This document shows positions 1 to 37,894 of a DNA stretch of 37,894 nucleotides, one piece after another. The stretch spans positions 341 to 38,234 of the forward strand of contig CADANF010000036.1 of the NCBI GenBank assembly GCA_902789175.1. The letters run 5' to 3'. The position numbers and the translations under genes were made by a program. The notes beneath the pieces are model-generated. The model searched no databases and was not told where the DNA came from. It worked only from the letters and a program-made list of their open reading frames with translations. Origin of the DNA: an uncultured Lachnospiraceae bacterium (lineage in GTDB: Bacteria > Bacillota > Clostridia > Lachnospirales > Lachnospiraceae). Position 1 is the stretch's first letter, and each line of letters opens with the position of its first letter.

Positions 1-1
1 T

Positions 2-1270
2 TATTATGCTAAAGATTTAGAAAATGTCGATAATATATATGAATATATAAAAAAGGATTTAGGGAGAAATATAGAATTAGACAGCGACTCGGATGGAATA
101 CCTGATGTTTATGAAGATGGACTTCTTATGTTTAATGGTAAGAGCATAAAGTTGGACAAAAATAATCCCGATACTGACGGAGATGGTCTTTTAGATGGAG
201 AGGAAGTAGAACTTGAATATAGATATTATGTAGATACTACTAAAGTAATGGTTATGGGAGGTTTTAAATCCAATCCACTTAATCCAGATTCTGACGGAGA
301 TGGAGAAGGTGACGCCACAGATCCTACACCTTTAAGATTTCAGCTTAATGAAGAGTTATGTAAGAGAATATGTGAATTGAATTATATATCACGTGAATAT
401 ATCAAATCTAGTTCAGATCTAAATACTAATAATAGTCATATTCGTAAAGAATGCTATGCTGAATGGTATACCTTTATGTTTATTAGACAATTTAATAGTA
501 ATTATATTGGTGAAAATTGGGATAATGCTGCAGGTGCTATAGATTATAATTTTGTTGAATATGTTAAAAACAATAATTATGATTTATATAATTACTTTGA
601 TACGCACGCAGATTATATTGCAGAAAAAACTGGAAAGAAGGGGGATTTATATCACTTTGCAGCAACAATGACAGCATTTTATTATTGGTCAAATTATGAT
701 AATGGTACTGGAGTTATAGAAACAGTAGAATACCAGTTTATGCCGGATGTTATTTTGGATGATTTGGCAGGATGGGCAGGAGACCTTCAAACGGCAATGG
801 TAGATGCTGTATTTGCCGTTGGGAAAAATGCTGATTATAATACCTATAAAGAAGCTATGATAGACTTAATAGCTTGTGAAGATAGAAATAAGGTATATGA
901 GAAATATCCAGAATTAGAAAAAAATAAAGATAAAAACAGTGATATACATTTTAAATTAAATGATTATTATGCAGATATAGACGCTGCAAATTTGATTAAG
1001 TATATGATTACTAATAATTGTTTGGAAGAGGCTTTGGTTGAATATTTTGCCAAAAACTATAAGATTAGGATTACAGAATTTAAAAATGGTTTTACAACAA
1101 AGTGGACTTTTTCAAAATGTGTTGGATTATATACTAGTGAAAAATTTATGGTTTTTAGGTGGCCATTATATGTAGACGACAATAAAAAAGAGGTTCCTAT
1201 TTCTAAAGAATTGTCAGAAGCTGCAAGAGATGCATTTGTAGAATATATATGGGAGAAAGCTGATGAGTAA
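2..1270 (+). CDS. Secreted/surface protein with type-3 (TSP3-like) calcium-binding repeats, 5' end outside window
   Basis: The frame is open from base 2, so the gene starts upstream and 422 codons are visible. An ATG at 128 exists, but a calcium-binding loop lies upstream of it (DSDSDGIPD, codons 27-35), so that ATG is internal. Two further Asp-rich loops follow (NPDTDGDGLLDGEE and NPDSDGDGEGDATDP). The spacing of Asp-x-Asp-x-Asp-Gly is that of bacterial thrombospondin type-3 repeats, which normally form rigid calcium-loaded spacers in exported proteins. The remaining ~340 residues are a globular domain I do not recognise. They contain a conserved-looking HFAATMTAFYY block and a DDLAGWAGDL block, which would suit an enzyme or effector domain. 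The stop overlaps the next start by 8 bases, so the three genes to 2080 are probably one operon. The repeat call is firm. The function of the C-terminal domain is unknown. Confidence 0.8.
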   Translation, partial: YYAKDLENVDNIYEYIKKDLGRNIELDSDSDGIPDVYEDGLLMFNGKSIKLDKNNPDTDGDGLLDGEEVELEYRYYVDTTKVMVMGGFKSNPLNPDSDGDGEGDATDPTPLRFQLNEELCKRICELNYISREYIKSSSDLNTNNSHIRKECYAEWYTFMFIRQFNSNYIGENWDNAAGAIDYNFVEYVKNNNYDLYNYFDTHADYIAEKTGKKGDLYHFAATMTAFYYWSNYDNGTGVIETVEYQFMPDVILDDLAGWAGDLQTAMVDAVFAVGKNADYNTYKEAMIDLIACEDRNKVYEKYPELEKNKDKNSDIHFKLNDYYADIDAANLIKYMITNNCLEEALVEYFAKNYKIRITEFKNGFTTKWTFSKCVGLYTSEKFMVFRWPLYVDDNKKEVPISKELSEAARDAFVEYIWEKADE

Positions 1271-1664
1271 AAAGTTAAAGATTGCATATATTATCGTATT
1301 TTTAGGATGGGTGATTTATTTATTAACTATGAAAATATATGATATGTATGAGAAAAGAGAACCATTAGAGTTGATAGAAGTGTCTTCAGAGAATAAAGAA
1401 TGGGAAATAAGTGTAACTTACGATAAATCTATTTTTTCTAAAAAAGATAAAAATGTACATATAATTATTGAGGGAAAAGATAGAAGTTTTGGATTCGTTA
1501 CAACTGTTAAAAGTAAAAAGAGAGAACTTACAAAAGAAAATTATCGTCTAGAGATAAATGATGAGTTTGTGCGGTTGGAATTGATTGATGAAGGAAAGCA
1601 AAGAGGTCAAGTTTATTCTTTTTATACTGAAGATTATAAAGATGATTTTGAAAAGGAGAAATAA
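1263..1664 (+). CDS. Small membrane-anchored protein, paralogue of the next gene
   Basis: 133 residues with one N-terminal membrane segment (about residues 6-23, IAYIIVFLGWVIYLLTMK), followed by a hydrophilic beta-rich domain presumably outside the membrane. There is no lipobox. It overlaps the stop of the upstream calcium-repeat gene and ends two bases before the next start, so translation is probably coupled. The C-terminal third aligns with the following protein: DEFVRLELIDEG and QVYSFYTEDY match DEYIKLVFINEN and QVYRFYYDDL. The pair therefore looks like a tandem duplication. I do not recognise a family. Position directly after a large secreted protein suggests an accessory or protective role, but that is inference only. 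Confidence 0.75.
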   Translation: MSKKLKIAYIIVFLGWVIYLLTMKIYDMYEKREPLELIEVSSENKEWEISVTYDKSIFSKKDKNVHIIIEGKDRSFGFVTTVKSKKRELTKENYRLEINDEFVRLELIDEGKQRGQVYSFYTEDYKDDFEKEK

Positions 1665-1666
1665 AG

Positions 1667-2080
1667 ATGCTTCCTATAAAATATTTCCATTATTTTGTTA
1701 TTGTTATTTTGAGTTTGCCTTTACTAGGATTAATAATATTCTCCATTTTATATTTTTCTCCCGTTTCATATGATTCGTTGAATGTATGGTTTAAGGAAAA
1801 TATTGATTGTGATAAATATACATTGGAATGTAAAAAAGGCAACGGTGTCAACCCTGATGAATATTTAAGGATATATGATTCGGATGGGGAAGTTTTATAT
1901 GAGATGTCATTTCATCTTAGAAGTAACTATCACCATGGTGTATATACTTATAAAGTAGAACATGAAGATGAATATATAAAATTAGTATTTATAAATGAGA
2001 ATAATGTTATATGTCAGGTATATCGTTTTTATTATGATGATTTAGATGAGTTGGCAAAGGTAAAAGATAAAAATAACTAA
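1667..2080 (+). CDS. Small membrane-anchored protein, paralogue of the preceding gene
   Basis: 137 residues starting at an ATG 8 bases after an AAAAGGAG ribosome site that lies inside the preceding gene's last codons. One strong N-terminal membrane segment (about residues 8-30, rich in V/I/L/F) precedes a hydrophilic domain with ~100 residues and no recognised family. Its last 40 residues mirror those of the preceding gene, including a QVYxFYxxD pattern. It is the last gene of its operon: a long hairpin with a T-run begins 17 bases after the stop. As with its twin, an accessory or immunity-type role next to a secreted protein is possible but unproven. Confidence 0.75.
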   Translation: MLPIKYFHYFVIVILSLPLLGLIIFSILYFSPVSYDSLNVWFKENIDCDKYTLECKKGNGVNPDEYLRIYDSDGEVLYEMSFHLRSNYHHGVYTYKVEHEDEYIKLVFINENNVICQVYRFYYDDLDELAKVKDKNN

Positions 2081-2097
2081 ATCACTAAAATATAAAA

Positions 2098-2174
2098 TAG
2101 ACGCGAAAGAATTCCTCCAAAGGGCATGTTTTAGCCCGCTGGAGGAATTACTTCTCGCGTCTATGCTATTTTTT
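2098..2174 (+). terminator. Large two-part hairpin terminator
   Basis: TAGACGCGA and AATTCCTCCA on the left pair with TGGAGGAATT and TCGCGTCTA on the right. A small inner GGGC/GCCC stem sits between the arms, and TGCTATTTTTTG follows. It ends the operon finishing at 2080. Confidence 0.8.
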
Positions 2175-2310
2175 GCGTCCGTACGTCATCTTGAGCGTCT
2201 TATTTATTTTGGCGTTATTTTAATCTTGAATTTTCACCTTCAAGGTTATATAATTATACAAAAACACGAACAAATGTTCACTGTAATAAGGAGGCCAATA
2301 GAATTCAAAC

Positions 2311-2565
2311 TTGCAGAAAAAGATTACATCGAAGACTTATGTTGATGTTATAGTGCATGTGCGCTATGACGGGATGATTATACCGATGTATATTATCTGG
2401 GAAGATGAAAGAAAGTTGAAGATTGATAAGATTGTAGATAAGAGACCTATAACGGATTTATCCAGAGGGCTTGTGGGTATGGAATATACCTGTATCATAA
2501 ATGGGAAGATAGGGCATTTATATTCCGGAGATTTTAACAGATGGTATGTAGAAATGTTCTATTAA
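2311..2565 (+). CDS. Small conserved-looking protein of unknown function (84 aa), TTG start
   Basis: 84 residues. The frame is closed by a stop at 2299-2301, so the only usable start is the TTG at 2311, 16 bases after a strong AAGGAGG at 2288-2294. That spacing is long, so initiation may be inefficient. The sequence is mixed alpha/beta with several aromatic and basic positions (YVDVIVHVRYDG, IIWEDERKLKIDKI, GLVGMEYTC), and it ends with a conserved-looking RWYVEMF. There is no signal peptide or membrane segment. Proteins of this size and pattern occur in Clostridia as uncharacterised single-domain proteins, but I cannot name a family with confidence. It stands alone between two terminators. 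Confidence 0.65.
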   Translation: MQKKITSKTYVDVIVHVRYDGMIIPMYIIWEDERKLKIDKIVDKRPITDLSRGLVGMEYTCIINGKIGHLYSGDFNRWYVEMFY

Positions 2566-2732
2566 TTGTTGTTAAAATGTGGAGAAACACTAGATTTATA
2601 AAGGATTTCAAGGTTTTTTAATTTCACTTTTTTTACACAGATTAGGAACCTCTTTTTCACATTTGGAGTGTATATTTTAATTATTCCAAGAGGAATAAAA
2701 ACCTTCCCCCACATTTTTTCATACCTTTTAGG

Positions 2733-2760
2733 AGCCGCCAATCTGGCGGCTTCTTCTTTT
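2733..2760 (+). terminator. GC-rich hairpin terminator
   Basis: Perfect stem AGCCGCCA / TGGCGGCT with a three-base loop, followed by TCTTCTTTT. It probably ends transcription from the 84-aa gene 170 bases upstream. The opposite strand also carries A/T-rich flanks, so it could act weakly in both directions. Confidence 0.6.
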
Positions 2761-2875
2761 GGCGAGGCCGACACACCTGAGCCGTCAGGTGAGATGAGCA
2801 AAGACTTGGATGATTATGTAAACTAAAAACGTTATCTGTGGTTTCCGTAATATCAGAAATTTTTATAACAAAAAA

Positions 2876-2968
2876 TGTTGATAAGTTTGTTAATAAGTTG
2901 CGCAATGGGCTATATCATAACGTTTTTGGGGGTGAAAGTTATCAACAAAAACTACAAACTGTTGATAG
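2876..2968. promoter_or_regulatory. Cluster of DnaA-box-like 9-mers upstream of nrdD
   Basis: TGTTGATAA at 2876-2884, TTATCAACA at 2939-2947 and TGTTGATAG at 2960-2968. The first two differ by one base from the DnaA box TTATCCACA (read on opposite strands). The last two also form an 8-bp inverted repeat with a 12-base spacer, so a repressor site or RNA hairpin is an alternative. DnaA control of ribonucleotide reductase genes is known in other bacteria. Here it is only suggested by the motif cluster. Confidence 0.3.
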
Positions 2969-2981
2969 TAAGTTTACGCTA

Positions 2982-2997
2982 ACACAATATCTTGTGT
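2982..2997. promoter_or_regulatory. NrdR box
   Basis: ACACAATATCTTGTGT is a near-perfect palindrome matching the NrdR consensus (acaCwAtATaTwGtgt). It lies 7 bases upstream of the -35 element of nrdD. NrdR boxes usually come in pairs about 31 bases apart. I see no convincing second box at that spacing. Confidence 0.75.
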
Positions 2998-3004
2998 TTT
3001 CTTC

Positions 3005-3033
3005 TTGACTTTGTTTTGACCCGAATATATAAT
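3005..3033 (+). promoter_or_regulatory. Sigma-A-type promoter of nrdD
   Basis: TTGACT (3005-3010), a 17-base spacer and TATAAT (3028-3033). This places transcription start near 3040, about 65 bases before the nrdD start codon. Confidence 0.8.
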
Positions 3034-3105
3034 CCTTAATAGCGAATATGCGCAAAGTATTAAATATAAATTTTGATTTGTAATCCGGGGAGGAACAAGA
3101 AAACC

Positions 3106-5361
3106 ATGATTTATGATGAAGATTTAGATGGAAATCTTGACCTTGAGCCTACGCAAATCTATATTATGAAAAGATCAGGGGAGAGGGTCCTTTTCGATAG
3201 TAGTAAGATTGCACAGGCTATAAGGAAAGCTAATCTCGAGGAAGGAATACTTTCAGAGAGACTCACAGAGGCACAGATTGATGAGATTACAGCCGGCATT
3301 GAAAAAGATGCGAGAAATGCAAAGAGAGATTTATCAGTAGAGGAAATTCAGGATAAAGTTGAAGATTCTCTTATGGGAACTGGTAAGTTCAAAGTTGCAA
3401 GACTTTATATCACTTATCGTTATAAGCATAACGAAATGCGTAAGATGAGTAACATCGATCAGAAGATTTCCGGCGTTGTTGAATGTGCAAACGAAGAAGT
3501 AAAACAGGAAAATTCTAATAAGAATCCAACAGTTCTTTCAGTTCAGCGTGACTATATGGCTGGTGAATGGAGCCGTTATTATACAGGAAAATATCTTCTT
3601 CCGGATGAAATAGTTGCAGCTCATAAGGAAGGCATAATACATTTCCACGATGGAGATTATTTTGCACAGCATATGCATAACTGCTGTCTCGTAAATTTAG
3701 GGGACATGCTTGATAATGGAACTTGCATAAGCGGAACACATATTGATACACCTAGAAGCTTCAATACAGCATGTACAGTAGCATCACAGATAGTAGCTCA
3801 GGTAGCATCAAGCCAGTATGGCGGACAGACTATTACAATGTCACATCTTGCTAAGTATGTAGATGTAAGCCGCCAGAAGATCAAGAAGAGACTTCTTGAT
3901 GATTTTGCAAAAACCGGACTTGAGGTGGATCCAGAAAAGTTCGATGAGATAGTTGAGCATGAAGTAAGAAGAGAAGTTGAATCTGGTTGTCAGACAATGC
4001 AATATCAGCTGATCACACTTCAGTCTACAAATGGTCAGGCACCATTTGTAACGGTATTCCTTTATCTTAATGAAGTGCCAGAGGGACGCATAAGAGAAGA
4101 CCTGGCTATGATCATTGAGATCATGTTAAAGCAGAGAGTTCTCGGAGTTAAGGACAGAAAGGGTTATTACATTACCCCGGCTTTCCCTAAGCTTATATAT
4201 GTTCTTCAGGAAGATAATATTAGGGAAGGATCAAAATACTTCTACCTTACAAAGCTTGCAGCTGAATGTACTGCAAAACGTATGGTACCTGATTATATTT
4301 CTGAGAAGAAGGCCCTTGAACTTAAAGGAGATTGCTATCCATGTATGGGGTGCCGCAGCTTCCTTACTGCAGACCGTTTTACAGATGCGGGAGTTGGAAA
4401 TATAGCCAATGCTAGGAATTTCCTTCCTGGTAAGCATAAATATTATGGAAGATTTAATCAGGGTGTTGTAACAATAAATCTTGTAGACGCAGCTTGTTCA
4501 TCAGGTGGAGATGAAGATAAGTTCTGGGAGATTATGAATGAAAGACTTGAACTGTGCCATAGAGCACTTCGCCTTCGTCATGAAAGACTTCTTGGAACAC
4601 CATCAGATGTAGCTCCTATCCTGTGGCAGGATGGCGCATTAGCAAGACTTGAGCCAAATGAGACAATTGATAAATTACTTTATAACGGTTATTCAACAAT
4701 CTCACTTGGATTTGCCGGACTTGCTGAATGCGTATATTACATGAAGAAGGTATCTCATACAACAGATGAAGGAAAGGCATTCGGATTAAAAGTAATGCAG
4801 CTCCTTAATGATTCATGTAATAAGTGGAAGAAAGAAGAGAATATTGATTATTCTGTATATGGAACTCCACTTGAAAGTACAACATATAAATTTGCTAAAT
4901 GCCTTCAGAGAAGATTTGGAAAGATACCACATGTTACAGATAAGAACTATATTACAAATTCTTACCATGTACATGTTACAGAGAATATAGATGCATTTTC
5001 AAAATTGTCTAAGGAAGCTGAATTCCAGGTTCTTTCTCCAGGAGGAGCAGTAAGTTATGTAGAAGTACCGGATATGCAGAATAATATCCCTGCAGTTATC
5101 TCAGTAATGCAGCATATGTATGAGACTATTCTTTATGCTGAGATCAATACAAAGAGTGATATGTGTGATGTCTGCGGTTACAATGGGCAGATTCAGATTA
5201 CAAAAGATAATACAGGTAAGTTGGTATGGGAATGCCCAAACTGCCATAATACAGACCAGACAAAGATGCATGTTGCACGTCGTACATGTGGATATATCGG
5301 AACTCAGTATTGGAATCAGGGACGTACAGCGGAGATTGCAGACAGAGTTCTTCATTTATAA
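3106..5361 (+). CDS. nrdD: Anaerobic (class III) ribonucleoside-triphosphate reductase
   Basis: 751 residues. It makes deoxyribonucleotides from NTPs with a glycyl radical under anoxic conditions. The ATG at 3106 is chosen because GGGGAGGA lies 11 bases upstream. An upstream in-frame TTG at 3073 would put that ribosome site inside the gene. Residues ~18-105 are an ATP-cone regulatory domain (MKRSGERVLFDSSKIAQAI). The C-terminus carries the zinc site (CDVCG and CPNC) and the radical loop RRTCGYIG, with the radical glycine at about Gly729. The length fits the family. It has its own promoter, a NrdR box upstream and a strong terminator downstream, so it is monocistronic. The activating enzyme NrdG, usually adjacent, is not next to it or elsewhere in the window. 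The radical SAM gene at 9279 is of a different family. Confidence 0.97.
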   Translation: MIYDEDLDGNLDLEPTQIYIMKRSGERVLFDSSKIAQAIRKANLEEGILSERLTEAQIDEITAGIEKDARNAKRDLSVEEIQDKVEDSLMGTGKFKVARLYITYRYKHNEMRKMSNIDQKISGVVECANEEVKQENSNKNPTVLSVQRDYMAGEWSRYYTGKYLLPDEIVAAHKEGIIHFHDGDYFAQHMHNCCLVNLGDMLDNGTCISGTHIDTPRSFNTACTVASQIVAQVASSQYGGQTITMSHLAKYVDVSRQKIKKRLLDDFAKTGLEVDPEKFDEIVEHEVRREVESGCQTMQYQLITLQSTNGQAPFVTVFLYLNEVPEGRIREDLAMIIEIMLKQRVLGVKDRKGYYITPAFPKLIYVLQEDNIREGSKYFYLTKLAAECTAKRMVPDYISEKKALELKGDCYPCMGCRSFLTADRFTDAGVGNIANARNFLPGKHKYYGRFNQGVVTINLVDAACSSGGDEDKFWEIMNERLELCHRALRLRHERLLGTPSDVAPILWQDGALARLEPNETIDKLLYNGYSTISLGFAGLAECVYYMKKVSHTTDEGKAFGLKVMQLLNDSCNKWKKEENIDYSVYGTPLESTTYKFAKCLQRRFGKIPHVTDKNYITNSYHVHVTENIDAFSKLSKEAEFQVLSPGGAVSYVEVPDMQNNIPAVISVMQHMYETILYAEINTKSDMCDVCGYNGQIQITKDNTGKLVWECPNCHNTDQTKMHVARRTCGYIGTQYWNQGRTAEIADRVLHL

Positions 5362-5392
5362 GGATAATTCTTTAAAATTAAACAAATAAAAC

Positions 5393-5457
5393 AAAAGAAA
5401 CCCAAAAAACAGATGGAAAGAGAGTGATCTATGAAAATCATTTTTTGGGTTTCTTTT
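5393..5457 (+). terminator. Terminator with 17-bp perfect stem after nrdD
   Basis: AAAAGAAACCCAAAAAA pairs exactly with TTTTTTGGGTTTCTTTT across a 31-base loop. The A-rich and T-rich flanks would allow termination in both directions. Confidence 0.85.
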
Positions 5458-5520
5458 ATTTTCGAAAATAATCCCACTTTTGTTTTTGTAAGAAACCAAC
5501 AAAAACGAAGGCGGTTTTTG

Positions 5521-5549
5521 TTGACTTTTAACATAAAAGATGATAGAAT
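5521..5549 (+). promoter_or_regulatory. Promoter of the secreted beta-helix gene
   Basis: TTGACT (5521-5526), a 17-base spacer and TAGAAT (5544-5549). It predicts a ~65-base leader before the start at 5621. Confidence 0.75.
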
Positions 5550-5620
5550 CTGAAGCTAAGAGTTTGTATAAGTATTTCAAACGGGGGCCATTTTAAACAC
5601 GACAAACAAAGGAGAAACAA

Positions 5621-7504
5621 ATGAAAAAGTCGATTAAAAGAATAGGCTCATTTGCATTAGCTTCATGTATAGCTTTTGGGGTATTATCAAATGTTAGCTT
5701 AGGGGAAGTAAAGGCCGCAGGAACAACAAAGGATGTTTATGCAGGTGATGATATTGCAGCAATTATAAGCGGAGCTGCAGCAGGAACAACAATTTATGTT
5801 CATTCAGGTGAATATAAGTATAAGACACCTATTTCAATCAAGAATAATAATATTTCAGTAATATGCGAAGAAGGAACAGTTCTTAATGGTGAAAATGTTA
5901 CTGTAACAAGCAGTAATGAAAGCATGGTTAAGATTTACGGTGATAATGTTGTAATCGATAACCTTGATGTAAAAGGTCTTAAGTCATCTGATTACAATGT
6001 AGTTCCAGTAGGATACAGAGTTTGTGGTGGGGCAGATCACGTAACAATTAAGAATTGTGAAGTTTATAATATCGGATGTGACTATAAAGATAAGAGTAAT
6101 ATAGATGAATATAATGCTCATGGTATTATCGTATCTGGTGAAGTTAAATCAGCTATAACTGATGTTACAATCGATAACTGTCATGTACATAATTTAACAC
6201 TTGGACAGAGTGAATCATTAGTTTTAAACGGTAATGTTGACGGTTTTAAGGTTATCAATAATTTAGTAGAAAATAATGATAATATTGGTATCGATCTTAT
6301 CGGTTATGAAAAGCAGTCAAGTAAGAATACTGCAGACCAGAATGAACTTGACAGAGCAAGAAATGGTAGAGTTGAAAACAATGTAGTAAGAAACATTTCA
6401 TCAGGAAGCAACCCAACATATCATGGCAGCAAGTGTGCTGGTGGTATCTATGTTGATGGTGGTACAAGTATTACAATTACAAACAACTATGTTGAGAACT
6501 CTGACATTGGTCTTGAACTTGCCAGTGAGCATAAGGGTAAGATAACAGATTTAATTACTGTAACAAACAATACATTTGTAAAGAATCAGGGATTCAATGG
6601 TATAAGCATTGGTGGATGTGAAACAAAGAATGGTTCTACAGGTAAATGTACATTTACAAAGAATATTGTATATAACGAAAAGAATCATTGCTTCAACTTC
6701 CAGCAGATTGAAGGAACAAATGAAATTACAGATAATGTATTTATTAATACAGCATCAGATGTTTACGAAAAGGAAAGTTCTTGCAGCAGTAAAGCATTAG
6801 AGGCTACAAAAATCTCAAACTATATCTCACGTAAGACATCATTTACTACAAAGGATACTGTAATTAGTGTTAAGTCTGTAAATATCGATAGCAGGAATTG
6901 CACTATTACAATCAATAGTGACAAGGATTTCAGCGGATACGGTGCGAAGATCGTTAAGTCAAATGAAGCAGCTGGTAACTTAGAGGCAGGTAAGACAGAA
7001 AATGAACAGACAACTACTCCTGTAAAGGAAGAGGAAAAGACAGAGACAGGTAACACAAATAATACACCTGTTGAAGAAGATGAAGATGCTGTAGAGCCAA
7101 CATATAAGATTTCAGCTCCAAGCTTCTACACAGTTAAGAAATTAAGTGGTGGAGCACAGCAGTTCACTTTTAAGAAGACTGGAAAGACAAACTGGAAGCA
7201 CATTACAGTAGATTTCACAGATGTTGATTTAGATAGATATAACAAGGCTTATATCACAGTTCAGGCATCAAGAAAGGATCTTTACCTTGGAATCACAAAT
7301 AAGGACGAGGATGATCCAATTTTCTATAGAAATCACTGGAGTGGAAACTCAAAGGTGGGCTCAACAGGTGAAGTAACAATCGCAATTGACCTTACAGAAG
7401 ATAACTGTGATGGATTATATATTTACTGTGATGCTACAACAAGCAGCACATATAAGAAGAGTCAGAAATTAACAATCAAGAGTATTACTTTTGGTAGAGA
7501 GTAA
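5621..7504 (+). CDS. Secreted right-handed beta-helix (pectate-lyase-like) protein with C-terminal accessory domain
   Basis: 627 residues. A signal peptide (MKKSIKRIG then ALASCIAFGVLSNVSLG, cleavage near AKA-like VKAAG at ~33) shows export. Residues ~35-400 hold repeating short strands with conserved Asn/Ile/Val ladder positions (VTIKNCEVYN, VTIDNCHVHN, GFKVINNLVENN, ITITNNYVENS). This is the pattern of parallel beta-helix enzymes such as pectate lyases and related polysaccharide lyases. An acidic Thr/Glu-rich linker (~435-495) leads to a ~130-residue beta-rich C-terminal domain that may bind carbohydrate. There is no sortase motif or dockerin, so the protein is probably released. It has its own promoter and terminator. 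A role in plant cell-wall polysaccharide attack fits a rumen or gut anaerobe, but the substrate cannot be read from sequence. Confidence 0.8.
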   Translation: MKKSIKRIGSFALASCIAFGVLSNVSLGEVKAAGTTKDVYAGDDIAAIISGAAAGTTIYVHSGEYKYKTPISIKNNNISVICEEGTVLNGENVTVTSSNESMVKIYGDNVVIDNLDVKGLKSSDYNVVPVGYRVCGGADHVTIKNCEVYNIGCDYKDKSNIDEYNAHGIIVSGEVKSAITDVTIDNCHVHNLTLGQSESLVLNGNVDGFKVINNLVENNDNIGIDLIGYEKQSSKNTADQNELDRARNGRVENNVVRNISSGSNPTYHGSKCAGGIYVDGGTSITITNNYVENSDIGLELASEHKGKITDLITVTNNTFVKNQGFNGISIGGCETKNGSTGKCTFTKNIVYNEKNHCFNFQQIEGTNEITDNVFINTASDVYEKESSCSSKALEATKISNYISRKTSFTTKDTVISVKSVNIDSRNCTITINSDKDFSGYGAKIVKSNEAAGNLEAGKTENEQTTTPVKEEEKTETGNTNNTPVEEDEDAVEPTYKISAPSFYTVKKLSGGAQQFTFKKTGKTNWKHITVDFTDVDLDRYNKAYITVQASRKDLYLGITNKDEDDPIFYRNHWSGNSKVGSTGEVTIAIDLTEDNCDGLYIYCDATTSSTYKKSQKLTIKSITFGRE

Positions 7505-7581
7505 TTAAGAATATAGCTCATTATTAAACGGATATAAAAAAGAAATAAATACAAACTCACAAAAAAATCTTTTATATATTT

Positions 7582-7612
7582 GGGTGGCAGATTCGTCTGC
7601 CATCCTTTTATT
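7582..7612 (+). terminator. Terminator after beta-helix gene
   Basis: GGGTGGCAGA TTCG TCTGCCATCC (one G-T pair) with a UUCG tetraloop, followed by TTTTATT. Confidence 0.85.
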
Positions 7613-7629
7613 GTGTAAGTAATGTACGT

Positions 7630-7708
7630 CTTGTGTGATGTCTTACTCATGCTCGCGAGAGCTACATCTAGCTGATGCTCGCGAGAGCTACATCTTGTGT
7701 GATGTCTT
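7630..7708. repeat. Nested direct repeats containing GCTCGCGAGAGC palindromes
   Basis: The 15-mer CTTGTGTGATGTCTT occurs at 7630-7644 and 7694-7708. Between them a 21-base unit with the core GCTCGCGAGAGC occurs twice, at 7649-7669 and 7675-7695 (26-base period). The core is an inverted repeat, so each unit can form a small hairpin. The second 15-mer ends 11 bases before the -10 box of the next gene. Only two copies are present, without spacer regularity, so it is not a CRISPR array. Confidence 0.85.
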
Positions 7709-7716
7709 GCTCGATG

Positions 7717-7725
7717 TGTTATAAT
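7717..7725 (+). promoter_or_regulatory. Extended -10 promoter element (TGTTATAAT)
   Basis: TGn-TATAAT at 7717-7725. The nearest upstream -35-like sequence is TTGTGT at 7695, 19 bases away, within the repeat block. The first in-frame ATG (7724) overlaps this -10 box and so would not be transcribed, which argues for the start at 7766. Confidence 0.6.
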
Positions 7726-7765
7726 GGATGCGTTAGTAAAAAAATTAAGGACACTGGGGATAAAA

Positions 7766-8620
7766 ATGGATCTTTACAGGAGTATAGTAAACAGTTTTTA
7801 TATAGAAAATGCATATCAGGAATGGAAGGATTATAGAGAGCATCTTACTGATCTTTTGATCAAAGCATATGAAAAATGTGAAACCTCTGCAGCCTCTTCG
7901 GAAAAGAAACTTAAGCTTTTAATTGCTGGTGGTGGACTCTGCAATGATGTAGATATAGAAAGATTAAAAGAAAAGTATTCTATTACTGTAATGGATATTG
8001 ATGAAAATGGGAAAAAATACTTCAATGATAAAAAATATGTAAACTATATTCTTCAAACATTTACAGGGATTGGTGAGAATGAATATAGAGAATTCTTAAA
8101 TAAAATGCTGATCATTGCAGGAAATGTCAAAGGAAGGATTTCATTTGAAGAACTTGACATAAATGCATATGATTTTATAAAAGGTATGGAAGATAGAATC
8201 AGCATCAATAATGATATACCACGATGTGACGTATTAATATGCGCCGGAGTGCATAGCCAGTTATTTTCAATGTTCCCATATATATTTGAAATAATCATTG
8301 AAAATCTTTATAATGCAGGGCTTTTAGATAATGAAAGTAAATCCTTGGAGGACTTATATTTATCTTCTAAATTTATGGAAAAAGTAAAGAGATTAAATCA
8401 GAAGTTTATTCCTGAATTTAATAAAAGTCTTATTGCAGCGGCAAATAATCTTTGCCTTTTTTCTTTTGAATCAGGCGGCGTAGAAGGAGCAATAGAAGGA
8501 AGAATTGACCTGGAAGAAAATTATAAGGAAAAGATAATAATTAAAGATTCTTATGATTGGAATTTTAATCTTAAGGAAAATAAGATTTATCATATGGATA
8601 TTTATTTACTTCAAAAATAA
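7766..8620 (+). CDS. Rossmann-fold, SAM-methyltransferase-like protein
   Basis: 284 residues from the ATG at 7766, which follows GGGGA at good spacing. An upstream ATG at 7724 lies in the promoter. Residues ~48-70 (KLKLLIAGGGLCND followed by YSITVMDID) look like methyltransferase motif I, with a Gly-rich loop and then an acidic residue ending strand 2. CDVLICAGVHSQLF resembles the motif IV/post-strand-4 region. The C-terminal half has a FSFESGGVEGAIEGR strand-turn typical of class I methyltransferase tails, although the match is loose. No substrate is evident. It stands alone behind an unusual repeat-containing promoter. Another Rossmann-type function is possible. Confidence 0.55.
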   Translation: MDLYRSIVNSFYIENAYQEWKDYREHLTDLLIKAYEKCETSAASSEKKLKLLIAGGGLCNDVDIERLKEKYSITVMDIDENGKKYFNDKKYVNYILQTFTGIGENEYREFLNKMLIIAGNVKGRISFEELDINAYDFIKGMEDRISINNDIPRCDVLICAGVHSQLFSMFPYIFEIIIENLYNAGLLDNESKSLEDLYLSSKFMEKVKRLNQKFIPEFNKSLIAAANNLCLFSFESGGVEGAIEGRIDLEENYKEKIIIKDSYDWNFNLKENKIYHMDIYLLQK

Positions 8621-8660
8621 AGATATTTTTTTACGGAATAAGGATATTTTCCAAGGAACT

Positions 8661-8689
8661 TTGACTTAGAACATAGTATATGATATAAA
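8661..8689 (+). promoter_or_regulatory. Promoter of the small-multidrug-export-like gene
   Basis: TTGACT (8661-8666), a 17-base spacer and TATAAA (8684-8689), ending 42 bases before the start codon. Confidence 0.7.
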
Positions 8690-8731
8690 TTGAAAGATAA
8701 GTTTTTTGAATTTTAAGTTTTAGGAGACGGT

Positions 8732-9223
8732 ATGGACGCATTTGTAACATGGTATCAGCTGCATTTGGCAGGAAGAATATCACCAAAAATATTTGTATCG
8801 CTTATTTCTATGGTTCCGATGGTTGAACTTAGAGGTGGCATTATAGTAGCAAGACTTTTAAAATTATCACTGGGACAGGCGATTTTTTATTCATTTATCG
8901 GAAATATAATCCCGATTCCATTTATTCTTTTGTTCCTTAGAAAGATATTTGACTGGATGAGACCGACTAAGCTTTTTGGTGGCCTTGTAAGAAAGATGGA
9001 AGAAAGAGCTCATAAGAAATCGAGTGGAGTTGAGAAGGCTGAATTTTTCGGCCTTGTAGGTTTCGTTGGGATTCCTCTTCCAGGTACTGGGGGATGGACA
9101 GGAGCACTTATTTCTTCAGTCCTTGAGATAGATATTAAGAAAGCAAGTCTTGCGATTCTTATCGGACTTGTACTTGCTTCAACAATAGTATCATTTATCA
9201 GCTATGGTGTTTTTCATATGTAA
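8732..9223 (+). CDS. Putative small multidrug export protein (COG2426 / Sm_multidrug_ex family)
   Basis: 163 residues, an integral membrane protein with about four hydrophobic segments. It carries the hallmarks of this family: an N-terminal PMVELRGGI motif (residues ~30-38) and a second PLPGTGGWTGAL re-entrant-type motif (~115-126). The family length is ~150-170, so the gene is complete. Despite its name, the biochemical role of this DedA-related family is poorly established. TAGGAG lies just upstream of the ATG. The radical SAM gene follows 55 bases later on the same strand without a terminator between, so the two may be co-transcribed. Confidence 0.8.
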   Translation: MDAFVTWYQLHLAGRISPKIFVSLISMVPMVELRGGIIVARLLKLSLGQAIFYSFIGNIIPIPFILLFLRKIFDWMRPTKLFGGLVRKMEERAHKKSSGVEKAEFFGLVGFVGIPLPGTGGWTGALISSVLEIDIKKASLAILIGLVLASTIVSFISYGVFHM

Positions 9224-9278
9224 AGTATACGTGATAAAGGTGTGTTTGGCAGAGAATAAAAAAGAGTGATATAGCTAA

Positions 9279-10184
9279 ATGAAATATATATCATTATCAG
9301 ATCATTTAAAAAATAAATATGGGATTAAGGTATATAAGATCTCACTTCAAAGTGGATGCAGTTGTCCTAATCGTGATGGAACAGTAAGTACAGGAGGCTG
9401 TACATTTTGTTCTGAAGGCGGTTCAGGAGATTTTGCTGCGCCACTTCTTCCTGTAAAGGAACAGATACGCTTAGCAAAGATGAGAGTCGAAAGTAAGATG
9501 CCAAAGTCACTTGAGGCAAAGGACAGGAAATATATTGCTTATTTCCAGTCCTTTTCTAATACCTATGGAAATCCAGAGAAGCTAAGAAAGCTATATCTTG
9601 AAGCAATAGAAGATGAATCCATTGTGGGGCTTTCCATTGGTACAAGACCGGACTGTCTTGGGAAAGAGATACTGGATATGCTTCAGGAAATTAATAATAT
9701 AAAGCCTGTCTGGATAGAATTAGGTCTTCAGACAATAAATGAAAAAACTGCAGAACATATCAATAGAGGCTATAAGTTAGAGGTGTTTGAAAAGGCTTAT
9801 AGGGATTTAAAGAAAAGAAATATAGAAGTTATAGTTCATGTAATCTTAGGCCTTCCGGGAGAAGAAAAAGAAGATATGTTAAATACTGTAAGATATTTAG
9901 CAAATCTTACGCCGGCACTGGACGGCATAAAACTTCAGCTTTTACATGTGCTTAAAAATACAAAACTAGCTGAAGAATATGAGAAGGAACATTTTAAGAT
10001 ATTAACCATGGAAGAATATACAGACCTTGTAGTGGACTGTCTTAAAATACTTCCGAAAAATACTGTAATACACAGGATGACAGGGGACGGGCCAAGAAAA
10101 CTGCTTATAGAACCCCTTTGGAGCCTGGATAAAAAGAGAGTGCTAAACACTCTACATAAAAAAATAAGCTGTGAAGATATGTGA
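9279..10184 (+). CDS. Radical SAM protein, TIGR01212 (YhcC/YtqA) family
   Basis: 301 residues. The N-terminal cluster motif has the family form Cys-x2-x7-Gly-Cys-x2-Cys (SGCSCPNRDG then GGCTFC), binding a 4Fe-4S cluster and S-adenosylmethionine. Downstream come IAYFQSFSNTYG, SIGTRPDCL, WIELGLQT and HVILGLPGE, the expected barrel motifs of the Elp3-like radical SAM group. The length is normal. Proteins of this family are cytoplasmic, and a role in tRNA/sulfur modification has been proposed for some relatives, but no reaction is certain here. It lies downstream of the small exporter-like gene, probably in one transcript. Confidence 0.88.
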   Translation: MKYISLSDHLKNKYGIKVYKISLQSGCSCPNRDGTVSTGGCTFCSEGGSGDFAAPLLPVKEQIRLAKMRVESKMPKSLEAKDRKYIAYFQSFSNTYGNPEKLRKLYLEAIEDESIVGLSIGTRPDCLGKEILDMLQEINNIKPVWIELGLQTINEKTAEHINRGYKLEVFEKAYRDLKKRNIEVIVHVILGLPGEEKEDMLNTVRYLANLTPALDGIKLQLLHVLKNTKLAEEYEKEHFKILTMEEYTDLVVDCLKILPKNTVIHRMTGDGPRKLLIEPLWSLDKKRVLNTLHKKISCEDM

Positions 10185-10531
10185 ATAAAACGTGAAAAAA
10201 ATGTGAAGAAATCGCATTAAATAATATTGACTTTTGTTTTTTTTTTTTAATATATCTATCAAAATTTTATGGGGTATCGGTTCAAATAGTATTATTTTAT
10301 ATGTTTTTTGTCATGATTTTTTGACGTTCTGAAACTTCCATTTTTTTGATGAAAAATAATCTGTGATATATAGCAGTTCTTATTCTGCAATATATAAAAA
10401 GAACTCTGGGTAGTAAAATTCGCGAATACCCAGAGTCCAAAAACGTTGTGCACTTATTTGATAAAGTACTAGTTAAGTATACAGCTTTTTCCAATAAGTG
10501 TAAATTTTTATTTTAAAAGGAGAAATTGTAT
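10185..10531. other. 347-base non-coding stretch with possible promoter and inverted repeats
   Basis: TTGACT (10227) followed 17 bases later by ATATAT (10250) is a candidate promoter reading right. ACTCTGGGTA / TACCCAGAGT (10403-10412 and 10427-10436) is a perfect 10-bp stem. On the minus strand it is followed by TTCTTTTTATAT, so it would terminate leftward transcription. CACTTATT (10451) and AATAAGTG (10493) form a wider inverted repeat before the AAAAGGAG at 10515. No gene is seen here. Confidence 0.5.
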
Positions 10532-10633
10532 ATGAGAAAAATCAAAAAATTAGCATCAATAGCTGTACTTTCTGCTATGCTGTCACTGTCAATTGCTGGA
10601 GCAGTAAATGCAACGCAGATAGGTTTTATATAA
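10532..10633 (+). pseudogene. Signal-peptide-only ORF, probable remnant of a small secreted bacteriocin-type protein
   Basis: 33 codons after a good AAAAGGAG site: a basic N-terminus (MRKIKKLA), a hydrophobic core (IAVLSAMLSLSIAGA) and a cleavage-type VNATQ, then a stop after six more residues. Almost no mature protein is left. The downstream fragments resemble the membrane protein and ATPase of lactococcin-972-type bacteriocin operons, in which a secreted peptide of ~90-100 residues comes first. This looks like that peptide's leader after deletion of the mature part. A genuine tiny peptide cannot be excluded. Confidence 0.5.
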
Positions 10634-10635
10634 AT

Positions 10636-11559
10636 GTGGAAAAATATATGAAGAAAAAGACAATTGTATTAGGACTTCTTTTTTTAAACTTATTATTAAT
10701 GTCATTTTTATTGATTAATTCATTTATAATTGAGTCTGAAAAGAATATATATAGAGGTAAAAAACAAGAGATTTATACTAAACCAGATACAGTATTAAAT
10801 AAAGAAGTTGCAGAGCAGATTTATAATACTGCAAATAAGTATAATTTAGATTTAATGTTAGAATATTATAATGAAAAAGGTAATAAAGATTATTATTGTA
10901 TATGCAACAATCCTGCATCTTGGAAATGTGAATTACAGGGAGAAACTTTTGAAAATAAAAAAATATATTCAACAAAGCCTGAAAATGGAGAGTTGAGAAT
11001 ATATGGCTTTTTTTTTAAGGACACGATTGAAAGATATCTTCCATATGAAAAAATATTTGAAATAAATGATATAAATTTATCATCTATAACTATATGGATA
11101 GAATCAGAATATGCACCAATATATGAAAAAATGTTGGAAAAAATGGGTTATCAAAAATCATACGAGAAATTTGAATATTATGATTACCAAGATGAAAATA
11201 AAAAATATCTTGCTGTAATGACATTATTTTTCTTTCTTGCTGTAATTATTTATGCATTTTCAAGAAATGCAGAATATGCCATTTGTTTTTCTCAAGGTTT
11301 TTCATGGTTAGATATTTTAAAACAAGAAATAAAAGATATATTTAAATCATCAATTATTGTAAGCTTTAGTTCTTTGAGTGTGGTTTTAGTCATATTAATA
11401 ATCAAATTTGATTTTTTTTCAGTTTTAATTTATGTAAAAAAGAATATAATGCTGTTTGGCATTTTTTTAATTTGTTACTTTGTGATTTTTTCATTAGCGG
11501 TTTTATATGTATTAGGTAATAATATAGCACAAATAGGTTTGATAAATATACGAATGTAG
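10636..11559 (+). pseudogene. Truncated bacteriocin-associated integral membrane protein (immunity/permease type)
   Basis: 307 residues from GTG (the ATG at 10648 is an alternative), starting 2 bases after the leader ORF. It has one N-terminal membrane segment and a ~170-residue extracytoplasmic domain (DUF1430-like in layout, e.g. SITIWIESEYAPIYEKMLEK). Three membrane helices follow (~200-215, ~235-255, ~265-290). The reading frame then stops just after entering sequence that belongs to an ABC ATPase. Full-length proteins of this family are about twice as long, with a second extracellular domain and more helices. The C-terminal half is therefore missing, apparently in the same deletion that removed the N-terminal half of the ATPase. 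The family assignment comes from architecture and neighbours. Confidence 0.55.
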
Positions 11560-11822
11560 AAGTAGGACTGGATAAGACCATACTAAAGAGTAAGGTATAT
11601 ACTCTTAGCGGCGGAGAACAGCAGAGAGTAGCAATAGCAAGAGTGTTCTTAAAGAAATGTAAGTTGCTTCTTGCAGATGAGCCCACAGGAAGCTTGGATG
11701 CAGGAAATAAGGAAGTTGTAATGAAGTTATTTGAAAAACTTCATAAGGACGGAACTACGATAATCATGGTAACTCATGATGAAGAAATATTAAAATATGC
11801 CACTCGAGTAATACAGCTGTAG
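11523..11822 (+). pseudogene. ABC transporter ATPase, C-terminal half only
   Basis: A frame open from 11523 and overlapping the end of the preceding ORF in another phase encodes the second half of an ABC ATPase. It includes the signature LSGGEQQRVAIAR, Walker B LLLADEPTGSLD and switch histidine IIMVTHDEE, and it ends IQL. Walker A and the Q-loop are absent, and no start codon or ribosome site precedes it, so it cannot be functional. ATPases with ADEPTGSLD belong to the MacB/LolD-like group, which includes the lactococcin-972 exporter ATPases. This fits the membrane-protein fragment directly upstream. Confidence 0.85.
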
Positions 11823-11831
11823 TGGGGTGGC

Positions 11832-11968
11832 CCTAGTATAACGTCACTTAAATAACTGGACCGAATGCTTGCCTGCTTACATCGATAGCACGCCTCAAAA
11901 ATCCTCAGCGTAGCCCGCTACGCCTACGTAGCGCATTAGTCCAGTTATTTTGCGAACGTTATACTAGG
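11832..11968. repeat. 137-bp foldback (inverted-repeat) element
   Basis: CCTAGTATAACGT (11832-11844) pairs exactly with ACGTTATACTAGG (11956-11968). After a 6x6-base internal loop, AATAACTGGAC (11851-11861) pairs with GTCCAGTTATT (11939-11949), and AATGC with GCATT continues the stem. A third hairpin, GCGTAG CCCG CTACGC (11908-11923), sits in the loop. It lies between the dead ABC fragment and the convergent MFS gene. The T-run needed for an ordinary terminator is missing, so a MITE-like or structured-RNA element is a better description. Confidence 0.8.
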
Positions 11969-11976
11969 TGACGGGG

Positions 11977-13185
11977 TTACCCGCGCTTTTTTGCGAGGAG
12001 CATAAAGAAAAATCCAAGTAATGAGATACCAGCTGCAAAGAGGATCATGGCAGGTACTCCGAAATTATCCACGATCACGCCGCCGATGATATTTCCGACA
12101 GCGCCTCCGAGGCCAAGAGAAAATGCCCCATTAAGGGACTGGCCCATGGCGCGGTCTTTGCTTTCAAGCTTTTCATTTATGTAATAAACTGCAACCGGTG
12201 TATAAATTGCAAATGCGCCGCATTGCATAAACTGAGCAATGAAAAGGATCGCCATATTAAATGCGAAGAAAGACAGTAACATCTTAAATGTAAAAAATAG
12301 TGTACTTATCATAAGAAGTTTTGTTGTAGTAAACTTCTTGGAAAGTTTTGTAGCAAAAGACATTACAGGAAGTTCTGTTGCAGCGGCAATAGCAAGAGCG
12401 ATCCCCATAGAAGAAGAGTCTCCCTTAGCCCGCTCTATAACATTTATAAGGAACATATTGAACATGCTGTGTCCCATAAAAACAAGAACGGTAGACACAA
12501 GAAATGGCATAAGAAATGGGTATTTTGAGAAAAGCCCATTTCTTTTTTTATCTGAGCCGCCGGCCCTTTCTAAATCATTATCATTTTTTTCTAAAACAAC
12601 ATTTCCTTTATTCAAAGCAGGCTTTACATATGGAAATGCCACAACTGCCATAACAGCAAGAAGGCTGAATAAAATGTAAAGCGGCATAAGAATTCCAGGA
12701 CCTGCGTCCTTTACTAGGTATCCGAAAACAACAGATGAAATGGCGTAAAAACAGGATCCAGCACCTCTTCCAAGACCGAAATTAATATTTATTCCTCGAT
12801 TAACAGTATCCATACAAATAGAGTTATACATAGATGTAAGAGATACATCCAGCATACAAACCAAAGTAAAAAGAACAATAATAAGCAGACCATTTGTAGG
12901 AATAAAATGAATCAGGGCTGCGAAGCCAAGAGATAACATTTTTATAAAAATAATTAACTTTTTAATATCCAGAAAATGGCTCTTCTCGATAAATGAAGTA
13001 AGAAGCGGTTGAGCTATAACAGAAATGATAGCGCCAATACCTGTAACAAGCCCAATGGTAGTGCTGCTTTGACCTCTATAGGTAAGGTAAACAGCAGTAT
13101 AACTCCAGCTTATAAGATATGATATCCAGAAAAAGATATGCATAAAAATGTAAATGATCTGATATTTCTTTGATTCGTTGGACAT
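11977..13185 (-). CDS. MFS transporter (MFS_1-like / oligosaccharide-nucleoside symporter type)
   Basis: 402 residues from the ATG at 13185, preceded by TAGAGG at proper spacing. An upstream ATG at 13230 in the same frame has no ribosome site and lies in the terminator of the next gene. About twelve hydrophobic segments are seen with a central cytoplasmic loop (~195-220, VVLEKNDNDLERAGGSDKK). Typical major-facilitator patterns occur, such as GLGRGAGSCFYAISSVVFG in helix 5 and LGLGGAVGNIIGG in helix 11. The N-terminus FWISYLISWSYTAVYLTYRG resembles the LacY/NupG/phenylpropionate-transporter branch. The substrate is unknown, with sugar or nucleoside uptake most likely. It is transcribed leftwards toward the foldback element. 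Confidence 0.82.
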   Translation of the reverse strand: MSNESKKYQIIYIFMHIFFWISYLISWSYTAVYLTYRGQSSTTIGLVTGIGAIISVIAQPLLTSFIEKSHFLDIKKLIIFIKMLSLGFAALIHFIPTNGLLIIVLFTLVCMLDVSLTSMYNSICMDTVNRGININFGLGRGAGSCFYAISSVVFGYLVKDAGPGILMPLYILFSLLAVMAVVAFPYVKPALNKGNVVLEKNDNDLERAGGSDKKRNGLFSKYPFLMPFLVSTVLVFMGHSMFNMFLINVIERAKGDSSSMGIALAIAAATELPVMSFATKLSKKFTTTKLLMISTLFFTFKMLLSFFAFNMAILFIAQFMQCGAFAIYTPVAVYYINEKLESKDRAMGQSLNGAFSLGLGGAVGNIIGGVIVDNFGVPAMILFAAGISLLGFFFMLLAKKRG

Positions 13186-13231
13186 TAAAATAACCTCTAG
13201 AATATAATGTGTGTTTCTGATAAAAATCAAA

Positions 13232-13265
13232 AAAAGCGATAAGCCAAACTCTGCTTATCGCTTTT
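13232..13265 (-). terminator. Terminator of the HTH-aminotransferase gene
   Basis: AAAAGCGATAAGC / GCTTATCGCTTTT with an 8-base loop. Read on the minus strand the stem runs into TTTTTTTGATTTTT. Confidence 0.85.
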
Positions 13266-13313
13266 AGTATACGTTGATTTTAAAAATCTGTCGACAAAAT
13301 TTTAAACAGATCC

Positions 13314-14840
13314 TTACTGTCTATAATATGAAAGAAAATCCTTAAGTTTATCCATTGACTCGGAAAGAACCTGGATTCTTGGGAGATAAACAATTCTGAA
13401 ATGATCCGGATTTGGCCAGTTAAAGCCGCCGCCTCTTGTGATAAGGATGTGCTTATCGTGAAGAAGGTCTAAAGCGAACTGCTCATCATCAGTTATATTG
13501 AATCTCTTATCTAACTTAGGGAAGATATAAAATGCTGCCTTTGGCTTTACAACTGAGACACCTGGGATATCACATAAAGCATTGTAGATAAATTCTCTCT
13601 GGTCGTAGATTCTTCCGCCTGGAACTATATAATTATTAACACTCTGATAACCACCTAAGGCAGTCTGAACGATAGACTGGGCAGGAACATTTGAACAGAG
13701 CCTCATGTTTGAAAGCATATTAAGGCCGGCGATGTAGTCCTTAGCGATACGCTTGTTACCTGAAAGAACCATCCAGCCGATACGATAACCTGCCACCATG
13801 TGAGACTTTGAAAGGCCGCTAAATGTTACGCAGAAAAGATCAGGAGCAAGGCTTGCGATAGAAGTATGCTTAAGGCCGTCCATAACAAGTCTGTCGTAGA
13901 TTTCATCAGAGAAGATCATAAGCTGATATTCTCTTGCAAGATCAACAATCTGCTGAAGGATCTCAACAGGATAAAGGGCACCGGTTGGATTATTTGGATT
14001 GATTATAACGATGGCTTTGGTATTTGCAGTGACCTTTTTTCTCATATCATCAATGTCAGGATACCATTCAGATTCTTCATCACAAAGATAATGAACTGCC
14101 TTACCACCTGCAAGATTTACACAGGCTGTCCAGAGAGGATAGTCAGGAGCAGGAACTAAGACTTCATCACCATCATTAAGAAGAGCGTTAAGAGAAAGCT
14201 GGATAAGTTCACTTACGCCGTTTCCTGTATAAATATCATCAATAGAAAGATTTGGAAGATTCTTTATCTGGCCGTACTGCATGATAGCTTTTCTTGCAGC
14301 AAAAAGACCTTTTGAATCAGAGTAACCTTCAGTTTCAGTAAGCTGTGCGCTCATATCATGAACTACTTCATCAGGAGTTCTAAAACCAAATGGTGCCGGA
14401 TTACCGATGTTAAGCTTAAGGATAGAAGTCCCCTGAGCTGTCATACGGTTAGCTTCATCAAGTACTGGACCACGAACATCATAAAGAACATTATCTAATT
14501 TTGAACTTTTGCAAAATTCTCTCATATTATCTGACCTTTCTGGACTATTGCCATTGTTACCGGTTTGTTCAATTGTATCTGTTGAAATTGAACTATTTGA
14601 TCTGTCTGTTGTCTCGTTGCTATTTTCTTCACCTATAAGCCACGCTGGCTCAACATGAAGAATATCGGAAAGGCTTTTTATCATCTGTTCCCTTGGGATA
14701 GTCTTTCCACTTACATATTGACTCATATGACTTTTGCCAAGCTTTATACCAAGTTCATTTGCCGCTCGGATAACGTCAGCCTGCTTCATATGGGCATTTT
14801 TCATCGCCAGTTTAAGGCGTTCCGCAAATGTTTCCTGCAT
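13314..14840 (-). CDS. XRE-type helix-turn-helix domain fused to an AlaA-like PLP aminotransferase
   Basis: 508 residues. Residues ~5-70 are a Cro/XRE-type helix-turn-helix (LKLAMKNAHMKQADVIRAAN, then SHMSQYVSGKTIPRE). A Ser/Thr/Asn-rich linker (71-105) follows. Residues 106-508 are a complete class I aminotransferase with NIGNPAPFGF, NPNNPTG (281-287), SDEIYD (311-316) and the PLP lysine in SGLSK (Lys345). It is closest in style to alanine transaminase AlaA. Met106 (codon at 14525-14523) looks like the start of the unfused enzyme and is preceded by GAAAGG at ribosome-site spacing, so a shorter product may also be made. The full-length start has AAAGGAAAGGA upstream. Autoregulation by the HTH domain in response to amino-acid/PLP state is a reasonable inference. 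The fusion differs from MocR proteins, which use a GntR domain. Confidence 0.9.
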   Translation of the reverse strand: MQETFAERLKLAMKNAHMKQADVIRAANELGIKLGKSHMSQYVSGKTIPREQMIKSLSDILHVEPAWLIGEENSNETTDRSNSSISTDTIEQTGNNGNSPERSDNMREFCKSSKLDNVLYDVRGPVLDEANRMTAQGTSILKLNIGNPAPFGFRTPDEVVHDMSAQLTETEGYSDSKGLFAARKAIMQYGQIKNLPNLSIDDIYTGNGVSELIQLSLNALLNDGDEVLVPAPDYPLWTACVNLAGGKAVHYLCDEESEWYPDIDDMRKKVTANTKAIVIINPNNPTGALYPVEILQQIVDLAREYQLMIFSDEIYDRLVMDGLKHTSIASLAPDLFCVTFSGLSKSHMVAGYRIGWMVLSGNKRIAKDYIAGLNMLSNMRLCSNVPAQSIVQTALGGYQSVNNYIVPGGRIYDQREFIYNALCDIPGVSVVKPKAAFYIFPKLDKRFNITDDEQFALDLLHDKHILITRGGGFNWPNPDHFRIVYLPRIQVLSESMDKLKDFLSYYRQ

Positions 14841-14864
14841 AAATGAATCCTTTCCTTTTGTAAA

Positions 14865-14931
14865 AAAAGTTCAAATTACTTTTTAGTTATAACATAAAAT
14901 GAATTTCTGAACAATATAAAATTGAACTTTT
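14865..14931. promoter_or_regulatory. Widely spaced inverted repeat AAAAGTTCAA / TTGAACTTTT between divergent genes
   Basis: Exact 10-base arms at 14865-14874 and 14922-14931. A minus-strand -10-like TATAAC lies between them, and a TTCTGAAC sequence at 14905-14912 resembles the half-site. The position, just upstream of a gene encoding a DNA-binding domain and divergent from the PAP2 gene, suggests an operator, possibly for the HTH-aminotransferase itself. Confidence 0.4.
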
Positions 14932-15006
14932 GGCTTGAGACTTGATAAAAAAAAATAAAAAAGCTAAAATTTATAAAGATACTGCGGATATATATAAGAG
15001 GGTAGC

Positions 15007-15567
15007 ATGAAAGAATCAAAGGACTATGACATTTTTTATAAAAAAATAACTTCAAAGTTAAGAAAAAAAGAAGATATAAGCCATACTCTTTTTTTGATAA
15101 ATAAGGGTGTAGAGTTCATTATGTATTTTTCTTATATGATGGTTCTTGTTAATTCATTTTTTTATGAGAAGGGGACATTAAATCCTATTAAAGATCTATG
15201 GAAGATTGAAAATCTAAAAAGTTCAATTTTAACAGCGGCACCATTTGTGATAATTCCAGGTACCGGTTTTGTCCTGCTTACTATCATACGTAGGGCGATA
15301 AATAGAAAGAGGCCTTATGAAAGCTGGGATTTAGACCAGCTTATAAGGAAAGATAAAAAGGGACAGTCAATGCCTAGCAGACATGTTTATTCTGCAGCAG
15401 TTATAGCAATGTGCGTCTTATGTATTGATCCTGTTCTTGGTGTTATCTGTATCATCATAGCAATAATGCTTGCGGTACTTAGAGTTGTAGGGGGAGTTCA
15501 TTATCCAACGGACGTGGTAGTTGGATTTGTTTCTGGCATAGCGACTGGCTTATTGCTCTTTATTTAA
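15007..15567 (+). CDS. PAP2-family membrane phosphatase
   Basis: 186 residues with several membrane segments. It shows the three motifs of the type-2 phosphatidic acid phosphatase superfamily: a Lys/Arg-rich RRAINRKRPYE, then SMPSRHVYSAA (PSRH in place of the common PSGH), then RVVGGVHYPTDVVVG, with the catalytic His and Asp in place. Members dephosphorylate membrane lipid phosphates such as phosphatidate, undecaprenyl diphosphate or phosphatidylglycerophosphate. Which of these applies here cannot be read. GAGGGT precedes the ATG. A weak TTGATA/TAAAAT promoter (16-base spacer) lies at 14943-14970. It is transcribed divergently from the HTH-aminotransferase gene. Confidence 0.85.
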   Translation: MKESKDYDIFYKKITSKLRKKEDISHTLFLINKGVEFIMYFSYMMVLVNSFFYEKGTLNPIKDLWKIENLKSSILTAAPFVIIPGTGFVLLTIIRRAINRKRPYESWDLDQLIRKDKKGQSMPSRHVYSAAVIAMCVLCIDPVLGVICIIIAIMLAVLRVVGGVHYPTDVVVGFVSGIATGLLLFI

Positions 15568-15609
15568 AAAGACAATGTGTGAAATAATTATGGCGTTTGT
15601 ACAATTTAG

Positions 15610-15638
15610 TTGGAAATGAAACTGATATAAGTTACAAT
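15610..15638 (+). promoter_or_regulatory. Promoter of rubrerythrin
   Basis: TTGGAA (15610-15615), a 17-base spacer and TACAAT (15633-15638). Confidence 0.6.
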
Positions 15639-15642
15639 GGTA

Positions 15643-15672
15643 GATGATACATATAGTATCATCAATTTTTTT
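15643..15672 (+). promoter_or_regulatory. Palindrome plus T-run just downstream of the rubrerythrin promoter
   Basis: GATGATAC / GTATCATC (15643-15650, 15656-15663) around ATATA, followed by AATTTTTTT. It could be the terminator of the PAP2 gene. Because it falls at about +5 to +25 of the rubrerythrin transcript, it could instead be an operator or attenuator for the oxygen-defence genes. Confidence 0.5.
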
Positions 15673-15704
15673 AGGAAAACAACTTAGCAGGAGGTAAGGT
15701 GATT

Positions 15705-16346
15705 ATGAAGTATGTTTGTAAGGTATGTGGATATGAGTATGAAGGTGAAGAAGCTTTAGAGGAGTGTCCAAAGTGCCATCAGAAAGATGTATTTATTCCT
15801 GCAGAAGCAAAGAATAAGTATGCAGGTACAAAGACAGAGCAGAATCTTCTTAATGCATTTGCAGGAGAATCTCAGGCAAGAAATAAATATACATATTTTG
15901 CATCAGTTGCAAAGAAAGCAGGATATGAGCAGATTGCAGCTCTTTTCCTTAAGACAGCTGATAATGAGAAAGAACATGCAAAAATGTGGTTTAAGGAATT
16001 AGGCCTTCTTGGAGATACAGCTGCTAACTTAAAGGCTGCTGCAGATGGAGAAAATTTTGAGTGGACAGATATGTATGTTCAGATGGCAAAGGATGCAGAA
16101 GAGGAAGGTTTCCCAGAACTTGCTGAAAAGTTCCGTGGAGTAGCTGAAATTGAAAAGCGTCATGAGGAAAGATATAGAAAGCTTCTTTCAAACGTTGAAG
16201 AAAAGGCTGTATTTGAAAAGGCAGGCGTTTCAGTTTGGGAATGCAGAAATTGCGGTCACATCGTAGTTGGAACAAAAGCTCCGGATGTTTGCCCTGTATG
16301 TAATCATCCACAGAGCTATTTTGAAATTCATGAAGATAATTTCTAA
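15705..16346 (+). CDS. rbr: Rubrerythrin with rubredoxin-like domains at both ends
   Basis: 213 residues from the ATG at 15705, 9 bases after AGGAGGT. The GTG six bases earlier is too close to that site. It scavenges hydrogen peroxide using a di-iron centre in a ferritin-like four-helix domain (residues ~40-165, with [14 protein letters not shown] and EKEHAKMW and a second [10 protein letters not shown] pair). The C-terminal rubredoxin domain has Cys180, Cys183, Cys196 and Cys199. Unusually, a second four-cysteine knuckle is present at the N-terminus (Cys5, Cys8, Cys21, Cys24). Most rubrerythrins have only the C-terminal one. It is followed by desulfoferrodoxin, giving a superoxide-to-peroxide-to-water pathway. 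Confidence 0.93.
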
Positions 16347-16424
16347 ATCATAAGATCTGATCTGTAATTCATGAAAAATGATCAGTAAAGATAAAGAATA
16401 ATATAATTTATTGGAGGGTTAGTT

Positions 16425-16802
16425 ATGGTATTTTACAGATGTAATAAGTGTGGAAACTTTGTAACATTTTTAACAGCTAAAACAGGTTGTACACCTGAAT
16501 GCTGTGGTGAAACAATGACTGAAGTTGTTCCAAATACAGTGGATGCTGCTGTGGAAAAGCATGTTCCTCAAGTTACAGTTGATGGTAATAAAATTAAAGT
16601 AGCGGTTGGATCAGTAGCACATCCTATGATGCCTGAACATTTTATTCAGTTTATCATCTTAGAAACAGATAAGGGATATCAGAAGAAGGATCTTAAACCA
16701 GGAGATGAACCAGTGGCAGAGTTTGTTCTTGCTGAAGGTGAGAAGGCAGTTGCCGCATATGAATATTGCAATCTCCATGGCCTTTGGAAGGCTGATATCT
16801 AA
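16425..16802 (+). CDS. dfx: Desulfoferrodoxin (superoxide reductase)
   Basis: 125 residues. The N-terminal desulforedoxin domain binds iron through Cys6, Cys9, Cys26 and Cys27 (CNKC, ECC). The superoxide reductase domain shows EKHVPQV, HPMMPEHFIQF and the final CNLHGLW, which provide the four His and one Cys ligands of the catalytic iron. The length is that of the two-domain class. It reduces superoxide to peroxide in the cytoplasm without making oxygen, and the rubrerythrin encoded 78 bases upstream would remove that peroxide. TTGGAGGGT precedes the ATG. No clear terminator separates the two genes, so co-transcription is likely. Confidence 0.95.
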   Translation: MVFYRCNKCGNFVTFLTAKTGCTPECCGETMTEVVPNTVDAAVEKHVPQVTVDGNKIKVAVGSVAHPMMPEHFIQFIILETDKGYQKKDLKPGDEPVAEFVLAEGEKAVAAYEYCNLHGLWKADI

Positions 16803-16957
16803 AAATACTATTTTGAACGTACCTTGTTTAAATGCCTTGATATAAGAAGCTATCAGAAAATTATACAAAAAACATATGAAAAAAAGGTGGCATTTGTTCA
16901 TAAATGTGATATCATAAGGTAAGAGATTAAAGCTTTGCGGGGGAGAAGGAGGACATC

Positions 16958-17185
16958 ATGTTTGGATTTGGCGGAAGATATGGTATATCGGTTGCTAAAG
17001 AAGGGGCATATATGAGATATGTTGAATCCGTAAAAGGTGACCAGATTATACTGACGGATAATAAAAAAGAGGCATTACTTATGCCAAAGATGAATAAAAA
17101 ATTATATGATCTTTTGGCTGACGTTCAGAGAAGATTCAAAGATGATCCAAAGGTCGTAATCACGATTTTTGATGCTAACTGGTAA
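16958..17185 (+). CDS. Small soluble protein of unknown function (75 aa)
   Basis: 75 residues starting 8 bases after a strong GAAGGAGGA. The Gly-rich beginning (MFGFGGRYGISVAKEG) leads into an alternating pattern compatible with a small alpha/beta domain (DQIILTDNKKEALLMP, VVITIFDANW). There is no export signal and no cysteine. I do not recognise a family. It lies 155 bases after desulfoferrodoxin and is closed by its own strong terminator. Coding potential is good, because the ribosome site, codon use and terminator all agree. Confidence 0.7.
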   Translation: MFGFGGRYGISVAKEGAYMRYVESVKGDQIILTDNKKEALLMPKMNKKLYDLLADVQRRFKDDPKVVITIFDANW

Positions 17186-17192
17186 GAGATAT

Positions 17193-17221
17193 AGGGTTTG
17201 GCTTTGCCAAACCCTTTTTTA
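17193..17221 (+). terminator. Terminator
   Basis: AGGGTTTGGC TTT GCCAAACCCT followed by TTTTTT, a perfect 10-bp stem 7 bases after the preceding stop codon. Confidence 0.9.
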
Positions 17222-17294
17222 TGTGTAAAATCATCTATATGAAGATATTAAAGAGAATTAATAAATAGAATAAAAATACAAAGGAATGATTAAA

Positions 17295-18302
17295 ATGAAG
17301 ATTTTATTTATATTTACAGGTGGAACTATAGGAAGTACCACTGGTGATGAATTTATCTCTCTTGAGAAAGGAAAACCTTATAAAATAATCAAGGCATATG
17401 AGGAAAAATTTGGTATCGACTTTTCATATGAGACATTGGAACCATATACACTTCTCAGTGAAAACAGCATGGGAAGTAATATGAAAGTACTGGCCGCTTC
17501 TGTAAAGGAAAATCTTGATAAAGGTTACGATGGCATAATCGTTACTCATGGAACTGATACACTTCAGTATTCAGGAGCTCTTTTATCTTATGTGACTGGA
17601 CTTTCTAAAGTGCCTGTCTGCATAGTTTCATCAGATAAACCAATAGAAAATGAAGAGGCGAATGGGTTATACAATATGGATGCAGCTGTGGCACTTATAA
17701 GAGAAGCTCTTACAGATAAGTCTATAAAAGGAACATTTGTGCCATATAGAAATAAAGATAAGATAACCTATATAAACAGAGGTTCAAGGATACTTTCTTC
17801 CTATGCATATTCAGCTGACATGTACTCTTTGGAAGATAAATATTTTGGAGTATATGACGGAAAGAAGATTATCAAAAATGTTTCATATACAGAAAAAGAG
17901 GATCAGATGCAGCCATTAACAGCTGATGGATTTAATGAGACATCAGATATGATACTTAGGATAGAACCTTATCCTGGTATTGTTTATCCTGATGTGGATG
18001 AAAGGATAAAGGCAGTAGTTCTTGGTACATATCATTCAGGAACTCTTCCTATGGAAACAAAGGGATTAAAGGATTTTCTCATTAAACTTAAAGAAAAGAA
18101 TATTGATGTTTTTATTACAGGAGCCAGTGAAGGAATTTCATACGAAAGCACAAAAGATTATAACTTATTAAACGTCAGAAAAATTGAAGGGATAGCTCCG
18201 ATTGCTGTCTATATTAAACTTTGGATGCTGTTATCTATGGAAACTAAAAATAAAGATTCTCTTTATGAAATGATTAGTTTAGCAGTTGGAGGGGAAATTT
18301 GA
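17295..18302 (+). CDS. ansA: L-asparaginase (type I-like)
   Basis: 335 residues from the ATG at 17295. The ATG at 17286 touches the AAGGA ribosome site (17281-17285), so the downstream start with 9-base spacing is preferred. It hydrolyses asparagine to aspartate and ammonia. Both catalytic threonine signatures are visible: FTGGTIGS near the N-terminus and THGTDTLQYS about residues 85-95. The SSDKPIENEEANG segment also follows the family pattern. There is no signal peptide, so the enzyme is cytoplasmic. The sequence is somewhat divergent from ordinary AnsA, so a related amidase specificity is possible. It lies in a single-gene unit between a terminator and the Dabb gene. Confidence 0.85.
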   Translation: MKILFIFTGGTIGSTTGDEFISLEKGKPYKIIKAYEEKFGIDFSYETLEPYTLLSENSMGSNMKVLAASVKENLDKGYDGIIVTHGTDTLQYSGALLSYVTGLSKVPVCIVSSDKPIENEEANGLYNMDAAVALIREALTDKSIKGTFVPYRNKDKITYINRGSRILSSYAYSADMYSLEDKYFGVYDGKKIIKNVSYTEKEDQMQPLTADGFNETSDMILRIEPYPGIVYPDVDERIKAVVLGTYHSGTLPMETKGLKDFLIKLKEKNIDVFITGASEGISYESTKDYNLLNVRKIEGIAPIAVYIKLWMLLSMETKNKDSLYEMISLAVGGEI

Positions 18303-18398
18303 TGCAAGGAAGTTTTTGTTATGTTACAATAACAAGGTCGACTGACAATTAATGAAAAAATTGTGAAAAAATTGAAATGAAAAAATAAGGGAGGGAAT

Positions 18399-18701
18399 AT
18401 GGTAAGACATATTATTTTATGGCAGCTTAAAGATGAGCTTTCAGAAGAAGAAAAAGACAGGGTAAAAGTAGAGATTAAAGAAGGACTTGAGGGATTGGTA
18501 GGAAAAGTACTAGGACTTCTCTATGTAAATGTTCAGATTGACAAATTAAAGTCAAGTAATGCAGATCTTATGCTCTTTAGTGAACTTGAGGATGAGGAAG
18601 CACTTAAGGGATACGCAGTTCATCCTGAACATGTAAAAGTAGCCGATGGAGTTGTCCGACCTAATACAAAGCAGAGAGTCTGCATAGACTACGAAGCATA
18701 A
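18399..18701 (+). CDS. Dabb (stress-responsive alpha-beta barrel) domain protein
   Basis: 100 residues, one Dabb domain. The start MVRHIILWQLKDE is the characteristic first strand. It ends with the conserved AVHPEHVKVADGVV region containing the His of the family, then the last strand RVCIDYE. These proteins form dimers of ferredoxin-like folds. Some plant and bacterial members are stress-induced or enzymes of polyketide aromatisation, but most bacterial ones have no assigned reaction. GGGAGGG precedes the ATG. The ABC ATPase begins 26 bases after its stop, so it may be the first gene of the exporter operon. Confidence 0.85.
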   Translation: MVRHIILWQLKDELSEEEKDRVKVEIKEGLEGLVGKVLGLLYVNVQIDKLKSSNADLMLFSELEDEEALKGYAVHPEHVKVADGVVRPNTKQRVCIDYEA

Positions 18702-18727
18702 AACAAATAGACAGGAGGTACGATATT

Positions 18728-19747
18728 TTGGGAATCGTCGTTAGAAATTTAACTAAAAAGTATGGCACAAAGACAGTAGTAGATGACCTTTCTTTCGAAA
18801 TGAAGGAGCCGGGAGTTTATGCACTTCTTGGTACTAATGGTGCAGGTAAGACTACAAGCATTCGTATGATGCTGGGAATGCTTGATAAGGATGGTGGAGA
18901 AGCTCTCTGGGATGATAAGCCTATCAATTTTGATAATTGTAATATTGGTTATCTCGCTGAAGAAAGAGGACTTTATCCAAAATATACATTATTAGATCAG
19001 ATCAGATATTTTGGCGAGCTTCGTGGTGTTACAGGAGAAGATCTTAATAAGAAGATCAGATACTGGGCAGAGAAGCTTAAATTAGTAGAATATATATATC
19101 CAGATGAATTTAAGGATGAAAGAGATGATGAGAACCAGGTTTCATTTGAGTCAATTACTGATAATAAGAAGCCGGCTCTCAGATTTGGGGCAAATAGACC
19201 TGTAAGAAAAAAGAAGAAGAAACCTCTTAATCCAGATCAGCTTTCTAAAGGTAATCAGCAAAAGATTCAGTTCCTTATAGGAATGCTTTCAGATCCAGAT
19301 CTGTTAGTTTTAGATGAGCCATTTTCAGGTCTTGATCCTGTAAATACAGATATCTTAAAGGATGTAATAAGAGAACAGATAAAGGCTGGTAAATATATCA
19401 TCATGTCAAGCCATCAGATGGAAGCGGTTGAAGAGTTCTGTACTAATATTACGATCCTTAACAGATCAAAAGCAGTTGTCCAGGGTAATTTAAATGAGAT
19501 TAAGAAATCTTATGGACGTGTAAATCTTCTCCTTAAGACTGAAGAAGACGTAAGTCACATCTTGAAGCAAAAAAATGCAAATGTCATTACAGAAAAAGAA
19601 GGAGAATACCATATTAAGGTTTCTGGGGATAAAGAGGCTCAGGAATTACTTAAGGCGATAATTGATGCAGGTATAACAGTTATAAGATTTGAACTCAGCG
19701 AACTCACACTTCATGAGATATTTGTAAAAGAGGTGGGACAGGAATGA
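18728..19747 (+). CDS. NatA-like ABC exporter ATPase with a charged insertion
   Basis: 339 residues, TTG start set by AGGAGGT 8 bases upstream. Walker A is GTNGAGKTT (35-43), the signature is LSKGNQQ (172-178), Walker B is LLVLDEPFSGLDP (192-204) and the H-loop is SSHQMEA. The C-terminal ~100 residues form the regulatory domain usual in NatA/YhaQ-type ATPases. About 40 extra residues (~125-166), acidic first and then strongly basic with a five-lysine run, sit just before the signature motif, where most relatives go directly into the LSKG helix. The stop overlaps the start of the permease in an ATGA. Likely function is export of sodium, drugs or peptides together with the two permeases that follow. 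Confidence 0.9.
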   Translation: MGIVVRNLTKKYGTKTVVDDLSFEMKEPGVYALLGTNGAGKTTSIRMMLGMLDKDGGEALWDDKPINFDNCNIGYLAEERGLYPKYTLLDQIRYFGELRGVTGEDLNKKIRYWAEKLKLVEYIYPDEFKDERDDENQVSFESITDNKKPALRFGANRPVRKKKKKPLNPDQLSKGNQQKIQFLIGMLSDPDLLVLDEPFSGLDPVNTDILKDVIREQIKAGKYIIMSSHQMEAVEEFCTNITILNRSKAVVQGNLNEIKKSYGRVNLLLKTEEDVSHILKQKNANVITEKEGEYHIKVSGDKEAQELLKAIIDAGITVIRFELSELTLHEIFVKEVGQE

Positions 19748-21090
19748 AAGCAGTAAATAAGAAAGAAAATATCTACAGTTTCAAGGGGATTTCTAAGGTA
19801 TTTAAATTTACTGCTATTCAGACATTTAAAAATAAGACATATCTTATTTCTATGATCATGTTTGTTTTTATGCTGACAATAATGTCTCCTCTTATGATAA
19901 TAATGTCTAACCAGGGACAAAAAACAGTAAAAGGTATCCAAGAGAAATCTGTTGATGAATTAAAAGTAAAGAGTATTACAGTTGTTGATAAGTCAGGATC
20001 CGGCCTTTCAAAAGATGATATTGTAATGTCACTTTTGGATTATCAGGATACAGAGATTACATTTTCTGATGATGATAAAGCAGAAATAGCAAAGGATGGA
20101 GTGATCTTAGTCATTTCTGCTGATACAGAAAACGGAATGCGTAAAGAGAATTATAATGTTATCATTTCAGATGATTCAGTTGTATCATCTTTAGAAGCGG
20201 AATCAATAGCAAAAAAAGTTATGCAGACGGTTTCTAATGGAAGAATAGCTGAAGCAGGAATTGATGAAAGTGTTTCTGCTTCACTTCAAAATGGTGTTAG
20301 TACAGGAAGAGTATATTCACAGGAAGAATTTGATGAAAAGGAATCAGGGGCTATATCAGCATCTAGTCTTACATCATATATCCTTCAGTTTTCTATCATA
20401 GTATTCTTCGTATCAACATTTTCAGCATCCTATATTATAGCTTCTGTAAATGAAGAAAAGACTTCAAAATTAGTTGAGACACTTCTTGTGTCAGTAAGAC
20501 CTATGGCACTTATTTTCGGTAAGATACTTGGTACTCTGACATATATTCTGGTAACACTTATCTTAGGTATCATTGGAAATAATATAGCTACAAAGGTAAT
20601 GGAAAATCTTGGATATGACACTGAAGCCCAGGGAGATGCATTTAAGTTTGGTGTATTAACTAAGTTTGGTACAGGATATACAGTACTTATAGTATTTTCA
20701 GTAGTAATTGCTATCTTATTCTTTGGTATCTTAAGCGGTATCATGGGAAGTACATGTGTTCAGCCTGAAGATCAGCAGTCAGCTACAAGTTCTGTATTAA
20801 TGGTGGGAATGTTAGGATATATGCTTTCAATAATGCTTCCAGCGATGATACAGAATAAGGACATAGTTTACAATGTGATGGCTATAGTTCCTCCTGTAAG
20901 TTTCTTCTCTAATGCAATGCTTCTTGCTACAGGAAAGATAAGCTGGTTAGTGGGAATAGTTTCCTATGGAATAGAGATAATTCTTTTAGTACTCATATTC
21001 TTTATATGTGCAAAGACTTATAGAAAACTTATCATCAATGATTCAAAGAAAGCAAAATTCATTGATGTCATTAAGATGGCAAGAGAATAG
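19744..21090 (+). CDS. ABC-2 type exporter permease (NatB-like), first of two
   Basis: 448 residues. One N-terminal membrane helix (~35-58) is followed by a ~170-residue extracytoplasmic domain and then five or six helices in the C-terminal half. The NEEKTSKLVETLLVSVRP segment after the second helix is the typical coupling motif of NatB/YhaP-type ABC-2 permeases. Its start overlaps the ATPase stop by four bases, so translation is coupled. It is followed 11 bases later by a second permease of the same architecture, so the transporter is probably a heterodimeric membrane unit with one ATPase type. Confidence 0.9.
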   Translation: MKAVNKKENIYSFKGISKVFKFTAIQTFKNKTYLISMIMFVFMLTIMSPLMIIMSNQGQKTVKGIQEKSVDELKVKSITVVDKSGSGLSKDDIVMSLLDYQDTEITFSDDDKAEIAKDGVILVISADTENGMRKENYNVIISDDSVVSSLEAESIAKKVMQTVSNGRIAEAGIDESVSASLQNGVSTGRVYSQEEFDEKESGAISASSLTSYILQFSIIVFFVSTFSASYIIASVNEEKTSKLVETLLVSVRPMALIFGKILGTLTYILVTLILGIIGNNIATKVMENLGYDTEAQGDAFKFGVLTKFGTGYTVLIVFSVVIAILFFGILSGIMGSTCVQPEDQQSATSSVLMVGMLGYMLSIMLPAMIQNKDIVYNVMAIVPPVSFFSNAMLLATGKISWLVGIVSYGIEIILLVLIFFICAKTYRKLIINDSKKAKFIDVIKMARE

Positions 21091-21101
21091 GAGGAAGTAG
21101 G

Positions 21102-22520
21102 ATGTTTAAGAATTTTGGAAAAGTTTTTAAGTTCACATTTAAGAACGCAACATCAAGCCGTTCCTATAGGGTATTTACAATCATAGTAATGCTGCTTCTT
21201 CTTGTTGCTCCCGGTTTAATATTCTTTGTATCAAACAAGAATAAAGAAGAGGCAGAAGAAAAGATAGAAGCTTGTGGAACTAATACAGTTTATGTAGTGG
21301 ATGAATATGCAAAAGATACAGACTTTAGTTTCCTTAATTATGTAGGAGAGGAAAACTATTCTGCTATTAAGTATAAGACTTTTGGAAGTGTTGATCAGGC
21401 GTTAGCTGAAATTGAAAAACTTCAAAGAAAGGATATTTTTATCCTTGATATCACTAAGGATTCAGAAGGAAATCTCTGTGCTGATATAATTCTTCCAAAG
21501 GAAACAAAATTAGAAAAGGACAAAGTAAGAAATTTCCTTAAGCTGATTGATAAATCAGGACAGATTTTTACATTATCAGCTTTAGGTCTCGATATTCAGA
21601 AGCTTTCAAGTCTTAGTGTAGGATATGACTCAACAGTTTATACTTCAACAGGTTACTCAAGCGGTAAGTCATATAGTGTTGAAAAGACAGAAGCTGCAGA
21701 AGCAAATGAAGAAAAGGTTGAAGAAAACGGACTTACTGTAAGAGAAAATGATGCTGTTAAGGGTTATCTCCCGGTAGTAAGAGTTATCCTTACATATGCA
21801 AATGTAATGCTTTTATATTTCCTTATCCTTTCTTACTCTACAGCTCTTTCACAGAATGTAGTACTTGAAAAAGCAAACAAGCTTATGGATACAATGCTTG
21901 TATCAGTCAAGCCGGAAGCACTTATTTTAGGAAAATTCTTAGGTGCGTCATGCGCAGGTCTCCTGCAGATGATCCTCTGGGTGGGAGCCCTTCTTGGAGG
22001 CGTTTTCGGAGGATTTGAAATAGTATGCAAATTAATGGATACAACTTATAATCCTGCGATAGTACTTATCAAAGCTCTTTCAGGACTTGGAGTATTTAAA
22101 CCGATCAGTATAATCATTGCAATAGTAGGTCTTATAGCTGGTTTCCTTATCTTTATGGCCTTAGCTGCCATCGGAGGATCTATTTCTTCTACAAGAGAAG
22201 AGGCTCAGTCAAATGCATCTATATATGTACTGGTTCTTGTAGCCAGCTTCTTTGCAGTATTCCTTTGCGGAGGATTAGATTCTACTCAAGTTGTTGAATG
22301 GCTTTATTATGTTCCAACTATAGCAGCTCTTATGCTTCCTGCAGGAATAATCACAAATGCTTTAACTACCCTTCAGGCAGCACTTAGTATGGGACTTATG
22401 GTAATAGTATCAGTTGTGCTTATAATAATAGCTGGTAGATTATATAAGATGATGTCCCTTTACAAAGGTAACAAGATAAGCCTTGGTAAAGCGCTTAAAA
22501 TGCTTATAACGAATAAGTAA
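21102..22520 (+). CDS. ABC-2 type exporter permease (NatB-like), second of two
   Basis: 472 residues with the same plan as the preceding permease: an N-terminal helix (~24-42), a large extracytoplasmic domain and about six C-terminal helices. The coupling segment LEKANKLMDTMLVSVKPEAL corresponds to the first permease's motif. The sequences differ enough to indicate an old duplication. AGGAGG with a correct gap precedes the ATG, 11 bases after the upstream stop. It is the last gene of the exporter operon, which ends at a terminator 17 bases downstream. Confidence 0.88.
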   Translation: MFKNFGKVFKFTFKNATSSRSYRVFTIIVMLLLLVAPGLIFFVSNKNKEEAEEKIEACGTNTVYVVDEYAKDTDFSFLNYVGEENYSAIKYKTFGSVDQALAEIEKLQRKDIFILDITKDSEGNLCADIILPKETKLEKDKVRNFLKLIDKSGQIFTLSALGLDIQKLSSLSVGYDSTVYTSTGYSSGKSYSVEKTEAAEANEEKVEENGLTVRENDAVKGYLPVVRVILTYANVMLLYFLILSYSTALSQNVVLEKANKLMDTMLVSVKPEALILGKFLGASCAGLLQMILWVGALLGGVFGGFEIVCKLMDTTYNPAIVLIKALSGLGVFKPISIIIAIVGLIAGFLIFMALAAIGGSISSTREEAQSNASIYVLVLVASFFAVFLCGGLDSTQVVEWLYYVPTIAALMLPAGIITNALTTLQAALSMGLMVIVSVVLIIIAGRLYKMMSLYKGNKISLGKALKMLITNK

Positions 22521-22537
22521 ATAATGGTAATTTTTAG

Positions 22538-22572
22538 TCCTCTGGTTTTTTATAAATCAGAGGATTTTTTTT
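22538..22572 (+). terminator. Terminator of the ABC exporter operon
   Basis: TCCTCTG / CAGAGGA around a 13-base loop, followed by eight T residues. Confidence 0.9.
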
Positions 22573-22634
22573 CGTATGAGTTGTAGATTGCATTTTTCTA
22601 TATATTTTTCCTATGTATTCTTTATAAAAAAATA

Positions 22635-22664
22635 TTGAAGACCATAGAGACTAACTGATATAAT
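22635..22664 (+). promoter_or_regulatory. Promoter of the Na/Pi cotransporter gene
   Basis: TTGAAG (22635-22640), an 18-base spacer and an extended -10 TGATATAAT (TATAAT at 22659-22664). Confidence 0.7.
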
Positions 22665-22743
22665 ATAACGGAATACGCAGATATTATTTTAGAGTAAAGA
22701 CTATGAATGCATAGTCAAAAAGGGAAAATTTAAGGAGAATAAT

Positions 22744-24657
22744 ATGGACATTATTTCAATTCTCAAATTATTTGGAGGAGTAGGACTTTTCCTCTATGGA
22801 ATGAGTCTTATGGGACAGTCACTTGAAAAGTTAGCTGGCGGTGAATTAGAGAAAATTCTTGAGAAACTCACAACAAGTAAGAAAAAAGGCGTTGGAAGTA
22901 TTAAAGGTTGGGCTCTCGGTACAGCTGTAACAGCTATAATCCAGAGTTCTGCAGCTACCACCATAATGCTTATTGGTTTTGTTAATGCGGGTATCATGAA
23001 AGTAATACAGGCAGTACCTGTTGTATTCGGTGCCAATGTCGGTAGTACAGTAACTGCCCAGATCCTTAGATTAGGTGATCTTGGTTCAGGAAGTATTGTC
23101 CTTCAGCTTTTAAAACCATCTTCATTTGCTCCAATGCTTGTAGCTATCGGTGCATTTATCCTTCTTTTCATTAAAAAGAAAAAACCTAAGAATATTGCAG
23201 GAATCCTTATAGGACTTGGAATTCTTTTCTATGGTATGACAATAATGGAAGAAGTATTTGAACCACTTAGGGAATCAACACAGTTCCAGAAATTATTTGT
23301 ATCATTTTCAAATCCTATACTTGGTGTTTTGATCGGTATTATCATTACAGCTATAATCCAGAGTTCATCAGCATCAGTAGGTATCCTTCAGGCTCTTTCA
23401 GCTACAGGAACAGTAACATTTAGTATAGCAATCCCTATTATCATAGGACAGAATATCGGTAAATGTATGCCAATCGTTATGGCAGGTATCGGTGCGAATA
23501 AAAAAGCAAAAAGAGTACAGATTTCATATATTTTTATGAACATCTTTGGTGCCATAATATTCCTTTTACTTATCTATGGACTTTATTACACAGTAGGACT
23601 TCCATTTATGGAAAAGGTTGTTAACCGTGGTGATATAGCAAATGTACACTTTGGATTCAACTTCCTTACAAGTATAATCCTTCTTCCATTTACTGAGAAA
23701 TTTACTCAGTTTACAGCAAAACTTGTTGGTGGAGAAGAGGAATCAAAGACAGATACAGCCCTTGCGAGGTTGGATGAAAGACTTCTCAATACACCAACCA
23801 TCGCTCTTGAGCAGTGTAAGACACTTGTTGGAGAGATGAAAGATGCTATTTATGAGAACTATAAGACAGCTACAAGTCTTATCTATGAATATGATGCCAA
23901 CAAATTTATTGAATTAGAAGAAAATGAGAATTTTATCGACAGATGTGAGACTCTTCTTACAGCATATATCATAAAGATCGATAGAAAGCGACTTTCTAAC
24001 GATGAGAAACTGGTAGTATCTGAGATACTTAATTCCATAAGTGATCTGGAGAGAACTGGTGACTACTGCATGAATATAGCCTATGTGGCAAGGGATAAAA
24101 ATGAGCAGGGCATTCATTTCTCACCAAGTGGTCATAAGGAAGTTAATACTATTATAAGTGCTGTAGACTATGTATTAAAGACTACATTTAAATCTTTCTC
24201 TGATGAGGATGCTTCCCTTGCAATAAGAGTTGAGCCGATTTCTGAGTCAGTAGATAAATTAAAAGAAATAATAAAATCTCATCATGTTGAAAGACTTAAT
24301 AACGGAACCTGTTCAATTCAGGGTGGTGTTGCACTTTTTGATCTGATCAACTGCTTTGAACGAATTTCATCTCACTGTTCTAATATTGCACTTCACGTTA
24401 TCAAGCGTGTAGGCGGAGACAGGGATTTTGATGAGATGCATGGACATGCAAATGACAGTTACAGTGAAGAGTATAAAGCTCTTTACCATTATTATGAATC
24501 ACTCTTTATCGATCCTGTGCTTCCTGAAAAAAAGAAGGAAGCTCCAGTAGCTGATTTCCTTAAAGAAGAAGAGGCGAAGTCAGAGAAGAAGATGGAGAAG
24601 GAACATAATAAGAAAAAATCAAAAGATAAACATAAAAAGAAAAAAGATGATAAATAA
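22744..24657 (+). CDS. Na/Pi cotransporter family protein with C-terminal PhoU-like domain
   Basis: 637 residues. The N-terminal ~320 residues contain two inverted Na/Pi-cotransporter repeats, each with the signature glutamine-serine stretch (TAIIQSSAATT and TAIIQSSSASV), plus FGANVGSTVTAQ and IGQNIGKCM. Residues ~345-580 are a helical PhoU-like domain (LNSISDLERTGDYCMNIA and FERISSHCSNIALHVIKR). The last ~50 residues are very Lys/Glu-rich and probably disordered. The family takes up phosphate with sodium, with the PhoU part acting as a sensor on the cytoplasmic face. TTAAGGAG precedes the ATG. The gene has its own promoter and terminator. Confidence 0.93.
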   Translation: MDIISILKLFGGVGLFLYGMSLMGQSLEKLAGGELEKILEKLTTSKKKGVGSIKGWALGTAVTAIIQSSAATTIMLIGFVNAGIMKVIQAVPVVFGANVGSTVTAQILRLGDLGSGSIVLQLLKPSSFAPMLVAIGAFILLFIKKKKPKNIAGILIGLGILFYGMTIMEEVFEPLRESTQFQKLFVSFSNPILGVLIGIIITAIIQSSSASVGILQALSATGTVTFSIAIPIIIGQNIGKCMPIVMAGIGANKKAKRVQISYIFMNIFGAIIFLLLIYGLYYTVGLPFMEKVVNRGDIANVHFGFNFLTSIILLPFTEKFTQFTAKLVGGEEESKTDTALARLDERLLNTPTIALEQCKTLVGEMKDAIYENYKTATSLIYEYDANKFIELEENENFIDRCETLLTAYIIKIDRKRLSNDEKLVVSEILNSISDLERTGDYCMNIAYVARDKNEQGIHFSPSGHKEVNTIISAVDYVLKTTFKSFSDEDASLAIRVEPISESVDKLKEIIKSHHVERLNNGTCSIQGGVALFDLINCFERISSHCSNIALHVIKRVGGDRDFDEMHGHANDSYSEEYKALYHYYESLFIDPVLPEKKKEAPVADFLKEEEAKSEKKMEKEHNKKKSKDKHKKKKDDK

Positions 24658-24661
24658 AAAG

Positions 24662-24696
24662 AACTGCGGAAGGTAACTAACCTTCCGCAGTTTTTT
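24662..24696. terminator. Bidirectional terminator between convergent genes
   Basis: Perfect 13-bp stem AACTGCGGAAGGT / ACCTTCCGCAGTT with a 5-base loop and T-runs on both strands. It serves the cotransporter gene and probably the convergent minus-strand gene ending at 24723. Confidence 0.9.
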
Positions 24697-24722
24697 ATAA
24701 GGGATGATATTGTTGCATATCC

Positions 24723-25493
24723 CTAGCAGACAGTCTTATCTGAGAATATAACTCCGAGTCCTCTCTCAAGTGGGACCGCTGCAAGTGATTGAATTAATAC
24801 ATCAGATAATTCATCGTCGCAAGTATCTGATGTTTCAACTATTATGATATCTTTCTCGAATCTTCTTGAAAGATCACTGATATTCTGACTTAATGTATAT
24901 AAATCTGAAAGTCCTTTGCCTGTAAAGTCAACAGAAAGGTATTCGAAAGGTCTGCCACCAGCTACAAAGAAACGGTTAACAGGTTTCTTACAAGCCTCAT
25001 TATCAAGACCAGATGAAAGATAAAACATTACTTTCATATCCGGGTTTTCAGCCTTAGCACCATTTATTGCTGCATTAAGGACACGCTTTTCATCTTCTGA
25101 TCCCAGCTTAACTTCAGGGAAGATAACATTCATTTCACAATCAATTTCAACAATAGAAGGAAGAGCATTCTCGCTCTTAAGCATCTGAAGATTCTTTAAT
25201 ACAAATTCAAAAGTCTTTCTTTCTGAAGCTCTGATAAACATACGTGCTTCTGTTGGAACCAAAGATCCGTCAGAAGTAATGATATTTCGCATATCAATAT
25301 GCATGATCCAGTTGATTCCGAGGGAAACAGCTTCCTTTGCAACAGGAAGTATATCAGCTATAGAAAATGTATTACCATTTGTAGTCTCACCAACATAATA
25401 TCTGATAGTATTAATTCCTTTACCAGAAAGATTCTTAATAATACCAGAATCAGATGTAGTCATATTAATGCAGTTAATCAAATTGCCCATCAT
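24723..25493 (-). CDS. TIM-barrel-like protein, distantly similar to GH53-type glycoside hydrolases
   Basis: 256 residues without a signal peptide, start preceded by AAGGAG (the second Met codon is equally possible). The layout alternates strands and helices as in a beta/alpha barrel. GINTIRYYVGETTNGN and GINWIMHIDMRN look like early barrel strands, VEIDCEMN aligns in position with the acid/base Glu region, and IIIVETSD with the nucleophile strand of GH53-like proteins. It is shorter than secreted endo-galactanases and lacks the usual NE motif, so catalytic activity is doubtful. A cytoplasmic, possibly non-enzymatic relative is likely. A LacI-type palindrome lies 173 bases upstream. Family assignment is weak, but the coding call is strong. 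Confidence 0.45.
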   Translation of the reverse strand: MMGNLINCINMTTSDSGIIKNLSGKGINTIRYYVGETTNGNTFSIADILPVAKEAVSLGINWIMHIDMRNIITSDGSLVPTEARMFIRASERKTFEFVLKNLQMLKSENALPSIVEIDCEMNVIFPEVKLGSEDEKRVLNAAINGAKAENPDMKVMFYLSSGLDNEACKKPVNRFFVAGGRPFEYLSVDFTGKGLSDLYTLSQNISDLSRRFEKDIIIVETSDTCDDELSDVLIQSLAAVPLERGLGVIFSDKTVC

Positions 25494-25995
25494 AAATTCT
25501 CCTTTTTATTAATTGCAATGACTATATAAAATAGCATAATAATCGCAGTATTACTATACAAAAAGAATAACAGCGCAACAGTATGTGAGTCAATCGTGCA
25601 AAGTTAACTAAAAACGTTACCGGGATTGTCAAAAATACGCAAAAATGTTCAAAAACACAGAGCAACGCAAACGGTTGCGGCGGCGGGAAATAAAGAGATT
25701 AATTGGCGGATAAAGTAGTGCATAATATTCATTTTTATAACAGTACTTTAGTACTTATATGTTCAAAATTTCACAGAAAACAAAGGAAAAATATAAGATA
25801 AAGTGACGAAAATATGTACAAATTGTTATATGTTCCAGCTGAAAAATAAACTAAAAATAAACAATATGTTAACTTTCTTAAGATGTACTTAAGAATGGAT
25901 TAGGGTACTTGAAACACGGCCTTTTAGTTGGCATATTAAATGTTGTTAGATCATTTTTGGGAAAGGAGTAACAGAAATCTGTAGTATTCATTATA
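25494..25995. other. 502-base intergenic region with a LacI-type palindrome
   Basis: CGCAAACGGTTGCG (25666-25679) is an almost perfect palindrome around CG, in the style of LacI-family operators. AACTAAAAACGTTA at 25606-25619 repeats exactly the 14-mer found at 2821-2834 upstream of nrdD. CTTAAG-N5-CTTAAG occurs near 25877-25893. AAAGGAG at 25962-25968 has no start codon at ordinary spacing. No gene of more than 48 codons is seen. Confidence 0.5.
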
Positions 25996-26142
25996 ATGAA
26001 CAGTATGGTAATATATATGCTGAATGATGAAGTGGTAAGTAAAGATATATATGACATGGAGATAAATAATTTTACAGAGGATAAGGTGAAATTTTATAAT
26101 TTTGACAGGCATGAGTGGAGAGAAAATCTATTTTCTGAGTAG
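25996..26142 (+). CDS. Possible 48-aa acidic small protein
   Basis: ATG at 25996 to TAG at 26140 encodes 48 residues (MNSMVIYMLNDEVVSKDIYD at the start, ending HEWRENLFSE). It is hydrophilic and acidic, with amino-acid use like a real protein. It lies 38 bases before the lipoprotein gene on the same strand. The weak point is initiation: AAAGGAG lies 27 bases upstream, too far for normal use. The in-frame Met at 26005 has no better site. It may be a real small protein, a translated leader or chance. Confidence 0.35.
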   Translation: MNSMVIYMLNDEVVSKDIYDMEINNFTEDKVKFYNFDRHEWRENLFSE

Positions 26143-26180
26143 ACTTTAGCTTATAAGATAAGTTTCACTAGGGAGACAAT

Positions 26181-27236
26181 ATGAATCATTTGCATGATTT
26201 GATAAAAAAATCTTTAATAGCTGTGTTGCTTTCTTTAATGATCGTTACTACAACAGGATGCGATTATGAATTATTCGAAAATGATTATTATTCAGAAGAT
26301 CAATATTTTGATAATGAGTATAAAAAAAGGTCCTATTCCAGAGATGAGATAATGTATGAGGACCCAGATGATTATAGCTTTGACGATGGTATTCTGATAG
26401 AGGCAGAGATACACAGTGAGCTTGATGCGTATATAAATATTGATCTGGATCATAAGTTATCTGAAAAAGAAAAGAAAAAGATCGATGATAAGTATAAAGA
26501 AGTGTTATCAGGTATTTCTGACATTGAATATTATACTTGTGATGCAAAGTCTAATATGGTATTGAATTATCAGGCCACTTATTATTATTATGAAACTAAA
26601 ACAATTTTGGATTTTTCGGTTAGGGCAGTTTTCAGGATAGATTTTGACGGTGATGGCAGTAAGGAAGTGGTCCTAAAAATTGATGATGGACCTGATTTTG
26701 CTGATGAGGAATGTATTTATAATGATAATTTATTGGTACTTCATTATTATGATGGTAAGGTTTATGCCAATAAGATCAGTTTTTATAAATTAAATTATCT
26801 TGGAGAAAATGGGATTATTGGTGAAATTGATCAATGGGGAAATACGGTTTATTGCTTTTTTACTTTTACCCAAAATGAATTTTACGTAGACAGAATTTGT
26901 TATGAGACGCAGGTGACTCCTGAGAGTTTATATGAAGGGGGTTATTCAGAAGAAGAGGCAGCACGTATTATTGATGAATTTTATTATAAAATGGATTCAA
27001 ATGATACTGATAATCTAAATGATGAATCTGATTTTTCAAATGATGCTCAGTTTCCATATGATGGCGAAACAGTTGATAATTCTCAATACTATAAATCATA
27101 TATTTTTCTACATTATTATGTGGAAAGGGAATTATATGCAAAGATCGAGCATTATATAAGAAAAAATGGTGAAGCCTTAAGTTATACTATAAATGGAGAA
27201 ATTACTGAAGAAGAGATAAATAGAATATTTAAGTAA
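26181..27236 (+). CDS. Acidic lipoprotein with a calcium-binding-type loop
   Basis: 351 residues. A lipoprotein signal (basic start, then LIAVLLSLMIVTTTGC, modified Cys at residue 27) anchors it to the outer face of the membrane. A highly acidic, Tyr-rich segment (28-75) follows. The middle contains FRIDFDGDGSKEVVLKI (residues ~152-168), an FG-GAP/EF-hand-like Asp loop inside a beta-sheet domain. This pattern occurs in many clostridial lipoproteins with repeat-domain sensors. The C-terminus is rich in Asp/Asn and Tyr. I do not recognise a specific family. GGGAG precedes the ATG. A strong terminator follows four bases after the stop, so the gene, perhaps with the 48-aa ORF, is its own unit. 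Confidence 0.75.
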   Translation: MNHLHDLIKKSLIAVLLSLMIVTTTGCDYELFENDYYSEDQYFDNEYKKRSYSRDEIMYEDPDDYSFDDGILIEAEIHSELDAYINIDLDHKLSEKEKKKIDDKYKEVLSGISDIEYYTCDAKSNMVLNYQATYYYYETKTILDFSVRAVFRIDFDGDGSKEVVLKIDDGPDFADEECIYNDNLLVLHYYDGKVYANKISFYKLNYLGENGIIGEIDQWGNTVYCFFTFTQNEFYVDRICYETQVTPESLYEGGYSEEEAARIIDEFYYKMDSNDTDNLNDESDFSNDAQFPYDGETVDNSQYYKSYIFLHYYVERELYAKIEHYIRKNGEALSYTINGEITEEEINRIFK

Positions 27237-27240
27237 GAAA

Positions 27241-27279
27241 CAGAGGTGCACTTTAAAATGATGTGCACCTCTGCTTTTT
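27241..27279 (+). terminator. Terminator after lipoprotein gene
   Basis: CAGAGGTGCAC / GTGCACCTCTG, perfect 11-bp stem with an 11-base loop, followed by CTTTTT. Confidence 0.9.
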
Positions 27280-27405
27280 ATAACTATTCATAGAATCTTC
27301 ATACGTCGAAACGCTTTACATGATAAAATCATACTTAGGACTGAATTATTACAGTATATAGGGAAAAGTGAAGTTGATTTTTATCTTTGGGAATCGGAGT
27401 TTTAT

Positions 27406-28809
27406 ATGAGTAAAAGAATATTGACTATAGATGATGATGCCATTAGCAGGAGAGTACTTAGTGCCTGTCTTAAGAAGGCGGGCGATTATCAGGTGGAAGA
27501 ATTTGATAATGCTATGGCAGCGTTAAAATATTTATCTGAGAATAAAGTTGATCTGGTAATCACTGATATTGAAATGCCTGAAATGGATGGATTTACTTTT
27601 TATGAAAAGATGAGATCCATGGAGTATTTAGATGAGATACCAGTTCTTTTTCTTACGGGGTCTTTTGATGAGAAAAATCAACAGAAAGCTCTTAGTCTTA
27701 GTGCGGCTGGATTTATAAGAAAACCTATTATCCTGCCGGATCTAAAAGCTGTAGTTGAGAATGCATTTAACAGTATTTATATCGAAAATACGAAAGATTC
27801 CATACTTATAATTGATGATAGTTCTATGAATAATAGAATCGCAAAGCATATTTTAGAAAAAAAATATAAGGTCTATTCTGCAACGAGTGGTAAAGAAGGG
27901 CTTAAAATGGCAGAAGATATAGAGCCTTCTCTTATCTTGCTGGATATTCATATGCCTAATATGAATGGATTTGAAGTTATGGATAATCTTAAGAAAAATG
28001 ACAGATTAAAAGATATTCCGGTGGTTTTTTTGACAGCGGATATTGAAAAAAGTTCTGAGGTGGACAGCTTTAAAGTGGGAGCTCAGGATTATATCAGAAA
28101 GCCATTTATAGCTGAAGTAATGATACAGAGAGTGGGAAGAATACTGGAATTAGAGCATCTTAAGAAATATCTTCAGACCGAGGTTGATAAACAGACGAGA
28201 AAAGCTGAAGAAAGAAGAAAGTCTATGGAAAAGATGACAGATCAGATTATTAAAGCCTTAGTTGGCACCATAGATGCAAAGGATAAATATACTAATGGTC
28301 ATTCTACTCGTGTTGCCAGTTATTCAAGAGAAATAGCCCGTCGTGCAGGAAAAGATGAGAAAATGCAGCAAAGCATTTATTATATCGGACTACTTCATGA
28401 TATTGGCAAAATTGGCGTTACTGATGAGATAATAAATAAAAAATCAAAACTTACAGAAGAAGAATATGACATCATAAAGACTCATCCTGTAATAGGAAGT
28501 GAGATCCTTAAAAATATATCGGAAATTCCGGGTATATGGCAGGGGGCAAGATTTCATCATGAAAGATATGATGGAACAGGGTATCCTGACGGATTAAAGG
28601 GAGAAGATATACCAGAAGTGGGAAGGATAATAGGAGTTGCCGATGCTTATGACGCAATGACTTCCAACAGAAGTTACAGGCCATTGCTTCCTCAGAATCT
28701 GGTAAGAGAAGAAATAGAAAATAATATAGGAACTCAATTTGACCCATGTTTCGCTGGTATTATGCTGGAAATGATTGACGAGGATACTGATTTTTCCTTG
28801 CATGAATAG
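27406..28809 (+). CDS. Double response-regulator HD-GYP protein (cyclic-di-GMP phosphodiesterase)
   Basis: 467 residues. There are two receiver domains in tandem, REC1 (1-122) with the acidic pocket IDDD (9-12) and phospho-acceptor Asp54, and REC2 (131-255) with IDDS and Asp180. Both have a conserved Thr and Lys (T84/K106 and T210/K232). A short coiled coil leads into an HD-GYP domain (~283-467) with HDIGK (331-335), HHERYDGTGYP (384-394) and DAYDAMTSNRSYRP. All metal-binding and GYP residues are present, so it should hydrolyse cyclic-di-GMP when phosphorylated. No partner histidine kinase is in the window. CGGAG precedes the ATG. DegV follows 72 bases after its stop. Confidence 0.95.
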   Translation: MSKRILTIDDDAISRRVLSACLKKAGDYQVEEFDNAMAALKYLSENKVDLVITDIEMPEMDGFTFYEKMRSMEYLDEIPVLFLTGSFDEKNQQKALSLSAAGFIRKPIILPDLKAVVENAFNSIYIENTKDSILIIDDSSMNNRIAKHILEKKYKVYSATSGKEGLKMAEDIEPSLILLDIHMPNMNGFEVMDNLKKNDRLKDIPVVFLTADIEKSSEVDSFKVGAQDYIRKPFIAEVMIQRVGRILELEHLKKYLQTEVDKQTRKAEERRKSMEKMTDQIIKALVGTIDAKDKYTNGHSTRVASYSREIARRAGKDEKMQQSIYYIGLLHDIGKIGVTDEIINKKSKLTEEEYDIIKTHPVIGSEILKNISEIPGIWQGARFHHERYDGTGYPDGLKGEDIPEVGRIIGVADAYDAMTSNRSYRPLLPQNLVREEIENNIGTQFDPCFAGIMLEMIDEDTDFSLHE

Positions 28810-28881
28810 GTTTGACATTAAATAATTTCATGATTAATATAGAGAATATACTTAACATTTTAATTAATAAGAGGTTTTATA

Positions 28882-29766
28882 ATGGCAGAATATGTACTGA
28901 GCTGTTGCTCAACTGTTGATCTTACTCCTGAGTATATGGAGAAGAGAGATATTAAATATATATGCTTTAATTATTCGGTAGATGGAGTTTCTTATAAGGA
29001 TGACATGGGAGTGTCAATAAAAACTTCAGAGCTTCATAAGAGAATGCTTGATGGGGCTGATGCCAAGACTTCACAGGTAAGTGTTGGTGAATATGTGGAA
29101 TATTTTACATCATTTTTAAAGGATGGAAAGGATATACTTCACTGTACACTTTCTTCCGGAATATCAGGAACATATAATTCAGCTTGCACAGCTGCAGATA
29201 TTCTTAAGGAACAATTTCCTGACAAGAAGATTTATATAGTGGATTCTCTTGAAGCATCATCGGGCTATGGATTATTTATGGATAAGCTGGCTGATCTTAA
29301 GGAAGAGGGTATGGATATTGATTCATTACTTACTTGGGCTGAAGAGAATAAATTAAATGTTAATCATTGGTTTTTCTCATCAGATCTTACTTTCTTTATA
29401 AGAGGTGGAAGAGTTTCAAAGACAGCGGGAGCAATCGGTAAGGTTCTTAGCATCTGTCCTCTTTTAAATGTAGATTATATGGGAAGACTTATTTCAAGAG
29501 AAAAGATCCGTACAAAGAAAAAAGCCATATTAAGAGCTGCAGAAAAGATGGAAGAACTGGCAGATAATGGCATAGAATATAGCGATAAAGTATTTATTTC
29601 CAATTCTGATCCGGATGGTGCAAAGGCTTTAGCTGACCTTATAGCTGAAAGATTTCCAAAGATTAAAGGAAAAGTGGAAATATTTGATATCGGAGCAACC
29701 ATTGGCTGTCACACAGGCCCTGGTACAGTGGCACTTTTCTTCTGGGGAAAAAAGAGAGAAGACTAG
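28882..29766 (+). CDS. DegV-family fatty-acid-binding protein (FakB-like)
   Basis: 294 residues, full family length. The N-terminal domain has the DegV pattern (STVDLTPEYMEK, then TSQVSVGEY and CTLSSGISGTYNSA), where the serines hold the fatty-acid carboxyl group. The C-terminal domain ends GATIGCHTGPGTVALFF, with the conserved His-Thr-Gly-Pro-Gly that contacts the FakA kinase in characterised homologues. Such proteins present fatty acids for phosphorylation to acyl-phosphate and so feed phospholipid synthesis. It is the first gene of a tight operon: the acyltransferase starts five bases after its stop. That order makes an acyl-donor role likely. No FakA is present in the window. Confidence 0.92.
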   Translation: MAEYVLSCCSTVDLTPEYMEKRDIKYICFNYSVDGVSYKDDMGVSIKTSELHKRMLDGADAKTSQVSVGEYVEYFTSFLKDGKDILHCTLSSGISGTYNSACTAADILKEQFPDKKIYIVDSLEASSGYGLFMDKLADLKEEGMDIDSLLTWAEENKLNVNHWFFSSDLTFFIRGGRVSKTAGAIGKVLSICPLLNVDYMGRLISREKIRTKKKAILRAAEKMEELADNGIEYSDKVFISNSDPDGAKALADLIAERFPKIKGKVEIFDIGATIGCHTGPGTVALFFWGKKRED

Positions 29767-29771
29767 TATCT

Positions 29772-30521
29772 ATGGAAAAGAAGATTTCTCTTAATTATAG
29801 ATTTATTAGAGCGATAACTAAGGCAATTTATCCTCATATAGATGTGGAAGGAATAGAAAATCTTCCTAAGGGACCGGCAATAGTAGTGGGCAATCATTCT
29901 CAGATGCATGGCCCGGTTGCCTGTCAGTTATATTTTCCAGGAAAGAAATATATATGGTGCATTAGTGAGATGATGCATCTTTCAAAAGTACCATCTTATG
30001 CTTATAAGGATTTTTGGAGTAATAAACCTAAGGGAGTAAGATTCTTCTTTAAAATACTTTCTTATATCATAGCTCCAATATCAGTCAGTGTTTTTAATAA
30101 TGCTGATACGATCCCTGTTTATAAGGATAAGAGAGTAGCTATCACATTTAAAGAGTCAGTTAAAAGGCTTAAAGAAGGGGATAGTGTGATAATCTTTCCG
30201 GAATGTTATGATGAACATAATAATATCGTACATGAATTTCAACAAGGATTTGTGGATGTGGCAAAAAGGTATTATAAAGAAACCAGTGAAGAGATACCTT
30301 TTGTGCCACTCTATGTTTGTCCGAAGTTAAAGAAGCTTATCATTGGAAAGCCTGTTTATTTTAATAATGAAAATGATATTCATGAAGAACGAATAAGAAT
30401 TTGTGATTATCTTATGGAGGAAATATCAGAAATGGCTTATATGAAGCCACGTCATAAGGTGGTTCCTTATCCCAATATTAAAAAGAAGGATTATCCTTAT
30501 AATACACGTTTGGTAATTTGA
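29772..30521 (+). CDS. PlsC-like 1-acyl-glycerol-phosphate acyltransferase family protein, divergent motifs
   Basis: 249 residues. Overall it fits the lysophospholipid acyltransferase fold: NLPKGPAIVVGNHSQMHGP in block I, and VIIFPECYDEHNNIVHEFQQGF in block III with FVPLYV following. The canonical NHx4D catalytic pair is altered: His is kept, but the Asp position reads Gly (NHSQMHG). The usual FPEGTR is FPECYD. Either the His acts with another acid, or the specificity is unusual. The C-terminal half is Lys-rich and ends with a PYPNIKKKDYPYNTR segment. It lies five bases after DegV and its stop overlaps the next frame, so it is translationally coupled in a lipid operon. Confidence 0.82.
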   Translation: MEKKISLNYRFIRAITKAIYPHIDVEGIENLPKGPAIVVGNHSQMHGPVACQLYFPGKKYIWCISEMMHLSKVPSYAYKDFWSNKPKGVRFFFKILSYIIAPISVSVFNNADTIPVYKDKRVAITFKESVKRLKEGDSVIIFPECYDEHNNIVHEFQQGFVDVAKRYYKETSEEIPFVPLYVCPKLKKLIIGKPVYFNNENDIHEERIRICDYLMEEISEMAYMKPRHKVVPYPNIKKKDYPYNTRLVI

Positions 30522-30526
30522 AGAAT

Positions 30527-31228
30527 ATGAAAACACCAGTCAGAGATTATAGAAAAGTAAGATTTAATAATATACGTACTCCAGAGTTCTCACATCTTTT
30601 GCTATTGCTTGGATGGGTAGGATATCTTGTAATGTATGCCGTAACTGAAAAAATTATACCGGAAACAGCCTGTCATGTGGTTCATTGCCATCTGGATGAT
30701 ATTATCCCATTTAATGAATATTTTATCATCCTGTATGTTTCATGGTATTTCTTTGTTGTGGGTTCACTTCTATATATGTTGCTCTATGATATTGAGGGCT
30801 TTAAGAAGATGCAGATCTTCATAATAATCACTCAGATCATAGCAGTTATAGTTTATATAGTTTGGCCATCAGTTCAGTATGGAAGGCCGGATGAATTTAT
30901 TCATTCTAATATTTTGACAAAATTAGTTGGATTAATATATTCTGTAGATACGCCTACAGGGGTGTGTCCATCCTTACATGTAGGTTATTCCATTGCGATT
31001 GCATCAGTTTGGGCTAAAAAGAAGGATATTTCAGTTATCTTAAGGATAGTGCTGATTATCTGGGCTGCAGCAATCTGTATTTCTGTTGCATTTGTAAAGC
31101 AGCATTCAGTGCTGGATATATTTGCAGCAATTCCAATGTGTCTCTTTGCAGAGGTATTATTATATTGGAAGGCTTATTGGAAGCCCAAAATAATAAGTGA
31201 GAGAAAGAGGGAAGAAATAAATGGCTAG
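30527..31228 (+). CDS. PAP2-superfamily membrane protein, PAP2_3 (inositol-phosphotransferase-like) branch
   Basis: 233 residues from the ATG at 30527. A TTG at 30518 overlapping the previous stop is an alternative start. Five to six membrane helices are seen. The catalytic motifs are GVCPSLHVGYS (the C-P-S-L-H form found in the Aur1/inositol-phosphorylceramide-synthase-like branch) and VKQHSVLDIFAA, supplying both active-site histidines and Asp. The first Lys/Arg motif is weak, as in that branch. Such enzymes hydrolyse lipid phosphates or transfer a phospho-head group between lipids. Its start is coupled to the acyltransferase and its end overlaps the E2-like gene, so it acts in the same pathway. 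Confidence 0.82.
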   Translation: MKTPVRDYRKVRFNNIRTPEFSHLLLLLGWVGYLVMYAVTEKIIPETACHVVHCHLDDIIPFNEYFIILYVSWYFFVVGSLLYMLLYDIEGFKKMQIFIIITQIIAVIVYIVWPSVQYGRPDEFIHSNILTKLVGLIYSVDTPTGVCPSLHVGYSIAIASVWAKKKDISVILRIVLIIWAAAICISVAFVKQHSVLDIFAAIPMCLFAEVLLYWKAYWKPKIISERKREEING

Positions 31229-32075
31229 AAGATGGGGAGACCGACGGGACGGTACTCTTATCAGAGACTTGGATTCAATGCATTATATAATGCCACTCAT
31301 GTATCCTAATAGATGCGATAATGAAGCTTGTATGAGGATAACCATTAATCTTGCAAAGACAGAGGAGTATATTAAGCAAGTTAATCAGGAAATTGATGGA
31401 CCTAAGATTAATCTATTTCAGGTGATAATAACGGCAGCATTAAAGACTATCAGACTAAGACCTCAGATGAACAGGTTTATCGCAAATAAAAATCTATATC
31501 AGAGAAATAATCTTACTGCAGCATTTACAGTGAAGAAGACTTTTGAAGATGATGGAGAAGAAACACTTGCCAGAATCGTGGCAGAAGATTCGGATACCCT
31601 TAAGACTCTTTGTTCAAAGGTAAATGCTCAGATTGAATTATGTAAGACTTCAGTTGATAAATCTACAGAGAGCATGAATTTTATCCAGAAGCTGCCATTC
31701 AAACATTTTATTGGTGCTATGGCTAGAGTTGCTGATAGACACGGCTGGATGCCAGAGTCAGTGATCGCTTCGGATCCATATCAGTGCTCCATAGTCCTTA
31801 CTAATTTAGGTTCTATCGGACTTAATACCGGATATCATCATATGACAAATTGGGGAACAACTTCGGTTTTTATGATAATAGGAAAAAAGAAGAGAAGACC
31901 TGTGTATGACATGGATGGAAATGTAACCATGAAAAAACAGATAGATCTCTCAATGACGATTGATGAAAGAATTGCAGATGGATATTATTATGCAAGGACG
32001 TTAAAACTCTTAAAGAAGCTCATTGAAAATCCTGAGCTTCTAGAGAAACCAATATCTACAGAAGTAAGCTTTTAA
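31221..32075 (+). CDS. E2/chloramphenicol-acetyltransferase-fold acyltransferase-like protein
   Basis: 284 residues, cytoplasmic, overlapping the previous gene by 8 bases. Most of the length follows the catalytic domain of CoA-dependent acyltransferases (E2 of 2-oxoacid dehydrogenases and chloramphenicol acetyltransferase), including VIITAALKTIRLRPQMNRF, IVLTNLGSIGL and the terminal LSMTIDERIADGYYYA. In E2 and CAT enzymes the last motif is DHRxxDG or HHxxxDG with the catalytic His. Here that His is replaced by Glu (DERIADG). There are no lipoyl or E1/E3-binding domains. Its place at the end of a DegV/PlsC/PAP2 operon suggests it acylates or binds a lipid intermediate, and it may be non-catalytic. 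The reaction is unknown. Confidence 0.8.
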   Translation: MARRWGDRRDGTLIRDLDSMHYIMPLMYPNRCDNEACMRITINLAKTEEYIKQVNQEIDGPKINLFQVIITAALKTIRLRPQMNRFIANKNLYQRNNLTAAFTVKKTFEDDGEETLARIVAEDSDTLKTLCSKVNAQIELCKTSVDKSTESMNFIQKLPFKHFIGAMARVADRHGWMPESVIASDPYQCSIVLTNLGSIGLNTGYHHMTNWGTTSVFMIIGKKKRRPVYDMDGNVTMKKQIDLSMTIDERIADGYYYARTLKLLKKLIENPELLEKPISTEVSF

Positions 32076-32100
32076 TTTAAAACTGGGTAAGTTATAAAGA

Positions 32101-32139
32101 AAAAATGATCTGGAATTAGAATTCCAGATCATTTTTTTC
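32101..32139. terminator. Bidirectional terminator overlapping the end of the DUF1292 gene
   Basis: AAAAATGATCTGGAATT / AATTCCAGATCATTTTT, a 17-bp perfect stem with a two-base loop. It ends the lipid operon. Its right half contains the last codons of the convergent DUF1292 gene. Confidence 0.9.
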
Positions 32140-32421
32140 GCAATAATCATCGAATGCAGCAGCTACAAGTTCGAATTCTTCAGGATCAGTTACTTCCTGG
32201 AGATCAGGATTATCAGCTGTATGAGTTTCATCTTCTACATATCTGTATACCCAGATGTCATCACCTACATCCTCACCCTTATCATTTATAGGGATAAGGA
32301 AGATATAATCATTTTCAGCTACTGTAAGTACTGTGATGATGGCACATTCAACTGGATCTGTTCCATCAAGTTCAACAGTGATAGTAGATGACTGCATTTC
32401 ATTTACTTTATTCTGATTCAT
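32116..32421 (-). CDS. DUF1292 family protein
   Basis: 101 residues, cytoplasmic and very acidic. The pattern ITVELDGTDPVECAIITVLTV, then DYIFLIPINDKGEDVGDDIWVYRY, then DPEEFELVAAAFDDYCEKND matches the DUF1292 (YrzB/UPF0473) family found throughout Firmicutes. Its function is not known. The final seven codons and the stop lie within the convergent terminator stem. AGAGGG precedes the ATG. A TTGAGC-17-TATACT promoter lies 36 bases upstream. It is a single-gene unit. Confidence 0.92.
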   Translation of the reverse strand: MNQNKVNEMQSSTITVELDGTDPVECAIITVLTVAENDYIFLIPINDKGEDVGDDIWVYRYVEDETHTADNPDLQEVTDPEEFELVAAAFDDYCEKNDLEF

Positions 32422-32456
32422 ATTATCCCTCTTAATTAAACAATTAGTATTAATAA

Positions 32457-32485
32457 AGTATAGCAGAAATGGCTTGGATGCTCAA
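32457..32485 (-). promoter_or_regulatory. Promoter of DUF1292 gene
   Basis: On the minus strand: TTGAGC (32485-32480), a 17-base spacer and TATACT (32462-32457). Confidence 0.7.
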
Positions 32486-32655
32486 GATTAGAAAGAAACA
32501 TATTGCTTCTCCCTGACCGTAATTGGTTGCTGTAAAAACAATAACAACTCTAATTGTATAATATACATAAAAATGTTTGCCGAATATGTAGAAAGTGATT
32601 AAATTATATTGATTTTAAAGTTTGACAGTATTAATATCTGATTTGTTCAAAAGTT

Positions 32656-32680
32656 GTTCCCGATGGGAACTAATAATTTT
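32656..32680 (+). terminator. Attenuator-like hairpin upstream of the WXG100 gene
   Basis: GTTCCC GAT GGGAAC followed by TAATAATTTTTT. The stem is short (6 bp) but GC-rich. It could stop transcription before the toxin locus or close the upstream region. Confidence 0.45.
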
Positions 32681-32688
32681 TTGTCAAA

Positions 32689-32704
32689 ATGGTAACGTTT
32701 TCAT
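32689..32704. promoter_or_regulatory. Catabolite-responsive element (cre, CcpA site)
   Basis: ATGGTAACGTTTTCAT matches the consensus WTGNNANCGNWWNCAW at every defined position. It lies 34 bases before the WXG100 start codon, a position where CcpA usually represses. Confidence 0.7.
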
Positions 32705-32737
32705 GACAAATGTAAACCAAGGAGGATTTTGAAAGGT

Positions 32738-33022
32738 ATGGGACAGATTAGAATTTCACCAGACGAGATGCGTGGAAGAGCATCAGAGTACAGAGCAGAA
32801 GGAGAGAAGTTTATCATTGGAACAATGGCTAACTTACTTGAAAATCTTCAGGGTGAATGGGAAGGTGCAGCCAGCGAGTCATATGCTGCTCGTTATACAG
32901 AACTTGAACCTGGATTTAAACAGGCAAGAGATCTTATTGAAGAGATTGCTGTAGCACTTGAAGATGTAGCTACAAAGATGGAAGAGACAGATAACAGCAT
33001 TTCATCATCTTTCCAGGGCTAG
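32738..33022 (+). CDS. WXG100 family type VII secretion protein (EsxA-like)
   Basis: 94 residues from the ATG at 32738, 12 bases after AAGGAGG. An in-frame TTG at 32729 is only three bases from that site. It is a helical hairpin protein with the central turn GEWEGAASESY (Trp-x-Gly) near residue 43 and a C-terminal helix ending in TKMEETDNSISSSFQG. This is the standard size and shape of substrates/partners of the Gram-positive type VII (ESX/Yuk) secretion system. A strong terminator follows, so it is expressed separately from the toxin genes. No EssC/YukB ATPase or other secretion component is in the window, so the machinery must lie elsewhere. Confidence 0.95.
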   Translation: MGQIRISPDEMRGRASEYRAEGEKFIIGTMANLLENLQGEWEGAASESYAARYTELEPGFKQARDLIEEIAVALEDVATKMEETDNSISSSFQG

Positions 33023-33036
33023 TAAGAAAACTCAAA

Positions 33037-33080
33037 GTCAAGTGTATCATAGATATAGTGATACATTTGGCTTTTTGTTT
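33037..33080 (+). terminator. Terminator after WXG100 gene
   Basis: GTCAAGTGTATCA pairs with TGATACATTTGGC (two G-T pairs) around a 9-base loop, followed by TTTTTGTTTT. Confidence 0.85.
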
Positions 33081-33218
33081 TATGGATATTTCAAGGAAAT
33101 ATCCGAAGATAAAGTTTGTAAATAAGTAGGATGTGGGAAGAATTACGAAGAATGATATTATTTAAGATGTGGGGACGTCTTTAATATCAAGTAAAAATCA
33201 TGATAAAGGAAATTGGAT

Positions 33219-33448
33219 ATGGAAAATAAAGTAGAAGTTTTGGATAAATATCTGGCTCTTGGAAGCATTGTACTTGTAAAAGGAAATGTTAAGAAGCTTA
33301 TGATCGTGGCAAGAGGGGTTCTTGCGGGGAAGGAGCCAGAAAAAAGTTATTTGATTACGGAGCAGTTTTATATCCTGAAGGGCTTATGGATGAAAGATTG
33401 ATATTTTTAAATCATAGAGACATTTATAAGGTAGTAGCAGAATATTAA
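33219..33448 (+). pseudogene. DUF4176 family gene, frameshifted
   Basis: The ATG at 33219 follows AAAGGA at 8 bases. The first frame gives the DUF4176 start (LALGSIVLVKG, then KKLMIVARG) but leaves the family near 33350 and stops at 33401. The next frame continues the family exactly: FDYGAVLYPEGLMDERLIF and NHRDIYKVVAEY, stop at 33446. Insertion of one T in AGTTATTTGATTAC (around 33346-33357) would restore a 76-residue protein. DUF4176 genes recur beside LXG and WXG100 genes. An A6 run just upstream could be a slippage site or a sequencing trouble spot, so natural inactivation, error and frameshifting are all open. Confidence 0.8.
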
Positions 33449-33474
33449 GAATTGGGTTAAAGAGGTGAAGAATC

Positions 33475-33897
33475 GTGGTCTGGGACAGTGAAGAAGAACT
33501 GAGAGAAGCCATATCAGATAATCAAAGTATTATAGACTCGAATGATAATAAAGTTAGAGAACTCTGTAAAGAACAGGGCAGATTAGAGTGTGCCAAGAAT
33601 ACAGTCTACAATCATTATTTAACGTATTTGGATGAAATATATTATAAAGACGTATTTGAAGAATATCGCTATGGAGATAAATGGAAGGGAGAAAACTTCA
33701 ACGAATTTGAAAAGGCCATAGATGGAATAATAAATGATTCAGTTTATAAATTAAAAAAAGATCTGGAAACATGTTACTTACAGATGGATGAATATATAGA
33801 AAAAAAACAGGATAAGATTGATGATCTTAACTTGGATTCTTCTATCAGAGAGGGAAGAATAGACAGATATGAAACAGAATTAGCACTTAAGTTTTAA
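33475..33897 (+). CDS. Helical LXG-partner protein (DUF5082/YwqH-like)
   Basis: 140 residues from GTG, with AAGAGGTG upstream. It is almost entirely helical and charged, with an N-terminal coiled coil (EEELREAISDNQSIIDSNDN onward) and a long C-terminal helix of heptad-like pattern ending IREGRIDRYETELALKF. Size, position and pattern fit the DUF5082 group, one of the two small helical proteins commonly encoded just before LXG toxins. In studied systems such proteins bind the LXG domain and are needed for toxin stability or export. Family assignment rests on context more than on motifs. Confidence 0.65.
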   Translation: MVWDSEEELREAISDNQSIIDSNDNKVRELCKEQGRLECAKNTVYNHYLTYLDEIYYKDVFEEYRYGDKWKGENFNEFEKAIDGIINDSVYKLKKDLETCYLQMDEYIEKKQDKIDDLNLDSSIREGRIDRYETELALKF

Positions 33898-33920
33898 AAA
33901 TTATAAATTGGTAGGTAAAA

Positions 33921-34202
33921 ATGGGAGAACTAAAATATTCAAAGGACGAATATGATACAAAAATGGGATATCTTGATTATATGAAAGGATATACGATATC
34001 AAATACTAATGAGATAAGTAAACCTGAAACAGCTTCAGCTGAGGCACTTACAGAACTTTTTGATATTTATGAGAAATTATGGGAACTGGTAGGAACTTAT
34101 ACTGAAACATTAGGAAATACTGTAACGTCACTTAAAAATGCTGGTGATTATATTTATGAAACTGACAAGAATATTTCAAATGGAATGGAATATTTAAAAT
34201 AG
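33921..34202 (+). CDS. Small type VII secretion partner protein (TIGR04197/DUF5344-like)
   Basis: 93 residues, helical. An Asn/Ser-rich middle (SNTNEISKPETASAEAL) is followed by a helix with KLWELVGTYTETLGNTVTSLKNAGDYIYETDKNI in segments, ending MEYLK. The C-terminal YxxxD-like pattern (YIYETD) is similar to that of WXG100-type export signals. It is the second small helical gene in front of the LXG toxin, matching the usual order of DUF5082 then TIGR04197-type then LXG. It probably binds the toxin's N-terminal domain for export. The gap to the toxin gene is 43 bases with no terminator. Confidence 0.7.
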   Translation: MGELKYSKDEYDTKMGYLDYMKGYTISNTNEISKPETASAEALTELFDIYEKLWELVGTYTETLGNTVTSLKNAGDYIYETDKNISNGMEYLK

Positions 34203-34245
34203 AAAAAATACGTATGATGTAAATAAAGTATAAAAGGTATAAAAT

Positions 34246-36669
34246 ATGGGGTATAATATAATCCGGTCAGAAATCAATATGACCGCGGCTTCTTGCTTAG
34301 GAAGTGGAAGAGTAATAGAAGATAATCTTTCTAAGATAAGAGAAAGTCTCAATAATCTGATAGAAAATGAAAATTTTACAGGGAATGGCGCTGATGCAAT
34401 AAAGCAGTATCTTTATTTTGTTCATCTTACAGCAATAGATTCTATCATTGTAGCGCTTGAAGAGTTTTATTCTCTTGCAGCTCAGTATGCAGCAGGATTT
34501 TCTGATTATGATTCATTTGATGAGGCTGTCATAAATGAAGATTATCTGACAGAAATAATAGAAAAAATGAAGGCCATGCTTTTATCTATGGAAGAGGCGC
34601 AGAATGATCCATTTAATGCGGAAGATGGTGTTATGGATCTTCTACCTGACAGGATACTAAAGCTTTTATGGGCATATCAGGATCCTTTAGAGAATGAGAA
34701 AACAAAGCTGAAAAATCTTAGAGACGGAATTGCTACATATGATGCTGATTTTAAAGCAAATAAGTTTCAGAATATAAGGGAATTATTAGCTGAATCTGAA
34801 AGGCTTGTAAATCTGATCAAGGAAAAAGAAATTGTAACTTTTGAAGGAATGAATCCTGCTCATTATTTTACTGAGGAACAGTATGAAAAGATTTTGGGTG
34901 ATATAGGTGATTCCTATACTTATTTACTGGAAAATAAGGATAAAATTCAAAATGATGTACAGTTTGTTTCTGGTTACGTAGAAAAGGTCAGAGAGAGAGA
35001 AAAAAAGGAAGCCAAAAAGCAAAGGATAGAAAAGGGCATAATTCTTATTTTATCAGGAACGATAGCAATCGGGTCTGTTGTTCTTACAGTAGGAACATCA
35101 GGACCGCTTTTTGTCGAGTGTGTATGGACAGCAGGTGCGACATATATAGCTGCAGATTCTACGGCAAAGAGTATTGAAGGACTTCAGGAAATCTATTATG
35201 GATTAAATGATGACTTTGAAACACCATCTTTCAATGGTGTCAGGGATGGTATTTTTAAAGGTAATCAGAAATATTATGATACAGCAAATCTTATAATATA
35301 TTCCGGCTTTCAGTGTACAGGATCATATAAAAATATATATACAGCTGGAAGTAAAGCCTTAGAGAATGGTGCAAGTGTTGAGTTAGCAAAGATTACCGCC
35401 AGTGCCGCCAGTGGAGAAGAAATGTTTAAGGCAGGAGTTGGAAGCTTAGCTGATTTTACTGGTGAAAAGCTTGCTAAGTCTTGTAGTGATGATATGCTGG
35501 CGCAATTTGTTATACAGACAACATTTAGTTTTGGCGTTCAAAAGGGAACAGATAAGGCTGCAAAGAGCTTTGGAAAAGGCTTTAGCAATAAGATGTCAAA
35601 ATATGTAGGAAAAGCTGGAACAACTTCTACAATAAGCGGTCCTAAGATTGGTGATGCCAATATAGATATGCCAGAAACTTTCAAGGTTAAAAAGCCGGAA
35701 GTTCATTCAGAGAGCCCAATGTTTGGTGAAGACTGGAATAGTTTTTTTAGAGAAAAGTATGGCGAAGGGAATGTAACATGGGAGAGTGCGCCGGAAGGAC
35801 ATATAGATAATCCTAATACAATAACATATAAGACATTTGAAAAAGAAACATTTTCATCTGGATTTGATTATGAATCAATGTATGAACATCAGTATCTGGA
35901 TGATTTCTCTTATGAGGAACATTTTACTGATGGGAAGATTAATGAAATAAATAAAAAAGACGTTTCAAAAATCAATGATCAGGATATTTCATATGCCAGC
36001 TTTGAGGGAGAATATGAACCGATAAAATTAAAGTCAAAAGATTATTATCCTGAAAGCCCAATGTCTGGTGAAGACTGGAATAAGTATTTTCAAGATAAAT
36101 ACGGTTCTAAGAATGTAAGTTGGGAAACAGGTAGTGTTGGCAAAGAAACGGTCGATGTAATTCGAATAGGAAAGAATGATTTAGATGTATTGAGAAAAAA
36201 ATTAGGGGTACCGGAAATAGATACTATTGCGATAGATAAAACGGATGTAAAAGGTTTGGAAAATAATATATTTGAAGGGGAATCTCCAAATGTAAGAAAA
36301 GAGGCTGGATTGCCAGACTTAGACGAAATATGGAAAGATAGAAATATAAAATATCCAGGAAATAATCCTCTTTTTTCAAGACATGCTGAGGAAGTTGTTG
36401 TTAATCAGTTTGATAAAGCAGTAATGGATGCTGGAATAAATCCAACAGATGTAAAAGGTGTTCTGAAAATACATCAGTCAAATCCTACGGGTGTGTGTCG
36501 AAAATGTTATCAAGGATTAGCAAATAATAAAGTTAAACCAGGCATATTAAAGCAATTAAGTCTTAAATATCCAAATTTGCGTATTGAAATAACATCTGAA
36601 ATTGTACCAGGTGTAGAGGTGACAGGAAGAAGTGAGTTGATTATTCAAAATGGTCAATATGTAAAATAA
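34246..36669 (+). CDS. LXG-type polymorphic toxin with deaminase-fold C-terminal domain
   Basis: 807 residues. Residues 1-215 form a helical LXG-like export domain (FTGNGADAIKQYLYFVHL is its hallmark). Residues ~264-305 are strongly hydrophobic (ILILSGTIAIGSVVLTVG), and ~305-480 form the conserved body of this toxin group. A pre-toxin motif occurs twice, ESPMFGEDWNSFFREKYG (~489) and ESPMSGEDWNKYFQDKYG (~603). The tip (~690-807) has SRHAEEVV (His713, Glu715) and PTGVCRKCYQG (Cys751, Cys754), the zinc-binding and catalytic layout of nucleotide/nucleic-acid deaminases. Tips of this kind usually deaminate cytosine or adenine bases in target cells. The exact subfamily (YwqJ-like or another) cannot be fixed by eye. 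It is followed by a putative immunity gene and by a partial copy of its own body. Confidence 0.9.
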   Translation: MGYNIIRSEINMTAASCLGSGRVIEDNLSKIRESLNNLIENENFTGNGADAIKQYLYFVHLTAIDSIIVALEEFYSLAAQYAAGFSDYDSFDEAVINEDYLTEIIEKMKAMLLSMEEAQNDPFNAEDGVMDLLPDRILKLLWAYQDPLENEKTKLKNLRDGIATYDADFKANKFQNIRELLAESERLVNLIKEKEIVTFEGMNPAHYFTEEQYEKILGDIGDSYTYLLENKDKIQNDVQFVSGYVEKVREREKKEAKKQRIEKGIILILSGTIAIGSVVLTVGTSGPLFVECVWTAGATYIAADSTAKSIEGLQEIYYGLNDDFETPSFNGVRDGIFKGNQKYYDTANLIIYSGFQCTGSYKNIYTAGSKALENGASVELAKITASAASGEEMFKAGVGSLADFTGEKLAKSCSDDMLAQFVIQTTFSFGVQKGTDKAAKSFGKGFSNKMSKYVGKAGTTSTISGPKIGDANIDMPETFKVKKPEVHSESPMFGEDWNSFFREKYGEGNVTWESAPEGHIDNPNTITYKTFEKETFSSGFDYESMYEHQYLDDFSYEEHFTDGKINEINKKDVSKINDQDISYASFEGEYEPIKLKSKDYYPESPMSGEDWNKYFQDKYGSKNVSWETGSVGKETVDVIRIGKNDLDVLRKKLGVPEIDTIAIDKTDVKGLENNIFEGESPNVRKEAGLPDLDEIWKDRNIKYPGNNPLFSRHAEEVVVNQFDKAVMDAGINPTDVKGVLKIHQSNPTGVCRKCYQGLANNKVKPGILKQLSLKYPNLRIEITSEIVPGVEVTGRSELIIQNGQYVK

Positions 36670-36700
36670 ATGTTTTGTAATATGATTTAGGAGGAAATAC

Positions 36701-37102
36701 ATGAAGTTGCTTGAATTGACAACTGAGCAGAAATGTAGTTTCTGTATAAAAATTGTAGATAAGGACGCTTGTGATTATGTTGAAAGAGCTTTAGTGTTAG
36801 CTAAACAATGGATGAATAAACATACTAACATCGCTTATGAATTATATGACTTAATAGATAATGAAGAATATGGATTTACTATTTATCAAGAATCAGAAGA
36901 AGATGAAGATATGATAGCCCTTTGGAATTGTATCATTGATTCATTTGCATTTATATGTAGAAAAGCATATGAAGAACAAGGTACAAAATACTATCCAGAG
37001 CCTATTGAACTTGTAGATGACAAAACATTAATTCATTTAGTTAATTCTTTTCTTAAATGTAGCGATATGGATCTTGATGACTTAGAGATTATAATACCTT
37101 GA
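36701..37102 (+). CDS. Putative immunity protein for the deaminase toxin
   Basis: 133 residues, cytoplasmic, acidic and mostly helical, with AGGAGG before the ATG and only 31 bases after the toxin stop. Position and size are those of a cognate immunity protein. The pattern YELYDLIDNEEYGFTIYQES followed by ALWNCIIDSFAFICRKAY resembles Imm6-type immunity proteins, some of which accompany deaminase toxins, but that family call is tentative. Expected role: binding the toxin tip to protect the producing cell and its kin. It is followed by the degenerate toxin copy rather than by another intact gene. Confidence 0.7.
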   Translation: MKLLELTTEQKCSFCIKIVDKDACDYVERALVLAKQWMNKHTNIAYELYDLIDNEEYGFTIYQESEEDEDMIALWNCIIDSFAFICRKAYEEQGTKYYPEPIELVDDKTLIHLVNSFLKCSDMDLDDLEIIIP

Positions 37103-37170
37103 TTCTTCTATGATTATCAAAAAGAGTTTTCCTTGTTTGATCGATTTTAGAACAGGTCTTGAATTATCAG

Positions 37171-37894
37171 TTTATAATTGATGAGACTGTCATAAATGAA
37201 GATCTGTCAGAAACAATAGAAAAAATGAAGGATAGAAAAGGGAATAATTCTCATTTTAACAGGCTCGATGTCAATCGGTTCTATTATTGCTACAGTAGGA
37301 ACATCGGGTCCTTTTATAGCTGAGTTGGCATGGACAGCAGGTGCTACATATATAGGTGCAGATTCTACGGCGAAGACCATTGAAGGAATTCAGGAAATAT
37401 ATTATGGCGTAAATAATGATTTTGAAACACAGTCTTTCAATGGAGTTAGGGATGGCCTTTTTCGTGGTAATCAGAAATATTATGATTTAGCAAATCTGAT
37501 CATATATTCCGGTTTTACGTGTACTTGTTCATATAAAAACATATATACAGCTGGAACTGAAGCCTTAAAGAATGGTGGAAGTGTTGAGTTAGCAAAAATT
37601 GGTGCTTGCGGAGAAGAAGTGTTTAAAACAACAGTTGGAACCGCAGCTGATTTTGCTGGTGAAAAAATTGCACAGTCCTGTAGCGATGATATGCTGGCGC
37701 AATTTGTTATTCAGACAACGTTTAGTTTTGGCGTTCAAAAGGGAACAGACAAGGCGGCAAAGAGCTTTGGCGCAGGATTCAGCAATAAGATGTCAAAATA
37801 TGTAGGAAAGGCTGGAACAACTTCTACAATAAGCGGTCCTAAGATTGGTGATGCCAATATAGATATGCCAGAAACTTTCAAGGTTAAAGAGCCG
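37171..37894 (+). pseudogene. Orphan, degenerate second copy of the LXG toxin body (runs off the window)
   Basis: Bases 37171-37228 match toxin bases near 34514-34570 (VINED..EIIEKMK region). They then join directly to the equivalent of 35026, a deletion of ~452 bases at a shared AAGG. 452 is not a multiple of three, so the frame changes and a TGA (37226-37228) falls just before the second part. From 37229 the frame is open for 222 codons to the edge and matches toxin residues 260-486, ending with a stretch of about 78 identical bases (to 37889). There is no LXG domain, ribosome site or proper start. It looks like a silent donor cassette whose toxin tip should lie beyond the window. Confidence 0.85.

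Follow-up and report, generated by a model that had tools for sequence, protein, structure and literature searches.

Orphan toxin/immunity modules are clearly already known from several polymorphic toxin systems (Rhs, CDI, MafB, and the enterococcal LXG toxins), and the sections of the cited papers that deal with them describe the following arrangements. In Salmonella Typhimurium LT2, the orphan rhs-CT/rhsI module is silent, lacks start and export signals, and has 522 bp in common with the main gene at 95% identity, and the recombination that fuses the main gene to the orphan tip has been demonstrated in evolved cells (PMC3967940). The maf islands of Neisseria hold silent mafB-CT cassettes without a start codon, which are followed by immunity genes and lie behind a full toxin gene (PMC4287609); switching experiments on CdiA in meningococcus are in print, as cited in the same paper. 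For polymorphic toxins at survey level, a single recombination at the 3' end has been proposed to replace the tip and the immunity gene together (PMC3482391), and recombination among T7SS immunity genes is reported for Staphylococcus aureus (PMC9484751). Among LXG toxins, Enterococcus faecalis OG1RF holds the orphan modules OG1RF_11111, OG1RF_11113, and OG1RF_11123, two of which match part of the full toxin at more than 75% in their 5' ends, and whose homologues elsewhere are full-length LXG proteins (PMC7790226).

The window, that is, the whole stretch of 37,894 bases analysed here (bases 341-38234 of contig C36 of an uncultured Lachnospiraceae bacterium), appears to hold the beginning of such an orphan (silent) cassette at positions 37178-37894, in a polymorphic toxin locus of the LXG type that would be served by a type VIIb secretion system. 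To this reading, taken as a whole, we assign a probability of roughly 0.78. The locus starts with a WXG100 gene and continues with small partner-like genes, the gene of an LXG toxin of 807 residues, and an Imm6 gene, after which a headless second body extends to the contig end. Its features are listed below, where L023 and L044 are the loci of the related genomes UBA3772 (G406) and G410, respectively.

32729-33022, + strand: WXG100 (ESAT-6-like) gene, first in the LXG locus (Pfam WXG100, 1.8e-15; NCBIfam TIGR03930, 5.5e-16; both above cut-off).
33475-33897, + strand: YwqH-like small partner-like gene (E 0.013, below the Pfam cut-off; gene order the same in L023).
33921-34202, + strand: DUF5344-like small partner-like gene (E 0.05, below the Pfam cut-off; counterparts in L023 and L044).
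34246-36669, + strand: the expressible copy, a complete LXG toxin gene running from the start codon through LXG head, body, and linker to the tip (807-residue ORF; Pfam LXG).
35026-35697, + strand: toxin body block repeated in the silent copy (repeat search, alignments).
36151-36669, + strand: tip of the expressed toxin (in G315, a genome of another genus, a similar tip is found with an Imm6 gene and a different backbone).
36701-37102, + strand: Imm6-family immunity gene (Pfam Imm6, 3.2e-17, above cut-off).
37178-37231, + strand: the silent copy's left remnant, counterpart of 34517-34573 within the toxin gene (repeat search, homology search, alignment).
37228-37231, + strand: AAGG at the joint of a 452-base deletion (repeat search, alignment).
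37232-37894, + strand: silent headless toxin body, in frame and stop-free to the contig end (ORF list, alignments, codon comparison).
37811-37888, + strand: 78-base run shared without mismatch with the expressed copy, immediately ahead of the tip junction (alignment, shuffle test).

The expressible copy is assigned to the LXG toxins by its LXG domain (PF04740, residues 25-189 of the 807; E 1.9e-14, 54.5 bits vs. a cut-off of 26.5), the WXG100 gene upstream, and the Imm6 gene downstream, all three above cut-off, while the two other partners stay below it. Its tip matched nothing in Pfam, a search of the whole toxin in NCBIfam returned no family for the tip, no convincing match was obtained in the PDB (best E 0.23), and a single-sequence fold of the tip (mean pLDDT 35.6) is useless as a model. 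By eye, the tip holds HAE and CxxC motifs, which we take to resemble those of deaminase-fold toxins. Among the genomes searched, the only recurrence of this tip together with an Imm6 gene is in G315, from another genus, where the backbone differs; identity is 76% over 171 residues for the tip and 39% for the immunity protein. In that genome (L043:1-350 and 1587-3103), pieces of the unrelated backbone carrying the window-like tip and Imm6 are repeated beyond a transposase-like ORF, as seen by eye. With respect to UBA3772, the toxin consists of a constant head (88-97% identity, 34246-34845) and body/linker (81-93%), followed by a variable tip, all six tips compared being unlike each other (tblastn, E 1e-4). 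Between the WXG100 and the partner genes of the window, a small gene at 33213-33401 is apparently frameshift-shortened when compared by eye with the corresponding genes of L023 and L044.

The genome to which the window belongs (G000) comprises 78 contigs and 2.75 Mb, with a completeness of 99.64%. Counting this genome in both cases, relatives of the toxin were found in six of the 61 genomes of the genus (E 1e-10) and in four of 397 across the family (E 1e-20), G315 being detected by its tip only. A working export machine is only putative in the window's genome, where no more than the last 164 residues of EssC are encoded, at the left edge of contig C49 (G000:C49:9-500). Two other readings of this edge were rejected: C49:3-509 is the EssC C-terminus and no immunity gene, and EssC, of which this fragment is present, is not absent from the genome. 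Contig C33 ends just after a WXG100 gene (G000:C33:40765-41688), matching the left flank of the EssC locus of C49, and comparison with G406:C9 indicates that a secretion core of ~12 kb is missing between C33 and C49. EssC is full in UBA3772 and split over two contigs in G410. Far from the toxin locus, the left edge of the window (2-1270) encodes the final part of a protein whose TSP3-like repeats score below the Pfam cut-off, and a dispersed repeat of ~40-165 bases lies at ~2087-2153 (G000:C36:2427-2493). This repeat has at least 28 matches in the window's genome (28 of 38 rows), a count based on 40 of 184 candidates, and more copies may exist.

As in orphan modules, the segment 37178-37894 sits directly behind a full toxin/immunity pair (34246-36669 and 36701-37102), and it is a copy of the toxin body that lacks both the LXG head and the start codon. 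The stretch 37171-37894 matches the toxin body of its own genome with an E-value of 1.3e-225 (85% over query positions 50-724), and a separate piece of 57 bases matches it at 89% (E 4.6e-14). The left part (37178-37231) aligns to 34517-34573 with a single 3-base gap, and the right part (37228/37232-37894) to 35022/35026-35697 with a 9-base in-frame gap near 35396. The offsets of both parts are 2658 and 2206, respectively, and therefore 452 bases are missing, a number that is not a multiple of three. The preliminary description of this DNA, which had proposed a second toxin body directly behind the immunity gene without start codon or export domain, as well as two parts joined at AAGG across a frame-shifting deletion of 452 bases, is borne out by the homology, by the reduction of the LXG region to a 54-base remnant, and by the difference between the offsets. 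Its end points were accurate almost to the base, the homology starting at 37178 instead of 37171 and the counterpart ending at 35697 instead of 35702. It had also placed about 78 identical bases near the right end, and the longest identical run between the silent and the expressed body spans exactly 78 bases (37811-37888). In total, both bodies differ by 91 mismatches over 663 aligned sites; when these mismatches were shuffled over the sites, a run of at least 78 bases arose in 25 of 50,000 shuffles, and the mismatches are skewed leftward vs. expectation (p 0.00024).

The right part is open in the toxin frame up to the contig end, with no stops in the 220 codons compared, and the two stops of the silent copy are both located inside the left remnant. 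A Pfam scan of 37268-37894 returned no domain, the LXG region being represented just by the short left remnant. Reading in frame, no start codon precedes an internal ATG of the body at 37268, which is a potential start. A pattern scan of 36600-37894 yielded four promoter-like sites, fewer than the 5.6 obtained in shuffles, and one terminator-like site vs. 0.4, from which nothing is claimed. The tip of the silent copy is not readable from the window, because the right end of the window coincides with the physical end of C36 (38234 bases).

A row of headless body-tip units, the arrangement expected of donors, is present in Lachnospiraceae bacterium UBA3772 (L023, DFFQ01000154.1), where it can be read unbroken on one contig.

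Copy 1, L023:10001-12361: full toxin, then a small gene of no immunity family.
Copy 2, from 13186: headless body, EndoU-like tip (3e-4, below cut-off), CdiI_4-family immunity gene (1.2e-10).
Copy 3, joined at 15215: headless body, TNT tip (3.4e-7), gene weakly like Imm33 (0.018, below cut-off).
Copy 4, 17268/17395-18700: headless body, tip without a family match, SUKH-1 gene (2.1e-6).
Array end: WHH remnant (2.6e-18), PoNi-like gene (2.7e-4, below cut-off), small closing gene at 20220.

All three headless bodies are followed by a different tip and a small gene, which belongs to an immunity family above cut-off in two of the three, and the tips of units 2-4 and the genes behind them are all open. 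Copy 4 has a head deletion of its own (488 bases by offset, with three bases shared at the joint, by eye). The left part of unit 3 (L023:14757-15214) shares 94% identity with an LXG toxin encoded elsewhere in UBA3772 (L050:3108-3565), which makes this silent unit a chimera of two LXG loci. The chromosomal site of the array differs from that of the window's array. Among the loci surveyed in G000, UBA3772, G410, G411, and G421 (the last one by BLAST only, and with the loci of G402, G106, and G224 left out), UBA3772 alone has several headless units on one contig. A conserved gene of ~250 residues closes LXG loci in the genus (L023:20220-20981, L044:5862-6611, L046:4434-5207, and L047:545-1306); it gives weak zinc-ribbon matches in both copies scanned, and a fragment of its 5' end also lies within the UBA3772 array (L023:13090-13161). 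Downstream of this closing gene in G410, L044:5399-5850 is a relic in which a copy of the upstream leader of the toxin is fused to body and linker pieces, a further headless copy with a different deletion.

The open small genes behind the three headless units of UBA3772, two of them in immunity families above cut-off, would also be expected if the units were kept for their immunity genes, as a protection against kin that use the displaced toxins, with the bodies hitch-hiking and recombining unselected. Orphan immunity genes are on record in T7SS loci (in the pertinent sections of PMC9484751 and PMC10327511), which suits this alternative. However, the tips are open as well, and not just the genes that follow them, and we consider an immunity store a serious possibility that falls somewhat short of even odds. 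By sequence alone, it is inseparable from the orphan cassette proposed here, and both can hold.

Eight copies of the body were aligned, and a mosaic test was applied to five, and then to six, with enough overlap, the copies on C62 and C21 (two other contigs of the window's genome, described below) being too short. Across five copies, 627 of the 1378 pairs formed by 53 informative sites are incompatible, and the incompatibility of neighbouring sites is 14 vs. a permutation mean of 113.7 (minimum 72 in 20,000; p ~5e-5); across six copies, the corresponding values are 421 of 861 pairs for 42 sites, and 20 vs. 95.4 for neighbours. Over 35281-35487, the silent body of the window (type B) groups with the expressed body of UBA3772, and the expressed body of the window (type A) groups with the silent UBA3772 copies 3 and 4, and from 35362 also with copy 2. 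These groupings indicate a role reversal, in that the type used by the window's toxin is mostly a silent one in UBA3772, and vice versa. Over 35620-35662, UBA3772 copies 1 and 4 group against the remaining copies, and all four combinations of two body alleles and two junction alleles are present. Given these four combinations and the low incompatibility of neighbouring sites, the copies have therefore recombined; on this comparative evidence, the mosaic test establishes that expressed and silent body segments have been reshuffled by recombination between units.

Local identities point in the same direction. In 60-base windows over 35026-35505, the silent copy is 93.3-100% identical to the expressed toxin of UBA3772, vs. 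74.5-91.7% to the expressed toxin of its own genome. UBA3772 copy 3 is nearer to the type-B bodies at 35146-35205 (98.3% and 96.7%) than to the expressed body of the window (90.0%), and is of type A afterwards. Between the expressed toxins of both genomes, the head (34246-34845) is 88-97% identical, the body core (34966-35445) 81-86%, and the junction and linker (35446-36138) 85-93%. The body core is less alike than the regions on both sides, and thus the middle was replaced in one of the lineages.

The rise in similarity toward the right end, from which the preliminary description had proposed recombination or gene conversion, is real, and the divergence along the copy is not uniform, but a smooth gene-conversion gradient has to be given up. 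The stretch 35626-35685 is matched at 100% by two of the four UBA3772 body copies, namely 2 and 3, but not by 1 and 4, which argues for a step-like mosaic, and the identical junction stretch is also found in C62 and C21 as far as both reach. The rise appears to be the last step of this mosaic, with one junction allele being widespread. Thus, recombination between copies is upheld by the mosaic test, whereas the idea that conversion inside the own genome keeps the junction matched was too strong, since the stretch is shared with UBA3772 copies 2 and 3. Selection on the junction alone was also rejected as the cause of the identity, as the two alleles at the junction, X and Y, diverge from each other by 13-17% within 35626-35685.

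All four silent bodies tested (the window copy and UBA3772 copies 2-4) are free of stops in the codons compared. The differences between copies 2 and 3 of UBA3772 lean to the synonymous side (8 synonymous vs. 7 non-synonymous, p 0.006); the values are 10.5 vs. 13.5 between copies 3 and 4 (p 0.018), 22.5 vs. 27.5 between the window copy and UBA3772 copy 3 (p 0.0003), and 27 vs. 34 between the window copy and UBA3772 copy 4 (p 5.5e-5). This synonymous bias fits a recent or repeated use of the bodies, and selection before the silencing, or recombination itself, can also explain it. A true cassette switching, in which expressed and silent bodies would swap often enough to stay stop-free and synonymous-biased, with exchange even between LXG loci, seems doubtful to us. 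The exchange of tips with the expressed gene, previously proposed for this locus, was not seen: the six tips behind this body type are all different, with none shared between the arrays, no tip was found in both an expressed and a silent role among the genomes searched, and no actual transfer of a tip was caught. The silent units may act as tip donors; the body mosaics could also stem from inter-strain transfer followed by loss.

Beyond the end of C36, contigs C62 and C21 of the same genome both repeat the final 85 bases of the window at their starts, and agree with each other over 99 bases before diverging. In C62 (3309 bases), the linker continues out of frame with the tip that follows, a nuclease-like tip in an ORF of 207 residues (Colicin-DNase 3e-5, just above the Pfam cut-off; WHH 1.9e-5, just below). 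Behind it lie an immunity gene (SUKH_6, 1.6e-14), a transposase gene with inverted ends, and the start of the small gene that also closes the UBA3772 array. Relatives of this tip were found in just two of the 394 other genomes searched, with 31-40% identity. C21 (36444 bases) holds a truncated or broken linker, no tip, and then ordinary chromosomal genes. The different tip and immunity gene predicted to the right of the silent body are present on C62, one of two candidate continuations, and not on C21. Both copies are plainly damaged, and the C62 unit is partly decayed, with its linker out of frame and a transposase gene behind the immunity gene.

The flanks of the locus help to place these contigs. 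In UBA3772, the counterparts of the left flank of the window (27802-32505, 89%) and of C21 from base 325 (99%) are separated by ~90 bases of a single contig, which identifies C21 as the flank to the right of the window's locus. At this site (G406:C95:8473-8563), UBA3772 has no LXG array between the flanks, its own array being elsewhere, and the last ~65 of the ~90 bases match the end of the closing gene as found in G410. In G410, the contig of the left flank continues into a WXG100 gene, and that of the right flank opens with the tail of a gene resembling the PoNi-like gene of UBA3772 (below cut-off), ahead of the small closing gene. From the layout of the flanks in both genomes, it follows that the array of the window's genome lies between C36 and C21. 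The possible orders are C36-C62-(missing piece)-C21, to which we lean slightly, or a direct passage from C36 into C21, C62 then belonging elsewhere. Of the 78 contigs, 12 small ones were sampled, none of them shorter than 2022 bases, so a short piece between contigs may well have been dropped. When the right end of the UBA3772 array was searched in the window's genome, 125 bases were found on C62, and small pieces on C6 and C49. The window copy may have no tip at all, C21 being the alternative continuation.

Several of these features would also fit a mere pseudogene in decay, a toxin copy born of tandem duplication, now without its head and under deletion, and whose likeness at the right end is a useless leftover. 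The 452-base deletion with its frameshift, the truncated linker without a tip on C21, beside the right flank, the out-of-frame C62 copy with a transposase gene after it, and the corresponding site in UBA3772, where ~65 bases of the closing gene remain and an array is lacking, all speak for decay. Against this, the mosaic and the role reversal show exchange after the duplication, the silent bodies are stop-free in four of four cases over the codons compared, and UBA3772 units 2-4 have open tips with open genes behind them, so that mere decay strikes us as rather unlikely. An assembly artefact, in which the second body would consist of mis-joined reads from the expressed copy or another locus, is highly improbable even though the contig ends in the repeat and two other contigs start with 99 bases in common. 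The silent copy differs from the expressed one by 8-26% per 60-base window over 35026-35505 and has a body allele that also occurs in a second genome, its joint with the immunity gene is hundreds of bases away from the contig end, and the same architecture is found on one UBA3772 contig.

The orphan cassette, which we regard as the best explanation, may have originated as follows. A tandem duplication or a displacement of the whole toxin gene would create a downstream unit, which would then lose its head through a short-homology deletion. Toxin/immunity units displaced in this way behind the expressed toxin would retain a stretch of the body that recombines with the expressed copy and with one another. 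The shared body and junction would thus serve as the crossover region through which the expressed head acquires a silent tip together with the matching immunity gene. As an alternative outcome, a deletion between the direct repeats would lose the silent tip and immunity gene.

Such a locus offers a base-level view of how LXG toxins could be renewed in Lachnospiraceae, with a single head, a variety of tips, and body segments exchanged between headless copies and the expressed gene, and the role reversal between two related genomes would amount to a natural experiment on the return of orphan modules to use. The literature search for such LXG loci in Lachnospiraceae found none, and the papers retrieved on LXG toxins and gene conversion, judged by title, include none on such an exchange. 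Compared to the systems introduced above, as far as the cited sections describe them, the window copy is similar to the LT2 rhs orphan in being a silent, start-less fragment that shares a stretch with the main gene (PMC3967940). However, the carrier here is an LXG and not an Rhs protein, and past recombination is deduced here from comparison of copies. The silent cassettes of mafB-CT are alike in lacking a start codon, but differ in toxin backbone and secretion route (PMC4287609). The scheme proposed for standalone toxin-immunity cassettes (PMC3482391) is the same, although that is a survey-level model, whereas here it is a concrete locus with body mosaics. The orphans of E. faecalis OG1RF are likewise headless fragments downstream of a full LXG toxin, with 5' ends that match part of it (PMC7790226). 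Unlike those orphans, the body alleles described here appear to be reshuffled between two genomes with their roles reversed, the host belongs to the Lachnospiraceae, and the tip of the window copy would lie beyond the contig end. What seems to be new with respect to the known orphan modules is, therefore, another host group and an exchange between expressed and silent bodies that can be followed base by base.
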